From NCBI GenBank assembly GCA_024408075.1, contig JAKSVK010000007.1, forward strand, positions 1 through 59,339: a stretch of DNA of 59,339 nt, read 5' to 3'. The position numbers and the translations under genes were made by a program. The stretch's first letter is position 1; every line of letters starts with the position of its first letter. Positions 1 to 59,339 of the stretch are shown here, piece by piece. Source of the DNA: Bacilli bacterium. GTDB taxonomy: Bacteria; Bacillota_I; Bacilli_A; RFN20; CAG-826. Under the pieces are notes generated by a model that saw nothing but the letters and a program-made list of their open reading frames with translations, made no database searches and was not told the origin of the DNA.

Positions 1-47
1 GCTAAACCTAAGCTTAACCCAGCAATCTTCGTAAATAATTTGTTCAT
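1..47 (-). CDS. N-terminus of a secreted protein or lipoprotein (partial)
   Basis: The reverse strand has an ATG at 47-45 preceded by GGAGAAA (purine-rich SD around 53-62). The first 15 codons read MNKLFTKIAGLSLGL and run off the left edge. A short positive start followed by a hydrophobic stretch is typical of a signal peptide. Nothing of the mature protein is visible, so no function can be given. It is transcribed divergently from the 717-residue lipoprotein to its right. Confidence 0.6.
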   Translation of the reverse strand, partial: MNKLFTKIAGLSLGL

Positions 48-307
48 AAATTTTTCTCCTTTCCTAATTTAGCCCCATATCAATATATGTAGGCTTTCAT
101 GAACAAATTCCTGATTTAATACTTCAAAACTTAGTCTTCCTTTCGATTAAAAGAAAACTTCGTCAAAAAGTACCTCATCAAAAATTTTTGTCTTAATGAA
201 AAATACGATTTATTAATTCATTAAAACGATTCCTTTAGGAAGGAAGATATTTTTATATAAGAATATTATGCATTTATATTCTTGTACTCTAAAACCTTTT
301 CCTAAAC

Positions 308-499
308 GAAAATATAGGTAAGGATATTTTTCAAATACATTATTTTAGCCATTAATAGTGGTTTGATAGCTATCCCTAACTATATCTATATTCTATATAT
401 ATGTGTGCGTATACTCAATGAAATTTTTTCATATATTTTATATATGAGTAGATACGTACTTGCACACATATATATAAATATGGAAAATATAGGTAAGGA
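308..499 (+). repeat. 17-bp direct repeat, copies at 308-324 and 483-499
   Basis: GAAAATATAGGTAAGGA occurs exactly at 308-324 and again at 483-499. The second copy contains the ribosome binding site of the lipoprotein that starts at 509. The first copy is not followed by a start codon. It may be a duplicated leader or the remains of a lost gene start. Confidence 0.6.
363..476 (+). promoter_or_regulatory. Putative promoter and long imperfect leader hairpin of the 717-aa lipoprotein gene
   Basis: TTGATA (363-368), an 18-bp spacer and TATATT (387-392) form a plausible promoter. A transcript starting near 399 would open with a large imperfect inverted repeat: left arm about 394-417 (including TGTGTGCGTATACTCA) and right arm about 445-476 (TGAGTA...GCACACATATATATA). 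A nested small hairpin, ATGAAA/TTTCAT, lies between. The right arm has about 8 extra bases. The rest of 48-508 shows no gene. Confidence 0.45.
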
Positions 500-508
500 G
501 TTAAAAAT

Positions 509-2662
509 ATGAAACATAAAAAACTAACGATTATTGCCTTATCTTTAGGCTTAACTCTTGTTTCTTGTGGAGGTAAAGGTTCAGATAAAGCTTCCTTAAC
601 CCCAGAGCAACAAGCACAAGCTACTGCAATTGAGCAATTTATCGAAACTACTTTAAAGGAAGAATTCCCTGAAGCAGAAGCAAAACCATATGCTGAATTA
701 GCTGCTTTAAATGGTGGACAACTTGATAAACTAATGAACGTTATCACTACTGTCACTTCTGGTGAATTCACCCCTACTACTTTGCTCTCATTAGCAGCAA
801 TCTTAGGAGAAAAGGATGTTACTAAAGGAATAGTTTATATTGGAAGCGCTTTCCTAAATACTGCGATTGATTGTGCTAAATCACTACAAGAAGCAGCATC
901 TTTCGTTCCACTTATTAATTCTGCTCAAACATTCTTAAATACAGAACTTAATGGTCTTGCTACTAACTTAGGTGGATTAATTGAAAATACTGTTACGATG
1001 GTTAGCAGTGTTATAGCTAATCCTTCATTTATGGAGAGCATTTCAACAATCTATAATAAGGAAACTGATTTAGTTAATGTACCTGCAGTTAAAAATATCA
1101 TTACAACTGTTACTAGTGCATTATTAGCTCAAATGCCTGTTTATAGAGTTGAACTTGTATATCTAGCTGGATTCTTAAATAGAACAATTGACTTTGCTAT
1201 TAATACACTTAGCCAAGTTGGCCCACTACTTCCAGTTAAACCTGATGATCCAACACCACAAATTATTGGATTAGTTGCTGAAACTCTCCAAAAATTAAAA
1301 TTACATTTTGGTAATCAATTTAACTTACCAGTAATTGCTGGAAATATGGTTGATCTAGTTACTAGCCTTGTTACAAAACTTGCTACTGTTCCAAATGAAG
1401 CATATGAATATGGAGCACAAATCACTCAAAAAACAGAACAACGTGCTTATTTAGTCTTATTATTACTTGAAACATTTAAGATTGAAGAAATTCCAGAAAT
1501 TACAAGCGAACAAATGACACATATTTCTCAACTTGTTACAACTTTATATGGTGATATTAAACCTTTATTGCAAAACGTTCTTCCAGGCGGAGACTTCCAA
1601 ACAGCTGATCAAATGGTTCAAATGGTCTTGGGTTTATTAACACATAATAATTTAATTCCAGATGTACTTAATATTGTTATTCACTTATATAACAACTTCC
1701 CTAAAGACTTCTCAGCAAAAGAACTTTCTTCTGCTATTGGAGCAATCGGAGAAGAATTCTTTGATGCTTTCTTATCTACTGAAATAATTACCATCAAATT
1801 AACTGAAACTACCCCAGATCAAGTACCTGCTGAATATAAAGAAAATATTCCTAATTTTGATTATTGGGTTGATCAATTTTCTAGAGAAGATTACTATGGC
1901 GGACAAGTTAGAGAAGAAAAAACAACTACTCCTGTAATTCAAAAAGTTGCAGAACATAGATACACATATCAATATGCTCACTATATTGGAATCTTCAACA
2001 AATATGGAGATGAAGTTAGAGTTGCATACGGAAAAAGAGCTTATGATATTAAATTATTAAGTGATTTTGAACCTGCTATTATAATCATTGCCGATTTCTT
2101 AACTGAATTAGCAACAAGTAACTTATTTAATGAATTAGTTGAAGATGCTATTACTGGTATTAGAGACTTACTTGAATATAAAGATGACGATGGCTCAGCA
2201 TTAATGGGTCTTATTCCACCAAATGTTGTAGAAGTTATTGAAACTGTCTTATCATTCTTATTACCTCAAACAGCAGATTCAACTAGAGTTGTTACTGATG
2301 CAGTTGATGGAATACTTATCATTATCGGTAATATTCTTAATCTTAATTTAGTTGCTCAAGACGGTAAACCTGCAAGAGTTGATGCAACATTACTAATTCT
2401 TAACCTTATTGCTGGAAATATGGATGGGGTTATGAACATGCTAGTTGGTCATCTTGATGCTGATTCACTCAATGGCATTTCTGAATTATGTGTTATGGTT
2501 TACAACTACTTAATTGATATGAAATTAAGTAATATTATTACTGAAATAGTAAAAGGCCTTGGCGGAAATCCTGAACTTATTAAAAATGCTCAAGACTTCG
2601 CAGCATTTATTTCAAATGCTTTAATGATGTTTATTGATCCAGCTACAATTCCTCAAGCATAA
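509..2662 (+). CDS. Large lipoprotein of unknown function (717 aa)
   Basis: Starts at ATG 509 after a good ribosome binding site (AAGGAG, 495-500). Residues 1-19 form a signal peptide ending in a lipobox (LVSC, Cys20) followed by GGKGSDK, so the mature protein should be lipid-anchored on the outer face of the membrane. The rest is about 690 residues of mostly helical, Leu/Ile/Val-rich sequence with repeated patterns such as LLSLAAILG, ending at IPQA with no C-terminal anchor. I do not recognise the family and see no catalytic motif. It is a single-gene unit: its own leader lies upstream and a strong terminator follows at 2685. Confidence 0.9.
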   Translation: MKHKKLTIIALSLGLTLVSCGGKGSDKASLTPEQQAQATAIEQFIETTLKEEFPEAEAKPYAELAALNGGQLDKLMNVITTVTSGEFTPTTLLSLAAILGEKDVTKGIVYIGSAFLNTAIDCAKSLQEAASFVPLINSAQTFLNTELNGLATNLGGLIENTVTMVSSVIANPSFMESISTIYNKETDLVNVPAVKNIITTVTSALLAQMPVYRVELVYLAGFLNRTIDFAINTLSQVGPLLPVKPDDPTPQIIGLVAETLQKLKLHFGNQFNLPVIAGNMVDLVTSLVTKLATVPNEAYEYGAQITQKTEQRAYLVLLLLETFKIEEIPEITSEQMTHISQLVTTLYGDIKPLLQNVLPGGDFQTADQMVQMVLGLLTHNNLIPDVLNIVIHLYNNFPKDFSAKELSSAIGAIGEEFFDAFLSTEIITIKLTETTPDQVPAEYKENIPNFDYWVDQFSREDYYGGQVREEKTTTPVIQKVAEHRYTYQYAHYIGIFNKYGDEVRVAYGKRAYDIKLLSDFEPAIIIIADFLTELATSNLFNELVEDAITGIRDLLEYKDDDGSALMGLIPPNVVEVIETVLSFLLPQTADSTRVVTDAVDGILIIIGNILNLNLVAQDGKPARVDATLLILNLIAGNMDGVMNMLVGHLDADSLNGISELCVMVYNYLIDMKLSNIITEIVKGLGGNPELIKNAQDFAAFISNALMMFIDPATIPQA

Positions 2663-2684
2663 TTAGGATTACCTTAATAATGTT

Positions 2685-2707
2685 AAAACCGGGGCAACCC
2701 GGTTTTT
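2685..2707 (+). terminator. Rho-independent terminator of the 717-aa lipoprotein gene
   Basis: AAAACCGGG (2685-2693), loop GCAA, CCCGGTTTT (2698-2706) and a run of T. This is a perfect GC-rich stem 22 bp after the stop codon. Confidence 0.9.
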
Positions 2708-2834
2708 CTAATAGAAAAATATTATCAACTCAACATTTTTATTAAAAAAAACGAACTATGCATTTAATTCAATTGTACATTTCTTTGTGGAATTATCGCA
2801 CGATATCAATATACTAAAAGTAAGAGACAAAATT

Positions 2835-3056
2835 ATGCGTACAATAACTGCAACAGAATTTAAAAACAACTTAGGAAAATATTTAGACCTTTCAAAGAAC
2901 GAAGAAATATTAATTACTAAATATGGAAAGCCTATATCGAGACTTACCCCAATTAATTCAGATTCATGGGACGATTTTGTTAATGAATGGGATAACGTTC
3001 CTAGATTTGAAGTAGACGAATCTGATCCACGAATTGCACAAATACTAAGAAAATAA
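2835..3056 (+). CDS. Phd/YefM-type antitoxin (73 aa)
   Basis: Reading from ATG 2835 gives MRTITATEFKNNLGKYLD, the N-terminal dimerisation and DNA-binding motif of Phd/YefM antitoxins (start, ATEF, Leu-Gly-Lys-Tyr), then ILITKYGKPISRL, the conserved second strand-helix. An in-frame ATG at 2787 would add 16 residues that do not fit the family, so 2835 is preferred. A TATACT box lies at 2810-2815. The C-terminal part (WDDFVNEWD, then DESDPRIAQILRK) would be the toxin-binding tail. The expected toxin gene starts 2 bases after the stop codon but is broken. Family antitoxins neutralise their toxin and autoregulate. Confidence 0.8.
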   Translation: MRTITATEFKNNLGKYLDLSKNEEILITKYGKPISRLTPINSDSWDDFVNEWDNVPRFEVDESDPRIAQILRK

Positions 3057-3057
3057 T

Positions 3058-3159
3058 TTGAGAGTACTAATTGATACAAATATTTTCTTAGATATGCTCA
3101 TGAGAAGAGATGGTTTATCGAAAAATCAGCAAAAATACCCCCGTACACCTCTAAGTTAA
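3058..3159 (+). pseudogene. Truncated PIN-domain (VapC-like) toxin remnant
   Basis: From TTG 3058 the frame reads RVLIDTNIFLDMLMRRDG, the first strand and helix of a PIN-domain ribonuclease, including the first catalytic acid (DTN). It then departs into NQQKYPRTPLS and a TAA at 3157-3159. A normal VapC has about 130-140 residues and three more conserved acids, all missing. The position right after the antitoxin stop matches a Phd-PIN operon. I infer a deletion or insertion scar soon after 3120, leaving an orphan antitoxin. Confidence 0.7.
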
Positions 3160-3355
3160 AGCGTAGGTCGGAGTAGTTCAAAAAAATCGCAACAGCAAAT
3201 TTGCAAATGTTAAAAAATCCTTCTCTATTTCTATAGGACTAAATACATCTCTGAATTTCTTTAACAAAAAAAGGTGCCTTGGAAATATTGTCACTAAAAC
3301 ACGATGAGGTAGATTTAATTTCTATAAGCAAGCTTCTACTTGACTGTATTTTGCA
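3160..3355. other. Gene-free scar region between the broken toxin and the transporter gene
   Basis: About 200 bases with no intact gene. Short coding-like frames are visible on both strands but all are interrupted and I could not assign any to a family. The abrupt change from toxin sequence to CCCCCGTACACC near 3138-3147 suggests this is the junction of the rearrangement that cut the toxin. Confidence 0.4.
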
Positions 3356-4243
3356 TTATAGTTTCAGATTTACTAATACAATTCCAATAATTCCAGAAAT
3401 TATTCCTATTGTTTGATATATATTAATTCTTTCCTTGTTAAATATTATTCCATATAAAGCGAACAAGATAATTCCTAGTCCTGCTGTAACAGGGAAAAAA
3501 ATAGAACCATCGATATGACTTAAGGAAATCATAACCAAAACATTATAGAATGCCAAAGTGATTCCAACTGCCAAAGTCAATAACGTTGTAATTAAGTTAA
3601 ATTCATATGTAATTTTTTGTTTTGGTTTATACATTACTGCTCCAAGTAGTGTAATTAGTCCAGTAGTAATAAAGGAAATTGCAAGAAATTCATTGTTTTG
3701 TGTAGAGCAGTCTAAAGTATTAAAATAAGCTTGCACTACCTTACTAAAACCAGCAGATAAAAAAGCTAATATGACAAATAATATCCAAGATTTGCTTGGC
3801 TTTTTATCATTTTTCTGTCTAAAATTAAGTAAAATTAGTGTTATAAAAATTAAGGCAGTTCCAATTATTTTGTAAATGGTAACGGATTCATTTAAACACA
3901 TAAAACTATATGATACTGGTAGGATAATACACATATTGCATATTATTGCTGTGATTGATGTTGGTCCATTCATTAATGATTTCATATATGTGAATTGATA
4001 GATACCACTTAAGATTCCAAAAATCACTCCGTAAATAACTGTTCTGTAATCTGGAATAGTTCTCCAAAAACACGCTGAAATAATTGCCGCACTAACAAAA
4101 GAAATTATTGCAACAAAAATTAATGTTCCTTTATCATCGATTTTTGTTCTTTTATTTAGTGCAGATTGAAAGAACGTTTTAGAGTCACATACCAGTGGGA
4201 CAAATATTAATAACAAGTAAGGTAAAATCTGTTCCCAAGTCAT
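3356..4243 (-). CDS. EamA/DMT-superfamily membrane transporter (295 aa)
   Basis: About ten hydrophobic helices in two similar halves, the usual EamA (drug/metabolite transporter) layout and length. Repeat-typical stretches include GVIFGILSGIYQFTYMKSL in the first half and LGIILFALYGIIFNKERIN near the end, followed by a final helix IIGIVLVNLKL. Substrates in this superfamily vary widely and cannot be inferred. The gene is divergent from the DUF4185 gene at 4306, with 62 bp between start codons. No Shine-Dalgarno sequence precedes ATG 4243, only A/T-rich promoter-like sequence (TATAAA about 11 bases upstream), so translation may be leaderless or nearly so. Confidence 0.85.
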   Translation of the reverse strand: MTWEQILPYLLLIFVPLVCDSKTFFQSALNKRTKIDDKGTLIFVAIISFVSAAIISACFWRTIPDYRTVIYGVIFGILSGIYQFTYMKSLMNGPTSITAIICNMCIILPVSYSFMCLNESVTIYKIIGTALIFITLILLNFRQKNDKKPSKSWILFVILAFLSAGFSKVVQAYFNTLDCSTQNNEFLAISFITTGLITLLGAVMYKPKQKITYEFNLITTLLTLAVGITLAFYNVLVMISLSHIDGSIFFPVTAGLGIILFALYGIIFNKERINIYQTIGIISGIIGIVLVNLKL

Positions 4244-4270
4244 ACATTATTTATTTTATAAATAAATTAA

Positions 4271-4299
4271 TTCATTTTAAAGTACTATTTAAGTATAAT
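4271..4299 (+). promoter_or_regulatory. Promoter of the DUF4185/ATPase pair (leaderless)
   Basis: TTCATT (4271-4276), a 17-bp spacer and TATAAT (4294-4299). The -10 box ends 6 bases before ATG 4306 and no ribosome binding site exists between them, so transcription should begin at or beside the start codon. Confidence 0.7.
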
Positions 4300-4305
4300 A
4301 ATTAT

Positions 4306-5457
4306 ATGGATACATTTCGTTATTCTAATAAAATTAAATTTGCCAAGTTTAATTCTATGGTAAGTGGGCTTTTTGCAGTGACACCAACAACAAAATGGGA
4401 TGTTTATGGAACTGATTTAGGTATCCCTGTTTACTCCGAAAAAGAAAAGAAACTTTGGTTCTTTTTTGGCGATACTTTTGCTACACCACTACCAAGTGAT
4501 CAAAACTGGAGAGGAACCGTTGTTGGCAAAGTATCTAACTTAGATTTTTCTAAAGGTATAAATTTTGAATCATTCATCTCTGATAAAGATGGAAAAGCAA
4601 TAAATTTAATTAAACATCATAAATGTAAAGATTCTGATTGTTTTGAGGTTACTAAAATTTGCCAGGGAGCAGTAGAAGTAAATGGCGTTATGTACGCTTT
4701 CTATCAATCTGTAAGAAGATGGGGAGAGCCTGGCTATTGGGATGTTAATTATTCTGGCGCAATTAAATCTAAAGATGGCGGTCAAACTTGGGAAAGAGAT
4801 TATAATCTGATTTGGACCGGAAAAATTGAAAGATATGAAAAAGTCGTTGAACAATTAGCGAATGAAACTGCCGATATGGAAATTGCGGATAATCATGTGG
4901 ATATCTATAAACATCATTGTGAAGCATTTTCTCAAATCTATCCTAAAAAGGATAAAGATGGTTACATCTATTTATTTGGTAGACGTGGCGGAAGACAATA
5001 TGGTTTATCTGTGGCTAGGGTATTACAACAAAACATAGAAAAATTTGATGAAGTAGAATATTACGTTAATATTGACGGAAAAAGAGATTGGATTAAAGGT
5101 ATTGAAGGAATAAAAGCATTAAACAAATATGAACTAGAAAGCTATATCTTGCCATTGCCGGTTAGTAATATAACTATTGCTTACAACGAATATATTAAAA
5201 AATATATTGCCCTATATTATAAACCATCAGTTGGTGTTGTGATGAGAACAAGCGATCAAATTTATGGATTATATGAGGATGAGATTTTACTTATTAAACA
5301 AGATGACAAACATTTGCCAAATACACCTTATGGCTTATATGGCGGATTTACACATGATTTAATGATGAAAAATGATGGAGAAGTAATGTATTTCATTATT
5401 TCTCAATGGAATAAAACAGTTTATTGTTCGGAACTATTTGAGGTTCACTTCAAATAA
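4306..5457 (+). CDS. Cytoplasmic DUF4185 (GH183-like) protein (383 aa)
   Basis: Shares a motif series with four other genes in this window: GTDLGIPVY, then FFFGDTF, W.GT, NGVMYAFY, GAIKSKDGGQTWER, SQIYPKKDKDGYIYLFG with GGR, then LARV-type and QWNK near the end. This is the DUF4185 pattern, a family of predicted five-bladed propeller glycosidases in which endo-D-arabinanases have been characterised (GH183). The Asp residues of DLG and GDTF are candidate catalytic acids by inference. ATG 4306 is preferred over an in-frame ATG at 4195, which would overlap the divergent transporter gene and place the promoter inside the gene. No signal peptide is present, so it probably works on imported oligosaccharides. 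It is followed 13 bp downstream by a MalK-like ATPase gene. Confidence 0.85.
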   Translation: MDTFRYSNKIKFAKFNSMVSGLFAVTPTTKWDVYGTDLGIPVYSEKEKKLWFFFGDTFATPLPSDQNWRGTVVGKVSNLDFSKGINFESFISDKDGKAINLIKHHKCKDSDCFEVTKICQGAVEVNGVMYAFYQSVRRWGEPGYWDVNYSGAIKSKDGGQTWERDYNLIWTGKIERYEKVVEQLANETADMEIADNHVDIYKHHCEAFSQIYPKKDKDGYIYLFGRRGGRQYGLSVARVLQQNIEKFDEVEYYVNIDGKRDWIKGIEGIKALNKYELESYILPLPVSNITIAYNEYIKKYIALYYKPSVGVVMRTSDQIYGLYEDEILLIKQDDKHLPNTPYGLYGGFTHDLMMKNDGEVMYFIISQWNKTVYCSELFEVHFK

Positions 5458-5470
5458 TGGGGGAAAGTTT

Positions 5471-7105
5471 ATGAAACTAGATAAAGAACAAAGAGAAATT
5501 ATTAAAATTGAAGAGAAAAAACGTGAACTTTATCATAAAGAAATGATGAAGCAAGACCGTCGAAGTAGAAATCGTGTAAAAGTTGCTCCAAGTAACGATG
5601 TTATTATTTTTAAAAACATTAATAAAATTTATGATAACCATATTCAAGCTGTTTTTAATTTTGATTTAAGTATAAAAGAGAATGAATTCATTGTTTTAGT
5701 CGGACCTTCTGGTTGTGGAAAATCAACAACACTAAAAATGGTTGCAGGTTTAGAGGAAATTACTTCAGGAGATTTGTTTTTAAACGGTAAATATTCTAAC
5801 GATGTTACTAGTCAAAATAGAAATTTAGCAATGGTCTTCCAAAGCTATGCTTTATACCCAACAATGACTGTATATAAAAACATCGCTTTTCCTTTAACTG
5901 TCAGACATGAAAAACATGATGTTATTGATAAAAAAGTTCGTGCAATTGCAAAAACACTTGAACTTGATGAAGAAATGTTAAAACGTAGACCGGCTGCTCT
6001 TAGTGGCGGTCAAAGACAAAGAGTTGCACTTGCTAGAGCAATGGTAAAAGGTAGCAATTTAATATTAATGGATGAACCATTATCTAACTTAGATGCCAAA
6101 CTTAGAGTTGCTGTTAGAAGTGAAATTGTTTCCTTGCATAGAAAGCTTAATGCCACAACAATTTATGTTACACATGATCAAACAGAAGCTATGACAATGG
6201 CCGATAGAATTGTTGTCATGGATAAAGGATATATTCAACAAGTTGGAACTCCTCAAGAAATATATGACCATCCAGCTAATGTATTTGTTGCAACATTCAT
6301 TGGTGCTCCTTCTATGAATATAATGAATGTTAATGTTGAAAATAATAAAGTTTCCTTACAAAATGGCGTGGATTTTTTACTAAATGAACAACAAATAAAA
6401 ACTATAACAAAGTATTTTGAAGACGTGATTTTAGAAGTAAAAAACGATATTAAGAATAAAAAAGCCGAAAAAGAAAAACGTATTCATGATTTGCAAAATA
6501 TTGGATATTTAAAAGATATTGATAAGTTTGATCGAGAAAGCACAAAGAAATTTGCAGAAATTAAAGCTGATCGTATGGCTTTAGACAAAAAGAATCCAAG
6601 TAGTGATGAATATAAATTATTAGCAGATAAAATTGTTGAAAAAGAACAAGCACTTAAGGAATATAGTCAAGCTCAAGAAAAGCTTATTAATGAAAAAGTC
6701 TATCGCAAATTAAGTGAAGAAAAACTTAAGGATGTTGTAGCTAAAGATTCCTATATTAAAATCTACAATTTAGAAATCTCTAGAATGGAAACATGTTTAG
6801 AAAAGTATAAACAACTTGTAACAAAAGGCGCTAAAGAATTAATCTTTGGTGTTAGACCGGAAGATGTTATCTTAACTAGTGAAAATAAAGACAGAAAACA
6901 TTTGTCTAATGAATTTGATATTCATATTGATTTAGTTGAATTACTTGGTCATGAATATTATTTAACATTCAAAATAGGTGAAACCATATTAAATATTAAA
7001 GCAAGTGCAACTGAAGAAATACTTCCTGACACTGATGCAAAAGCAAATATCGATATGGATAAAATTCACTTGTTTGATCCAATTAGTAAACGAAGAATCT
7101 TCTAA
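5471..7105 (+). CDS. MalK/UgpC-like sugar ABC ATPase with coiled-coil insertion (544 aa)
   Basis: Start at ATG 5471, 6 bases after GGGGGA. Has Walker A GPSGCGKST (78-86), Q-loop Gln124, signature LSGGQ (177-181), Walker B LILMDEP (197-203) and H-loop His235, then the MalK-type regulatory domain (FGVRPEDV at 459-466, final HLFDPISKRRIF). Typical relatives have about 365 residues. This one adds a charged N-terminal tail of about 40 residues. It also carries a block of about 140 Lys/Glu-rich, coiled-coil-like residues (about 310-450) inside the regulatory domain. Carbohydrate-importer ATPases of this class pair with MalF/MalG-type permeases; one such pair lies at 19047-20826. It ends face to face with the YesL-like gene, with overlapping stop codons. 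Confidence 0.9.
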   Translation: MKLDKEQREIIKIEEKKRELYHKEMMKQDRRSRNRVKVAPSNDVIIFKNINKIYDNHIQAVFNFDLSIKENEFIVLVGPSGCGKSTTLKMVAGLEEITSGDLFLNGKYSNDVTSQNRNLAMVFQSYALYPTMTVYKNIAFPLTVRHEKHDVIDKKVRAIAKTLELDEEMLKRRPAALSGGQRQRVALARAMVKGSNLILMDEPLSNLDAKLRVAVRSEIVSLHRKLNATTIYVTHDQTEAMTMADRIVVMDKGYIQQVGTPQEIYDHPANVFVATFIGAPSMNIMNVNVENNKVSLQNGVDFLLNEQQIKTITKYFEDVILEVKNDIKNKKAEKEKRIHDLQNIGYLKDIDKFDRESTKKFAEIKADRMALDKKNPSSDEYKLLADKIVEKEQALKEYSQAQEKLINEKVYRKLSEEKLKDVVAKDSYIKIYNLEISRMETCLEKYKQLVTKGAKELIFGVRPEDVILTSENKDRKHLSNEFDIHIDLVELLGHEYYLTFKIGETILNIKASATEEILPDTDAKANIDMDKIHLFDPISKRRIF

Positions 7106-7980
7106 TTATTATTTTTATCGTTATTTTTATCTAGGTTCATTCCCTGATTAACAATTTCAGGATGAGCCTTTTTATTTATGTATTTATCAAATATCCAGTT
7201 TGTATATAAGATCTCGATTAACATAAAGAATGTAAATCCAAAGAAAATCATTAAAGCTGGAAAAATAGGAATAAAAAATGGAATAAATAGTAACAAAAAT
7301 GGAATTAATGCAAATACTAATAATCCAAAAGTCCTAAATGGATGAGCGATAGCCATCAAGAAAGAGTTCTTACATAATCTTTTAAAACTAGAACTATATA
7401 AATTATTATGATTCAAAGCAATAAAAGTACACATACTAACTAATATGAAAACTGCGCCAGCAATAATAAAAGAAAGAACCGAAACTACTACCGGTGCAGA
7501 AACTAAAATGTATAAAGTGGTTACCCCTACACTAAATAAACATGCTAGTGAAAAGATAATAGAAACAAATAAATTATATTTCCAATTTCTTTTTAAACCA
7601 GTAAAGAAATCACGAGTAACATTTGTTTCCGGAACACCAGAAATTAGTTGTGACAAAGCATAATTAAGACCACCTAATCCTAAGAAAAGTGGAATATTTG
7701 TAATGAGTAAGCATCCAAATAAAGTTACTAAGTAAATTAAAGATGTAAACAAAATTGAATAATCTGGGTCACCCGGTTTAACTAATTGTATTGATCCATC
7801 TGCAACTAATGTTGGAACGCTACCAATTAATAACATAAATAAATAGATAGCAGCAATGGTAAGAATACCAAAAACCACAGTTAAAAGATTAAGTTTAACC
7901 ATGTCCATTTTGTGATATTTAAATAAGACAAGGAATATCTCTTTTCTAGTTTTCGGAAAGACAATTTGTTTTTTACTCAT
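7102..7980 (-). CDS. YesL-like (DUF624) membrane protein (292 aa)
   Basis: Five to six hydrophobic helices after a short basic N-terminus (FLVLFKYHKMDMVKLN), followed by an amphipathic segment and paired C-terminal helices. This arrangement and its place beside a sugar ABC system match the YesL/DUF624 family, membrane proteins often found next to oligosaccharide transporters with unknown biochemical role. It is the last gene of the leftward carbohydrate operon. Its start overlaps the end of the upstream lipoprotein gene by 8 bases. Its TAG stop (7104-7102) overlaps the TAA of the convergent ATPase gene. Confidence 0.75.
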   Translation of the reverse strand: MSKKQIVFPKTRKEIFLVLFKYHKMDMVKLNLLTVVFGILTIAAIYLFMLLIGSVPTLVADGSIQLVKPGDPDYSILFTSLIYLVTLFGCLLITNIPLFLGLGGLNYALSQLISGVPETNVTRDFFTGLKRNWKYNLFVSIIFSLACLFSVGVTTLYILVSAPVVVSVLSFIIAGAVFILVSMCTFIALNHNNLYSSSFKRLCKNSFLMAIAHPFRTFGLLVFALIPFLLLFIPFFIPIFPALMIFFGFTFFMLIEILYTNWIFDKYINKKAHPEIVNQGMNLDKNNDKNNN

Positions 7981-8518
7981 AAGTTGTGATTAATAAGTCG
8001 AGAAAATTAAAAGCAAGAAGAGAAGTAACATTAGAATATATTGAAAATTCACCGCAATTCTTGCTTTTTTTAGCAATTCCAATATAGTAATCGTGACTTT
8101 CTTCAAATGTGATAAATTTATTAATTTTATAGTTTTTATCATTCAATTTAATAGCATATTTTATGTTATTTTGTTCATAAAAAGTATAAGAATCAGAATG
8201 AAAATATGAGAGTGATTTTTCATTAAACTCAATAAATATTTCATTGATTCTTGCTTTTAAAAATTCTTCATCTCTTAAAACAAAAAGATCATAGTCCTTC
8301 TCTCTAGCAGTATTATACTGAAAAGGATAATAAAAACTGTTAGGTTCAGAATAACTAGCTTCAATAGAAAATATATTGCTATTAAATTCTGCTTTTAAAG
8401 CATTAATATCAACATCTTTAAAGGAAGAAATAAATATTTTTACTAAATTAGATTGACGTGAACAAGAACTTAAAAGAGGAGGAATAAATAATAATAACGC
8501 TAGTTTGTTAAATTTCAT
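7973..8518 (-). CDS. Short lipoprotein, possible reduced solute-binding protein (181 aa)
   Basis: Signal peptide with lipobox LSSC (Cys19) predicts a lipid-anchored surface protein. The mature part (about 160 residues) has fragments reminiscent of sugar solute-binding proteins: KIFISSFKDVD near the start, YDLFVLRDEEF in the middle (compare the binding-protein pattern PDxxxxxxxxF), and YYIGIAKKSKN followed by FNFLDLLI near the end. It is less than half the family's normal size of about 420 residues, so the relationship is tentative. Translationally coupled to the ATPase gene through an ATGA overlap (8518-8515) and to the YesL-like gene downstream. Confidence 0.6.
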   Translation of the reverse strand: MKFNKLALLLFIPPLLSSCSRQSNLVKIFISSFKDVDINALKAEFNSNIFSIEASYSEPNSFYYPFQYNTAREKDYDLFVLRDEEFLKARINEIFIEFNEKSLSYFHSDSYTFYEQNNIKYAIKLNDKNYKINKFITFEESHDYYIGIAKKSKNCGEFSIYSNVTSLLAFNFLDLLITTYE

Positions 8519-10389
8519 TTTTTCGGAATTCCTAATTTAAGTATTGGTTGTTTAACCATATCTATTTTCTTATCCAAAATAGCAGTTAAATATCCTTTCA
8601 TCCCTTTTATTTTATAATATAACAAAGTATTACCGTTATAATCTTCTGCATTTAAACATATTGCTTTTGCTTTATAGAATTCTTCTTTATTGGTAAGAAT
8701 GGTTTTTCTATTAGTTATCACTCTAACACCCATTAAAGGGATTTTAATGTTGTCATTACTTCTGATTTTTAATGCCTTCTTAACTAAAGCAATATCATTT
8801 TCTTTAACTTCATTAACAATATCATAACGAGAAAGTATTGGAGTATTGTCTACTTTATGGAAATTAATATAGTCATAACCGACATACATAGTGACATCAT
8901 CTCCAACATTAATTTTCTTATCTTTACTTAAATAGAAGAATAACGGTTCTTTTCTATCTTTAATTTCTACAAATATTGCGTTTCTATTAAATAAGTTTTT
9001 AACAAGAACTACCTTTCCAGTAATGGAAACAGAATCAGGAATTTCTTCAAGAGTAATGTTTTCTGTATCAAATGAAACATTTAATTTTCCACTCTTTTCT
9101 ATAGAAGTAATTACTCTTTTTCCTATAGGATAGGTATGACTTTTTGAAGCAAGAGAGAAAACAATGTTTTTATCGTTAATTTTGTAATCTACATTTTTAA
9201 TTGTAAGAGTTTTAGTTGTACCGAAAATTGATCTTTCACTTGTAGGATCAAAAAGCTTCATTTTTGCTGTATGAGCATATAATTCTATTGTATCTCCAAT
9301 TTTTGGATTAACATCGTTTGGAATAAATACATCAATATTATTTCCTTCTGCGATTTTAACTTTAATTAATGTTTCACTACCAAATAATTCTTTGTAAAAA
9401 ACTTCTCCATGAATCATAGAATAATGTTCTATGTGTTCTGGTTTACTCACTCTATAAGATGTTGGCCTAAATCCAACTTTTACCTCTTTTCCAACCATAG
9501 AATAATCAAGGAATTCATTAATCAAATCATTTGGAATATATAGTTTGTCATTATTTTTAAGTTCTACATATAATGAGCCTTTTTCTTCTAATAAAGTTCC
9601 ATCAATTATAGACATACTTGGAGAACCAAAAAATGTAGCAACAAACAAATTACTTGGTTCATCATAAATTTCTTTTGGACTACCTATTTGTTGAATAACC
9701 CCAAGCTTTAAAACAATAATCTTATCTGCCATTGTCATTGCTTCAACTTGATCGTGAGTAACATAAATAAATGGCTTTTTAACATTTTGATGAAGCGATT
9801 TAATAACTTTTCTCATTTCTACTCTGAGTTTAGCATCAAGGTTAGAAAGAGGTTCATCAAGAAGGAAAACATCGTTATTTCTAACAAGTGCTCTAGCTAA
9901 AGCAACACGTTGTTTTTGTCCTCCAGAAAGTTGTTTTGGTTTACGTGAAAGATAAGCAGTAAGTTCAAGTTTCTCTGCCACTTCTTTTACTTTTTCATCA
10001 ATTTCTGTTTTTGGAATTGAGGAAGTTTTATATCTAACTACTTCGCCAGCTTCATTTGTAATAGGAGTTTTGATTTTTTTAAGTTTCAATCCAAAGGCGA
10101 TGTTTTCATATACAGTTAAATGAGGATATAAAGCATAATTTTGGAAAACCATAGAGATATTTCTATCTTTTGGATGAACTTCATTAATTATTTTTCCATC
10201 CATTTTAATAGTACCAGTAGTAACTTCTTCAAGTCCTGCAAGCATTCTTAAAAATGTGGATTTGCCACAACCAGATGGACCAACTAATACGGTGAATTGT
10301 CCTTTTTCAATTTCAAAAGAAACATCTTCAATAGCGTGGACGCCACCTTCGTATAGTTTGTTAATTCGATGAAATTCAATATATGCCAT
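8515..10389 (-). CDS. MalK/UgpC-like sugar ABC ATPase with long C-terminal extension (624 aa)
   Basis: Walker A GPSGCGKST (37-45), signature LSGGQ (154-158), Walker B VFLLDEP (174-180) and H-loop His212 are intact, and KVGFRPTSYRVS marks the MalK-type regulatory domain. There is a small insertion (about 105-125) before the signature. The canonical protein would end around residue 375 after KLFDPTSERSIFG, but here about 245 further residues continue as beta-rich sequence with several OB/TOBE-like repeats. I know of no standard role for such a tail. SD AGGAG precedes the ATG, and the stop codon of the upstream DUF4185 gene is embedded in this site. Likely energises import by the permeases at 19047-20826. 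Confidence 0.9.
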   Translation of the reverse strand: MAYIEFHRINKLYEGGVHAIEDVSFEIEKGQFTVLVGPSGCGKSTFLRMLAGLEEVTTGTIKMDGKIINEVHPKDRNISMVFQNYALYPHLTVYENIAFGLKLKKIKTPITNEAGEVVRYKTSSIPKTEIDEKVKEVAEKLELTAYLSRKPKQLSGGQKQRVALARALVRNNDVFLLDEPLSNLDAKLRVEMRKVIKSLHQNVKKPFIYVTHDQVEAMTMADKIIVLKLGVIQQIGSPKEIYDEPSNLFVATFFGSPSMSIIDGTLLEEKGSLYVELKNNDKLYIPNDLINEFLDYSMVGKEVKVGFRPTSYRVSKPEHIEHYSMIHGEVFYKELFGSETLIKVKIAEGNNIDVFIPNDVNPKIGDTIELYAHTAKMKLFDPTSERSIFGTTKTLTIKNVDYKINDKNIVFSLASKSHTYPIGKRVITSIEKSGKLNVSFDTENITLEEIPDSVSITGKVVLVKNLFNRNAIFVEIKDRKEPLFFYLSKDKKINVGDDVTMYVGYDYINFHKVDNTPILSRYDIVNEVKENDIALVKKALKIRSNDNIKIPLMGVRVITNRKTILTNKEEFYKAKAICLNAEDYNGNTLLYYKIKGMKGYLTAILDKKIDMVKQPILKLGIPKK

Positions 10390-10397
10390 AATTTCTC

Positions 10398-11645
10398 CTA
10401 CTGAAAAGTTATTTCAATAAATGACGGATTATATGCTGGTAACCAAGTAGAACAAAGCATATACATTTTCTTACCATTTTCCTTTTGCAAAGCTTCCATA
10501 CTTAATGGTGCATAGAATGCTCCATTTGGAACAATTCTATTATCATTACCAGGAAATAATGTAATTTTTTGTTTATATGGTCCATCAATTTTATCAGCAG
10601 TATACATCATTGCATAACCACTTGCGCAAGTCATCATGCACCATTTTTTAAGATAAGCATTATAGAATGCACTCATTTCACCAAATGCAACTGAAACTAA
10701 TTCTGTAACACTCTTATCTCTAATAAATGCTAAACCATTTTTACCTTTTTTATAAACTGCTTCACCTTCAGAATTATAAGTACCAGTAAAGTATTCATAT
10801 TCTTCGAACACTTCAATATTTTGTTTTAATACTCTACCTAATTTAACACCATGATTACGGTATCCTCCTTCACAAAATAGGTAAATATAACCATCTTTAC
10901 CATCAAGAGGGAAGATTTGTGTAGCATCAAAACCATAGTGATCTTCTATATTAATTGTTCCTACATTAGGAGTGTTAAAAACATCTTCATTAATTAATCC
11001 TTGGATTTTCTCTTTGCTGTTTCTACTTTCAGGATTCACCCAAGTCAAATCATATACTCTAGCCCATGTTTTACCATAATCAGTAGATTTAATACATCCA
11101 CCATAGTTCATCATGTTATCTTGAGGAGCGTTCCAATCATGCATTGAAAAATAATACATATAGATTGTTCCATCAACATCTATAATACCTGTCGGAATTT
11201 TAGTAATTTCATTAACTCCATTATTGTCGTGGTGCCCATTAATTGGACATTTTATATATCCAGCATCGGAGCAAACGAATTCTTCTAAAGTAATTCCATC
11301 ACTTAAGTCTTCAGTATCTGGGCAAGTTCCAATAACATTACTTCTCCACATACCTGTATGAGAAGTGGTAGAAGAGAATGTATCACCAAAATAGAATTGG
11401 AATTGATTTATCTCTTCAACATAAACTGGAAAACCTAAGTCACAACCACCAACACCAATTAAATGCGACTGACCTGGTGAATATTGTCCAGTAGCAAATC
11501 CTAGATTTTTAATGTTATGTACTTTACGGTCATAAGAAATAGTTTCTTCTGGTGGCGGTACTGGTGATGGAGCAGGATTATTTGCTCCACATGATGCAAC
11601 TAAAGAAATAGATGCAATTAATAATGGAAATAATAGTTTTTTCAT
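10398..11645 (-). CDS. DUF4185 (GH183-like) lipoprotein (415 aa)
   Basis: Signal peptide with lipobox LVASC (Cys19) and a proline-rich linker (PAPSPVPPP), so it is displayed on the cell surface. DUF4185 motifs in order: GGCDLGFPVY (66-75), FYFGDTF (84-90), MWRSNV, GTIYMYYFSMHDW, GGCIKSTDYGKTW, QIFPLDGKDGYIYLF, GEMSAFYNAYLKKW, DGPY, and a terminal YNPSFIEITF. This family includes endo-acting D-arabinanases (GH183), so glycan cleavage outside the cell is the likely role. It is the last of four tandem paralogues. The pair with its upstream neighbour (11663) looks closest, suggesting tandem duplication. Confidence 0.85.
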   Translation of the reverse strand: MKKLLFPLLIASISLVASCGANNPAPSPVPPPEETISYDRKVHNIKNLGFATGQYSPGQSHLIGVGGCDLGFPVYVEEINQFQFYFGDTFSSTTSHTGMWRSNVIGTCPDTEDLSDGITLEEFVCSDAGYIKCPINGHHDNNGVNEITKIPTGIIDVDGTIYMYYFSMHDWNAPQDNMMNYGGCIKSTDYGKTWARVYDLTWVNPESRNSKEKIQGLINEDVFNTPNVGTINIEDHYGFDATQIFPLDGKDGYIYLFCEGGYRNHGVKLGRVLKQNIEVFEEYEYFTGTYNSEGEAVYKKGKNGLAFIRDKSVTELVSVAFGEMSAFYNAYLKKWCMMTCASGYAMMYTADKIDGPYKQKITLFPGNDNRIVPNGAFYAPLSMEALQKENGKKMYMLCSTWLPAYNPSFIEITFQ

Positions 11646-11662
11646 ATTAGTTAACCCCCTAG

Positions 11663-12925
11663 TTATTTAAAAGTCACTTCATATAAACTTGGGTTATAAC
11701 AAGGAATCCAAGAAGAAGTGAATATATACATTTTCTTGCCATTTTCAGCAAGCATTTTAGCGTGAGTTTGAGGAGCATAAGCACTAACAATTGGCTTTCC
11801 AGTAGTGCTACTAATTGGACATATCTCATCACCTTGAGTATAGATTAAGTATGTTTCATTATATGGACCATAAACCTTATCAGAAAGAAACATTCTAACT
11901 CCTCCAGTAGTTGAAGTTAGTAAACAATATTTATTTAAATATGGATTATATACCACACTCATTTCACCGAAATTCATTGTCGTAATCTCAGCTTTAGTAT
12001 TGTTATATAACGCTTTAAGACCATCATATCCTTTTAAATAGGTAGGATTTCCATCATTATCATATCCTTGCATATATTCGTATTCGTCCCACTTTTCAAT
12101 ATTTGTAGGAGTAACACGAGCAAGTTTTAATGGATGATTACGATATCCACCTTCTAAGAATAAATAAATATAACCATCATCAGCATAATATGGACAAATT
12201 TGAGTAGCATCAAAACCAAAATGATCTTCAATGTTTACTACATTTTCATCTAATGGAGTATTAAAAATATCTTCATTAATAAGTTTAGTAATAGATTCTT
12301 TGCTATTATTGCTTCCATAACTACCATCAGGAGAAAAGTTAGTCCAAACTAAATCATAAATTCTTTCCCATGTTTCTCCATTATCGCTAGATTTAACACA
12401 ACCACCAAAATTCATGCGATTATCTAAGTTAGCGCTCCAATCATACATAGAGAAGAAATACATATAAATTGTTCCGTTTACAAATACTAGTCCAGTCGGA
12501 ATTTTAGTAACTTCATATTGACCGTCACCTGAATGATGGCCATTTATGATAGGTTTTAGGTATCCTGCAGCGTTTTTAAGGTAATCATCAAGAATTAATC
12601 CATCCGCATAGTTAAAGTCGCTAGAAACGCACGCTACATTACTTCTCCATTGACCTGATTGATGGTTTTGAGAGAATGTATCACCAAAAAAGTAATTCAT
12701 CTTACCAGTTGTTTCGTTATAAACTGGATATCCTAAATCGCAACTACCTAACCCAAATTCCATTGTGTTATAAGGAGCTTCGGCGCCAGTAATATATCCA
12801 ATTCTTCTTACATTTAAAATATGTTCATCTTTAGAGAAGTAATGTGGATCAACTCCACCTCCACCACAGCTTGTTATTGGTAGAGCAGTTAATAATAATG
12901 CAAATAAGACAAATCTGATTTTCAT
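11663..12925 (-). CDS. DUF4185 (GH183-like) lipoprotein (420 aa)
   Basis: Signal peptide ends in lipobox ITSC (Cys20) followed by GGGG, giving a lipid-anchored protein. Motifs match the paralogue at 10398: GSCDLGYPVY, YFFGDTF, QWRSNV, GTIYMYFFSMYDW, GGCVKSSDNGETWER, DDGYIYLFLEGGYRNH, GEMSVVYNPYLNKY, YGPY and YNPSLYEVTF at the end. Both share an IEDHFGFDATQI or IEDHYGFDATQI segment not seen in the other paralogues, so these two are probably the most recent duplicates. The start lies 2 bases after the upstream stop, so translation is probably coupled. Confidence 0.85.
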   Translation of the reverse strand: MKIRFVLFALLLTALPITSCGGGGVDPHYFSKDEHILNVRRIGYITGAEAPYNTMEFGLGSCDLGYPVYNETTGKMNYFFGDTFSQNHQSGQWRSNVACVSSDFNYADGLILDDYLKNAAGYLKPIINGHHSGDGQYEVTKIPTGLVFVNGTIYMYFFSMYDWSANLDNRMNFGGCVKSSDNGETWERIYDLVWTNFSPDGSYGSNNSKESITKLINEDIFNTPLDENVVNIEDHFGFDATQICPYYADDGYIYLFLEGGYRNHPLKLARVTPTNIEKWDEYEYMQGYDNDGNPTYLKGYDGLKALYNNTKAEITTMNFGEMSVVYNPYLNKYCLLTSTTGGVRMFLSDKVYGPYNETYLIYTQGDEICPISSTTGKPIVSAYAPQTHAKMLAENGKKMYIFTSSWIPCYNPSLYEVTFK

Positions 12926-12927
12926 AA

Positions 12928-14064
12928 TTAATTCTTTTCAAATTCTAAATGTACCGTAATTGGGTTATAAAGAGGAATCCATTGAGAGAGGAGTAAATAT
13001 ACATCCTTCCCATTATTTTTTGTTAAGGTCTCATGTGTCATTGGCGCATACATTCCTACAATTGCAAGTTTAGGATCATCCTTATCTGCAATCTTGATAA
13101 AATCTTTATATGGTCCAACAAGAGTGTCGCTCATAAACATATATAGACCAGCTTCAGTATTTCCTTCATTAGGTTTATCTGTAGTCATAAATATGCAGTA
13201 TTTCTTTAAGTACTCATTATAAATTAATGACATTTCTCCTGAATTAGCATCACATACATTAGGGACTTTACCTAAATGCATCATTCTTCTAGCCTTATCG
13301 CCTTTTTCAAATATAGCTTTTCCATTTTCGTATCTTATAAGGTATTCATACTCAGAATATTTCTCAATATCTTCGTATTTAACTCTCCCTAGTCTAAGAG
13401 GATTATTTCTATATCCACCTTCAGCAAATAAATATACATATCCATCTTTCCCATCATAAGGAAATATCTGAGTGAATGAATGATTTAAATGTGATTTAGG
13501 TTCAATTTTCTTTTTTATTGGTTTGAAATTATTGTCCTCATTCATAATTTCTATAGCAATTGGCTTACTTAGATCATTTAAGAATGTGACATCATTTACT
13601 TTTTCCCAAGTTTTACCTTGATCAATTGATTTACATAATCCACCTAAATTCATTCTTCTATTTGGAGCGTATTTCCATTGATGCATAGAGAAATAATAGA
13701 AATAATAAACTCCATTGACCTCTATTGCACCCGTAGGTATACGAGTTACCTCATACTTGAATTTATGATGTCCTTCGCTAAGAACATGAGCTTTGTTTTC
13801 TAAAGTGTTTAGGAAATGATCGATAATAATTTGACCTTTATCATTAAGCTCTTTAACTAAACACATTGAGTTACTTCTCCAGTCATACTTAAAATTATTT
13901 TCTTGAAAAGTATCACCAAAGAGTAAATAGAGTTTATTACTTACTTTATCGTATAAAGGAAAACCTAAATCAATGCCACCAACTTTATATTTTTTGGTGT
14001 CGTTATAACCTAGTTCTCCCGAGAAAATTCCATTAAATTCGTAAGTTTTAACTCTAATAGACAT
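12928..14064 (-). CDS. Cytoplasmic DUF4185 (GH183-like) protein (378 aa)
   Basis: The motif series GGIDLGFPLY, LLFGDTF, DWRSN, GVYYFYYFSMHQW, GGLCKSIDQGKTWE, HSFTQIFPYDGKDGYVYLFA, GEMSLIYNEYLKKY and QWIPLYNPITV identifies another DUF4185 member. ATG 14064 is chosen; a TTG at 14094 would extend it by 10 residues into the upstream gene but has no usable ribosome binding site. There is no signal peptide or lipobox, unlike the three lipoprotein paralogues, so it should act in the cytoplasm like the protein at 4306. This suggests a division of labour: external paralogues cut polymer, internal ones cut imported oligosaccharides. Confidence 0.85.
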   Translation of the reverse strand: MSIRVKTYEFNGIFSGELGYNDTKKYKVGGIDLGFPLYDKVSNKLYLLFGDTFQENNFKYDWRSNSMCLVKELNDKGQIIIDHFLNTLENKAHVLSEGHHKFKYEVTRIPTGAIEVNGVYYFYYFSMHQWKYAPNRRMNLGGLCKSIDQGKTWEKVNDVTFLNDLSKPIAIEIMNEDNNFKPIKKKIEPKSHLNHSFTQIFPYDGKDGYVYLFAEGGYRNNPLRLGRVKYEDIEKYSEYEYLIRYENGKAIFEKGDKARRMMHLGKVPNVCDANSGEMSLIYNEYLKKYCIFMTTDKPNEGNTEAGLYMFMSDTLVGPYKDFIKIADKDDPKLAIVGMYAPMTHETLTKNNGKDVYLLLSQWIPLYNPITVHLEFEKN

Positions 14065-14071
14065 ATTTAAA

Positions 14072-15349
14072 TTATTTTTTCTTTGTGAAGACAACTTCTA
14101 CTAAGTTTGTCGAATATAAGTTACTTGTCCATTGGCAAATAAACATAAACATTCTTCTGCCATCGTGATCAAACATAACTTCATGAGTAGATCCACCATA
14201 TAAATTAGGAATATTTCCTTGTCCTGCGATAGTAAAAGCAGTTCCAAATGTATATGGATTTTCCATCAATCTCATAACCATATTTGATTGAGCTTGTAAG
14301 TAAGTGACCATATATTTTCCATAATATGGATTATATGAAAAGTTAAGTTCGCCACATTTTGGATCGATAACATAACATGAATCTTTATCTTTAATAAATT
14401 TTAATCCATTCATACCTTTAATATATCTTGGATTATTAGAGTTATCTAAACCTGCAAAATATTCGTATTCATTAATATTTTCAAAATTAGACTTAAGGAC
14501 TCTTGCCATACATGTTCCGCTTTCTCTTCCACCTCTAATACCATAGATGTAAATGTATTCATCTCCGATATCTAATGGATGAATTTGTGAGAATGATTCA
14601 CCTGGTTGACAGACAAAATCATCAGTATGTGCTAACCATTCAAGTCCAGGAACAACAGTCCAAGTAACGCCTTTATCAGTGGATTTAACTACTCTAGAAC
14701 AGAATGTATCCCACATGCCATTTCTAACAACTCCTGGATAATCATGAGTTTGGTTAAACGCATAAACTTCCATATAAAATAAATAATAAATTCCGTTTAC
14801 AACAATTCCACCAGTAGGAATAGTAGTTCCTGCTTTTTTAGAACATATACTTTCTGGAGAAGGAGTCCATCCGTTTCTTCTTGCAACACTATTAGTAACT
14901 GGGGTAATTTGTCTAGTAGCACCAAATGAACCATTAAGTGCGCCTTCCCACATTACACCATTACTAAAGTCAAAATTAGAAGTATATAAAGTAACATTGC
15001 TGTTCCATTCTCCACCCATCATATGTTGTGGATAAGAGTCTCCAAATGTAACAAATAATTTTTTAGCTTCTGAATCATACCAAGTAAAACCTAGATCTGT
15101 ACCACCACATCCATATTGAGAAGTATCAACTACAGAATTTAATCCTGCAGCTCTAGAATGAACTCTTGCATATTGAATGTGCCTTGTGCCATCGACACAC
15201 CAGGAATCTTGTGGATTAACTGGGAATGGATCTACTGGATCTGGTGGAACTGGAGAAGGATTATTTCCCCCTGTAGAACCACAGCCTGTGAGAAGACTGA
15301 TCGCAAAAAATGGTACTAATGCGAACAATAATCTTGCTTTATTCTTCAT
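14072..15349 (-). CDS. DUF4185 (GH183-like) lipoprotein (425 aa)
   Basis: Lipobox LTGC (Cys23) then a Ser/Gly/Pro-rich linker. It is the most divergent paralogue: GGTDLGFTWY, FGDSY instead of GDTF, EWNSNV, GIYYLFYMEVYAF, RVVKSTDKGVTW, SQIHPLDIGDEYIYIYG with GGR, GELNFSYNPYYGKY and FICQWTSNLYSTN near the end. The SQIHP and GIRGGRESG segments resemble the cytoplasmic protein at 4306 more than its neighbours. It is the first of the four tandem DUF4185 genes and lies after a stem-loop (15378-15400) that separates it from the surface-protein gene. Confidence 0.85.
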   Translation of the reverse strand: MKNKARLLFALVPFFAISLLTGCGSTGGNNPSPVPPDPVDPFPVNPQDSWCVDGTRHIQYARVHSRAAGLNSVVDTSQYGCGGTDLGFTWYDSEAKKLFVTFGDSYPQHMMGGEWNSNVTLYTSNFDFSNGVMWEGALNGSFGATRQITPVTNSVARRNGWTPSPESICSKKAGTTIPTGGIVVNGIYYLFYMEVYAFNQTHDYPGVVRNGMWDTFCSRVVKSTDKGVTWTVVPGLEWLAHTDDFVCQPGESFSQIHPLDIGDEYIYIYGIRGGRESGTCMARVLKSNFENINEYEYFAGLDNSNNPRYIKGMNGLKFIKDKDSCYVIDPKCGELNFSYNPYYGKYMVTYLQAQSNMVMRLMENPYTFGTAFTIAGQGNIPNLYGGSTHEVMFDHDGRRMFMFICQWTSNLYSTNLVEVVFTKKK

Positions 15350-15377
15350 TATTTTCTTTCCTTTCTAACTAACTGTA

Positions 15378-15400
15378 GGGAGGGAGAAGCTCCCCCTCCC
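15378..15400 (-). other. GC-rich intra-operon stem-loop
   Basis: GGGAGGG (15378-15384) pairs perfectly with CCCTCCC (15394-15400) across a 9-base loop. On the transcribed strand it lies between the surface-protein stop (15427) and the first tandem DUF4185 start (15349). No T-run follows in the direction of transcription, so it is not a classic terminator. It may protect the 3' end of the upstream message or set a processing point. Confidence 0.65.
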
Positions 15401-15426
15401 AACAATTTAATTATTATTTAGATAAT

Positions 15427-17856
15427 TTATTTATCTTCTTTGCGTTTTTTAATAGCAATTAATCCAACACCAAGTGCAGAAATAACCGCTAAGACTCCGC
15501 TAGTAGCAATAATAGAACCGCCACAGCCTTTTTTCGCAGGTGCTGGTGCTGGTGCAGCTACGATTGTTAATTTATATTCGAGTTCGAGATATTGTCCACT
15601 GCCATCTGTTAAGATGATATAGACTTTATGTTCGCCCACTTTTAAACCATCAAGATATGATTGTTTGAGATTAACTGTAACGCTTGTTTTATCTTCATCT
15701 GCTGTGTAATCAACACCTTCTGTGAGATATCCAGTTAATGAATCGACTGCAACGCTATCGAGCATACCAACATCAGTTAAGTTAGCAACGATATCCAAAC
15801 CTGCAAGAGTACCTTTTGTATAGCTACCACTTGTAGTAACCAAGTCACCAAGTTTCTTATTCCATCTCTTTAATGAGACATTTGTAACTCTAAGTTCTTG
15901 TTCAGCATTACCGTTATACATCATTAAGAATCTAATTGAGTTAGTTGATGTAGTAGTTGCTGTATCAATTCTGAGTGAAGTTTCTACGTGTGTATAACCA
16001 TTTTCTAATTCAGTATATTTGATTGGCCAAGTTCTATATTTAGCAGCTGGTTCTTTAGTAACTTCTGGTTTGGAGTTATTTAATGGAATTAAGTGATAAG
16101 AAGTATTTGCACTTCCAACCCATGAAACATCGACTGCTCCATCAGTTGTTGCTCCACCAGTGTATTTGTAATCAAATGCAAATGTAACAATTGTATCGAC
16201 TACAATCTTCTCTGGGTGATAAATAACAAATGATGAGGAATAGCTCTTTGTTGAACCTTCTGGTTTCTTGAATTGTAATGCGTGGCCGTCGCCTTCTTCA
16301 ATGACAACTCCGCCATCATCATATTGGACTGCTCCCCATGCATATTGTGTTTGTTCTTCTTTCATTCTGTAACCAGGTTCAAGATCCATGAAGTCACCAC
16401 CAAAGACTGTTTCTTCTAAGACATAGTCATTAACATCTGGTAAATCTTCTTGAACGTGAGTGATTTCAATAGTGAATGTTCTTGGTGCTAAACCAATAAG
16501 AGTGAATTCATGGATTCCATCACTATAGTACATATTTAAGAAGTCTTTATGTATAATAACTGTTCCGGTTGGGAGATCGAAATCATAGTCTTCACCTTGC
16601 TCTAATTCATAACCAACAGCATCTTCGATAGAAATTGCTGTAGCACCTTTTAAATCGGTAATTTTGAATTTAACGTCTTTATCTTCTTCTTCAATGAATG
16701 AGAAGCTATAAAGATCACATTCAAATACTGGTCTATTATCAACTGGAGCTGAAATTTTTCTAAGTTCAACATTATCAATATCTAATGTAGCACCAATTCT
16801 ACCGTTAGTATTTGCCCAGAATTGGAATGAATCAACACTGTCCGCGTATGCTTGTGTTAATTCAATGCCTTCGTTTGGATAACGGAATGAAACTGTAGTC
16901 CATTCACCAACTGGAGCAGCATTAACTTGTGCAGTTAAATCTCTTTCGATTCTGCCCATTGGACTATAGAATGCAAAGCCAACGTTATCAGTTGTTCCAA
17001 ATGCATCATTTCTTCTAACATCTAATTCAACAAGATATTCTCCTGCTGGGATACCTGCTGGCCATGAGCCATTAAAGTCATTTAAGAATGAACAGAAATC
17101 AGCAAATGCAACATCTCCAGCTTCAGAATAGTTGAGTCTTAAGAATTGGTTGTAATCAGATTGTCCTTTTGTTCCTTCATGAGTCCATAAGACTTGTGAA
17201 TCTCTACAACCAATTTTTCCTGAGTGTTGATTGCTCCAACCAGAGAAATCACCTTTTGAAAGATCGATGTTTTCAAATCCAACATCTTTGAAAATGTTGT
17301 CACCAAGAATACCTGCACTGCAGGTTCTAAATTTCATATCTTTGATATCAAGATAGGTGTCTTGGCCACCATTAAGAATCCACATATGGATACCATCAAC
17401 TGGTCCAATTTCTGGATCTGTGAAGTCAATTTTGATTTTAACTTCTGCCCATTGTCCTTTAACTAATTGACCAACGAAGACATTTTCTTTAATTCTGGCG
17501 CCTTGTGCAGTGTTCCAAAAACCAAGACCAATGTTATCTCCTTTGTAATCAGCATCTAATCTCATTGTGGCTGAGAACATATATGTTCCGCCTGTTTTTT
17601 CTGTGCTGTCGAAAAGGAAATAGCCATTGTCACCACCTGCAACAGAGGTCATGCGCATATAACCATCTTCATCTGTGATAGCATTAGTACCCCAAACGCC
17701 TTTTACGCCACTGAAGTAATTGTGTTCGCCATATATATCAACTGATTCAGCATGTGCGCCTAGTGCGACATTCATAACTGGTTGTGCAGTTAGGCCAATT
17801 CCCATTGCAGCTCCAGCGATACCAACGAACGCGAGACTTAATAATTTTTTCTTCAT
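15427..17856 (-). CDS. Secreted multidomain carbohydrate-binding-like surface protein with C-terminal membrane anchor (809 aa)
   Basis: ATG 17856 follows AAGAAAGGAAAATT. An in-frame start at 17907 would put 17 residues before the signal peptide and is rejected. Residues 1-37 are a signal peptide ending AHA. Then come repeated beta-sandwich modules resembling CBM4/9-like domains: GYFLFDSTEKTGGTYMFSA and, in later modules, WTTVSFRYPNEG and VTFAFDYKYTG. These are separated by Ig-like segments (EQGEDYDFDLPTGTVIIHK, TEGVDYTADEDKTSVTVNL). The end is Ala/Pro linker, KKGCGGS, about 20 hydrophobic residues, and KKRKEDK. That is a tripartite anchoring signal with a cysteine in place of LPXTG. No catalytic motif is seen. 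It probably binds glycan at the surface for the neighbouring enzymes. Confidence 0.8.
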   Translation of the reverse strand: MKKKLLSLAFVGIAGAAMGIGLTAQPVMNVALGAHAESVDIYGEHNYFSGVKGVWGTNAITDEDGYMRMTSVAGGDNGYFLFDSTEKTGGTYMFSATMRLDADYKGDNIGLGFWNTAQGARIKENVFVGQLVKGQWAEVKIKIDFTDPEIGPVDGIHMWILNGGQDTYLDIKDMKFRTCSAGILGDNIFKDVGFENIDLSKGDFSGWSNQHSGKIGCRDSQVLWTHEGTKGQSDYNQFLRLNYSEAGDVAFADFCSFLNDFNGSWPAGIPAGEYLVELDVRRNDAFGTTDNVGFAFYSPMGRIERDLTAQVNAAPVGEWTTVSFRYPNEGIELTQAYADSVDSFQFWANTNGRIGATLDIDNVELRKISAPVDNRPVFECDLYSFSFIEEEDKDVKFKITDLKGATAISIEDAVGYELEQGEDYDFDLPTGTVIIHKDFLNMYYSDGIHEFTLIGLAPRTFTIEITHVQEDLPDVNDYVLEETVFGGDFMDLEPGYRMKEEQTQYAWGAVQYDDGGVVIEEGDGHALQFKKPEGSTKSYSSSFVIYHPEKIVVDTIVTFAFDYKYTGGATTDGAVDVSWVGSANTSYHLIPLNNSKPEVTKEPAAKYRTWPIKYTELENGYTHVETSLRIDTATTTSTNSIRFLMMYNGNAEQELRVTNVSLKRWNKKLGDLVTTSGSYTKGTLAGLDIVANLTDVGMLDSVAVDSLTGYLTEGVDYTADEDKTSVTVNLKQSYLDGLKVGEHKVYIILTDGSGQYLELEYKLTIVAAPAPAPAKKGCGGSIIATSGVLAVISALGVGLIAIKKRKEDK

Positions 17857-17925
17857 AATTTTCCTTTCTTCTGCGATTATAATTTGCAGACTTATTAAGT
17901 TTTTCAAAAAATAAATTAGCTATGT

Positions 17926-19035
17926 TTATTTAATGATTTTTACATCCTCCTTCTGAATAATATTCTTCTCGCTTAAGATATTATCATCCACTGGCATTCT
18001 CTCTTGAACTGGAAGCATTTCTTCGCGGTAAGTTGCTTCCCCTTCTTGATACCAATACGCAGTAGCGGAGAAATCGTCACTACGGTGATTAGCGTGACCA
18101 TGTTCAATAGTTACTCTAATCTCTTTTTGGAAAGGAATTGGATCGAGGATGTGATAACGATAATATGTTATTTTTCCTTTCCAATTTGGTTTTCCAGGCA
18201 TAATTACTCCATGATATGGAGCGTTATATTCTTGAGTTGGGCACCAGGAAGTATTGAAATAATCTTCAGTACCTGTCCCATTTAGCGTTGGTAAAGGATC
18301 ACCATCGATAAATATCATATCGTCGCCTTCTCCAACCCAATCCCACTCACTATGTGTTGATAAATTATGAATATTGAGGTTAACACCACAATAGTGTCCT
18401 TTTCCGGTGGTATGAAGGATTAAAAAGTTATCTTCTCCTTTAATATTTGACCCACCAAAACAGAAATCAAAGTTATCTTTTGCTCTATTTTCTTCACTAA
18501 TTCCCTTGCATGGACAAACTCTTCTCCATCTTGCATGGAATCTCATCGGTTCATCGTGTTCTCTTTCTTCATAATCAATATAGAAATATAAAACTAATGT
18601 AGTCATACATTCATTTGTGACTTCAAATCTGGCTTTCTTAAATGGCATTGGCCACCAAGAATTAAAACCTCTTCCATTTTCTGGAGACATTTGAAGTGGA
18701 ACACTAACAAAGTTATGGCATAATCCATGTCCCATGCCAAAGAAATCACCTAATGGTGCTTCTACGGCCGGTTGTTTTTGATCATCCCAATAAATTCTAA
18801 GAATAACTTTTCTTAAAGCGTTCTTTTCAATTTCCCATTCAGGTTGTAAAAAGTTACTAATAGTGATCCAAATATGTCTTACAATACCTGGTTTATCTAT
18901 TTGACCAAAGGTCATTGTTTCATTAGGTTTAACGTAGAATCTATCATCATTACCACCTGTACGGTCATAACTTGATAGTCTTTTTCTTTTAAAATCTAAT
19001 GGTTTATAAATGTTTGAAATGTTTGATAATTCCAT
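17926..19035 (-). CDS. DUF2961 / GH172-like glycosidase (369 aa)
   Basis: Full-length DUF2961 protein: GQIDKPGIVRHIWITI near residues 44-59, PLGDFFGMGHG (94-104), FNSWWPMPF (124-132), GTGTEDYFN (253-261), YRYHILDPIPF (292-302) and TIEHGH (309-314). GH172 members characterised so far act on D-fructofuranosides and D-arabinofuranosides. The conserved acids Glu257 and Glu311 are candidate active-site residues by inference. No signal peptide, so it is cytoplasmic and probably acts on imported oligosaccharides. It lies between the ABC permeases and the surface protein/DUF4185 genes, which makes an exo-D-arabinofuranosidase role attractive. A difructose-anhydride or alpha-fructofuranoside enzyme is the main alternative. 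Confidence 0.85.
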   Translation of the reverse strand: MELSNISNIYKPLDFKRKRLSSYDRTGGNDDRFYVKPNETMTFGQIDKPGIVRHIWITISNFLQPEWEIEKNALRKVILRIYWDDQKQPAVEAPLGDFFGMGHGLCHNFVSVPLQMSPENGRGFNSWWPMPFKKARFEVTNECMTTLVLYFYIDYEEREHDEPMRFHARWRRVCPCKGISEENRAKDNFDFCFGGSNIKGEDNFLILHTTGKGHYCGVNLNIHNLSTHSEWDWVGEGDDMIFIDGDPLPTLNGTGTEDYFNTSWCPTQEYNAPYHGVIMPGKPNWKGKITYYRYHILDPIPFQKEIRVTIEHGHANHRSDDFSATAYWYQEGEATYREEMLPVQERMPVDDNILSEKNIIQKEDVKIIK

Positions 19036-19046
19036 AACCTCTCCTC

Positions 19047-19898
19047 CTATTTAAGACCACTTACTGCAATACCTGCGATAATCTTCTTTTGGAAGATGAT
19101 AAATAAAGTAAGTGGAATAATTATTGATAAAATTGTAGCGGCAATAACAATGCCGTATTCTCCAGAGTAAGTGGAGTTAAGAATTCTAATAACCTGCATA
19201 ACTTGAGCAATTTCTGAGTTATTTACAATAGTTAATGTTGGCCACATAAAGGAGTTCCAATATCCCATAAAGACTGATACACCAATAATAACCATTGGAG
19301 TAACGGACATTGGAAGGAAGACTTTGAAGAAAATCTTAAACCTTGAACATCCATCAATGATTGCGGCTTCTTCTAAACTTCGAGGAATTCCATAGTAGAA
19401 CTGCCTAAAGAAGAAGATGTTATACGCACTAACTAAACCAGGAATAATTAAAACCAATAGCGTATCCGTCATTTGCAGCACACTAACAACTCGTATTGAC
19501 GTTAATAAAATCGTAATTCCTGGAATAAACATAGTTATCAGGAAATAATACCAGAGGAAATTTTTACCTCTAAATTCGAAATTTGCGAATACATATGCAG
19601 CAAACATATTAACTAATAAACTTAATACAACTGCGATAACACTAACTAAGAAAGTGCTACCAATAGAAGAAATGAAGTTATAATCGTTAACTAAATTTGA
19701 AGTGAATATTTTTTCAAAATTCTTTGTATAGAAAACTTTAGGTAACCACTCATTTGGAATAGCCCAAATTTCTGCTTTATTTTTAAATGCTGCAGGTAGC
19801 ATCCAAATAATTGGAAAAAGTATAATTGCAGCAACAATAAGGCAAATTAGTGTGAAGACTATAGTTTTGACAAGTTTACGAACGTTTACATTTCTCAT
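19047..19898 (-). CDS. Sugar ABC transporter permease, MalG-like (283 aa)
   Basis: Six hydrophobic helices with the EAA loop LEEAAIIDGCSRFKIFFKVF followed by LPM, where ATPase subunits dock. The N-terminal helix ends in PIIWMLPAAFKNKAEI, typical of MalG/AraQ-like permeases, and the protein ends IIAGIAVSGLK, the usual GAVKG-type tail. It forms the membrane pore with the permease at 19900. The genes are separated by one base (TAATATG), implying coupled translation. It should import oligosaccharides delivered by the lipoprotein at 20834. Confidence 0.93.
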   Translation of the reverse strand: MRNVNVRKLVKTIVFTLICLIVAAIILFPIIWMLPAAFKNKAEIWAIPNEWLPKVFYTKNFEKIFTSNLVNDYNFISSIGSTFLVSVIAVVLSLLVNMFAAYVFANFEFRGKNFLWYYFLITMFIPGITILLTSIRVVSVLQMTDTLLVLIIPGLVSAYNIFFFRQFYYGIPRSLEEAAIIDGCSRFKIFFKVFLPMSVTPMVIIGVSVFMGYWNSFMWPTLTIVNNSEIAQVMQVIRILNSTYSGEYGIVIAATILSIIIPLTLFIIFQKKIIAGIAVSGLK

Positions 19899-19899
19899 A

Positions 19900-20826
19900 T
19901 TATGCGTCCTCGCTTCTCTTAGTCCTTAATGTTTTAAAGACAACAATATTAACTGCCATAATAAGTAACATTAAAATAATAGCTCCAGCAATAGTAACGT
20001 TATCTGGTCTTGATGGATCTCTAAATGAATTAAATAAATACAAAACTGGAGTCAAAGTGGTGTCTAAAGGAGCACCACCAGTCATCATCATTGGAATTTC
20101 CATCATCTGCATATACGCGGTAACCATATTAATAACTAACAAGACTGTATAATTTTTCATGTTAGGAATGGTGATATAAATCATTTTTTGGAATGAATTA
20201 GCACCATCAACGTTAGCAGCATTATAGTAATCTTCTGGAATATTAATTAAACCAGCGTACATAACTAAAGTGTTATATCCAAAACCAAGCCATAAAGTAG
20301 GAGCAATAATGGCAATGTAAGCTAGTGGAGTTGTGGATGTGAATGAAATAGGATCTTTATCTAGTAAGACACAAATTGAGGTAATCAGACCACCACCATA
20401 GTTAAAAATTAAGTTAAAAATAACACTAGCGATAATTCCTGAAATAAAGAACGGAACATAAATTAATACTTTCACTACTTTTCCAAACTTGTTATTCATT
20501 GCTCTAAGCACACAAGCGAATAAGAATGAGAAAATTAATAGTAAAGCAGAAATAATTGCCGTCATTATTAAAGCATTCAAGAATGATTTGAGATATAACT
20601 TATCCAAAGTGAATAAGTAATTATAGTTTTTAAATCCAACCCAAGCCCCAGTGTTATAGTCTTGGAAACTTCTTACAACTGCAAGAACTAAAGGCAAAAT
20701 GACGAAAACGGAAAGTAAAACGAAAGCTGGTAAGAGCATTAAATACGCGGTTTTGCTTCCACGGTATTTAAAGCGATTATGACGCTTCTTATTTACAACC
20801 TGATATTCGTCAAATGTGTATTCCAT
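19900..20826 (-). CDS. Sugar ABC transporter permease, MalF/UgpA-like (308 aa)
   Basis: A basic N-terminal tail (KKRHNRFKYRGSKTAY) leads into six helices. LPAFVLLSVFVILPL in helix 1 and the EAA loop NAANVDGANSFQKMIYITIP are diagnostic of the MalF/UgpA class. The companion MalG-like gene follows one base after its stop. Together they would make the transmembrane part of an oligosaccharide importer. Confidence 0.93.
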   Translation of the reverse strand: MEYTFDEYQVVNKKRHNRFKYRGSKTAYLMLLPAFVLLSVFVILPLVLAVVRSFQDYNTGAWVGFKNYNYLFTLDKLYLKSFLNALIMTAIISALLLIFSFLFACVLRAMNNKFGKVVKVLIYVPFFISGIIASVIFNLIFNYGGGLITSICVLLDKDPISFTSTTPLAYIAIIAPTLWLGFGYNTLVMYAGLINIPEDYYNAANVDGANSFQKMIYITIPNMKNYTVLLVINMVTAYMQMMEIPMMMTGGAPLDTTLTPVLYLFNSFRDPSRPDNVTIAGAIILMLLIMAVNIVVFKTLRTKRSEDA

Positions 20827-20833
20827 ATACTAT

Positions 20834-22186
20834 TTATTCTGGTTTTTTAGGAAAATCTGGGGAATTAATAATCTCGCTAATAGAAGAATAACAAGCGTTA
20901 ATAGCATTAATAATTGGTGCTTCTGGGTTTAAAGCAACAGTTTCAAGCATGTTAGTAACTGCACAAGCAATAGACCATGGATAAATTGCTTCTGGGATTG
21001 CTTTGCTTGCAACACCATCAATAACGTCAACCCATTCTTTCATTGAAGGAGTAACGTGCTCAGAAATATAGTTTGCAACTGATTTAGTAGCAGCAGCTTT
21101 TGAATAGTAAGCTGCTTGGAAATAACCAGCAGTTCTTTCTGCACTTTCTGCAAAGAACCACTCAATGACTTTAGCTGCTGCTTCTCTATGGGCGGTATCG
21201 CTTTGAGAAGAAATAGCATATGTCCATCCACCATTAGAAGCGGTTACTTTACTTGTATCACCACTCTTAGTAGGAATAACTGCAACACCAATATCACTAG
21301 CTTTTTCTGGGTATGTATGCATAATTTCAGCAATTGACCAACTACCACCAAATGTCATTGCGAGTTTGTTCATCGTTAATGCTTCAATAATATCGTTATA
21401 GCTTCCTTTTGGAGAAACTGCACCTTGTGGCACATAACCATTAATGTATAGTTTTTGCCAGAATTCGCATAAATCTTTATAACCACTATCAGCTGTAACT
21501 AAGCATTGTTTCCAGTCTTCTGAAATTGCAAGGCCATTTGTTAAGTTATATTGCATTCCATAAGTTGCCCATCCTGCGGCAGATCCAATTGGAATACCAA
21601 CACAGTATTGAGCTCTTTTTAAGGTTGGTTTAACTTTTGCACAAGCATCATATAACCAATCCCATGTAAGTTTTCCATCTTCTGGAACAGTAACATTAGC
21701 CCTTGCAAGAGCGCTCTTACTGTAATAGAAGAGGGTACTTGGTTCGGTTAGTTGTGGATAACTCCAAAGATGGCCTCTATATGTCATCATATCTTTAACA
21801 TTATCTTTAATATCATCAAGATATTCTTGTTTGATTAAACCTTCTAATTGAACTGCATCTCCTGTCTCAACTAAATCATTAAAGATGTTTCCATATGAAC
21901 ACATAAAGATATCAGGTGCTTGGCCTTGTTCTTTAGCAACTTTATAAGCATCTGTGTAAGCTTCATCTTCAAAGAATTTGACTCTTAATTGAATACCATC
22001 TGTCATATTGGAGTTAAATTCACTAACTCTACTATTCATATAGTTATTGGACCATTCTTCAAAGTTACGAAGATACATTGTAACTACAGTTGCTCCAGGT
22101 TCTTCTTGTTCTTTTTTTGATCCACATGAAGCTAACAGTGGAATTGCAATAAGAGCAGGAAGCAACATTTTGAGTACTTTTTTCAT
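20834..22186 (-). CDS. Extracellular sugar-binding lipoprotein of the ABC importer (450 aa)
   Basis: Signal peptide with lipobox LLASC (Cys21), then a family-1-type solute-binding protein: VVTMYLRNFEEW at the start, KEQGQAPDIFMCSYG, SYPQLTEPSTLFYYSKSAL, KLAMTFGGSWSI, and a final segment with the usual helical C-terminus. Length is normal. It would capture oligosaccharides outside the membrane and hand them to the permeases encoded directly downstream. The start is 27 bases after the end of the kinase/isomerase gene, with an SD (AGGAG). Confidence 0.93.
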   Translation of the reverse strand: MKKVLKMLLPALIAIPLLASCGSKKEQEEPGATVVTMYLRNFEEWSNNYMNSRVSEFNSNMTDGIQLRVKFFEDEAYTDAYKVAKEQGQAPDIFMCSYGNIFNDLVETGDAVQLEGLIKQEYLDDIKDNVKDMMTYRGHLWSYPQLTEPSTLFYYSKSALARANVTVPEDGKLTWDWLYDACAKVKPTLKRAQYCVGIPIGSAAGWATYGMQYNLTNGLAISEDWKQCLVTADSGYKDLCEFWQKLYINGYVPQGAVSPKGSYNDIIEALTMNKLAMTFGGSWSIAEIMHTYPEKASDIGVAVIPTKSGDTSKVTASNGGWTYAISSQSDTAHREAAAKVIEWFFAESAERTAGYFQAAYYSKAAATKSVANYISEHVTPSMKEWVDVIDGVASKAIPEAIYPWSIACAVTNMLETVALNPEAPIINAINACYSSISEIINSPDFPKKPE

Positions 22187-22213
22187 AAATTTTTTCTCCT
22201 TCTTTTGTTTAAT

Positions 22214-23818
22214 TTATTTCTTTTCACCTTCACGCAATTGGCCTAAGGTTCCGCCTGGATGCCATTTAACATATTGTTTTGGCGAGACTTTAGCGTCTTC
22301 TTGAAGAAGAACACTTAAACCCATTAAAACAAGTAGTTCAGCAATAATTGAAGTACGAGGAGCTCTATTTAATGGGCCTCCTTCATTATCAATATGTGCT
22401 AATAGATGAGCATCACTCATCTTAGCAAGTTTGCTTGAAGCATTTCCGCTTACGCCTATAATCTTGCAGCCATTATTTTTAACTGCGTATAAGGTGTTAA
22501 TTAATTCACTTGTATTTCCGCTGTTGCTTATAGCGATAACAACGTCTCCAGGAACAAGTTGACCTGAGCTACCATGAGCAGCTTCTGTACCATGTAAATA
22601 GTAAGCAGGAGTACCAGTAGAAGAGATTAAAGAAGCAAAATATTGAGCGATGTGTGATGGTTTTCCAATACCAGTAACATGCACTCTATTATTGTTTTCT
22701 TTTGCCTTTAATATGATATCTAAAGCATCCTTATATAAATCTCTATTTATGCTAGATAATGTACGATCAAATTCAAATGTCATGGTATTCTTGAAGACTT
22801 CTAAGGCATCTATTGATTGTTCTTTACAATCGTTAAATAATTTAACGATATGTTTGTATTCAGGATCTTTTAATGTAATAAGATATTCTTTAAGTTCATC
22901 ATAAGTGCATAAGGATGGCATTGCGCCCATTCTTTGCACAGTTAAACTTCCAACTGCGTTAGCAATATAAATACTATCTTTAACTGAATAGCCTTTACTT
23001 AGTGAAGAAACAAATGCTCCAATAAAGGAATCTCCAGCAGCAGTAGGATCAACTGATTTAACATTTTTAACACTTTCAACAAAATAATTTTCTTCTTTAT
23101 TAATAAAACAAGAACCATTACTTCCGAGAGTAATAATTAAATTTGATAAACCTTTGTTGAAAAGTATTTTGCTTCCTTTAAGAATGGATTCTTTATCTAA
23201 AGCACCATCTTTTGTAGTAACTGAGAATCCAGTTTGATCAAAAAATTCGTGTTCATTTGGCATCAAGAAGTCGATGTTTTTAATAAATTCATCACTTATT
23301 TTTTTACTTGGTGCAGGGTTAACGATAACTTTAACTCCCTTTTCATGAGCAATTTTTGCGAGATATTCATTTACTTCCATTGGAATTTCAAATTGAAGAA
23401 TAATGAAGTTATAATTTGTAATTTCATCTTCCAAAAATTTGACATCATCAACTGTTAAACGGAAGTTAGCCCCTGGGGTAAGAAGAATTCTATTTTGATA
23501 ATTTCCGTTTTTATCTTTTTGTAAGATGATTGAAGAAACTCCAGAATTTCCTTTGTCTTGGATAACGTTTTCAACATTGACATTGCTTTTTGCACAAGTT
23601 AAAACCAATTGCTTACCAAAACAATCGTCTCCAACTTTACCAATGAGAGTTGTATCACTATTTAATCGAGCAGCTTGAACTGCTTGGTTAGCGCCTTTTC
23701 CTCCATCAGCTTGACTAAATTTGTTGCCTAAAACCGTTTCACCTTCGTTTGGGATTTTATCTGTCTGTACAATTAAATCCTTAACAAATGAACCAACGAC
23801 TAAAATTCGTTTTTCCAT
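22214..23818 (-). CDS. Fusion of ribokinase-like sugar kinase and arabinose-5-phosphate-isomerase-like SIS domain (534 aa)
   Basis: Residues 1-315 are a PfkB/ribokinase-family kinase: DGGKGANQA (38-46) binds sugar and DPTAAGDSF (257-265) carries the catalytic Asp263 and the anion hole. Residues 325-534 are a SIS-domain isomerase of the KpsF/GutQ/KdsD type: TGIGKPSHIA (382-391), TEAAHGSSGQLVPGDVVIAI (411-430), SNSGNTSE (431-438) and WHPGGTLGQL (519-528). The CBS pair of KdsD is absent, as in the short API forms. KdsD-type enzymes interconvert D-arabinose 5-phosphate and D-ribulose 5-phosphate, and ribokinases phosphorylate pentoses at O5. The fusion could therefore turn D-arabinose into ribulose 5-phosphate. 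It is the first gene of the leftward operon, with an SD (AAAGGA) before ATG 23818. Kinase substrate (D-arabinose, D-ribose or fructose) is inferred from context only. Confidence 0.88.
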   Translation of the reverse strand: MEKRILVVGSFVKDLIVQTDKIPNEGETVLGNKFSQADGGKGANQAVQAARLNSDTTLIGKVGDDCFGKQLVLTCAKSNVNVENVIQDKGNSGVSSIILQKDKNGNYQNRILLTPGANFRLTVDDVKFLEDEITNYNFIILQFEIPMEVNEYLAKIAHEKGVKVIVNPAPSKKISDEFIKNIDFLMPNEHEFFDQTGFSVTTKDGALDKESILKGSKILFNKGLSNLIITLGSNGSCFINKEENYFVESVKNVKSVDPTAAGDSFIGAFVSSLSKGYSVKDSIYIANAVGSLTVQRMGAMPSLCTYDELKEYLITLKDPEYKHIVKLFNDCKEQSIDALEVFKNTMTFEFDRTLSSINRDLYKDALDIILKAKENNNRVHVTGIGKPSHIAQYFASLISSTGTPAYYLHGTEAAHGSSGQLVPGDVVIAISNSGNTSELINTLYAVKNNGCKIIGVSGNASSKLAKMSDAHLLAHIDNEGGPLNRAPRTSIIAELLVLMGLSVLLQEDAKVSPKQYVKWHPGGTLGQLREGEKK

Positions 23819-23842
23819 ACTAATAAGTCCTTTTTATATATA

Positions 23843-23852
23843 AAGTATACTT
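23843..23852. promoter_or_regulatory. Perfect palindrome in the divergent kinase/AraC promoter region
   Basis: AAGTATACTT is a perfect 10-bp palindrome in the 113-bp gap between the leftward carbohydrate operon and the AraC-type regulator. It overlaps a possible -10 (TATACT, reading left), so it could be an operator. No other copy was noticed nearby. Confidence 0.35.
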
Positions 23853-23931
23853 CGCAAGTGTGTGAAAAAAAATGTATTAATTTGTTATTATTTTAGTTCA
23901 ATAAAGTACAAATATATGTTTAAATATAGAT

Positions 23932-24783
23932 ATGAAAATGCACCTAAAAGACTCTGCTGAGCGCAGACATTACATAGTAAAACGCTATGATACAGTAGAT
24001 ACTAAAATTCAAACTTTATATGCTGGAGAATTTAAGGCTTCTTTAAACAAAAACATTCCTTCTCATTCACATACATTTCTTGAAATCATGTTTGTATCTA
24101 GTGGAAATGGTCAAATTACAATTGATAAAAAAATACATGATGTTCAGATGGGTGACATAGTAATTTACTATCCAAAACAACAACATGTTGAGTGGAGTGT
24201 CAAACCTAATGTTATGTCTACATTATTTTTCTCAGTTAAGCCTAATTCTCAGCTAAGATTAATGTTTAAAACTGCATCACCAGGAAATGTGCTTCATGTT
24301 CAAAACGAATATAGAGATTACTATAGTGTTTTTACTCTTTTAGTCAAAGAAGCAAAAAATGAAAATAAAAATTATTTTGACAAAATTGTTAACTGCTTAG
24401 CTAAAACAATTATTTTAAAAATTTTGCAACATTCAAGTTTAATTGAGGCAAAAGAAACAAACGAAACAGTTAATCGCATTAAAGACTATATCGATGAGCA
24501 TTATTTAGAGGATTTATCTTTGATCAATCTATATAAAAAGTTATACATTTCTGAGTTTTATGGCTCACGTTTATTTAAACAATATATTGGTACAACTCCT
24601 GTTTCTTATATTATTTCAAAACGTATGAGAGAAGCCCAAAACATGTTAGGTAATACAAACGAGACAATTACATCTATTGCATATAAATTAGGATATAAAG
24701 ATATTTACTATTTTACTAAGATATTTAAAAAAGAAGTTGGAGTTTCTCCTTCAGCATATAGAAAATCAATAAGCAACAAATAA
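23932..24783 (+). CDS. AraC-family transcriptional regulator with cupin sensor domain (283 aa)
   Basis: The N-terminal half is an AraC-type cupin: IPSHSHTFLEIMFVSSG and DIVIYYPKQQHVEW carry the usual His-rich ligand-binding pattern. The C-terminal 100 residues hold two HTH motifs: LSLINLYKKLYISEFYGSRL and ETITSIAYKLGYKDIYYFTK, ending FKKEVGVSPSAYRKS, a very well conserved AraC tail. It is divergent from the 13-gene sugar operon, so it probably activates that operon in response to an arabinose-type sugar. TATAGA (23925-23930) ends 7 bases before a second in-frame ATG at 23938, so a leaderless start there is possible. Confidence 0.93.
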   Translation: MKMHLKDSAERRHYIVKRYDTVDTKIQTLYAGEFKASLNKNIPSHSHTFLEIMFVSSGNGQITIDKKIHDVQMGDIVIYYPKQQHVEWSVKPNVMSTLFFSVKPNSQLRLMFKTASPGNVLHVQNEYRDYYSVFTLLVKEAKNENKNYFDKIVNCLAKTIILKILQHSSLIEAKETNETVNRIKDYIDEHYLEDLSLINLYKKLYISEFYGSRLFKQYIGTTPVSYIISKRMREAQNMLGNTNETITSIAYKLGYKDIYYFTKIFKKEVGVSPSAYRKSISNK

Positions 24784-24784
24784 A

Positions 24785-24828
24785 AAAAGAGTTGTTGTTC
24801 AACTTTGAAGTCATTAACAACTCTTTTT
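24785..24828. terminator. Bidirectional terminator between the AraC gene and the purine operon
   Basis: AAAAGAGTTGTT (24785-24796) pairs with AACAACTCTTTT (24816-24827), with A-runs and T-runs on both sides. It serves the regulator on the right-going strand and the YgeW-like gene on the left-going strand. Confidence 0.85.
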
Positions 24829-24838
24829 CTTTTAATTA

Positions 24839-25849
24839 TTATCTTCTATCTGAAGGAAGTTTGTCGTGAACAAATAGTGCCATGACTGCTTTAGCAGTAT
24901 GAATTCTGTTTTCAGCTTCTTGATAAACAACTGATTGAGGTCCATCAATAACACTGTCAACTACTTCATTAACTCTATCTGCTGGAAGAGCATGCATATA
25001 TCTACATGTAGGTTTTGCAAGCTTCATCTTTTCTTCAGTACATTTCCAATTCTTTAATGCGAGTAATGCATCATCAACAACTGTGGTAGATTGGTTAGTA
25101 ACCCATGAACCCCAGTTCTTAGGGAAGACAACATCTGCATCTCTATATGCCGCATCCATATCATGAGTAATAGTTAAACTACCACCATGTTCTTTAGCAT
25201 TCTTTCTTGCTTTTTCAATTACCCAATCAGGTAAATCATATCCTTCAGGATAAGCAAGAGTTACATCGATTCCATAACGTGGGAATAATAAGACTTGTGA
25301 AACTGGAACAGAAATTGGTTTTTTATGAGTTGTAGCCATAGCCCAAATAACTGAAACCTTTAAGTGTTCTGTCTTACCAAACTCATCTTCAATAGTCATT
25401 AAATCTGCTAATGCTTGCATTGGATGATATAAATCACATTGTAAGTTGATAATTGGTACTGTTGACCATTTAGCCATTTCACGAATATATTTGTTTCCAA
25501 GACCCCAGTTACAATATCTGCAAGCAATCATATGTCCAAAGCTTGAAAGAATTGTTGCTGTGTCTTTAGCACTTTCTCCATGAGCAATTTGCATCATAGA
25601 TGTGTCTAAGAAAGTAGCGTGTCCTCCAAGTTGAGCCATACCACTTTCAAATGAGTTTCTAGTTCTTGTTGATTGTTCAAAGAACATTAAGAAACCTGTT
25701 TTGTTTGTTAACCATTCTGTTGGTTCATTTGCATAGAAAGCATCTTTTAAGTCTCTTGAGACTTTTAACATATAGTCAATTTCTTCTTTTGTAAAATCTT
25801 CTAATGTAATAAGGTGTCTACCAGCAAATCTTGGTTGAATTTTTTCCAT
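24839..25849 (-). CDS. ygeW: YgeW-family carbamoyltransferase (336 aa)
   Basis: Aspartate/ornithine carbamoyltransferase fold. The carbamoyl-phosphate loop is STRTR (60-64) within FFEQSTRTRNSFE, with HPMQALADL (142-150) and MHALPADRVNEV near the C-terminus. These features and the neighbours point to the knotted carbamoyltransferase YgeW rather than OTC or ATC. YgeW belongs to the anaerobic purine-catabolic gene set, where a carbamoyl group is thought to be transferred to phosphate to allow ATP recovery; its exact substrate is not settled. E. coli YgeW has about 396 residues, so this is shorter. It is the last gene of the operon. Confidence 0.85.
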   Translation of the reverse strand: MEKIQPRFAGRHLITLEDFTKEEIDYMLKVSRDLKDAFYANEPTEWLTNKTGFLMFFEQSTRTRNSFESGMAQLGGHATFLDTSMMQIAHGESAKDTATILSSFGHMIACRYCNWGLGNKYIREMAKWSTVPIINLQCDLYHPMQALADLMTIEDEFGKTEHLKVSVIWAMATTHKKPISVPVSQVLLFPRYGIDVTLAYPEGYDLPDWVIEKARKNAKEHGGSLTITHDMDAAYRDADVVFPKNWGSWVTNQSTTVVDDALLALKNWKCTEEKMKLAKPTCRYMHALPADRVNEVVDSVIDGPQSVVYQEAENRIHTAKAVMALFVHDKLPSDRR

Positions 25850-25874
25850 TATTAATTTATCTCCTTAAAAATTC

Positions 25875-27089
25875 TTATTTTTTCAAATTCTCTAAATATA
25901 GAGTTGGCATAACAGCATATATTGCAGCACAAATAACAAGGTCTTGTTTTCTTGTTTTTTCATTTGGTGCATGTGCTTCTTTTTCATCACCAGGGCCAAA
26001 TCCTAAGCAAGGAATTCCATATCTTCCCATAATAGAAACTCCATTAGTTGAGAAAGTCCATTTATCAATAACTGGAGCTTTCTTAAATAAACCTTCATAT
26101 CCTTGTTTCATTGATTGAACATAAATACTTTCTTCTGGAATAACCCAAGTTGGGAAATAGCATTCTGTTGGATATAAAAGTCCAGTATAGCTAGGTCTTT
26201 CATATCTATACATAGAAACTACTGCTTTTGCTTCTTTTACTCCTGGTAGAGCTTCAATTTCTGCAATTGATGTTTTATCGTTTTCGCCAACAGTAAGTCT
26301 TCTATCAAGAGAAATCCAACATCCATCAGCAACAGCACATCTACTTGGTGATTTATGGAAAATTTGAGAAATTGTAACTGTACCTTTTCCTAAGAATGGA
26401 TCATATGCAAGTCCGTGTTCATTGAGGTCTTTAACTTGTTCAATGATTGGAGCCATTTTATAAATTGCATTATCTCCTCTTTCAGGTGCACTACCATGGC
26501 AAGAAATACCACGTACAGCAACCTTAATTTCCATTCTTCCACGATGGCCTCTATAAATTTGACAACTTGTTGGTTCAGTAGATACAACAAATTCTGGTCT
26601 AATTTTGTCTTCTTCAATAATGTATTGCCAGCAAAGTCCATCACAGTCTTCTTCTTGAACTGTACCAGTAATAACTAATGTATAGTCATCTTCAAGGCCT
26701 AAGTCTTTAATAATTTTAGCGGCATATACCATTGATGCCATACCACCTTCTTGGTCACTAGCACCACGTCCACCAATATGGACATCATCTTCAAATCCTT
26801 TATATGGATCAAATGTCCAGTTTTTGATTTCTCCAATACCAACAGTATCGATATGGGCATCCATACCAATGAGGTGTTTACCATGTCCGATATAACCTAA
26901 AATGTTTCCCATTGGATCAATAACAACTTTATCAAATCCAACTTTTTCCATTTCTTCTTTAATTCTTAAGACAACTTCTTTTTCTTCGCAAGATTCCGAA
27001 GGAATAGCAATCATATCTCTTAAGAATTTAGTCATATCTGCCTTATAGGACTCAGCCTTTTTAAGGACTTCTTCAAATGAAACTTTCAT
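25875..27089 (-). CDS. ygeY: YgeY-family M20 metallo-hydrolase (404 aa)
   Basis: M20 peptidase/deacylase fold: metal-binding [10 protein letters not shown] near residue 75, [14 protein letters not shown] with the catalytic acid, and an EE pair in [10 protein letters not shown], then the dimerisation domain beginning [13 protein letters not shown]. Family members remove acyl or carbamoyl groups with two metal ions. YgeY lies beside ygeW and ygeX in enterobacterial and clostridial purine clusters and is sometimes called selenium-metabolism-linked; no selenium gene is visible here. Start overlaps the upstream stop by one base (TAATG). Confidence 0.85.
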
Positions 27090-28456
27090 TAAATTTCTTT
27101 TCCTCTCATTTCTTTAATCTTCTTATCATATTCATGGATTTTGTTATATTCATCTTCCCAGAACTTCATCTCTCTCATAGAGTCGAGATATTTTTGAGAA
27201 TATCCAAATTTTAACCAGTCTTTTTCTTTTTGTGTGAACAAGACTTCTTTAGCTTCTTTTCCACGTGTATCTAAAACTTTAGAAGTATCTGCACCTGCGA
27301 ATACGTCTAAGAACCATCTATCTAAGACGTTAGGTGTAACTTCAAGTTCACGATTATGAAGATCTTCCATAACTGATGGATATCTATCAAAGCTATCTGT
27401 AGCAATAGTAACTACGTTATCTTGAGGTCCAAGTTTTAAATATTTAGCCATCTTAATAGCACCTAAGATGTTACAAATTCCTGAAACACCAAAGTAGTTA
27501 ACCATTTCTTGAGCAACTTTCTTATCTACTCCATGTTTTACTAAAATATCAGTTCCTTCATGGATAACAGCTAAACCACGGACACAATCTTCATCAATAA
27601 TTTGAGTAATGAAGTCAGTAGTTAAAACGTTATGAATTAAGGTAATCATTTTATCTCCGATACCTTCAATTCTATGTTGTCCAAGTCCACCATTAGTTAA
27701 TGTTGAACATTCATGTGGTTCAAGAGCGACAACTTTACATTCTGGGAATGCAACTTTGATTTGATCACCTGCTGCTAAAGTTCCAGCACTACCTGGAGCA
27801 CTACAGAAACAAGCAATTCTTTCATTACCAATTCCTTTAACAGCTTCAATACATGAATTACCTGTAACATGTCTATGGAAACGGTAGTTTGGTAAAAGTT
27901 CAAATTGAGCTAAGGTTCTATTTTTAGGATCTTTCTTAAGTTCATATGTTCTTTCAAGAGTTAAAATAACATCACTTTCACTTCCTGGAGTTAAATCAAG
28001 TTTTGCTCCATATTTTGAAATTCTTTGATATCTCTCTTTAGACATATTATCTGGCATAATGACAATTGCGTCATACTTCATTAAGTTAGTAATATAACTA
28101 ACTCCAATACCAAAGTTACCAGTACTTGGTCCTAAAATTGTGTGTTTACCTGGAACAATTTCCTTATCAACACAACCTTCAATTAAAGTTGAATAAGCAG
28201 GTCCAACTTTATGAGATCCACTTGGGAAATATTTACCAAGTAGAACAACAATATTTGCTTCAACACCTGTTAAAGCTTTAGGAAGAACGATCTTGTTAAC
28301 TTCGTTTTTCTCATTTTTCCAGGTAATGTTGAATAAATTGATTGGATCTAATTCATTTTCAGCTTTTGCTTTTAAAGCTTTCTTTCTTACTTCTGGATCT
28401 TGATGGTTTGGGTTCAACATTTCATCGTATGTTGGACCAAATGGAATTTTTGACAT
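27089..28456 (-). CDS. Fold-type II PLP enzyme, cysteine-synthase-like (455 aa)
   Basis: [11 protein letters not shown] places the PLP-binding Lys at 83 and [12 protein letters not shown] (109-120) is the substrate or phosphate loop, as in cysteine synthase and threonine dehydratase relatives. It is about 100 residues longer than cysteine synthases and has no CBS domain. Classical YgeX (diaminopropionate ammonia-lyase, about 400 residues) carries a different lysine motif, so I do not call it YgeX, although the position (next to ygeY and ygeW) is the same. It probably performs a beta-elimination or replacement on a diaminopropionate-like purine fragment. Preceded by AAAAGGAGTG. Confidence 0.75.
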
Positions 28457-28458
28457 AT

Positions 28459-29703
28459 TTAAATCACTCCTTTTCCTTTTAAGTAAATGTCTAACTTGTT
28501 TATATCCGGAGACAAAAGTTCCGGTTTCTTAATTGCCTTTTGGGCATTATTAGGATCTTTTAATCCATTTCCAGTAATAATTACTGTAACTGATTCATCT
28601 TTACTGATGATGCCTTCTTTAATGGCTTTTTGTAAGCCTGCAACAGAAGCAACTGCCGCTGGTTCACCAAATATGCCTTCTGTACGTCCTAATAGGCTCA
28701 TAGCGGCGATTATGTCCTCGTCTGGTACAGAAATCCATGCCCCAGAAGAATTCTTCACTGCACGCAGTGCTTTATTAGGGTTTCTAGGAATTCCAACAGC
28801 GATAGAGTCTGCGATAGTATTTTCTTCACATTCTTCTAAAGCACTGTTTTTCTTACTAGCAACAACAAAAGGTTCACATCCTGAAGATTGAACACCAAGG
28901 ATTTTTGGAATACGGTCTATTAAACCTAATTTATGCAATTCATAAAATCCTTTATAAACTCCTCCGATTGTACATCCATCTCCTACGGAGCAGACAACCC
29001 AATCAGTTGGTTTAAAATCTAATTGTTCAGCAATTTCAAATGAAACCGTTTTCTTTCCTTCAATCATGAATGGATTAATCGCAGCATTACGGTTATACCA
29101 TCCATATTTACTAATAGCTTGTTTTGAAAGAGAGAAGGCAGCTTTATAGTCTCCATCAACAATAATTAATGTTGCTCCATATAAAGAGATTTGGGTAAGT
29201 TTACCAATTGGTGCTCTTTTTGGAACAAAGATAACTGCTGGAAGACCCATATGAGCAGCATGACATGCACAGCTACTTGCTGCATTACCAGTTGAAGAAC
29301 AAGAAATTACTTTTGCTCCTGCTTCAATAGCTTTAAGAACAGCAACTCCACTAGCACGATCTTTGCTACTTCCTGAAGGATTTAATCCATCATCTTTGAT
29401 GTAAAGCTGTTTTAATCCTAGATATTTCTGTAAGTTATTGGATTTATTTAATGGTGTCCATCCAATTCTTAACATTTCGCCGATATGGTCTTTTTCAATA
29501 CCCATTAATGGATAATATCTCCACATTGAATAGTCTTTACAATTCTTAAAGTAATCTTTAGTAAGAACTTCCCTTAAAGCATCGTAATCATACTCAATAT
29601 CAAGAATTCCTTTTTCACCACATAAAGGACAAGTTAAATCAACTTCATCTGGTTTAAAGAACTTTCCACATATCGTACAACGATATCCTTTAATATAATT
29701 CAT
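28459..29703 (-). CDS. Threonine-synthase-like PLP enzyme with zinc ribbon (414 aa)
   Basis: Cys9-X2-Cys12 and Cys25-X2-Cys28 form an N-terminal zinc ribbon. The PLP lysine lies in GSSKDRASG (Lys114), and SSTGNAASSCA gives the phosphate loop. This is the threonine-synthase family layout. No thrB, thrA or lysC homologue is nearby. Its setting between PLP, YgeY and molybdenum-hydroxylase genes suggests a catabolic role rather than threonine synthesis. With the gene at 27089 it may form the pair of PLP enzymes seen in some Bacillota purine clusters. Function is inferred from context. Confidence 0.75.
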   Translation of the reverse strand: MNYIKGYRCTICGKFFKPDEVDLTCPLCGEKGILDIEYDYDALREVLTKDYFKNCKDYSMWRYYPLMGIEKDHIGEMLRIGWTPLNKSNNLQKYLGLKQLYIKDDGLNPSGSSKDRASGVAVLKAIEAGAKVISCSSTGNAASSCACHAAHMGLPAVIFVPKRAPIGKLTQISLYGATLIIVDGDYKAAFSLSKQAISKYGWYNRNAAINPFMIEGKKTVSFEIAEQLDFKPTDWVVCSVGDGCTIGGVYKGFYELHKLGLIDRIPKILGVQSSGCEPFVVASKKNSALEECEENTIADSIAVGIPRNPNKALRAVKNSSGAWISVPDEDIIAAMSLLGRTEGIFGEPAAVASVAGLQKAIKEGIISKDESVTVIITGNGLKDPNNAQKAIKKPELLSPDINKLDIYLKGKGVI

Positions 29704-29717
29704 CGCTTCTCCTTTCT

Positions 29718-30554
29718 TTATTTGATTGAGTCAATAAATGACTTTAATAAATTAATTGCTACTTTTCGTTTATATTCTTTATTACTTCTTTGATCAGTAA
29801 CAGGTTCAATTAATTGATTGTAGTCATTTACAATTTCATCCTTTTTATTTTTAAGTTCATCGATAGTTAAACCAATGTACTTACTTTCAACTTGTTTACT
29901 TCTAACAGGTTTAATAGAAACACAGCCTAAAGCAATTCTGAAATCAGATATTTTATTATTAGAAGTTTTATACGCACCTAGGAATGTAACTTTTGAAATA
30001 GATTCTGCTTTTCTAGAACCAACTTTTCTCCATAAATATTTGTGATCAGTAAGTGGAACAATGATTTCAGTAACCATCTCATTAGGTTTTCTATCAGTCT
30101 TTTTAAATCCAATTAAATAATCATCAACAGAGATTTCTCTTTTATTATCTTTACTTTGTAAAACTAATCTAGCATCTAACAAAATTAAAGGAACTGTCCC
30201 ATCTGCAGCAGGTGATGCATTATTAATATTTCCGGTTAAAGTAGCCATATTTCTAATACTTGGAGATGCAATTTCGACAAAAACATTTTTTAACATAGTT
30301 GGGACAAATTTGCTTTCAATCATTGAAATATACTTAGTATTTGCTCCAATATGTAATTCATTATTGATAACTTTTATGTAATCTAAACCTTCAATTTGAG
30401 ATGTGAATAAAACATCCTTTTTAAATGTAGGGAGTAAGCCGCTGCTTCGATGATTTTGCACCATTAAATCAGTACCACCAGCAAGGATATAACAATCATG
30501 TTCAAATAATATTTTCAAAGCTTCTTCTAAAGAAGTAGGAATATAACTATTCAT
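29718..30554 (-). CDS. Molybdenum hydroxylase FAD-binding subunit, set 1 (278 aa)
   Basis: ILAGGTDLMV (about 18-27) and TLTGNINNASPAADG (about 105-120) are the two FAD-contact motifs of the xanthine dehydrogenase medium subunit (XdhB/CoxM type), and length fits. It would pass electrons from the 2Fe-2S subunit to an acceptor. It overlaps the upstream 2Fe-2S gene by 8 bases, so the subunits are made together. Confidence 0.88.
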   Translation of the reverse strand: MNSYIPTSLEEALKILFEHDCYILAGGTDLMVQNHRSSGLLPTFKKDVLFTSQIEGLDYIKVINNELHIGANTKYISMIESKFVPTMLKNVFVEIASPSIRNMATLTGNINNASPAADGTVPLILLDARLVLQSKDNKREISVDDYLIGFKKTDRKPNEMVTEIIVPLTDHKYLWRKVGSRKAESISKVTFLGAYKTSNNKISDFRIALGCVSIKPVRSKQVESKYIGLTIDELKNKKDEIVNDYNQLIEPVTDQRSNKEYKRKVAINLLKSFIDSIK

Positions 30555-31014
30555 GTTTACCTCCTTTGCTTGCGTCTTTTACTGCATTAACAATTGCTTG
30601 ATATCCAGTACATCTACAAATATTTCCGGATAATGCTAAACGAATTTCTTCTTCACTAGGATTTGGATTCTTCATAAGTAAAGCGTAGGTTACAATTATC
30701 ATACCAGGAGTACAGAATCCACATTGAGATCCACCCATTTTTGCAAAGCTATTTGCGATGGTTTCATACTCTTTACTTTCTCTAATTCCTTCAATAGTCA
30801 TAACTTGTTTATTCATAACATTAATTACAGGTGTTAGACATGAATCATATGGCATGTTATCAACTAAAACTGAACATGCTCCACATGAACCTTCTCCACA
30901 TCCTTCTTTTGTGCCTGTTAAATGAAGAACATTTCTAAGAACATCTAAAAGTCTCATTGATGGATCAACGTCTACAATTACATCTTTTTTGTTTAAATTG
31001 AACTTTATCTTCAT
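30547..31014 (-). CDS. Molybdenum hydroxylase 2Fe-2S subunit, set 1 (155 aa)
   Basis: Cys39, 44, 47 and 59 (CGEGSCGAC) bind the plant-ferredoxin-type cluster. Cys98, 101, 133 and 135 (CGFC, CRC) bind the second cluster, exactly as in XdhC/CoxS. ATGA overlap with the large subunit gene (31014-31011) uses TGA as a stop. Confidence 0.93.
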   Translation of the reverse strand: MKIKFNLNKKDVIVDVDPSMRLLDVLRNVLHLTGTKEGCGEGSCGACSVLVDNMPYDSCLTPVINVMNKQVMTIEGIRESKEYETIANSFAKMGGSQCGFCTPGMIIVTYALLMKNPNPSEEEIRLALSGNICRCTGYQAIVNAVKDASKGGKHE

Positions 31015-33101
31015 TTTTCTAAAATCTCCATCAAATATTCTGGATTTGCAGGTATTTTATAGATTTTTTCCTTGATTGCTTGCTCGATTGCAATGCATAC
31101 TGCAGGTGCTCCACCAACGAAGGTTAGCTCACCAGCACCCTTTGCACCAAAGGCACCATATTTAAATGGATTATCAATAAAAGCTGTATGCATTTTTGGT
31201 GCATCCATCGAAGTAGGAACAATATAATCAGACATCGTTTTTTGTCTAAATTCACCATTGGCCATTTCTTCAACTTCTAAATATCCATAACCAAGCCCTT
31301 GAAGGATGCCTCCATCCGCTTGTCCAACTAAAATTCTTTCATCTATAGCATGGCCAACATCATAAACTGACCAAGTTTCTTCAACATGTACTTCGTAGGT
31401 TATTGGGTCAAAACTAACTTCGACAACATTTACTCCCCATGCATATCCTGGATAAGCATCACCTTGCATGGTAGCTTCATCCCAGTGTATATAATCAGGA
31501 CCAACATAAGGTTCTATAATTTCTTGTTCTTTACCGCTAACCCAAATATCTTTAAGGTGTTGTGCTGCTTTAGCAGCTAATCCACCAACGATAATAATTG
31601 TTCTACTTGCAGCAGTAGGACCAGTTGATAATGTTTTATCAGTATCTGGAGCATCATAAATTACATGATCTTCAGGAATTCCTAATGTATCTACAACAAT
31701 ACGTTTAAGTGTAGTTCTATTACCTTGTCCAAAATCAACTTGTGATGTATAAAATGTAACAATATCATTCTTATCTTTTCTAATAATTAGTTTGGCTTTT
31801 ATTAAATCTGATTCTCCACTACCGGTAAATCCACATCCGTGTAAGAAATATGACATTCCAATGCCTCTATAAGAGTTTGGCTTAGAGTATTCTTTTTCTT
31901 TTCTATCATAATCAGACATCTCTTTTGCTTTAACAATAAGCTCTTTTAGAATAATCTTGTCTCTAAATTTACCATTAGTAGATGTCGTATCACCTGTTTC
32001 AACTAAATATTGATTCTTATATAAAACTCCTGGATAACGGAATTTCTTTGCTACGTGTGCTAAAAACATTTCTATTGCAAATATTGATTGAGGAGAACCA
32101 AATCCTCTAAATGCTGCACTTGGAATCTTATTAGTAATATAAGCATCACCAGAAATATGGACATAATCAAACTTATAAGTATTAGTTGCAGCTATTAATG
32201 CACGTGATAAGACAACTCCTGAACAACCAATATATGCTCCAGCATCTAGTGAAACATGAATATCTAATGCTCTAATTTTTCCTTTTTTATCAATAAGTGC
32301 ACTTATAGTGGTCTCACTAGGATGTCTTTTGGTTGTAAAGGAAATATCTTCTTTACGATCAAATACCATCTTTATTGGTTTTTTAATTTTTACTAATGCT
32401 GTTGCAAGTTGAGCACCCATTAAAGATGGATAATGTTCTTTGCCACCAAAAGCTCCTCCAACAGCAGGTTGAATAACTCTTACTTTATCTTCTGGATAGC
32501 CTAGTGTTCTGCATATTGCTTTATGAATATAGAAAGGACATTGCATACTGGCTTTAACAGTAATTTTGTCACCATCTAAATAAACTAACATTCCTTGTGT
32601 TTCTAGATAGACTTGTTCTTGGTATCCAGTTTGAAATTTTTCTGTATAGGATTCAAGGTTTGGATCATTTAAAACAGACTTGTCACCTTTTTCGAAATCT
32701 TTATGAATTGCACTGTTTTTCATATCAAAAACCGGCTCTTTTTCTTCATATTCGATTACTACTTGATCTACTAAATCCAAACAAATCTTCTTATCTTCAC
32801 CAACAATTAAGCCAATAGATTCACCTTTATAATTTATTTCTTTATCAGCAAAAACAGGCCAATCTGAGAAGATAATATTACATACATTTTCCTTAACAAT
32901 ATCTTTAGCAGAAATAAAGTAATATCCTTCTGGTAAAGTTGGTAATTTTATATTAAGGATTTTTCCTTTTGAAATCTTACTTCTAACAGTGACCGCACTT
33001 AAAACACCATCCATTTGAATGTCATCTGTAAAGAGAGCTTTTCCGCTCATCTTTTCTTCATTGTCTACTTTCTTAACTGATGTTTTATACTCTGGTAACA
33101 T
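31011..33101 (-). CDS. Molybdenum hydroxylase large (Moco) subunit, set 1 (696 aa)
   Basis: Xanthine-dehydrogenase-type molybdopterin subunit. It has the a/b hammerhead domain (ALFTDDIQMDGVL near residue 22), GGAFGGKE and AFRGFGSPQ around the molybdenum, and GAKGAGE with the catalytic Glu at 658. At 696 residues it is shorter than the set-2 subunit, so the two sets are not simple recent copies. By context it should hydroxylate a purine. The substrate (xanthine, hypoxanthine or another N-heterocycle) cannot be read from sequence. Confidence 0.9.
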   Translation of the reverse strand: MLPEYKTSVKKVDNEEKMSGKALFTDDIQMDGVLSAVTVRSKISKGKILNIKLPTLPEGYYFISAKDIVKENVCNIIFSDWPVFADKEINYKGESIGLIVGEDKKICLDLVDQVVIEYEEKEPVFDMKNSAIHKDFEKGDKSVLNDPNLESYTEKFQTGYQEQVYLETQGMLVYLDGDKITVKASMQCPFYIHKAICRTLGYPEDKVRVIQPAVGGAFGGKEHYPSLMGAQLATALVKIKKPIKMVFDRKEDISFTTKRHPSETTISALIDKKGKIRALDIHVSLDAGAYIGCSGVVLSRALIAATNTYKFDYVHISGDAYITNKIPSAAFRGFGSPQSIFAIEMFLAHVAKKFRYPGVLYKNQYLVETGDTTSTNGKFRDKIILKELIVKAKEMSDYDRKEKEYSKPNSYRGIGMSYFLHGCGFTGSGESDLIKAKLIIRKDKNDIVTFYTSQVDFGQGNRTTLKRIVVDTLGIPEDHVIYDAPDTDKTLSTGPTAASRTIIIVGGLAAKAAQHLKDIWVSGKEQEIIEPYVGPDYIHWDEATMQGDAYPGYAWGVNVVEVSFDPITYEVHVEETWSVYDVGHAIDERILVGQADGGILQGLGYGYLEVEEMANGEFRQKTMSDYIVPTSMDAPKMHTAFIDNPFKYGAFGAKGAGELTFVGGAPAVCIAIEQAIKEKIYKIPANPEYLMEILEK

Positions 33102-33106
33102 AATTC

Positions 33107-34192
33107 TTAAAATTTAATAGCTTTAGTAGGGCACTTAGATGCACATAATCCACATCTAAAGCATTTATCTTTATTAAATACAGGCTCTCCGTTTTCTCCT
33201 GGTCTAATTGCAAAATATGGACAGTTTCTTTCACACATACCGCAATGAGAACATTGCATAGGATCAACTTTAGGCATGTTGTGTTCATAAGTAACCATAT
33301 TTGTTAAATGTGTATTGATAACATCTTGGACAGATGAGAAACCATATTTAGCTAACTCATTTGGAAGGTCATCAATAATTTTCTTATATAATCCTTTTCC
33401 TCTTAACATAGGTGCTGAAAGCATTCCAACAGCAGAAGCACCAGCTAATAAGAATTCAATAACGTCTTTAGCGGAAGCAACTCCACCAACACCAATAACA
33501 GTTAAACTTGGTTCAGCTTGTTTAATAGTATATACAGTAGCTAAAGCTAAAGGTTTAACAACAGGACCTGACATCCAAACAAAACCTTTATCATTAGAAC
33601 AAGCCATTTGACGTTTCTCAACATCAATAACCATAGAAGGGCCAAGTGAGTTAATAGCAACAACACCATTAGCGCCATTCTCTTTAATGATCTTTGCAAA
33701 GTGTGCTGGATCTGGAATGTGTGGTGAAATTTTCATATAGAAAGGTTTAGTTGTTAAGCTTCTAATTGTTCTAACAACTTCACCCATTTTTTCGTGATCA
33801 GTACCAACGTAGTGACAGCTAACTTCAAATGCATCAGCAAATTTATCAAGCACTGGAATAAGGACTTCCATGTCTTCTTTGGTATAACCAACAGAAAGAA
33901 TTAATGGAGTATCTCCCTTTTTAGCTTTTAATTCAGGAAGGAATTCATTAATCCATTTTTCTTTAGGATATTCTGTCCAAAGTTCACAGTTAAAAATAGC
34001 ATTATTACCTTCTCCAATAATACATGGATGAGGAATGTGAGCATCTTTTGTAGAAATAGTTTTAGCAACTAAACCACCTAAACCTTGGTCTTTAAGCCAA
34101 AGCATTTTTTCAGCATCACCAACAAGTGGTCCTGCAGCAGGCATTAATGGGTTTTTAAGAACTAATCCATCAAATTTTGTCGTTAAATCCAT
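33107..34192 (-). CDS. Dihydroorotate-dehydrogenase-like flavoprotein with two 4Fe-4S clusters (361 aa)
   Basis: TIM-barrel flavoprotein of the DHOD/PreA class: NPLMPAAGPL near the start, GVVAINSLGPS and VIGVGGVASAKDVIEFLLAGA for FMN binding. At the end are two 4Fe-4S motifs, CSHCGMCERNCP (314-325) and CFRCGLCASKCP (344-355). PreA of dihydropyrimidine dehydrogenase has the same plan, but its partner PreT is not present. Within a purine-catabolic operon it may reduce a ring or serve as an electron-handling enzyme. YgfK, the usual flavin/Fe-S member of these clusters, is absent, so it might fill that place (inference). Confidence 0.85.
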   Translation of the reverse strand: MDLTTKFDGLVLKNPLMPAAGPLVGDAEKMLWLKDQGLGGLVAKTISTKDAHIPHPCIIGEGNNAIFNCELWTEYPKEKWINEFLPELKAKKGDTPLILSVGYTKEDMEVLIPVLDKFADAFEVSCHYVGTDHEKMGEVVRTIRSLTTKPFYMKISPHIPDPAHFAKIIKENGANGVVAINSLGPSMVIDVEKRQMACSNDKGFVWMSGPVVKPLALATVYTIKQAEPSLTVIGVGGVASAKDVIEFLLAGASAVGMLSAPMLRGKGLYKKIIDDLPNELAKYGFSSVQDVINTHLTNMVTYEHNMPKVDPMQCSHCGMCERNCPYFAIRPGENGEPVFNKDKCFRCGLCASKCPTKAIKF

Positions 34193-34198
34193 ATCTCT

Positions 34199-35494
34199 TT
34201 ACTCCTTTACACGTTTCCATAATTCAGCGCTAACTTTCTTAGCTTGAACTAGCTCACGTTTAGTCTTTTGTGAAACAAGTAATCCTTTTTTCACTAATAT
34301 TTTGCCATCAACAAATACATCTGTAGGTTTGAAATTTGGAAATAATCCAAAGAATATATGTCCAAATGCATTTGATGAATTCATGTCAGTAAAAGGCTCA
34401 TAATCAACAAGCATAAAATCAGAAACATAATCATGTTCCAATTTTCCAATCTTGATATTTAATCTTCGGCCAACATATGAATAAGCATTATTAATTATAT
34501 CAATAATGTCACCTAAATTCATAGCAGTTGGAGAATTATTTTTTAAATGAGTCAAATAATATGCATTTAAATACTCGGTTGCCATTGATGAAGATAACCC
34601 ATCATTTCCAACCATAACTTTGATACCTTTATCCAAATATTTCTTAATATCTGTGATACCAACAGCATTATTTAAATTGCTGGTAGTATTAACAACCATA
34701 TATGTTTTATTGTTTCTAACAATATCTAATTCATTATCTGAAATATAAACTCCATGAACTATTAAAGAATCTGAGTTTACTAAACCAAATTTATTAAGTC
34801 TTTCAACAATGGTTGTGTTGTATTTATTCTTGCAGTCAACAACATCCATATCACTTTCAGCTACATGAATATGAATTGGATTATTTCCTAACTTCTTAGA
34901 AATCTTTTTTAAAGTTTCATTAGATAAGGACATAGACGCGTGCATTCCAAAAAGTCCTGAATCAAATTCAGAATGTTTTTTATTAATAAACGACATATTT
35001 TCTTTAATACAATCAGCAACATTATATCTATCACTTGTTTCAAAACATAAAATTGATCTAATGCCTACAGTATTGGCTAAACTCTTCTTCAAAGCAGTTA
35101 ATGAACCAACAATTTCAGTACCTGACGCATGATGGTCAATAACTGTTGTGACACCATTAAGTAAGAATTCACTTCCAGCAGCAACTCCAGAATAGTAAGT
35201 AATATTGTTGTCTATTTTAGAGTCTAACTTCCACCACATTTGATCCAAAATTTCTTGGAAGTTATGTGGATTGAATGGAAGAGATAGCCCACGTGCAAAA
35301 ATAGAATAAATATGAGAATGAGCACATACAAAATTAGGTAAAACAAGTTTATTTTTGCCATCTATAATTTGATAGCCTTTATTTTTGAAGTTTTTCATTT
35401 CACCAACTTCAACAATCTTCTTATCAAACACAATATAAGCGTTTTCAATATAAGTCTTGTAATCGTATAATCTTACATTCGTTAAAGCTTTCAT
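34199..35494 (-). CDS. ssnA: SsnA-like amidohydrolase (431 aa)
   Basis: Amidohydrolase-superfamily metalloenzyme of the chlorohydrolase/guanine-deaminase type. Metal ligands are CAHSHIYS (His59, His61), a His in HIHVAESDMD, and an Asp in MVGNDGLSSS. A composite beta domain flanks the barrel. SsnA is part of the ygeW/ygeY/hyuA/xdh purine set in E. coli and gut anaerobes and is expected to deaminate or hydrolyse a purine-derived amide. SD GAGGTGAG precedes ATG 35494. Confidence 0.82.
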   Translation of the reverse strand: MKALTNVRLYDYKTYIENAYIVFDKKIVEVGEMKNFKNKGYQIIDGKNKLVLPNFVCAHSHIYSIFARGLSLPFNPHNFQEILDQMWWKLDSKIDNNITYYSGVAAGSEFLLNGVTTVIDHHASGTEIVGSLTALKKSLANTVGIRSILCFETSDRYNVADCIKENMSFINKKHSEFDSGLFGMHASMSLSNETLKKISKKLGNNPIHIHVAESDMDVVDCKNKYNTTIVERLNKFGLVNSDSLIVHGVYISDNELDIVRNNKTYMVVNTTSNLNNAVGITDIKKYLDKGIKVMVGNDGLSSSMATEYLNAYYLTHLKNNSPTAMNLGDIIDIINNAYSYVGRRLNIKIGKLEHDYVSDFMLVDYEPFTDMNSSNAFGHIFFGLFPNFKPTDVFVDGKILVKKGLLVSQKTKRELVQAKKVSAELWKRVKE

Positions 35495-35505
35495 AAAGTC
35501 TCACC

Positions 35506-36804
35506 TCAATCGCAGTTAATTAACCTTCCTTTATTCTCTATAAATTCACCATTTTTAAGAACAAATTTTCCTCTTACTATAGTAGAAACAACCTTTTGGT
35601 TAACCTCCATATTTTCGTAAACAGAATAGTCTGCTTTCCCGTGCGGTTTTCCAATAATATTTGTCTCATCTTTTACAATTGCAAAATCTGCGCAATTTTC
35701 TAATTTAATTCCATTTTTGTCGTGAAAATTCTCAATATTTCCGACATTTTCACTCATTTTTTCTATTACTTTATCGCCAAATAAAGTGTGCATTACAACA
35801 TATGAATTTTCTATTCCACCAATACCTAATGGATGACCTTTGAGAAGAGGGTGTGATTTTTTATCTGCACTATTAAATGAACAGTGGTCTGTACCAATAG
35901 TATTAATGTTATCAAAATTAACACACATTAATTTTCTTTCTTCTTCACTTCTTAGAGGCGGAGCAAAAGTAAATAGATAACCATTTTCTTTCTTCAACAC
36001 ATCTTTATTAAACACAAAATAGTGTGGGCATGATTCAATGAAAATATTCTTTCCTAGCACATGACCAAATTGTTCTTTTATTTGTTTTAAAGTCTCTCCG
36101 CTAGAACAATGAACCATATATAAATGTCCATCAGTTTCTTTTGCATATTTGCAAAGCTTCAAAGCTTCACTTGTTTCAGATAATGAATTACGAGCATTAC
36201 ATATTTCACTATAAGGAAGTGAATCGTCACGATTAATCATCTCGTCATTTTCTATATGAGCGCAAACAACAAAATTATATTTCTTAGATAACTTAAGTAA
36301 ATCAATAATATCTTTATCATAAGTTCTACGATGAGTCTCAGAATAAGTTGTGAACAACTTAATCGTGTTCATACCTAATTCTTTCATCTTTTTTACATAT
36401 TCTTCAAGATCACCTTCAGGTTCTCTTATACATGCATGAAAGTGATAATCAACATTACATTTTTCAGCTAATGCTTTTCTTTCATAAAATGATTTTTCTA
36501 ACTCTTCAGCATTTCTTGTAGGATCTAAAAAATCAATAATGGTTGTTACACCGCCATAAGCAGCGCTTTTTGAACCATAATAAAAGTCATCCACTGAAGT
36601 AACTGTTCCACAATAAAGTTCAAAATGAACATGCGGATCAATAAGTCCAGGAAGCACTTTTAAACCAGATGCATCATAAACTTCTTTTGCATCTATTTCT
36701 TTCATACCAATATAAGTAATTTTTCCTTGGGAAACACCTATATTAGTTTTAACAAATTTGTGGTCAATATAAGCAAGACCATTTTTGATCAATAGATCGT
36801 ACAT
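35506..36804 (-). CDS. hyuA: Dihydropyrimidinase/hydantoinase-like cyclic amidohydrolase (432 aa)
   Basis: HVH (58-60) and Lys149 in NTIKLFTTY, the carboxylated lysine, with CAHIEND (His183), MVHCSSGE and IGTDHCSF, give the complete binuclear-metal set of hydantoinase/allantoinase/dihydroorotase-class enzymes. The family opens five- or six-membered cyclic amides; HyuA occurs in the anaerobic purine clusters. Stop of the upstream gene directly abuts its start (TAAATG). Exact ring substrate unknown. Confidence 0.85.
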   Translation of the reverse strand: MYDLLIKNGLAYIDHKFVKTNIGVSQGKITYIGMKEIDAKEVYDASGLKVLPGLIDPHVHFELYCGTVTSVDDFYYGSKSAAYGGVTTIIDFLDPTRNAEELEKSFYERKALAEKCNVDYHFHACIREPEGDLEEYVKKMKELGMNTIKLFTTYSETHRRTYDKDIIDLLKLSKKYNFVVCAHIENDEMINRDDSLPYSEICNARNSLSETSEALKLCKYAKETDGHLYMVHCSSGETLKQIKEQFGHVLGKNIFIESCPHYFVFNKDVLKKENGYLFTFAPPLRSEEERKLMCVNFDNINTIGTDHCSFNSADKKSHPLLKGHPLGIGGIENSYVVMHTLFGDKVIEKMSENVGNIENFHDKNGIKLENCADFAIVKDETNIIGKPHGKADYSVYENMEVNQKVVSTIVRGKFVLKNGEFIENKGRLINCD

Positions 36805-39132
36805 TTATTTCTTAAGTTCCTTAAGACCTTTTAAAATCTTTTCAGGTGTAATAGGTAATTTATGGATTCTAACTCCTGTAGCGTTATAAATTGCGTTGCA
36901 AATAACTGCTGGAGGAGTATCAATACCAATTTCTCCAACTGATTTTGCCCCAAATGGACCAGTAGGTTCATATGAATCAGCAAATTCAGTAGTCAATTTA
37001 TGAACTTCCTTATGTGTAGGAATGTGATAATTTAAGAAGTTATTGCTTAATAAGTTACCTTTAGTGTCATATTTAACATCTTCAAAACATGCCATTCCTA
37101 AACCTTGAACAATACCGCCTTCAACTTGTCCTCTTGCAAGCATTGGGTTAATAGTTGTTCCACAATCCGTAACAGTAACATAGTTAAGTACTTCATATTC
37201 ACCAGTTTCTAAATCAACTTCTACTTCTGCATAAGCAGCCATAAAAGGTGGAGGAGAAACGTGTCCAATATATGATTCAGTAACACTTACTTGATGTTGA
37301 TCTTTGTTATATAGCCAAAGAACAGAAAGATCATTTAATGATACTTTTTTATTTCCTGAAACAAATTCTTTTCCATCAAATTCAACACTACTTGATTTAA
37401 CTCCTAAATAAGCTGCTGCTTCATTGATTAATCTTTCTCTCATTTTAAGAGCAGCGTTCCAAGCAGCATTACCACTAATATAAGTAGTAGAAGAAGCATA
37501 AGCTCCACAATCAAATGGAGTTAAATCAGTATCTGATGAATAAATAATGACTTTATCAACAGTTGTTTGTAATGTTTCAGCAACAATTTGAGAAATAATA
37601 GTATCACTACCTTGTCCAATATCTGTTGCTCCAACAGTAACCATATATGAGCCACCATCATTTAATTTAATGGTAGCACTGCCCATATCCATGAAAGGAA
37701 TACCACTTCCTTGCATAGCTATAGCCATACCATATCCTCTAACTTTAGTTTCACTAACTTTTACTCTAGGATATTTTTTGTCCCATTCAATGAGTTCAGC
37801 ACCACGTTTGATACAATATGGTAATTTACAGCTTTCCATAATCATTGCTGTACCTTTAGTTCCTTCGCCCATAATTTCAAATATAGGAGAAGTTTCTTTT
37901 TCTCTCATTGAGTTTTTAGCACGTAACTCTTTTGGATCCATTCCAAGTTTTTCTGCTAAAACATCAATTGTTGCTTCTAGAGCATAGTTACCTTGAATTG
38001 CTCCATATCCTCTATAAGCACCTGCTGAAACGTGGTTAGTATAAACAACTTTACCACCAAATCTAACAGCTTTAACTTTGTTATATAAAGGAAGAACTTT
38101 ACTTCCAACAATCATAAATACAGTTAAACTATGTTCACCATAAGCACCTGTATCACTAAGTGATCTACAATCAATTGCAGTAATTGTGCCGTCTTTATTA
38201 GCACCAATACGCATCTGAATACGCATTGGGTGACGAGTATAAGATGCACCAAAGACTTCTTCTCTGGTGTATACCAACTTAGATGGTTTTCCTGTTCTTA
38301 ACGTAGTTAATGCACAGAACATTTCCCCATGAAAAGCTTGTTTACCACCAAATCCACCACCAACTCTAGGTTTAATAAATCTAATTTGAGAAACTGGTAA
38401 ACCAAGTGTAGTTGCCATAATTCTTCTCATATGGAATGGAGTTTGGGTTGAAGAATAAATTACTAATCTATTATGTTCATCAAGTCTAGCATTACTGCTA
38501 TGAGTTTCAATCATCGCATGTGCTTGTGCTTGTGAATAGAATGTTTCATCTACTACAACATCACTATTAGCAAGTTCTTTTTCAACATCACCGACATGCA
38601 TTTCATATGCTGCAGCAACATTCTTTTTAGGATCAAACCCAATTGGGAACATTTCTTTGATTCCATCTTCTGGGTGAATAATAGTCTTATTTTCATATGC
38701 TTTTTCAAAATCTAAAACAGGTTCTAAAACTTCATATTCAACTTCAATAAGTTTCAATGCATCTTCAGCAATTTGTTCATTTATTGCTGCAACCATTGCA
38801 ACTTCATCACCAACATAACGAACATATTCATCTAAAATGAATTTATCGTGTGGTGATGGTTCAGGATATCCTTGTCCTGCACGAGAAAATGAAACGTGTG
38901 GAACATCTTTATAAGTTAAAACAAGTTCCACTCCGTTTAATGCTTGAGCTTTGCTCACATCTATTTTTTTAATATGTGCAAAAGCATGAGGAGAACGTAA
39001 AATTTTGATAACTAATGAATTTTGATCTGCTAAATCATCAGTATAATAACTTCTTCCTTGCATTAAACCTTTTCCATCAACGCTAGGAGTGATGTTATTA
39101 ACTACTTTCATCTTTTTCTTATCAACTATCAT
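36805..39132 (-). CDS. Molybdenum hydroxylase large (Moco) subunit, set 2 (775 aa)
   Basis: Xanthine-dehydrogenase-type large subunit: GLMQGRSYYTDD near the start, GGGFGGKQAF and GAYRGYGA at the molybdenum site, and GAKSVGE with catalytic Glu734. It is 79 residues longer than set 1, with clearly different flanking sequence, consistent with an older duplication or separate acquisition and possibly a different purine substrate or position. It corresponds in place to XdhD of enterobacteria, but there the subunits are fused in one protein; here they are three genes. Confidence 0.9.
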   Translation of the reverse strand: MIVDKKKMKVVNNITPSVDGKGLMQGRSYYTDDLADQNSLVIKILRSPHAFAHIKKIDVSKAQALNGVELVLTYKDVPHVSFSRAGQGYPEPSPHDKFILDEYVRYVGDEVAMVAAINEQIAEDALKLIEVEYEVLEPVLDFEKAYENKTIIHPEDGIKEMFPIGFDPKKNVAAAYEMHVGDVEKELANSDVVVDETFYSQAQAHAMIETHSSNARLDEHNRLVIYSSTQTPFHMRRIMATTLGLPVSQIRFIKPRVGGGFGGKQAFHGEMFCALTTLRTGKPSKLVYTREEVFGASYTRHPMRIQMRIGANKDGTITAIDCRSLSDTGAYGEHSLTVFMIVGSKVLPLYNKVKAVRFGGKVVYTNHVSAGAYRGYGAIQGNYALEATIDVLAEKLGMDPKELRAKNSMREKETSPIFEIMGEGTKGTAMIMESCKLPYCIKRGAELIEWDKKYPRVKVSETKVRGYGMAIAMQGSGIPFMDMGSATIKLNDGGSYMVTVGATDIGQGSDTIISQIVAETLQTTVDKVIIYSSDTDLTPFDCGAYASSTTYISGNAAWNAALKMRERLINEAAAYLGVKSSSVEFDGKEFVSGNKKVSLNDLSVLWLYNKDQHQVSVTESYIGHVSPPPFMAAYAEVEVDLETGEYEVLNYVTVTDCGTTINPMLARGQVEGGIVQGLGMACFEDVKYDTKGNLLSNNFLNYHIPTHKEVHKLTTEFADSYEPTGPFGAKSVGEIGIDTPPAVICNAIYNATGVRIHKLPITPEKILKGLKELKK

Positions 39133-39134
39133 AA

Positions 39135-39587
39135 TTACTTGCCCTCCTTTAAATACGCTTTAATCGCATTCATTTGGGATTGTAATCCACTACATCTACA
39201 TAAGTTTCCAACGATATAATTTTTAATTTCTTCATCAGTTGGATTTTTATAATCTTTTTTAAGTTGATAAATTACTAAAGCATAACCAACATTACAGAAA
39301 CCACATTGATCTGCACCTTCTTTAGAAAAGTAAGAAGCTATTTTTGCTGCTTCTTGTTGTATTCCTTCAACAGTAGTAACCTTTTTTCCTTCAATAGAAG
39401 CAGTTAAAACACTGCAAGACATTACAGGTTTATCATCAAGGAGAAGAGTACAACTTCCACAAGTGGATTCATTACATCCAACTTTAATAGATTTAACTCC
39501 ATGTTTTCTTAATGTTTGAGCTAAGTATTCACCTGGTTCAACATCATAACTAACTAAAGTGTTATTTAAATAAAATGTGACTTTCAT
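39135..39587 (-). CDS. Molybdenum hydroxylase 2Fe-2S subunit, set 2 (150 aa)
   Basis: Cys38, 43, 46 and 58 form the first 2Fe-2S site. Cys95, 98, 130 and 132 (CGFC, CRC) form the second. The sequence is as complete as set 1, so both hydroxylases appear functional. SD GAGGG lies before the downstream large subunit. Confidence 0.93.
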   Translation of the reverse strand: MKVTFYLNNTLVSYDVEPGEYLAQTLRKHGVKSIKVGCNESTCGSCTLLLDDKPVMSCSVLTASIEGKKVTTVEGIQQEAAKIASYFSKEGADQCGFCNVGYALVIYQLKKDYKNPTDEEIKNYIVGNLCRCSGLQSQMNAIKAYLKEGK

Positions 39588-39589
39588 AA

Positions 39590-40384
39590 TTATTTACTAA
39601 CCTCCTTTAATCCACGTTTAACATAAACTTTTGCTAAATCTAATCGATATTCTTTGCTAGCATCTTTATTATCTAAAAACATAAGTTCTTTACTAACTAA
39701 TTCACTAGCTTCTTCTATATCTTTATCAGAAATAACTTTTTTATTATTTAATAAGTCCATTGCTTTATGAGCTAAAGCTCCAGTCATAGGTCTAGCTCCA
39801 ACAGCAATAGAAAATTTATTACTAACTTTACTAACAGCTATATTAAGAATAGGGAAATCTAAGGCAGTAGTTTTTACCTTTTTATAAAATCCTTTGCCTT
39901 CTTCTTTTTTGATAATAACTTTAGTTAAAATAGCATTTAATTTGCCTTTGTAATTAAGATATTCTTCCAAAGTCATTGATGATTTTGGATAAAATTCAAG
40001 TGTTACATCATATGGTAGAAGTCCAGTAATTACATCCGAGAAAGGATATCTTCCCATTATCGAGCCACCTATTGTGGCAAGATTTCTGAAGTTAACTCCC
40101 ATAATTTCTCTAATAGCAAACGCAATTGCTCCACCATATAAAGAATTTACAATAGGAGAAGATTCAAAATCTCTTAATGTAACTAATGCACCAACTTCTA
40201 CTGCATCAGATTTTTCGCTAATTTTATTTAAGCCAAGGGTAGAAAGGTCAATCAATGTATTATGATTTTGATTTACTTTCTTGATCCATAAACCGCCAGC
40301 GACAAGCGCATTTGATGGGTCTTCTTGCAACTTCGAGTATGCTTCTTCTAAAGAAGAGGCACGGTAGTATTCCTTAATTTTCAT
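39590..40384 (-). CDS. Molybdenum hydroxylase FAD-binding subunit, set 2 (264 aa)
   Basis: LVAGGLWIK (about 28-36) and TIGGSIMGRYPFSD (about 103-116) correspond to the FAD motifs of the medium subunit, though the first motif has GLW where GGTD is usual. Flavin binding is therefore likely but slightly atypical. The start overlaps the end of the MocA-like gene by 11 bases. The gene order (FAD, 2Fe-2S, Mo) is the same as in set 1. Confidence 0.82.
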   Translation of the reverse strand: MKIKEYYRASSLEEAYSKLQEDPSNALVAGGLWIKKVNQNHNTLIDLSTLGLNKISEKSDAVEVGALVTLRDFESSPIVNSLYGGAIAFAIREIMGVNFRNLATIGGSIMGRYPFSDVITGLLPYDVTLEFYPKSSMTLEEYLNYKGKLNAILTKVIIKKEEGKGFYKKVKTTALDFPILNIAVSKVSNKFSIAVGARPMTGALAHKAMDLLNNKKVISDKDIEEASELVSKELMFLDNKDASKEYRLDLAKVYVKRGLKEVSK

Positions 40385-40949
40385 GAGTACTATCCTTCCT
40401 TTCCGTTTGTATATTTGTATAATCTAAAAAACAATTTAGATTAGTTACAACGAATTTATCTGCAACATTTATTATCTCATATTTATGAGAATCACGAAAT
40501 ACTTTTAAATTTCTGTTATCATCAAAATTTAATAATTCTTTCTTTAAAGAATAACTAATGAAAATAGGATGACCTTCTTTATTTTTATATAATGGGCATC
40601 TAATAAGTTCGGTTCCATTTAATAATTTTTCAATAGTTGATTCATCAATAAATGGGCAATCTCCTGGAATGATAAAAAAATCATTTTTTACTTCTTTAAC
40701 TCCGGTTTTAACAGATGAAAACATTCCTAATTCATAGTTAATATTATTAACTATTTTATAAGGATATTTATTTAAAACAGCTCTGATTTCCTTATCATAT
40801 TTGCCTGTTACAACGATGATATTTTTTGCAAACTTAAGAAACGGTTTAATTGTATGTAAAATCAAAGGAATGCCATCAATTTCTAAAAGCATTTTATTTT
40901 GTTTCATTCTAGTGGATTTGCCACCAGCCAATATAACAACATCGACCAT
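40374..40949 (-). CDS. mocA: MocA-like molybdenum cofactor nucleotidyltransferase (191 aa)
   Basis: Starts at ATG 40949, giving MVDVVILAGGKSTRMKQNKM, the GT-A nucleotidyltransferase loop of MocA/MobA enzymes. An upstream in-frame start at 40988 would lie at the -35 box and is rejected. It also has VTGKYDKEI, FFIIPGDCPFIDE and EGHPIFISYSL, typical of the MocA (CTP:molybdopterin cytidylyltransferase) branch. As first gene of the operon it would prepare or mature the cofactor for the two hydroxylases encoded downstream. Related YgfJ proteins occur in selenium-linked purine clusters. No other Moco biosynthesis gene is in the window. Confidence 0.85.
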   Translation of the reverse strand: MVDVVILAGGKSTRMKQNKMLLEIDGIPLILHTIKPFLKFAKNIIVVTGKYDKEIRAVLNKYPYKIVNNINYELGMFSSVKTGVKEVKNDFFIIPGDCPFIDESTIEKLLNGTELIRCPLYKNKEGHPIFISYSLKKELLNFDDNRNLKVFRDSHKYEIINVADKFVVTNLNCFLDYTNIQTERKDSTHEN

Positions 40950-40959
40950 TAACAAAATA

Positions 40960-40988
40960 ATTATATTTTTATTAAATGTAATTATCAA
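40960..40988 (-). promoter_or_regulatory. Promoter of the purine-breakdown operon
   Basis: On the reverse strand TTGATA (40988-40983), a 17-bp spacer and TATAAT (40965-40960) are nearly consensus. The -10 ends 10 bases before ATG 40949 and no SD intervenes, so the mRNA should have almost no leader. This excludes a leader riboswitch. Confidence 0.8.
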
Positions 40989-40999
40989 TGAAGAAGGTT

Positions 41000-42070
41000 C
41001 TATCTTTTTTCTTTAAGATTAATTTTGAATTTACCAAATAAAATCAAATCTGTTGGTTTAAATGACTTTAATAAGAATATTGCAGCGAAAGAAGCAAGCA
41101 CCACAACTAAGTAATAAATTATAAAAGTAAATATCCCAATAGCAGTAACATCTACTGGTTTAAATGCAAGTTCGAAACCATATAAAAGGAAGAGATGAAC
41201 AATATAAAGTTCTAATGAATATGCACCACATTTTGACACATATTGAACAGGTTTAAAGTTAGATAAAAATTCAGCAACAATTGAGCAGGCAATTACAGAT
41301 GAAAAACCACCCGCAATTTTGATCAAAACATTAGCTACTGAATTACTATCTAAAATTGTTGTTGGATGGAAGATCATTACAAGTGTTAAACTACCTATAG
41401 AAATTAGTAAAATAATGCCTTTAATTGTTGGAAAAATATTCAAATTCTCTAGCAAATACGTAATTAATAAGCCAAAAGTGAAGAAAATTGAATAAAAGAA
41501 AATATAATACAAATCTAACTTATTTCCCACAAAATAATAGAGAAACCAACAGAGAAAATATAGGAGAATAATTATCCCAAAACATAACCCTATTTTTGCA
41601 CTCTCATTTTTCTGCAAAAATTTGTTCGAAAAATAACATCCAATAAAGAAGAAATTTTCTATCCAAAATAAAGACCACAAAAACCACACACTATTCTGTG
41701 GAATTTCAAAGCATGATCCGAAATATTTAAGGGCATCAATAGTGAAACCATTAACAACAAAACTTTTAATTAGTGAAAAGACAATAAAAGGAATAAGCAA
41801 AGCAAATACATTATTAAGAAAAACATTTAGTAATGATTTTCCATCAGTAATCCTTCTTAATTTTGTAAAAGCAAGTCTTCCAGCAATAAACATAAACAAC
41901 GGCATTTGTGTTAAAAATATAAAATTGTATAGTTGCGTTGTTTGAATAGAAGGAATCCATCTTGTCATCGTATGATCAAGTATGACTAAAAGTGCAGCAA
42001 AAAGTTTTAATAAATCAAATTTAAATATTCTATCCTTTTTAAAAACTGCAAATGGATTTTGAAGTACCAT
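41000..42070 (-). CDS. Acyltransferase-3 family membrane protein (356 aa)
   Basis: About ten hydrophobic helices. The first, FDLLKLFAALLVILDHTMTR, contains the family-typical basic/His pattern; PLFMFIAGRLAF follows. This is the AT3/OafA-like layout for proteins that O-acylate surface sugars across the membrane. TATAAT (42080-42085) with TTGTCG 16 bp upstream ends 9 bases before the start codon, without SD. Closest functional link in the window is the UDP-FucNAc trio, 3-6 kb away, which is suggestive only. Confidence 0.82.
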   Translation of the reverse strand: MVLQNPFAVFKKDRIFKFDLLKLFAALLVILDHTMTRWIPSIQTTQLYNFIFLTQMPLFMFIAGRLAFTKLRRITDGKSLLNVFLNNVFALLIPFIVFSLIKSFVVNGFTIDALKYFGSCFEIPQNSVWFLWSLFWIENFFFIGCYFSNKFLQKNESAKIGLCFGIIILLYFLCWFLYYFVGNKLDLYYIFFYSIFFTFGLLITYLLENLNIFPTIKGIILLISIGSLTLVMIFHPTTILDSNSVANVLIKIAGGFSSVIACSIVAEFLSNFKPVQYVSKCGAYSLELYIVHLFLLYGFELAFKPVDVTAIGIFTFIIYYLVVVLASFAAIFLLKSFKPTDLILFGKFKINLKEKR

Positions 42071-42079
42071 ACTTTAATT

Positions 42080-42085
42080 ATTATA
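42080..42085 (-). promoter_or_regulatory. -10 box of the acyltransferase gene
   Basis: Reverse-strand TATAAT, 9 bases before ATG 42070, with TTGTCG 16 bp further upstream. No ribosome binding site is present between, so near-leaderless. Confidence 0.55.
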
Positions 42086-42158
42086 TTAAGTTTAAAATAA
42101 TCGACAAGACAATGAAAATGTCCATTTCATTAATTAACTTTAATAAATAATTAATATC

Positions 42159-42821
42159 TTAAGAATTTTTGTTAATTATTTTAAAAATCTTATTAGAGAA
42201 ATTTATAAAAAACTTTTTAATTTCTTCCCATGAATAATCTACGAAGTTTTTTGATAGTTGCTCTTTATCTGCGTCATCAAAAAATTGGCAAGAATATACA
42301 AAATTAATCACAAAATTTTTATCATTAAATTTTTCATATAATAATTTTATTAAATGAATTTCATTTAATTTGGCTTCTTTAATAATTTGATATAAGTCAA
42401 AGAAATCTTTTTTACTTCCTCTTTGAGTTATTGCGCTAGCTTTCATACATGCAATATCGTAAATAGAAGCAATATTTATATGTTTAAAATCATTATCCGT
42501 AATATGATTAAATAAATTTTTATAACAATAAAAGAAAAAAGAAACCTGTACTTTATTAATAAATAAATTCAATGTAGGAAAATTAATTGTTTTATTTATA
42601 ACTTCTATATTGTTTTCGCCAAATTTTTCTTTTAATAAATATAAAATTTCATCTGGATTAAATGTTGTGTTGGTAAAAAAATCAAAATCTACTGACTCTC
42701 TATAACCATAAACTAAGGATAAACCAGTGCCACCTGCTAAATAAAAATTATCAATGAATGGTAAGGTGTTTAATTGACTAATTAAATCTATACGAGTTTT
42801 ATCTAAAATATCTAATCTCAT
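42159..42821 (-). CDS. AbiEii-type nucleotidyltransferase toxin (220 aa)
   Basis: AGGTGLSLVYGYRESVDFDFF (residues 29-49, split as AGGTGLSL and DFDFF) is the nucleotidyltransferase motif of the AbiEii/AbiGii/MenT superfamily. A helical C-terminal half follows, with the pair DIACMKASAITQR and KKDFFDLYQII, also typical. Such toxins add nucleotides to tRNA or other targets and stall growth; several mediate phage defence. ATGA overlap with the upstream HTH gene (42821-42818) fits antitoxin-toxin operon order. Smaller than classic AbiEii (about 300), as in many short forms. Confidence 0.85.
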   Translation of the reverse strand: MRLDILDKTRIDLISQLNTLPFIDNFYLAGGTGLSLVYGYRESVDFDFFTNTTFNPDEILYLLKEKFGENNIEVINKTINFPTLNLFINKVQVSFFFYCYKNLFNHITDNDFKHINIASIYDIACMKASAITQRGSKKDFFDLYQIIKEAKLNEIHLIKLLYEKFNDKNFVINFVYSCQFFDDADKEQLSKNFVDYSWEEIKKFFINFSNKIFKIINKNS

Positions 42822-43300
42822 CTATTCCACTCCTGAAAAGCAAATTGATAATATCTCATATCATTTCTATTTAATTTAAAATAGTTAGCAAAAAATGAAG
42901 CAACTTTTTTATCTAATTTTCTAGAGATGGTTATTACATTTTTAATTTCTTCATATGAATAATTTTGGAAAATAAATTTAGTTCCATCTATGCCACCCAT
43001 AGTTAATAATCTACTAATAATGTAATCTTGATCATTAATTAGATCTAACTTATCAAATTCAACATCCCAAAAATATTGTTTTAATGTCTCTGGTAATGTG
43101 TTTCTTTTATTACATTGTTTAATTATTTCATCCATATTCATATCTAATGCAGCTGATAATTTTAATAAAACGTCAACTGTACAAGCATTGATACTTCTCT
43201 CACCTCGATATAGTTCATTTATCGCTGTATAAGAAATCTTGCTTTTTTTGCTTAGACAATAACAGGTCATATTTTTATTAATAAGTATATCTTTAAACAT
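42818..43300 (-). CDS. HTH antitoxin partner with XRE-like domain (160 aa)
   Basis: Residues 1-70 form an XRE-type helix-turn-helix (LSKKSKISYTAINELYRGER, then LKLSAALDMNMDEII). The C-terminal 90 residues (YFWDVEFDKLDLINDQDYII, then EIKNVITISRKLDKKVASFF) match the DUF6922-like domain often encoded beside AbiEii-type toxins. It is the first gene of the pair and probably binds its own promoter. The consensus-like promoter ends six bases before the ATG and no SD exists, so translation starts from a leaderless message. Confidence 0.82.
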   Translation of the reverse strand: MFKDILINKNMTCYCLSKKSKISYTAINELYRGERSINACTVDVLLKLSAALDMNMDEIIKQCNKRNTLPETLKQYFWDVEFDKLDLINDQDYIISRLLTMGGIDGTKFIFQNYSYEEIKNVITISRKLDKKVASFFANYFKLNRNDMRYYQFAFQEWNR

Positions 43301-43306
43301 ATCTAT

Positions 43307-43335
43307 ACTATAACGCTACAGAGTTATATTTTCAA
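43307..43335 (-). promoter_or_regulatory. Promoter of the toxin-antitoxin pair (leaderless)
   Basis: Reverse strand TTGAAA (43335-43330), 17-bp spacer, TATAGT (43312-43307), then six bases ATAGAT and the ATG at 43300. Clear promoter geometry with no room for a ribosome binding site. Confidence 0.8.
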
Positions 43336-43343
43336 TTATAAAG

Positions 43344-43370
43344 AAAAATAAAAGATGCAATAATGCATCT
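43344..43370 (-). terminator. Terminator after the tRNA pair
   Basis: On the reverse strand AGATGCA, loop TTAT, TGCATCT, then TTTATTTTT. It closes the tRNA-Ala/tRNA-Met unit and lies just upstream of the -35 of the toxin-antitoxin promoter. Confidence 0.8.
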
Positions 43371-43382
43371 CAATTTTTTTGT

Positions 43383-43459
43383 TGGTAGCTGAGGACGGAT
43401 TTGAACCGCCGACCTTAGAGGTATGAACTCTCTGCTCTAGCCAACTGAGCTACTCAGCC
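43383..43459 (-). tRNA. tRNA-Met (CAT), elongator type
   Basis: The reverse strand gives a full 77-base cloverleaf with acceptor GGCTGAG/CTCAGCT, D-arm AGCTCAGTTGG, anticodon CAT (rc of 43423-43425), T-arm GTTCAAATC and an encoded CCA (43385-43383). The first pair is G-U rather than the C-A mismatch of initiator tRNA, so it is called elongator. Confidence 0.92.
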
Positions 43460-43467
43460 AAAAAAAA

Positions 43468-43543
43468 TGGTGGATCTAAAGAGACTCGAACTCTCGACCC
43501 CCTGAATGCAAATCAGGTGCTCTCCCAACTGAGCTACAGACCC
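43468..43543 (-). tRNA. tRNA-Ala (TGC)
   Basis: 76-base cloverleaf on the reverse strand with anticodon TGC (rc of 43508-43510), acceptor GGGTCTG/TAGATCC and an encoded CCA. The acceptor contains the G3-U70 pair, the identity element of tRNA-Ala. It lies 8 bases before tRNA-Met, in the same transcript. Confidence 0.95.
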
Positions 43544-43689
43544 ACTACGCAAGTTTTATTTTAAACTCGCAAAAATGATTATATACAACTAGATTGTTAA
43601 TAACAATAATATTTTCTAGAAATCGCTATCATATTTCACATTAATAGTTTTCAGTATAAATAATACTGCAAATATGTAATAATACATTT

Positions 43690-44700
43690 ATGGCTAGTTT
43701 AGATATTCTCATTAAAGACGAAAACAACAAAGACCTAATTATTAACAATTCTAATGAAATCGTAGATTCTAAGAATCCTTTTCTTGTTGATATAAAAGGA
43801 AATAGAGATATATCTACTTATAAAATATTTCTGAACGGAAATAAATTTCCGTCTGATAATATCTTAATCTTTAGTGTTAAAGTTTCTGGTTTAGGCAAAA
43901 TTGTTGCTTTAATGGATAAAAACAAATTTAATCGTGATGAAATTTATAAAAAGATTTCTCCATTAAAAGACGTTGAAGTAAATAACTCAGAAGTTGCTTT
44001 ATCAAAACTTGTGAAAGCAATTCGTTTTGTTGAAGAAGAAAAACCTTTAATGACGTTTTATTTCCCAATTGATGATTATTACTTTAATCATGATGATTTA
44101 TATGAATCTCTCGGTGAAACCAATCTTTTATTTGTAGATAAAATATCTAAACCTAAAAAAATTAAGGAAAAACCTATTAAAGAAAAACCAGTTAAGGAAG
44201 AAGTTGAAAAAGAACGTAGTGAATCTAAATTATTTAAAAAACCTTCTTGGTTAACTAAAGAAAATTTAGCTGCCCCATTTATACTATATTGGAAGAATGC
44301 GCTTCATTTCTTATTCGTTCTTATTTCAGGATTTTTAGTATTTTTTGCTTTAAGTATTGCTATGTATAACTCATATGCTGGTAAAGCTATTTATATATTC
44401 TTCTATATATGTTGTTTAGCTGGAACTGGTTTAAGTGGCGCAATATTTTCTACTATCTTTAAAAGACACAGCATTAAATCTTTATGGTATTTTGAAAGTC
44501 TATTTGTTTCTATCGTCGGAGCATGTATAGGAATCGGTGGTTTTGTTCTTTATTTCAATTCATTAAACAACCTTCCATACTATATTCCTTCATCTGGGAA
44601 AATAATATTAATTTCAATATTGATTTCTCTCGCATTAATAGTGATATCATCTATCATTCCTTTATTGATAAAGAAGTATAAAGAAAACAAATTAAAGTAA
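43690..44700 (+). CDS. Membrane protein of unknown function (336 aa)
   Basis: I do not recognise the family. Residues 1-155 are soluble, mixed alpha/beta sequence that starts MASLDILIKDENNKDL. They are followed by a Lys/Glu-rich linker (KPKKIKEKPIKEKPVKEE, about 153-170) and four hydrophobic helices in the last 140 residues. The topology is a cytoplasmic N-domain on a four-helix membrane anchor. No SD is seen; TAATAAT (43677-43683) ends 6 bases before ATG 43690, so it may be leaderless. It stands alone between the tRNA genes and a bidirectional terminator. Confidence 0.8.
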   Translation: MASLDILIKDENNKDLIINNSNEIVDSKNPFLVDIKGNRDISTYKIFLNGNKFPSDNILIFSVKVSGLGKIVALMDKNKFNRDEIYKKISPLKDVEVNNSEVALSKLVKAIRFVEEEKPLMTFYFPIDDYYFNHDDLYESLGETNLLFVDKISKPKKIKEKPIKEKPVKEEVEKERSESKLFKKPSWLTKENLAAPFILYWKNALHFLFVLISGFLVFFALSIAMYNSYAGKAIYIFFYICCLAGTGLSGAIFSTIFKRHSIKSLWYFESLFVSIVGACIGIGGFVLYFNSLNNLPYYIPSSGKIILISILISLALIVISSIIPLLIKKYKENKLK

Positions 44701-44701
44701 A

Positions 44702-44730
44702 AAAAATTGCTCCTTACCGAAGCAATTTTT
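44702..44730. terminator. Bidirectional terminator
   Basis: AAAAATTGCT (44702-44711) pairs with AGCAATTTTT (44721-44730) around a 9-base loop, between the convergent membrane-protein gene and the CapG-like gene. Confidence 0.85.
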
Positions 44731-44734
44731 AAAT

Positions 44735-45859
44735 TTATTTTTTCCAGATTTCTCGATTGACAACATCAATCTTTTCTTTGATATGTTTAACCACTCTTTC
44801 AGAAACATTTGTTACATCATAGTTTTCAGGAGTTGTTCCATTTTTCCAATTTGCTAGTTCTTTATCAATTGCATTCATAATGCCTTGTTTGTCAATTCCT
44901 GAGACAACAATTGTTCCAGCTTCAACTCCTTCAGGTCTTTCAGTAGAAGTTCTAATTAAAACTGCAGGGAAGTGTCTCATCGCACTTTCTTCAGTTAATG
45001 TTCCACTATCAGAAAGACAAATAAATGCATTTTCTTGAAGTTTAACATAGTCTAAGAAACCTAAAGGTTTAAGATTTTGAACAAGTGGATGCATTTTAAA
45101 GTTATTAGCTTCTAATCTCTTTCTTGTTCTTGGATGAGTTGAGAATATCACAGGGACTTGATATTTCTCTGCGATTGCATTAATTGCAGGCATTAATTGA
45201 TTGAAGTTCTTTTCAATATCAATATTTTCTTCTCTATGAGAAGAGACAACAATGTATTTTCCTTTTTCTAATCCAAGTTTATTTAAAATATCACTTTTTT
45301 CAATCTTCTCATTTTGAGCATTTAAAACTTCAAGCATTGGTGAGCCAGTAACAAATGTATATTCAGGTTCAATGCCTTCTTTCATTAAGTTAGCATATGC
45401 GTGATTTGTATATGGAAGATTAATATCTGAAATGTGATCAACAATCTTTCTGTTAATTGTTTCAGGAACATTCCAGTCACCACATCTATTACCTGCTTCC
45501 ATATGGAAGATTGGGAGTTTTAATCTTTTAGCAGAAATTGCACAAAGTGCACTATTAGTATCACCTAAAATTAAAACTGCATCTGGATTTAACTTTTTAA
45601 GTAAGTCATATGACTTAGCAACTGCATTACCAATTGTTTCACCTAAATGACTTCCAGCACATTCAAGATAATAATCTGGTGCTCTTAAATCTAGATCTTC
45701 AAAGAAGACTTGATTAAGTTCATAGTCATAATTTTGTCCAGTATGAACAAGGATATGTTCGATTTCTGGATCTTTATCAAGTGCTTTGATGACTTCACAA
45801 AGACGAATGATTTCTGGTCTTGTACCAATAATGGTAACTACTTTAATTTTTTTATTCAT
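44735..45859 (-). CDS. capG: UDP-N-acetylglucosamine 2-epimerase-like enzyme, CapG/WbjD type (374 aa)
   Basis: WecB-type fold: GTRPEIIRL (12-20), VHTGQNYDYEL, VLGDTNSALCAI-type motif as ILGDTNSALCA, HMEAGNRCGDW and SHREENID. The family inverts C2 of UDP-HexNAc. Because it follows CapE and CapF homologues in one operon, the CapG/WbjD role is most likely: final epimerisation to UDP-N-acetyl-L-fucosamine. GNRCGDWNVPETINR is the variant seen in that branch rather than ordinary MnaA. SD AGGTAG precedes the start. Confidence 0.87.
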   Translation of the reverse strand: MNKKIKVVTIIGTRPEIIRLCEVIKALDKDPEIEHILVHTGQNYDYELNQVFFEDLDLRAPDYYLECAGSHLGETIGNAVAKSYDLLKKLNPDAVLILGDTNSALCAISAKRLKLPIFHMEAGNRCGDWNVPETINRKIVDHISDINLPYTNHAYANLMKEGIEPEYTFVTGSPMLEVLNAQNEKIEKSDILNKLGLEKGKYIVVSSHREENIDIEKNFNQLMPAINAIAEKYQVPVIFSTHPRTRKRLEANNFKMHPLVQNLKPLGFLDYVKLQENAFICLSDSGTLTEESAMRHFPAVLIRTSTERPEGVEAGTIVVSGIDKQGIMNAIDKELANWKNGTTPENYDVTNVSERVVKHIKEKIDVVNREIWKK

Positions 45860-45870
45860 TTTTCTACCTC

Positions 45871-46965
45871 TTATAAATCCTCTTTAAATGTATCAGGAGT
45901 TCTATCATCATATATTTCACTTATCCACATTATAGTATGACTATTTGTTTTACCAATGTTTTTAATACTATGTGTGTAATAAGGAATAATATTAATAGGA
46001 TTAGGATTTTCTCCAGTTACAACATTCTCTATTAAATCATTATTTTTAATATTACGTTGTTTAATTGCACAGTTTCCAATAACTGTATAAAATATTTCTT
46101 TCTTATAAGTATGATAATGACCACCTTTGGTTATATCTGGGAAAGAAATATTCTCAGAAATTTGTCCATATTTCTTAGACTTATAAAGTTCTTCAAAAGA
46201 ACCTCTTTGGTCTGCGGCATAATTGAATTTATATCCTTCGTCAGAAAGATAATCACAGAATGTCTTAAATAATTTTAATTCAAAATCATCATGTATTAGT
46301 GGAAGATGACGATCTGATTCAATTTCATTTTTAAAATAATTAAGTAAATCAGCAAGTCTTCCTAAAGAGCAATCATATGTTGGATTTACATAATTAATTT
46401 CTTTACTTCCTGGATGATCTTTAAGTTCGATAACTCTTAAGAATTCTTCAACAATGTCAGTCACATAATTATAGTGAACAACATAGTTTCGATCTCTAAT
46501 TTCAATAGGCAAATCATGAGCAATGTTATAGCAGAAAGTTGCAGCTGCACTATTGTAGTTTGGTCTGCACCATTTTCCGAACACATTTGCTAGTCTATAA
46601 ACATAAACTGGAAGACCACTATTAAACAAAAAATCTTCAGCCATTTTTTTACTCTTTCCATAGTCATTATCAAGTGCTGCTTGAATAGAAGAAGAGATAA
46701 TTAAAGGCGTAAATTTTTTATTTTTTATAAGCAAATCGACTAGTTTTTTCGTAAAAAACGAATTTCCATCATAAAATTCTTCAACTTTCATTGGACGATT
46801 AATTCCAGCTAAATGAACAACAAAATCACACTGTTTTACATAGTCGATTAATTGTTCTTCAGTAGAGGAAATATCATATGGTAAAACTTCATGTCCTTTC
46901 TTAGTTAAAAGGGCACACATATGTTTACCAATAAATCCATTTGAACCAGTAACTAATACCTTCAT
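45871..46965 (-). CDS. capF: CapF/WbjC-like reductase-epimerase with cupin domain (364 aa)
   Basis: An N-terminal SDR domain binds NAD(P)H (TGSNGFIGKH, 6-15) with a shortened active-site region (SGLPVYVYRLANVFG). A C-terminal cupin (GGHYHTYKKEIFYTV, about 275-290) carries metal-binding His residues. CapF has exactly this bifunctional plan: the cupin epimerises at C3 and the SDR part reduces C4. Middle step of UDP-L-FucNAc synthesis. The start is 4 bases after the CapE stop. Confidence 0.9.
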   Translation of the reverse strand: MKVLVTGSNGFIGKHMCALLTKKGHEVLPYDISSTEEQLIDYVKQCDFVVHLAGINRPMKVEEFYDGNSFFTKKLVDLLIKNKKFTPLIISSSIQAALDNDYGKSKKMAEDFLFNSGLPVYVYRLANVFGKWCRPNYNSAAATFCYNIAHDLPIEIRDRNYVVHYNYVTDIVEEFLRVIELKDHPGSKEINYVNPTYDCSLGRLADLLNYFKNEIESDRHLPLIHDDFELKLFKTFCDYLSDEGYKFNYAADQRGSFEELYKSKKYGQISENISFPDITKGGHYHTYKKEIFYTVIGNCAIKQRNIKNNDLIENVVTGENPNPINIIPYYTHSIKNIGKTNSHTIMWISEIYDDRTPDTFKEDL

Positions 46966-46968
46966 AAA

Positions 46969-48162
46969 TTACTCGTGTTGTTTAACTGGTCCACCAAAGA
47001 GTTCAAGTTTCTTAAGTAACTTTTCCATACCCTTAACATCAAGACGGCCAGTGTTGTGAGAAGTATAGCTTTCTCCTAAATTTAATTTCTTATTTCCTTT
47101 TGAGAAATATTTATCATAGTTCAAATCTCTATTATCAGCTTTAATACAGAAGAAGTTTCCCATATCAACAGACTTGAGCATTTCTTCTTGAGTAACTAAA
47201 GTTTCATAAAGTTTTTCACCGTGTCTAGTACCAATATATGAGATACCAGTTTTTGATTTTGTTAAATTAATAACAGCTTGAGCTAATGTTTCAATTGTTG
47301 CAGCAGGTGCTTTTTGAACGAATAAATCACCTTGCTCACCATGTTCAAAGGCATATAAAACTAGATCAACAGCATCATCAAGAGTCATCATAAATCTTGT
47401 CATATCAGGATTTGTGATAGTAATTGGTTTGCCTTCATGAATTTGATTTAAGAATAGAGGAATAACAGAGCCTCTACTTGCCATAACGTTTCCATATCTA
47501 GTTAAGCAAAGAACTGTATCTCCTGGAAGAAGTTGTCTGCTTCTTGCTATAACGTTCTTTTCCATTAAAGCTTTTGAAATACCCATTGCGTTAATTGGAT
47601 AAGCAGCTTTATCTGTAGATAAGAAGATTGCTTTCTTAACATGATTGCGTACACAAGCAGTAATAACATTATCACTTCCGATAACATTAGTTCTTACAGC
47701 TTCCATTGGGTAGAATTCACAAGAAGGAACTTGTTTAAGAGCTGCAGCAGAGAAGACATAGTCAACTCCTTTAAAAGCATCAACAATCGATTCAAGATTT
47801 CTAACATCACCAATATAGAATTTTAATTTGGAGTTGTTATAAGCCTTTCTCATATCATCTTGTTTCTTTTCATCACGTGAGAGAATTCTGATTTCTTTAA
47901 TTTCAGTGTTTAAGAATCTATCAACAACAGCGTGACCAAAACTTCCAGTTCCTCCAGTAATGAGAAGAACTTTATCTTTTAAGATAGAAGTATCTTTAGC
48001 TGCATATTCTTCTAAACGTTCAATCATTCTTTCAAGTTTAAGTGAATCTGCACTAGCTTCATCAGATTCATAGTTAACAAAAGTTCTCAATGAAGTTCCA
48101 ACAACCTTTGCTGCTTCTTCTTGAGTTAATTTGCATTTTTTGCGTGCTTCTTTTAATGTCAT
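46969..48162 (-). CDS. capE: CapE/WbjB-like UDP-GlcNAc 4,6-dehydratase with N-terminal HTH (397 aa)
   Basis: Residues 1-55 are an XRE-like helix-turn-helix (KEARKKCKLTQEEAAKVVG, then SLRTFVNYES). From residue 62 the SDR enzyme starts: LLITGGTGSFG (67-77), AAALKQVPSCEFYPMEA, and STDKAAYPINAMGISK with Met in place of the SDR tyrosine, as usual for inverting UDP-GlcNAc dehydratases. It should make the 4-keto-6-deoxy intermediate for CapF and CapG. The HTH fusion is unusual. ATG 48162 is preferred (SD GAGGT), since the longer frame to 48243 would cross the promoter. Confidence 0.87.
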   Translation of the reverse strand: MTLKEARKKCKLTQEEAAKVVGTSLRTFVNYESDEASADSLKLERMIERLEEYAAKDTSILKDKVLLITGGTGSFGHAVVDRFLNTEIKEIRILSRDEKKQDDMRKAYNNSKLKFYIGDVRNLESIVDAFKGVDYVFSAAALKQVPSCEFYPMEAVRTNVIGSDNVITACVRNHVKKAIFLSTDKAAYPINAMGISKALMEKNVIARSRQLLPGDTVLCLTRYGNVMASRGSVIPLFLNQIHEGKPITITNPDMTRFMMTLDDAVDLVLYAFEHGEQGDLFVQKAPAATIETLAQAVINLTKSKTGISYIGTRHGEKLYETLVTQEEMLKSVDMGNFFCIKADNRDLNYDKYFSKGNKKLNLGESYTSHNTGRLDVKGMEKLLKKLELFGGPVKQHE

Positions 48163-48183
48163 TTTTACATACCTCGCACGTAT

Positions 48184-48238
48184 ATAATATATAAATATAG
48201 ATATATACTCAATATAAATGTGTAATTTTTGCACATTT
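48184..48238 (-). promoter_or_regulatory. Promoter and operator-like inverted repeat of the capEFG operon
   Basis: Reverse strand TTGAGT (48212-48207), 17-bp spacer, TATTAT (48189-48184). Directly upstream is a perfect inverted repeat AAATGTG (48216-48222) and CACATTT (48232-48238) with a 9-base spacer. An HTH domain on the first enzyme makes autoregulation through this site possible. Confidence 0.6.
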
Positions 48239-48484
48239 TTCAAATCAAACCGGCCAAAAATCTTAAAAAAAAAATAATAAATAATTATCCAAAGACCACC
48301 ATTATAAATAACATAAATTTACTCTATGTATTTATAATTCTTAAGGAATTATATATTTTTGGAAATGAAAAAGTCGCTCGGAATTTAGTAAAAAGTGATC
48401 GAAAAGTCGCTCGGAATTTAGTAAATTTTACGATTTTTGATAGAAGAAATATTGTAAATATTGTTAATAAAACTAACACCAATT
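48239..48484. other. Gene-poor interval with a 33-bp-spaced direct repeat
   Basis: No gene is supported between the capE promoter and the serS terminator. A direct repeat AAAGTCGCTCGGAATTTAGT occurs at about 48370-48389 and 48403-48422 (period 33 bp). On the + strand both copies keep one frame (KVARNLVK, KVARNLVN), so this may be the tail of a decayed gene. No start signal or RBS is seen. Confidence 0.4.
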
Positions 48485-48519
48485 AAAAAACCAGATTCGA
48501 AATAGTAATCTGGTTTTTT
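48485..48519 (-). terminator. Terminator after serS
   Basis: AAAAAACCAGATT (48485-48497) pairs with AATCTGGTTTTTT (48507-48519). With A- and T-runs on both sides it can act in both directions; it lies 21 bp beyond the serS stop. Confidence 0.88.
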
Positions 48520-48540
48520 ATAAATAGATTTCAATTAATA

Positions 48541-49821
48541 TTATTTAATTGGTTTTAAAACTTTAACTCCACCCATAAATGGTTGAAGTACTTCTGGAAC
48601 AAGAACGCTTCCATCAGCTTGTTGATATTGTTCAAGAATAGCTGGGAAGATACGACTTGTAGCAAGACCAGAAGCATTTAATGTATGAACATAACGAGTC
48701 TTTTTAGTTTCGTTATCTCTATATCTGACCATGCCTCTACGTGCTTGATAATCACGTGCATTAGATGCGCTTGATACTTCTTTATAAATTCCAATAGATG
48801 GAAGATATACTTCAATATCATATGTTCTAGCCATTGAATGAGAAATATCTCCAGCAGCTAATTTTGAAATTTGGAAATGTAATCCAAGTTTTTCAACTAA
48901 GCTAGATGCCTTTTTAACTAATTCTTCAAAAGCAGCATCACTATCTTCTGGTTTAGTGTATTGGACCATTTCAACTTTATCAAATTGATAACCTCTGATC
49001 ATTCCACGTTCTTCAGTACGATAACTTCCAGCTTCTCTTCTATAGCAAGGAGTATAAGCGAAATATTTTTTAGGTAATTCTTCTTCGCTTAAAATTTCAT
49101 TTCTATGTAAATTGACTAAAGCTGTTTCTGCTGTAGGAAGGAGGAATCTTTGAGGTTCAAGTCCATTGAGCCAGAAAACATCTTCTTTAAATTTAGGAAA
49201 TTGGCCTGCAACATATCCACTTTCTTCATTTAATAAGTGTGGTGGCAAAATGAATTGATAACCATCTTTTAAATGTTCAGAAATAAAGAAGTTAATAAGT
49301 GCCCATTCAAGTTGTGCACCAAGACCTGTATAAACCCACGAACCATGTCCTGCAATTTTTGCTCCACGGTCATAATCGACAAGTCCGAGAGAGGTTGCGA
49401 GCTCAACATGATCTTTCATTTTGAAAGCAAATTCTGGTTTCTTTCCAAATGTATGAATGACCTTGTTATTTTCTTTTCCTCCACCGACTAAATCGTCATC
49501 AGGAATGTTAGGTAAAACGACTAAAATGCTATTAATTTTTTCGTCAATTTCTTTTAATTTCCATTCAAATTCCGCATTATTTTTTGCAATTTGCTTAACT
49601 TGAGCAAAAATAGCATTTACGTCTCCACCTTCTTTTTTCACTTGTGGAACTGAGGCAGAAAGTTTGTTTTGAGTAGCCTTGTTATCTTCAACAATTTTAA
49701 GCAATTTTCTCTTCTCTCCATCAAGAGCTAAGAGTTCAGTAAAATCAACATCCCAAAGTTTTTTCTTGAGAGCTTCTTTTACATATTCTGGCTTTTCTCG
49801 AATGATATTTATATCAATCAT
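48541..49821 (-). CDS. serS: Seryl-tRNA synthetase (426 aa)
   Basis: N-terminal coiled-coil arm (about 30-105) that grips the long variable arm of tRNA-Ser, then a class II catalytic core: FYRREAGSYRTEERGMIRGY-type motif 2 (here CYRREAGSYRTEERG, RGYQFDKVEM) and an ending with MVRYRDNETKK, HTLNASGLATSR. Charges tRNA-Ser with serine. It follows gyrA by 21 bp with its own AAGGA site and appears to be the last gene of the recF-gyrBA-serS run. Confidence 0.97.
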   Translation of the reverse strand: MIDINIIREKPEYVKEALKKKLWDVDFTELLALDGEKRKLLKIVEDNKATQNKLSASVPQVKKEGGDVNAIFAQVKQIAKNNAEFEWKLKEIDEKINSILVVLPNIPDDDLVGGGKENNKVIHTFGKKPEFAFKMKDHVELATSLGLVDYDRGAKIAGHGSWVYTGLGAQLEWALINFFISEHLKDGYQFILPPHLLNEESGYVAGQFPKFKEDVFWLNGLEPQRFLLPTAETALVNLHRNEILSEEELPKKYFAYTPCYRREAGSYRTEERGMIRGYQFDKVEMVQYTKPEDSDAAFEELVKKASSLVEKLGLHFQISKLAAGDISHSMARTYDIEVYLPSIGIYKEVSSASNARDYQARRGMVRYRDNETKKTRYVHTLNASGLATSRIFPAILEQYQQADGSVLVPEVLQPFMGGVKVLKPIK

Positions 49822-49842
49822 ATTTAATCCTTCTGAAGATAG

Positions 49843-52515
49843 TTATTCTTCATCATTATTTGGTTCTAAAGCAGTATCGGTTGATGCATCTGACATTGCT
49901 TCTGCTTCAACTTCTTCTCCTTCTTCAGGGAATTCTTCTTCACTTGGTTCTTCATGAGGAACAATAGCGATAGAAACAATTCTTTGTCTGCCTTCAAGAT
50001 TCATGACTTTAACACCAGAAGTATTTCTTCCACAGACTCTAATTTGAGCAAGTGGAGTTCTAATAACAATTCCAGCATTCGTGATACACATTAAGTCATC
50101 TTCAAGGTTAACAGTCTTAACAGCAATTAAATCTCCAACCTTTTCATTTGCTTTAAGTGTTGTAACACCTTTAGCACCACGTTTGGTCTTACGATAAACT
50201 GTTTGTTTTTCGCCGTTTTCATCAACAAGGATTTCACCATTTTCATCTCTTTCATAAAAATCAGTTAATTTTCCAAATCCTTTTGATGTCATAGCTAAGA
50301 TATGATCACCTTCTGAAGAAGAAGTAATACCAACAACGAATTCTTCTTCAGTTAAATCAATACCTTTAACACCACTTGCAGTTCTACCCATTGGACGAAC
50401 TTGAGTTGCATCAAAGTTACAAATCTTAGCGTTATTTCCAGCAATACCAATAATAGATTCATCATCAACTTGTTTAACTTCAAGTAATGAGTCACCTTCT
50501 CTTAAATCAATTGCAATCTTACCGTTTTGACGAATAGATGCATATTCTTCAATCTTGGTCTTTTTAACAACACCCATTTTTGTAAAGAACATGAGATATT
50601 TTCCTTCTGTATATTCATCACAAGTAATAATAGATTTAACATTTTCGCCTTTTTCTATATTAATTAAATTAATTACAGGCACGCCTTTACTTGCTTTAGA
50701 GAATTCTGGAATTTGATATCCTCTAATACGATATACTTTTCCAAAATCTGTAAAGAAGAGAAGATCGGTATGAGTTTTGGTGTAAACCATGTTATCTACG
50801 ATATCATCTTCATTAGTGGACATACCTCTAACGCCTCTCCCACCACGATGTTGAGCTTTAAATGAGTCAGATGTTAATCTTTTAACATAACCACCTCTTG
50901 TAATAGCAACAACGATATTTTCTTGTGGAATAAGATCTTCGTCATCAATACTTGCAAGTTCATTAGAAATTTCAGTTCTACGTTCATCAGCGAATTTCTC
51001 TTTAATTTCAGTAAGTTCTTCAATGACAACTTCGATTTCATTTTCTCTAGTAGAAAGAATTCTATTGTATTCTTTGATATTGTCTTCTAATTGAAGTTTT
51101 TCTGCTTCAAGTTTATCTGTTTCAATTCCAGTTAATCTTCTTAAAGTCATAGCTAAAATTGCACCAACTTGAACTTCAGTAAATCCAAATTTCTCCATTA
51201 ATGTCTTTGTTGCGTCTTCTGGAGTTTGGCTAGCCTTAATAATATCAACGATTTCATCAATATTATCGTGACATTTAATAAGACCAAGAACTATATGATG
51301 TCTTTCTTCATCTTTTGCAAGTAAGAACTTTGTTCTTCTTTCAATAATTTCAACTTGATAGTCAAGATAACTTTGAAGCATTACATTAAGTGGAGCAACT
51401 TTTGGTGCATTATCAACTAAGCAAAGCATAATAATGCCATAACTAGTTTGAAGTTGAGTATTTTTATAAAGTTGGTTTAATAAAACTTCAGGAATAATGT
51501 CTCTTCTAACTTCAATAACAACACGAACGCCAAGGTTATTTGATTCATCTCTAACTTCAGTAATTCCATCAATAACTTTATCTCTTGCTAAAGCAACAAT
51601 GTTTTCTACCATCGTAGCCTTATTTACTTGATAAGGAACTTCATCAACAACAATTCTTTTTAAAGCACCATGTTCACCACGTTCTTCGATGTGACATCTA
51701 CTTCTAATTGCAATACTTCCAGTACCAGTTTCGTAAGCATCTCTAATTCCATTACGTCCTAAAATGATTGCACCAGTTGGGAAATCAGGGCCTTTAATAT
51801 AATCCATTAATTCAACATTAGTGATTTGAGGATTTCTTGCAATAGCAATAACTCCATCAATAACTTCACCTAAATTATGAGGTGGAATATTTGTGGCCAT
51901 ACCAACAGCGATACCACTACTACCATTAACTAATAAGTTAGGGAATCTAGAAGGTAAGACGCTTGGTTCTTGTTCACTACCATCATAGTTATCGACAAAG
52001 TCGACAACATCACAGTTAATATCTCTTACCATTTCAAGAGCGATTTTTGTCATTCTTGCTTCGGTATAACGCATAGCTGCAGCTTCATCACCATCCATAG
52101 AACCAAAGTTACCATGTCCATCAACGAGAGTGTGTCTCATTGAGAATGGTTGAGCAAGTCTAACTAATGTTTGATAAATTGCAGAGTCACCATGTGGGTG
52201 ATATTTTCCCATGACGTCTCCAACAATTCTTGCTGATTTCTTATGAGGTTTATCTGGAGTCATGCCACTTTCATGCATTCCGTAGATAATTCTACGGTGA
52301 ACAGGTTTTAAACCATCTCTTGCATCTGGAATAGCACGAGAAACGATAACTGACATTGCATAATCAAGGAAGGAACTTTTAACAAGTTCAACAGTAGAAA
52401 CATCTTGAAGTCCTGGAACAATACCAGCTTCAACTTCATCAAGAGCTTCTTCATTAACAGTTTCTTCTTGTTCTTCTTCGATTACTTCTTTATTTTCTTC
52501 ATCTTCATAAAACAT
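49843..52515 (-). CDS. gyrA: DNA gyrase subunit A (890 aa)
   Basis: Catalytic Tyr150 in [14 protein letters not shown]/winged-helix region [20 protein letters not shown]-terminal six-bladed pinwheel with the GyrA box QRRGGRG equivalent [10 protein letters not shown], which supports negative supercoiling. An acidic N-terminal extension of about 30 residues and an acidic C-terminal tail ([15 protein letters not shown]) flank the core. In the quinolone pocket Ser111 is kept but Gln115 (CAA) stands where D or E is usual. Works with GyrB encoded directly upstream. Confidence 0.97.
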
Positions 52516-52532
52516 AAATCTGTTCCTCCTTA

Positions 52533-55672
<3,140 letters not shown>

Positions 55673-55674
55673 AA

Positions 55675-55893
55675 TTACTCAATAACAATTTTCTTGTTTT
55701 CAACTTCAACCACATCTCCGTGATAAAGCTTCCTACCACGTCGATTTTCATTTTCACCATTGACTACAACTGGGTTATTTTGAAGAAAGATTTTTGCCAT
55801 CCCTCCAGTAGAAATAACTCCGCTTAACTTTAAAACCACGTTTAATGTAACGTATTCTTGGTTTTCTCTGAGTTTTACGGTTGTGGTAGTCAT
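55675..55893 (-). CDS. S4-domain RNA-binding protein, YaaA type (72 aa)
   Basis: Small S4-like fold: EYVTLNVVLKLSGVISTGGM, then FLQNNPVVVNGENENRRGRK and GDVVEV. This protein sits between dnaN and recF in most Bacillota; related proteins act around ribosome assembly. An SD (AAAGGG, 55901-55906 on the reverse strand) precedes the start, and a -10 (TATAAT, 55917-55912) marks it as first gene of the recF-gyrBA-serS transcript. Confidence 0.9.
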   Translation of the reverse strand: MTTTTVKLRENQEYVTLNVVLKLSGVISTGGMAKIFLQNNPVVVNGENENRRGRKLYHGDVVEVENKKIVIE

Positions 55894-56140
55894 TTTTTAC
55901 CCTTTGTGACTATTATACACGTTATATGCTCAAAATGGAATAATAATATTCCATAAAATAATATAGTTACGTAATGATACTAAAGTGAGCAAATTATTCT
56001 TAGTTTTGCATATATTAAAAATAACCATTTTATTAGTTGAAAAATAGGTAAAAATACATCATATTGTACATCAATTTGTCCCAAATGGAAGATGTCAAAA
56101 AATGCATAAAATAAAAATGCTTTTGTCCCAAATAAAAAGC
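55894..56140. promoter_or_regulatory. Regulatory interval between dnaN and the S4-recF-gyrBA operon
   Basis: On the reverse strand TATAAT (55917-55912) lies about 18 bases before ATG 55893. A perfect inverted repeat GGAATA (55937-55942) / TATTCC (55947-55952) covers the position of the -35 box. Further out, TTTGTCCCAAAT is present twice (56075-56086 and 56122-56133), the second copy within the loop of an AT-rich hairpin (ATGCTTTT/AAAAAGCAT). No gene is seen. Confidence 0.5.
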
Positions 56141-56170
56141 ATAAAAAAAAGGAACATTTTCATGTCCCTT
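56141..56170 (-). terminator. Terminator after dnaN
   Basis: On the reverse strand AAGGGACAT, loop GAAA, ATGTTCCTT, then a T-run. It separates dnaA-dnaN from the S4-recF-gyrBA operon. Confidence 0.88.
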
Positions 56171-56188
56171 AATATTATTAAATATCAA

Positions 56189-57313
56189 TTAATATGTTCT
56201 AACAGGAGTGACGATTTGTACTACTGATTCATCCTTCGCATTCTTGATTACAAATGGCTTCATTTCACCAACAAATAAGAATGTAACGTCTTCGCTTTCT
56301 AAAGCTCTAATGGCAGAAAGAACGAATTCACTGTTGAATGAAATTTGAAGTGGTTCACCATCAAACTTAAACACATCTAATTTTTCACTAGCTGATCCAA
56401 CTTGAGTAGATTTTGCTGAAACTTCAACAACATCACCATTCATTTGTAAATCAACAACGTTTTCACGATCGATAGAAAGAATATTAACACGATCAATAGC
56501 TTTTATAAGATCTTGAGCATTAACTTCTAAAGAATGGTTTGTAATGTGAGGAATAATGTTTTTAGTATTAGGATACTCACCAACTACTAAACGTGTCGCT
56601 ACGATTGTATTATCGAATTCAAATAAAGCTTTTTTATCTGAGAAAGAAATAGTTACAGCATCAGATAGTTCTAATAAGTGGTCAACTTCAACCATCATCT
56701 TAGCTGGAACGTTAGCTGAAAACATAATACTTGAATCAACAGTAATTTGTTTTCTAGCCATACGTGCTGAATCAGTAGTGGTAGCTGTTAAAACTCCATC
56801 TTCTGCTTCTAAATGCATTGCGGTTAAAATTGGACGTTGTTCTTTTTGGGAAGCTGCAAAAGCAGTTTGGTTTACTAAAGAACTAAATTCAACTTTTGTT
56901 AATTTAAGTTGAGTACCATCTGCTAAAAGATCTACATCTGGATAATCTTCAACTTTAATGCAGTTTAAATTATATTTAATTTTTCCACCAGTAATTAAAG
57001 CAATAGTGGAATCAACAACTTCTAAAGATAATTCTTCAGATTCAATCTTACGTGCCATATCAGTAATGATTTTGGCATTAATTAATGTTGAACCTGGTTC
57101 TATATTACGAATAAATTCTTGATCATCAACTTTAGTTGGAATAGTAGTTTTAATAGTTAATTCATAATTACTTCCAGTAATTGCTAAACCATATTCATCT
57201 AAATCTAATTTAAAGTTACTTAAAGCTGGAATAGCAGATGATTTTGAGTTAACTGCTCTACCTGCTATTAATAATGCTTTTAAGAATTCTTCTCTTTTAA
57301 CAATGAATCTCAT
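56189..57313 (-). CDS. dnaN: DNA polymerase III sliding clamp, beta subunit (374 aa)
   Basis: Three-fold clamp layout of normal length: MRFIVKREEFLKALLIAGRAV at the start, VDLLADGTQLKL-type segment, STDSARMARK-like motif TTDSARMARKQI, SVVGEYPNTKNI equivalent VVGEYPNTKNIIP, and the final KPFVIKNAKDESVVQIVTPVRTY, which ends in the P-V-R-T/tyr motif next to the clamp-binding pocket. Tethers polymerase III. SD GAAAGGAA before ATG 57313. Immediately downstream of dnaA and the second half of oriC. Confidence 0.97.
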   Translation of the reverse strand: MRFIVKREEFLKALLIAGRAVNSKSSAIPALSNFKLDLDEYGLAITGSNYELTIKTTIPTKVDDQEFIRNIEPGSTLINAKIITDMARKIESEELSLEVVDSTIALITGGKIKYNLNCIKVEDYPDVDLLADGTQLKLTKVEFSSLVNQTAFAASQKEQRPILTAMHLEAEDGVLTATTTDSARMARKQITVDSSIMFSANVPAKMMVEVDHLLELSDAVTISFSDKKALFEFDNTIVATRLVVGEYPNTKNIIPHITNHSLEVNAQDLIKAIDRVNILSIDRENVVDLQMNGDVVEVSAKSTQVGSASEKLDVFKFDGEPLQISFNSEFVLSAIRALESEDVTFLFVGEMKPFVIKNAKDESVVQIVTPVRTY

Positions 57314-57454
57314 GAGTATTTATTCCTTTCTTTTATTTTTATATATTATTAATAATTATTATCTCGGTGGATAATGTGGATAACTTCCTGTTTTGTTAAT
57401 TTATCTTATTTTATCACAACAAGATTGAACATTACCATTTATTTTCAATAAATA
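57314..57454. other. oriC, dnaA-dnaN intergenic part with tandem DnaA boxes
   Basis: Two abutting DnaA boxes on the reverse strand: TTATCCACA (57383-57375, perfect) and TTATCCACC (57374-57366, one mismatch). Immediately after them comes GAGATAATAATTATTAATAA, a very AT-rich run with TTATTA-type triplets. This is the geometry of the bacterial unwinding element (boxes, then trio-like AT-rich DNA) as known in Bacillus. Confidence 0.7.
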
Positions 57455-58831
57455 TTAGTGCTTTATTTGTTTTGTAAGCTCTGCAATTGCGATTTTTAAT
57501 TGCTCGTTAGTTTTCAACTCTTTGTCCACCTTAGTTATCGCAGACATAACGGTGGTATGATCTTTGCCACCAAAAGTATCTCCAATTTTCTTTAATGGTA
57601 TATCTAAGTTATTTCTAATAAGATACATAGCAACGTGTCTAGCTAATGCAATTTGTCCAGTTCTTATTTTTCCTGTGATTTGCATAGGGGTAACGTTGTA
57701 ATAATCACAAACAATATTGATAATTTTTTGTTCACTTAACTGATTAGCAGCATTGCCACCTTTTAATGAACCAACAGCTTCGATTGCGATGTCCATAGAA
57801 ATGTGCTTTGCTTGCTTCAAATTTATGCAGTAGAAAATTAACCTATTTAATGAACCTTCAAGTTCACGAACATCCTTGGAAAATTTCTCTGCAAAGAAGT
57901 ATATAACTTGGTCATCGATTAAGTCATCTGGAAGACCGTGTTCTTTGATTTTTCTCTTTAAAATTTTTACACAAGTTTCTCTATCAGGTTCATCAATTTT
58001 TACCGTCAATCCTTGGTTAAGTCTTGTAATTATTCGATCTTCAATTCCTTTTAAATCGTTAGGTTGTCTATCACTTGTAACAATGATTCTTTTTCCCTTT
58101 TTGATGAGGCTTTCATAAACAGTGAAAAACATCTCCTGTGATTTAACCTTATCTGCCATAAATTGAACATCATCTAAAAGTAGCACATCTATGTCATTAA
58201 AAAAGTCTTTAATTGATTCACTGTTTTTCTCAGCTTTAACAAATTTTACATACTCTTCTACAAAGTCGTTTGCACTAATGTAAAGTATCTTTGCGTCTGG
58301 AATTCTTGTTGCCTTAATTTCGTTTCCGATTGCATGTAGTAAATGAGTTTTACCTAATCCAGAATGTGAGTATATAAATAAAGGATTAAATAAATTACTA
58401 GAATTTTGAGCGACAAACAAGCAAGCTTGTTGAGCTGCTTGGTTGAATTCACCTATAACAAAGTTATCAAATGTTAAACTGCTATTTAATACAGCGCCTT
58501 CAAAGTAAGAAGATTTGGTTTCTTTACTCACCAAAGTGGCGCTATTTTCTGGTTGTTTACTGACAAGTTCATCTTTAATAACAATTCGAACGTTATGAGG
58601 AGTGTCTAATAAATCATTAACAACCTCTTTGATTACATCGAGATATTTTGTGGACATAACAATCTTTGCAACATTGGTTTCAGCAACAACGATTACTTCA
58701 TCAAAAGTGATTTCGTGCAAATAACTATTTGCAATAAATTGATCAAACGATTTTTTCTCGTTGATTTTTTCTTCTAATTTGTGGAGAGTTTTTTCCCAGA
58801 ATCGAGTTGCTTCTGTAATTGTCATAACCAT
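57455..58831 (-). CDS. dnaA: Chromosomal replication initiator DnaA (458 aa)
   Basis: Domain I (RFWEKTLHKLEEKI), a short domain II, AAA+ domain with YSHSGLGKT (154-162) and VLLLDDVQFM, arginine-finger region SDRQPNDLKGIEDR, and domain IV with the DnaA-box-binding signature GKDHTTVMSA. Opens oriC and loads the helicase. ATG 58831 is preferred over the ATG two codons inside because AGGTAAG lies at the right spacing. A -10 TATAAT is at 58864-58859. Confidence 0.97.
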   Translation of the reverse strand: MVMTITEATRFWEKTLHKLEEKINEKKSFDQFIANSYLHEITFDEVIVVAETNVAKIVMSTKYLDVIKEVVNDLLDTPHNVRIVIKDELVSKQPENSATLVSKETKSSYFEGAVLNSSLTFDNFVIGEFNQAAQQACLFVAQNSSNLFNPLFIYSHSGLGKTHLLHAIGNEIKATRIPDAKILYISANDFVEEYVKFVKAEKNSESIKDFFNDIDVLLLDDVQFMADKVKSQEMFFTVYESLIKKGKRIIVTSDRQPNDLKGIEDRIITRLNQGLTVKIDEPDRETCVKILKRKIKEHGLPDDLIDDQVIYFFAEKFSKDVRELEGSLNRLIFYCINLKQAKHISMDIAIEAVGSLKGGNAANQLSEQKIINIVCDYYNVTPMQITGKIRTGQIALARHVAMYLIRNNLDIPLKKIGDTFGGKDHTTVMSAITKVDKELKTNEQLKIAIAELTKQIKH

Positions 58832-59339
58832 AATCTTACCTGTCTATTTTTTAGCAAAATTATAGTTTAATTTAACAATTAATTTAAGGAGAAAGTGAGA
58901 GCGAAAAAGTTTTCCACATTACTTATAAATTTTTCTCTTTGAGAAAGAAGTTTTCCACATTTATAAGTTGTGGATAAAATGTGAATTCCGTTGTGGAAAT
59001 GTGAAAAATGAAGATTATTCAGTATTTTTCAAAATTAATAAATCTATGATTTATTGTTTTAACTTACATTTAGTGTGGATAACTTAAAATAATCTGTTGT
59101 TAACTGGTTAATGAAATTTACGAAAATGCTCAATAAATTCTCTGAATTTACTTTGTTAAAGTTTTAAACAATGTTAAATTTGTAGGTAAAATCATAAAAT
59201 TTGATGAGTAGGTTATGTACTTGCTTATCAAAGATAAAATAGAAAGTGATACACCTGGAGAGTTGTATAAAACTTGACCAAAATTGAAACATAAAGTAAT
59301 TGGAAAAAAAACAAAAGTTTTTGTTATTAAAATTGATTA
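58832..59339. other. oriC, upstream part with DnaA boxes and dnaA promoter
   Basis: No gene in 508 bases. DnaA boxes: TTTTCCACA at 58910-58918 and 58951-58959 (each one mismatch) and perfect TTATCCACA on the reverse strand at 58977-58969 and 59082-59074; a weaker site lies near 58992-59000. The dnaA -10 (58864-58859) is next to the cluster, so DnaA probably autoregulates. The rest to 59339 is AT-rich. In this gene order rpmH would be expected just beyond the right edge. Confidence 0.8.

Follow-up and report, generated by a model that had tools for sequence, protein, structure and literature searches.

The window, a 59,339-nucleotide stretch of DNA from a small Bacilli bacterium of the gut or rumen, carries a gene in which a PfkB-family sugar kinase is fused to a SIS-domain isomerase. 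Judged by its sequence and surroundings, the encoded protein probably combines a D-arabinose 5-kinase with a D-arabinose-5-phosphate isomerase and acts after the breakdown of D-arabinan. The gene is a single intact minus-strand reading frame of 534 amino acids without internal stops, with the following parts:

22214..23818, minus strand: PfkB-SIS fusion gene, 534 aa, stop codon included
22913..23812, minus strand: PfkB (ribokinase-type) domain, residues 3-302 (Pfam PF00294, 4.1e-57)
22694..22912, minus strand: linker followed by the N-terminal helices of the SIS half (residues 303-375), with model confidence lowest near 331-340
22325..22693, minus strand: SIS (KpsF/GutQ-like) domain, residues 376-498 (Pfam PF01380, 1.8e-19)
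23534..23536, minus strand: codon of Ser95, the counterpart of E. coli ribokinase Ala98 by alignment

An earlier note on this DNA had placed the gene correctly at 22214-23818, but its strand has to be corrected to minus; the plus-strand translation of the same interval is riddled with stops. The note's claim that PfkB and SIS parts share one reading frame is borne out by the 534-residue frame, by four motifs (GGKGAN at residues 39-44, DPTAAGDSF at 257-265, SNSGNTSE at 431-438 and WHPGGTLG at 519-526) and by two Pfam matches. With 194.2 bits against a cut-off of 25.8, and with GGKGAN and GAGD-type motifs, the N-terminal half belongs to the PfkB family (PF00294), and 70.2 bits against a cut-off of 25 places the C-terminal half among the SIS domains (PF01380). 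Both scores exceed the gathering scores, so the matches are not due to chance. An AlphaFold model built with 87 aligned sequences has a mean pLDDT of 92.5, with both domains confident and a weaker block around residues 331-340. A syntenic fusion with 69% identity in a second genome and fused versions in two clostridial genomes show that the fusion is not an assembly accident at a single site.

The fusion gene heads a minus-strand run that continues with a sugar-binding protein, two permeases, a GH172 protein, a secreted protein, four GH183 proteins and an ABC ATPase:

23932..24783, plus strand: AraC-family regulator, transcribed divergently from the fusion gene
20834..22186, minus strand: ABC sugar-binding protein (SBP_bac_8)
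19900..20826, minus strand: ABC permease 1, an open reading frame with counterparts in syntenic loci
19047..19898, minus strand: ABC permease 2, an open reading frame with counterparts in syntenic loci
17926..19035, minus strand: GH172 (DUF2961), predicted exo-alpha-D-arabinofuranosidase (PF11175, 1.5e-81)
15427..17907, minus strand: secreted or anchored protein with a weak, sub-threshold CBM_X2-like match and a homologue in the same place in genome G136
14072..15349, minus strand: GH183 (DUF4185), predicted endo-D-arabinanase (PF13810, 2.8e-49)
12928..14094, minus strand: GH183 (DUF4185) (PF13810, 1.4e-43)
11663..12925, minus strand: GH183 (DUF4185) (PF13810, 6.2e-49)
10398..11645, minus strand: GH183 (DUF4185) (PF13810, 5.8e-49)
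8515..10389, minus strand: ABC transporter ATPase (MalK-like), likely to energise the importer (PF00005)
4252..5457, plus strand: divergent copy of GH183 (DUF4185) (PF13810, 4.6e-54)

GH183 enzymes have been shown to be endo-D-arabinanases and GH172 enzymes exo-alpha-D-arabinofuranosidases (PMC10115798, PMC10509167). Five PF13810 proteins, one PF11175 protein and an ABC system together make this a D-arabinan utilisation locus, defined as GH183 with GH172 and/or GH116 and a transporter; no GH116 was detected among the window proteins scanned. All five GH183 copies contain a DLG...FGD motif with two Asp residues about 19 residues apart, and we infer that these are the catalytic Asp pair of the literature. 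The large secreted protein at 15427-17907 is perhaps a D-arabinan-binding surface protein. By eye, the next cluster (24839-42070) seems to encode subunits of xanthine dehydrogenase type, PLP enzymes, a carbamoyltransferase and a peptidase-like hydrolase, which would suit purine or ureide breakdown.

In the proposed pathway, secreted GH183 enzymes would cut D-arabinan, the ABC system would import the oligosaccharides and GH172 would free D-arabinose. The PfkB half would then phosphorylate D-arabinofuranose at O5 with ATP to give D-arabinose 5-phosphate, which the SIS half would convert to D-ribulose 5-phosphate. Ribulose-phosphate 3-epimerase and transketolase, both present in the window genome (G000), would feed this product into the pentose phosphate pathway. 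The earlier suggestion that a D-pentose released by the locus could reach that pathway is thus supported by these two enzymes and by the D-arabinan enzymes of the locus. Fixed stoichiometry or channelling may be what is gained from the fusion. The established D-arabinose route of an isomerase followed by an FGGY kinase is not visible in this 94.5% complete draft genome, since no FGGY_N kinase was detected and the C-domain of fucose isomerase gave only a sub-threshold match of 19.6 bits; we rejected the ribulokinase route on these grounds.

The cell walls of mycobacteria and their relatives are characterised by D-arabinan, a polymer of D-arabinose, itself a rare sugar. It was not until 2023 that genes for breaking it down were identified, and the fate of the D-arabinose set free was mostly left unexplained or ascribed to an unspecified isomerase and kinase. 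The fusion predicts a kinase-first route via D-arabinose 5-phosphate. If this is correct, a gene pair that many gut bacteria carry would gain a function, and D-arabinose 5-phosphate could be produced with a natural kinase, a purpose for which ribokinase of E. coli needed engineering.

The kinase half is closest to ribokinases, both by sequence and by structure, among its best PDB matches. E. coli ribokinase superposes on the AlphaFold model with a target-normalised TM score of 0.95 at 34% identity. The closest curated model is the ribokinase equivalog TIGR02152, which scores 292.6 bits on the protein and 294.5 on the genome; both values lie below the cut-off of 299.65, and the kinase half is not a member by score. 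Of the residues lining the ribose pocket (Asn14, Asp16, Gly42, Lys43, Asn46, Glu143, Asp255 and Ala98), six contacts are kept, including the catalytic Asp; Asn14 is replaced by Val and Ala98 by Ser, so the full pocket of a TIGR02152 ribokinase is not conserved. Ala98 of E. coli ribokinase is oriented towards the 2'-OH of D-arabinose, and kcat for this sugar rises 15-fold in the A98G mutant (PMC9604405). The corresponding mutation of a Thermus ribokinase, A92G, is represented in the PDB by entry 8cqx. By alignment, the kinase half carries the class of substitution known to favour D-arabinose.

Among 125 aligned kinases, position 98 is Gly or Ser in 74 of the 81 that are linked to a SIS gene or domain and in none of the 44 unlinked ones, all of which have Ala. 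The equivalent of Asn14 is Asn in none of the linked kinases. The Fisher test for position 98 gives a p of about 1e-26, a value inflated by common descent, as only two independent contrasts underlie it. The linked kinases group almost into a single clade, which has 88% support and includes one unlinked kinase; Gly/Ser at this position is therefore a clade character that reflects few independent events rather than 74, and its statistical weight is small. Seven linked kinases retain Ala98 (L040, L061, L072, L092, L111, L012 and L015), and that of L012 does so despite its GH183 locus. The second PfkB protein of the window genome, on contig C34, is unlinked and keeps Ala98.

For the SIS half the closest curated model is KpsF/GutQ (TIGR00393), with 118.6 bits against a cut-off of 203.7, and PRK10892 gives 111.7 bits against 505. 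Both matches span just the first half of each model, and by score the protein falls outside KpsF/GutQ/KdsD. Pfam detects no CBS domain in the fusion, which stops eight residues after WHPGGTLG and thus lacks a C-terminal CBS pair. The nearest solved structures by sequence are arabinose-5-phosphate and other phosphosugar isomerases (5uqi, 2xhz and 3etn). Alignment to 2xhz and 5uqi pairs K59, H88, E111, E152 and H193, which we take to be the catalytic residues of E. coli KdsD, with K386, H415, E438, E479 and H520 of the fusion, the last just C-terminal of the SIS domain. All five are kept in the four fused sequences of the alignment and in nearly all others. The loop after E479 reads GGPLNRAPR, compared to ACPLGLAPT in E. 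coli KdsD, and its R485 and R488 occur in every fused and paired sequence. The description of this half as KdsD-like in the earlier note therefore holds for fold and catalytic residues but not for formal membership, given the missing CBS domains, the score below the KpsF cut-off and the distinct NRAPR loop. Members of this SIS subfamily (49-55% identity) also occur in PTS operons on an Enterococcus lactis plasmid (L142), in E. gilvus (L144) and on a Clostridioides difficile plasmid (L143), together with an ascorbate-type IIC, a DHDPS-family protein and a KDPG/KHG-type aldolase, and with no PfkB gene. The subfamily may therefore use more than one phosphosugar.

GH183 is present in 9 of 279 genomes of the order. 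PfkB and SIS accompany it in all eight genomes with a readable context, fused in two and as an unfused SIS-then-PfkB pair in six; the ninth (G264), with one fragmentary match, was left out of this count. One relative, G136, has the same locus with conserved synteny and the 69%-identical fusion. In the other six (G089, G090, G110, G137, G138 and G239), GH183 is followed by separate adjacent SIS and PfkB genes, in swapped order compared to the fusion. The SIS proteins of these loci differ strongly from the SIS half of the fusion and come far closer to KdsD (183-187 versus 112 bits with PRK10892). Two SIS lineages and two gene orders thus accompany the same type of kinase beside the same polysaccharide enzymes. 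In G136 the D-arabinan locus occurs in near-identical duplicate on contigs C3 and C7 (L032, L034; L038, L039 in the public sequence), with an in-frame TAA in a GH183 gene of one copy; this may reflect a mixture of strains or a duplication made during assembly.

A scan with the SIS half, using one genome per species, retained 80 loci, almost all of them in Clostridia, Erysipelotrichia or Spirochaetes, some cut by contig ends. In 78 of them a co-directional PfkB gene immediately precedes SIS, as an unfused pair in 74 and fused in four (three genomes). The fusion, whose domain order was unfamiliar to the earlier note as a standard one, is rare without being unique, and the unfused neighbouring pair is common in Clostridia. 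GH183 accompanies all four fused loci and one unfused locus (L117), and in the clostridial set fused versions occur only beside GH183. By Pfam, fused locus L064 contains GH183, GH116 and a DUF6259 protein, and fused locus L087 contains GH183 and GH172, with counterparts of the GH116 and DUF6259 proteins recognised by similar length and sequence start. A candidate new D-arabinan enzyme is encoded in both loci (L064:1732-3975, DUF6259 by Pfam; L087:10683-12872), where its gene separates the fusion from the sugar-binding protein. GH172 lies a few genes from unfused pairs in L047, L072, L073, L096, L106 and L114. Members of the RbsD/FucU family occur in 37 of the 80 loci, most of them immediately downstream, and 23 loci have DHDPS-family aldolases. 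Among 392 sampled genomes of the phylum, this type of SIS was found in the window genome and in seven others of one family only, all of these unfused, and the plasmid collection yielded no fused relative.

In unfused pairs, PfkB (~330 aa) and SIS (~203 aa) are separated by a median gap of 12 bases and amount to ~530 aa end to end; an in-frame loss of the stop would therefore yield the observed length of the fusion. The fusion likely arose twice: the PfkB tree places the fusions of the window and G136 apart from those of L064 and L087, which calls for two changes on its starred branches, and the linkers are unalike, although an AU test on the joined alignment is compatible with a single origin (p 0.20).

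Several other functions can be weighed against the proposed one. The kinase half could be an ordinary ribokinase making ribose 5-phosphate from D-ribose, with the SIS half regulatory or acting on a different phosphosugar. The ribokinase matches, the score close to the TIGR02152 cut-off and the RbsD/FucU proteins adjoining many unfused pairs fit this, but unlinked ribokinases keep the Ala98 that is Ser here, Asn14 is lost as well, the genome has its second PfkB with Ala98, and a KpsF-type isomerase is superfluous for ribose 5-phosphate; we consider it unlikely. It is also quite improbable that the kinase acts on D-arabinose while the SIS half has another phosphosugar or product and D-ribulose 5-phosphate is made elsewhere. 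The NRAPR loop and the PTS-operon homologues without PfkB point that way, whereas all known catalytic residues of arabinose-5-phosphate isomerases are retained, and the much more KdsD-like SIS in the same place of equivalent GH183 loci argues for the same reaction.

GH172 includes difructose-dianhydride/alpha-D-fructofuranosidases, so one could envisage an alpha-D-fructofuranosidase, a fructokinase and a hexose phosphate isomerase working on D-fructofuranose. The five GH183 copies indicate D-arabinan instead, the fructokinase model matches weakly (88.9 of 450 bits) and fructose 6-phosphate needs no KpsF-type isomerase, which makes this very unlikely. We rejected a role in Kdo/LPS biosynthesis because PF00793 (Kdo-8-phosphate synthase, KdsA family) was found neither in the 94.5% complete genome nor in four relatives. 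The KdsD-type catalytic residues would suit a supply of D-arabinose 5-phosphate for Kdo or for a D-arabinose-containing surface glycan, but a kinase is pointless for making it from D-ribulose 5-phosphate and the gene sits among degradative enzymes and an importer, so that such a supply is extremely improbable. Action of the kinase and then the isomerase on a D-pentose, as first put forward in the earlier note, is the best-supported predicted reading, in view of the D-arabinan locus, the pairing of PfkB and SIS beside GH183, Ser95 and the undetected FGGY route.

Bifunctional fusions of ribokinase with ribose-5-phosphate isomerase A, a pentose kinase with a pentose-phosphate isomerase in the ribose pathway, exist, and RpiA is unrelated to SIS. 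Compared to E. coli RbsK (PDB 1rkd), the fusion shares the fold, the catalytic Asp and most ribose-contact residues but differs in Ser at 98, Val at 14, the attached SIS domain and its score just under the TIGR02152 cut-off. With E. coli KdsD, GutQ and KpsF and the single-domain homologues (2xhz, 5uqi, 3etn) it has the SIS family and five catalytic equivalents in common; unlike KdsD/GutQ/KpsF, it has no CBS domains, an NRAPR loop and a predicted catabolic direction. The unfused clostridial PfkB-SIS(-RbsD/FucU) pair consists of the same two proteins in the same order, but as two genes, usually away from D-arabinan enzymes and often near DHDPS-family aldolases or GH172. GH183 and GH172 likewise occur in the D-arabinan loci of Dysgonomonas gadei (PUL42) and Microbacterium arabinogalactanolyticum, in the latter together with an ABC importer that includes an SBP_bac_8 protein; they differ in that D. 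gadei expresses a predicted fucose isomerase and for Microbacterium just "a putative isomerase and kinase" is described, and the passages searched yielded no mention of a PfkB-SIS fusion for either (PMC10115798, PMC10509167). The Rbl system of Citrobacter rodentium also combines a pentose kinase and a KpsF-like isomerase in one catabolic operon, but the kinase is an FGGY D-ribulokinase, the genes are separate and the isomerase is dispensable on D-ribulose (PMC12307932). The literature searched, with most subscription journals outside it, yielded no description of a PfkB-SIS fusion or a PfkB-KpsF D-arabinose pathway; the component families are known, and the combination, the locus and the kinase-first route appear to be undescribed in these papers.

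More tentatively, the PfkB-SIS(-RbsD/FucU) set may be a general kinase-first module for D-arabinose in gut and rumen bacteria, with D-arabinan and Kdo as its two rare sources, a conceivable reading that we hold with some doubt. D-arabinan would be the source in GH183/GH172/GH116 loci, where the set became fused, probably more than once. Kdo would be the source in loci with DHDPS-family aldolases, some with BNR_2, where a Kdo aldolase would yield pyruvate and D-arabinose; synthesis of Kdo from the same compounds is known for NAL enzymes (PMC4016182). If so, arabinose-5-phosphate isomerase would be a catabolic enzyme here and a pointer to Kdo degradation genes. PfkB-SIS pairs lie near DHDPS-family aldolases in L066, L070, L079, L092, L102, L105, L112 and others, and in L046, L077, L086 and L100. 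Some DHDPS-adjacent pairs are also accompanied by a sialidase-like BNR_2 protein, YhcH/DUF386 and TRAP or ABC transporters, and are possible Kdo catabolic operons.
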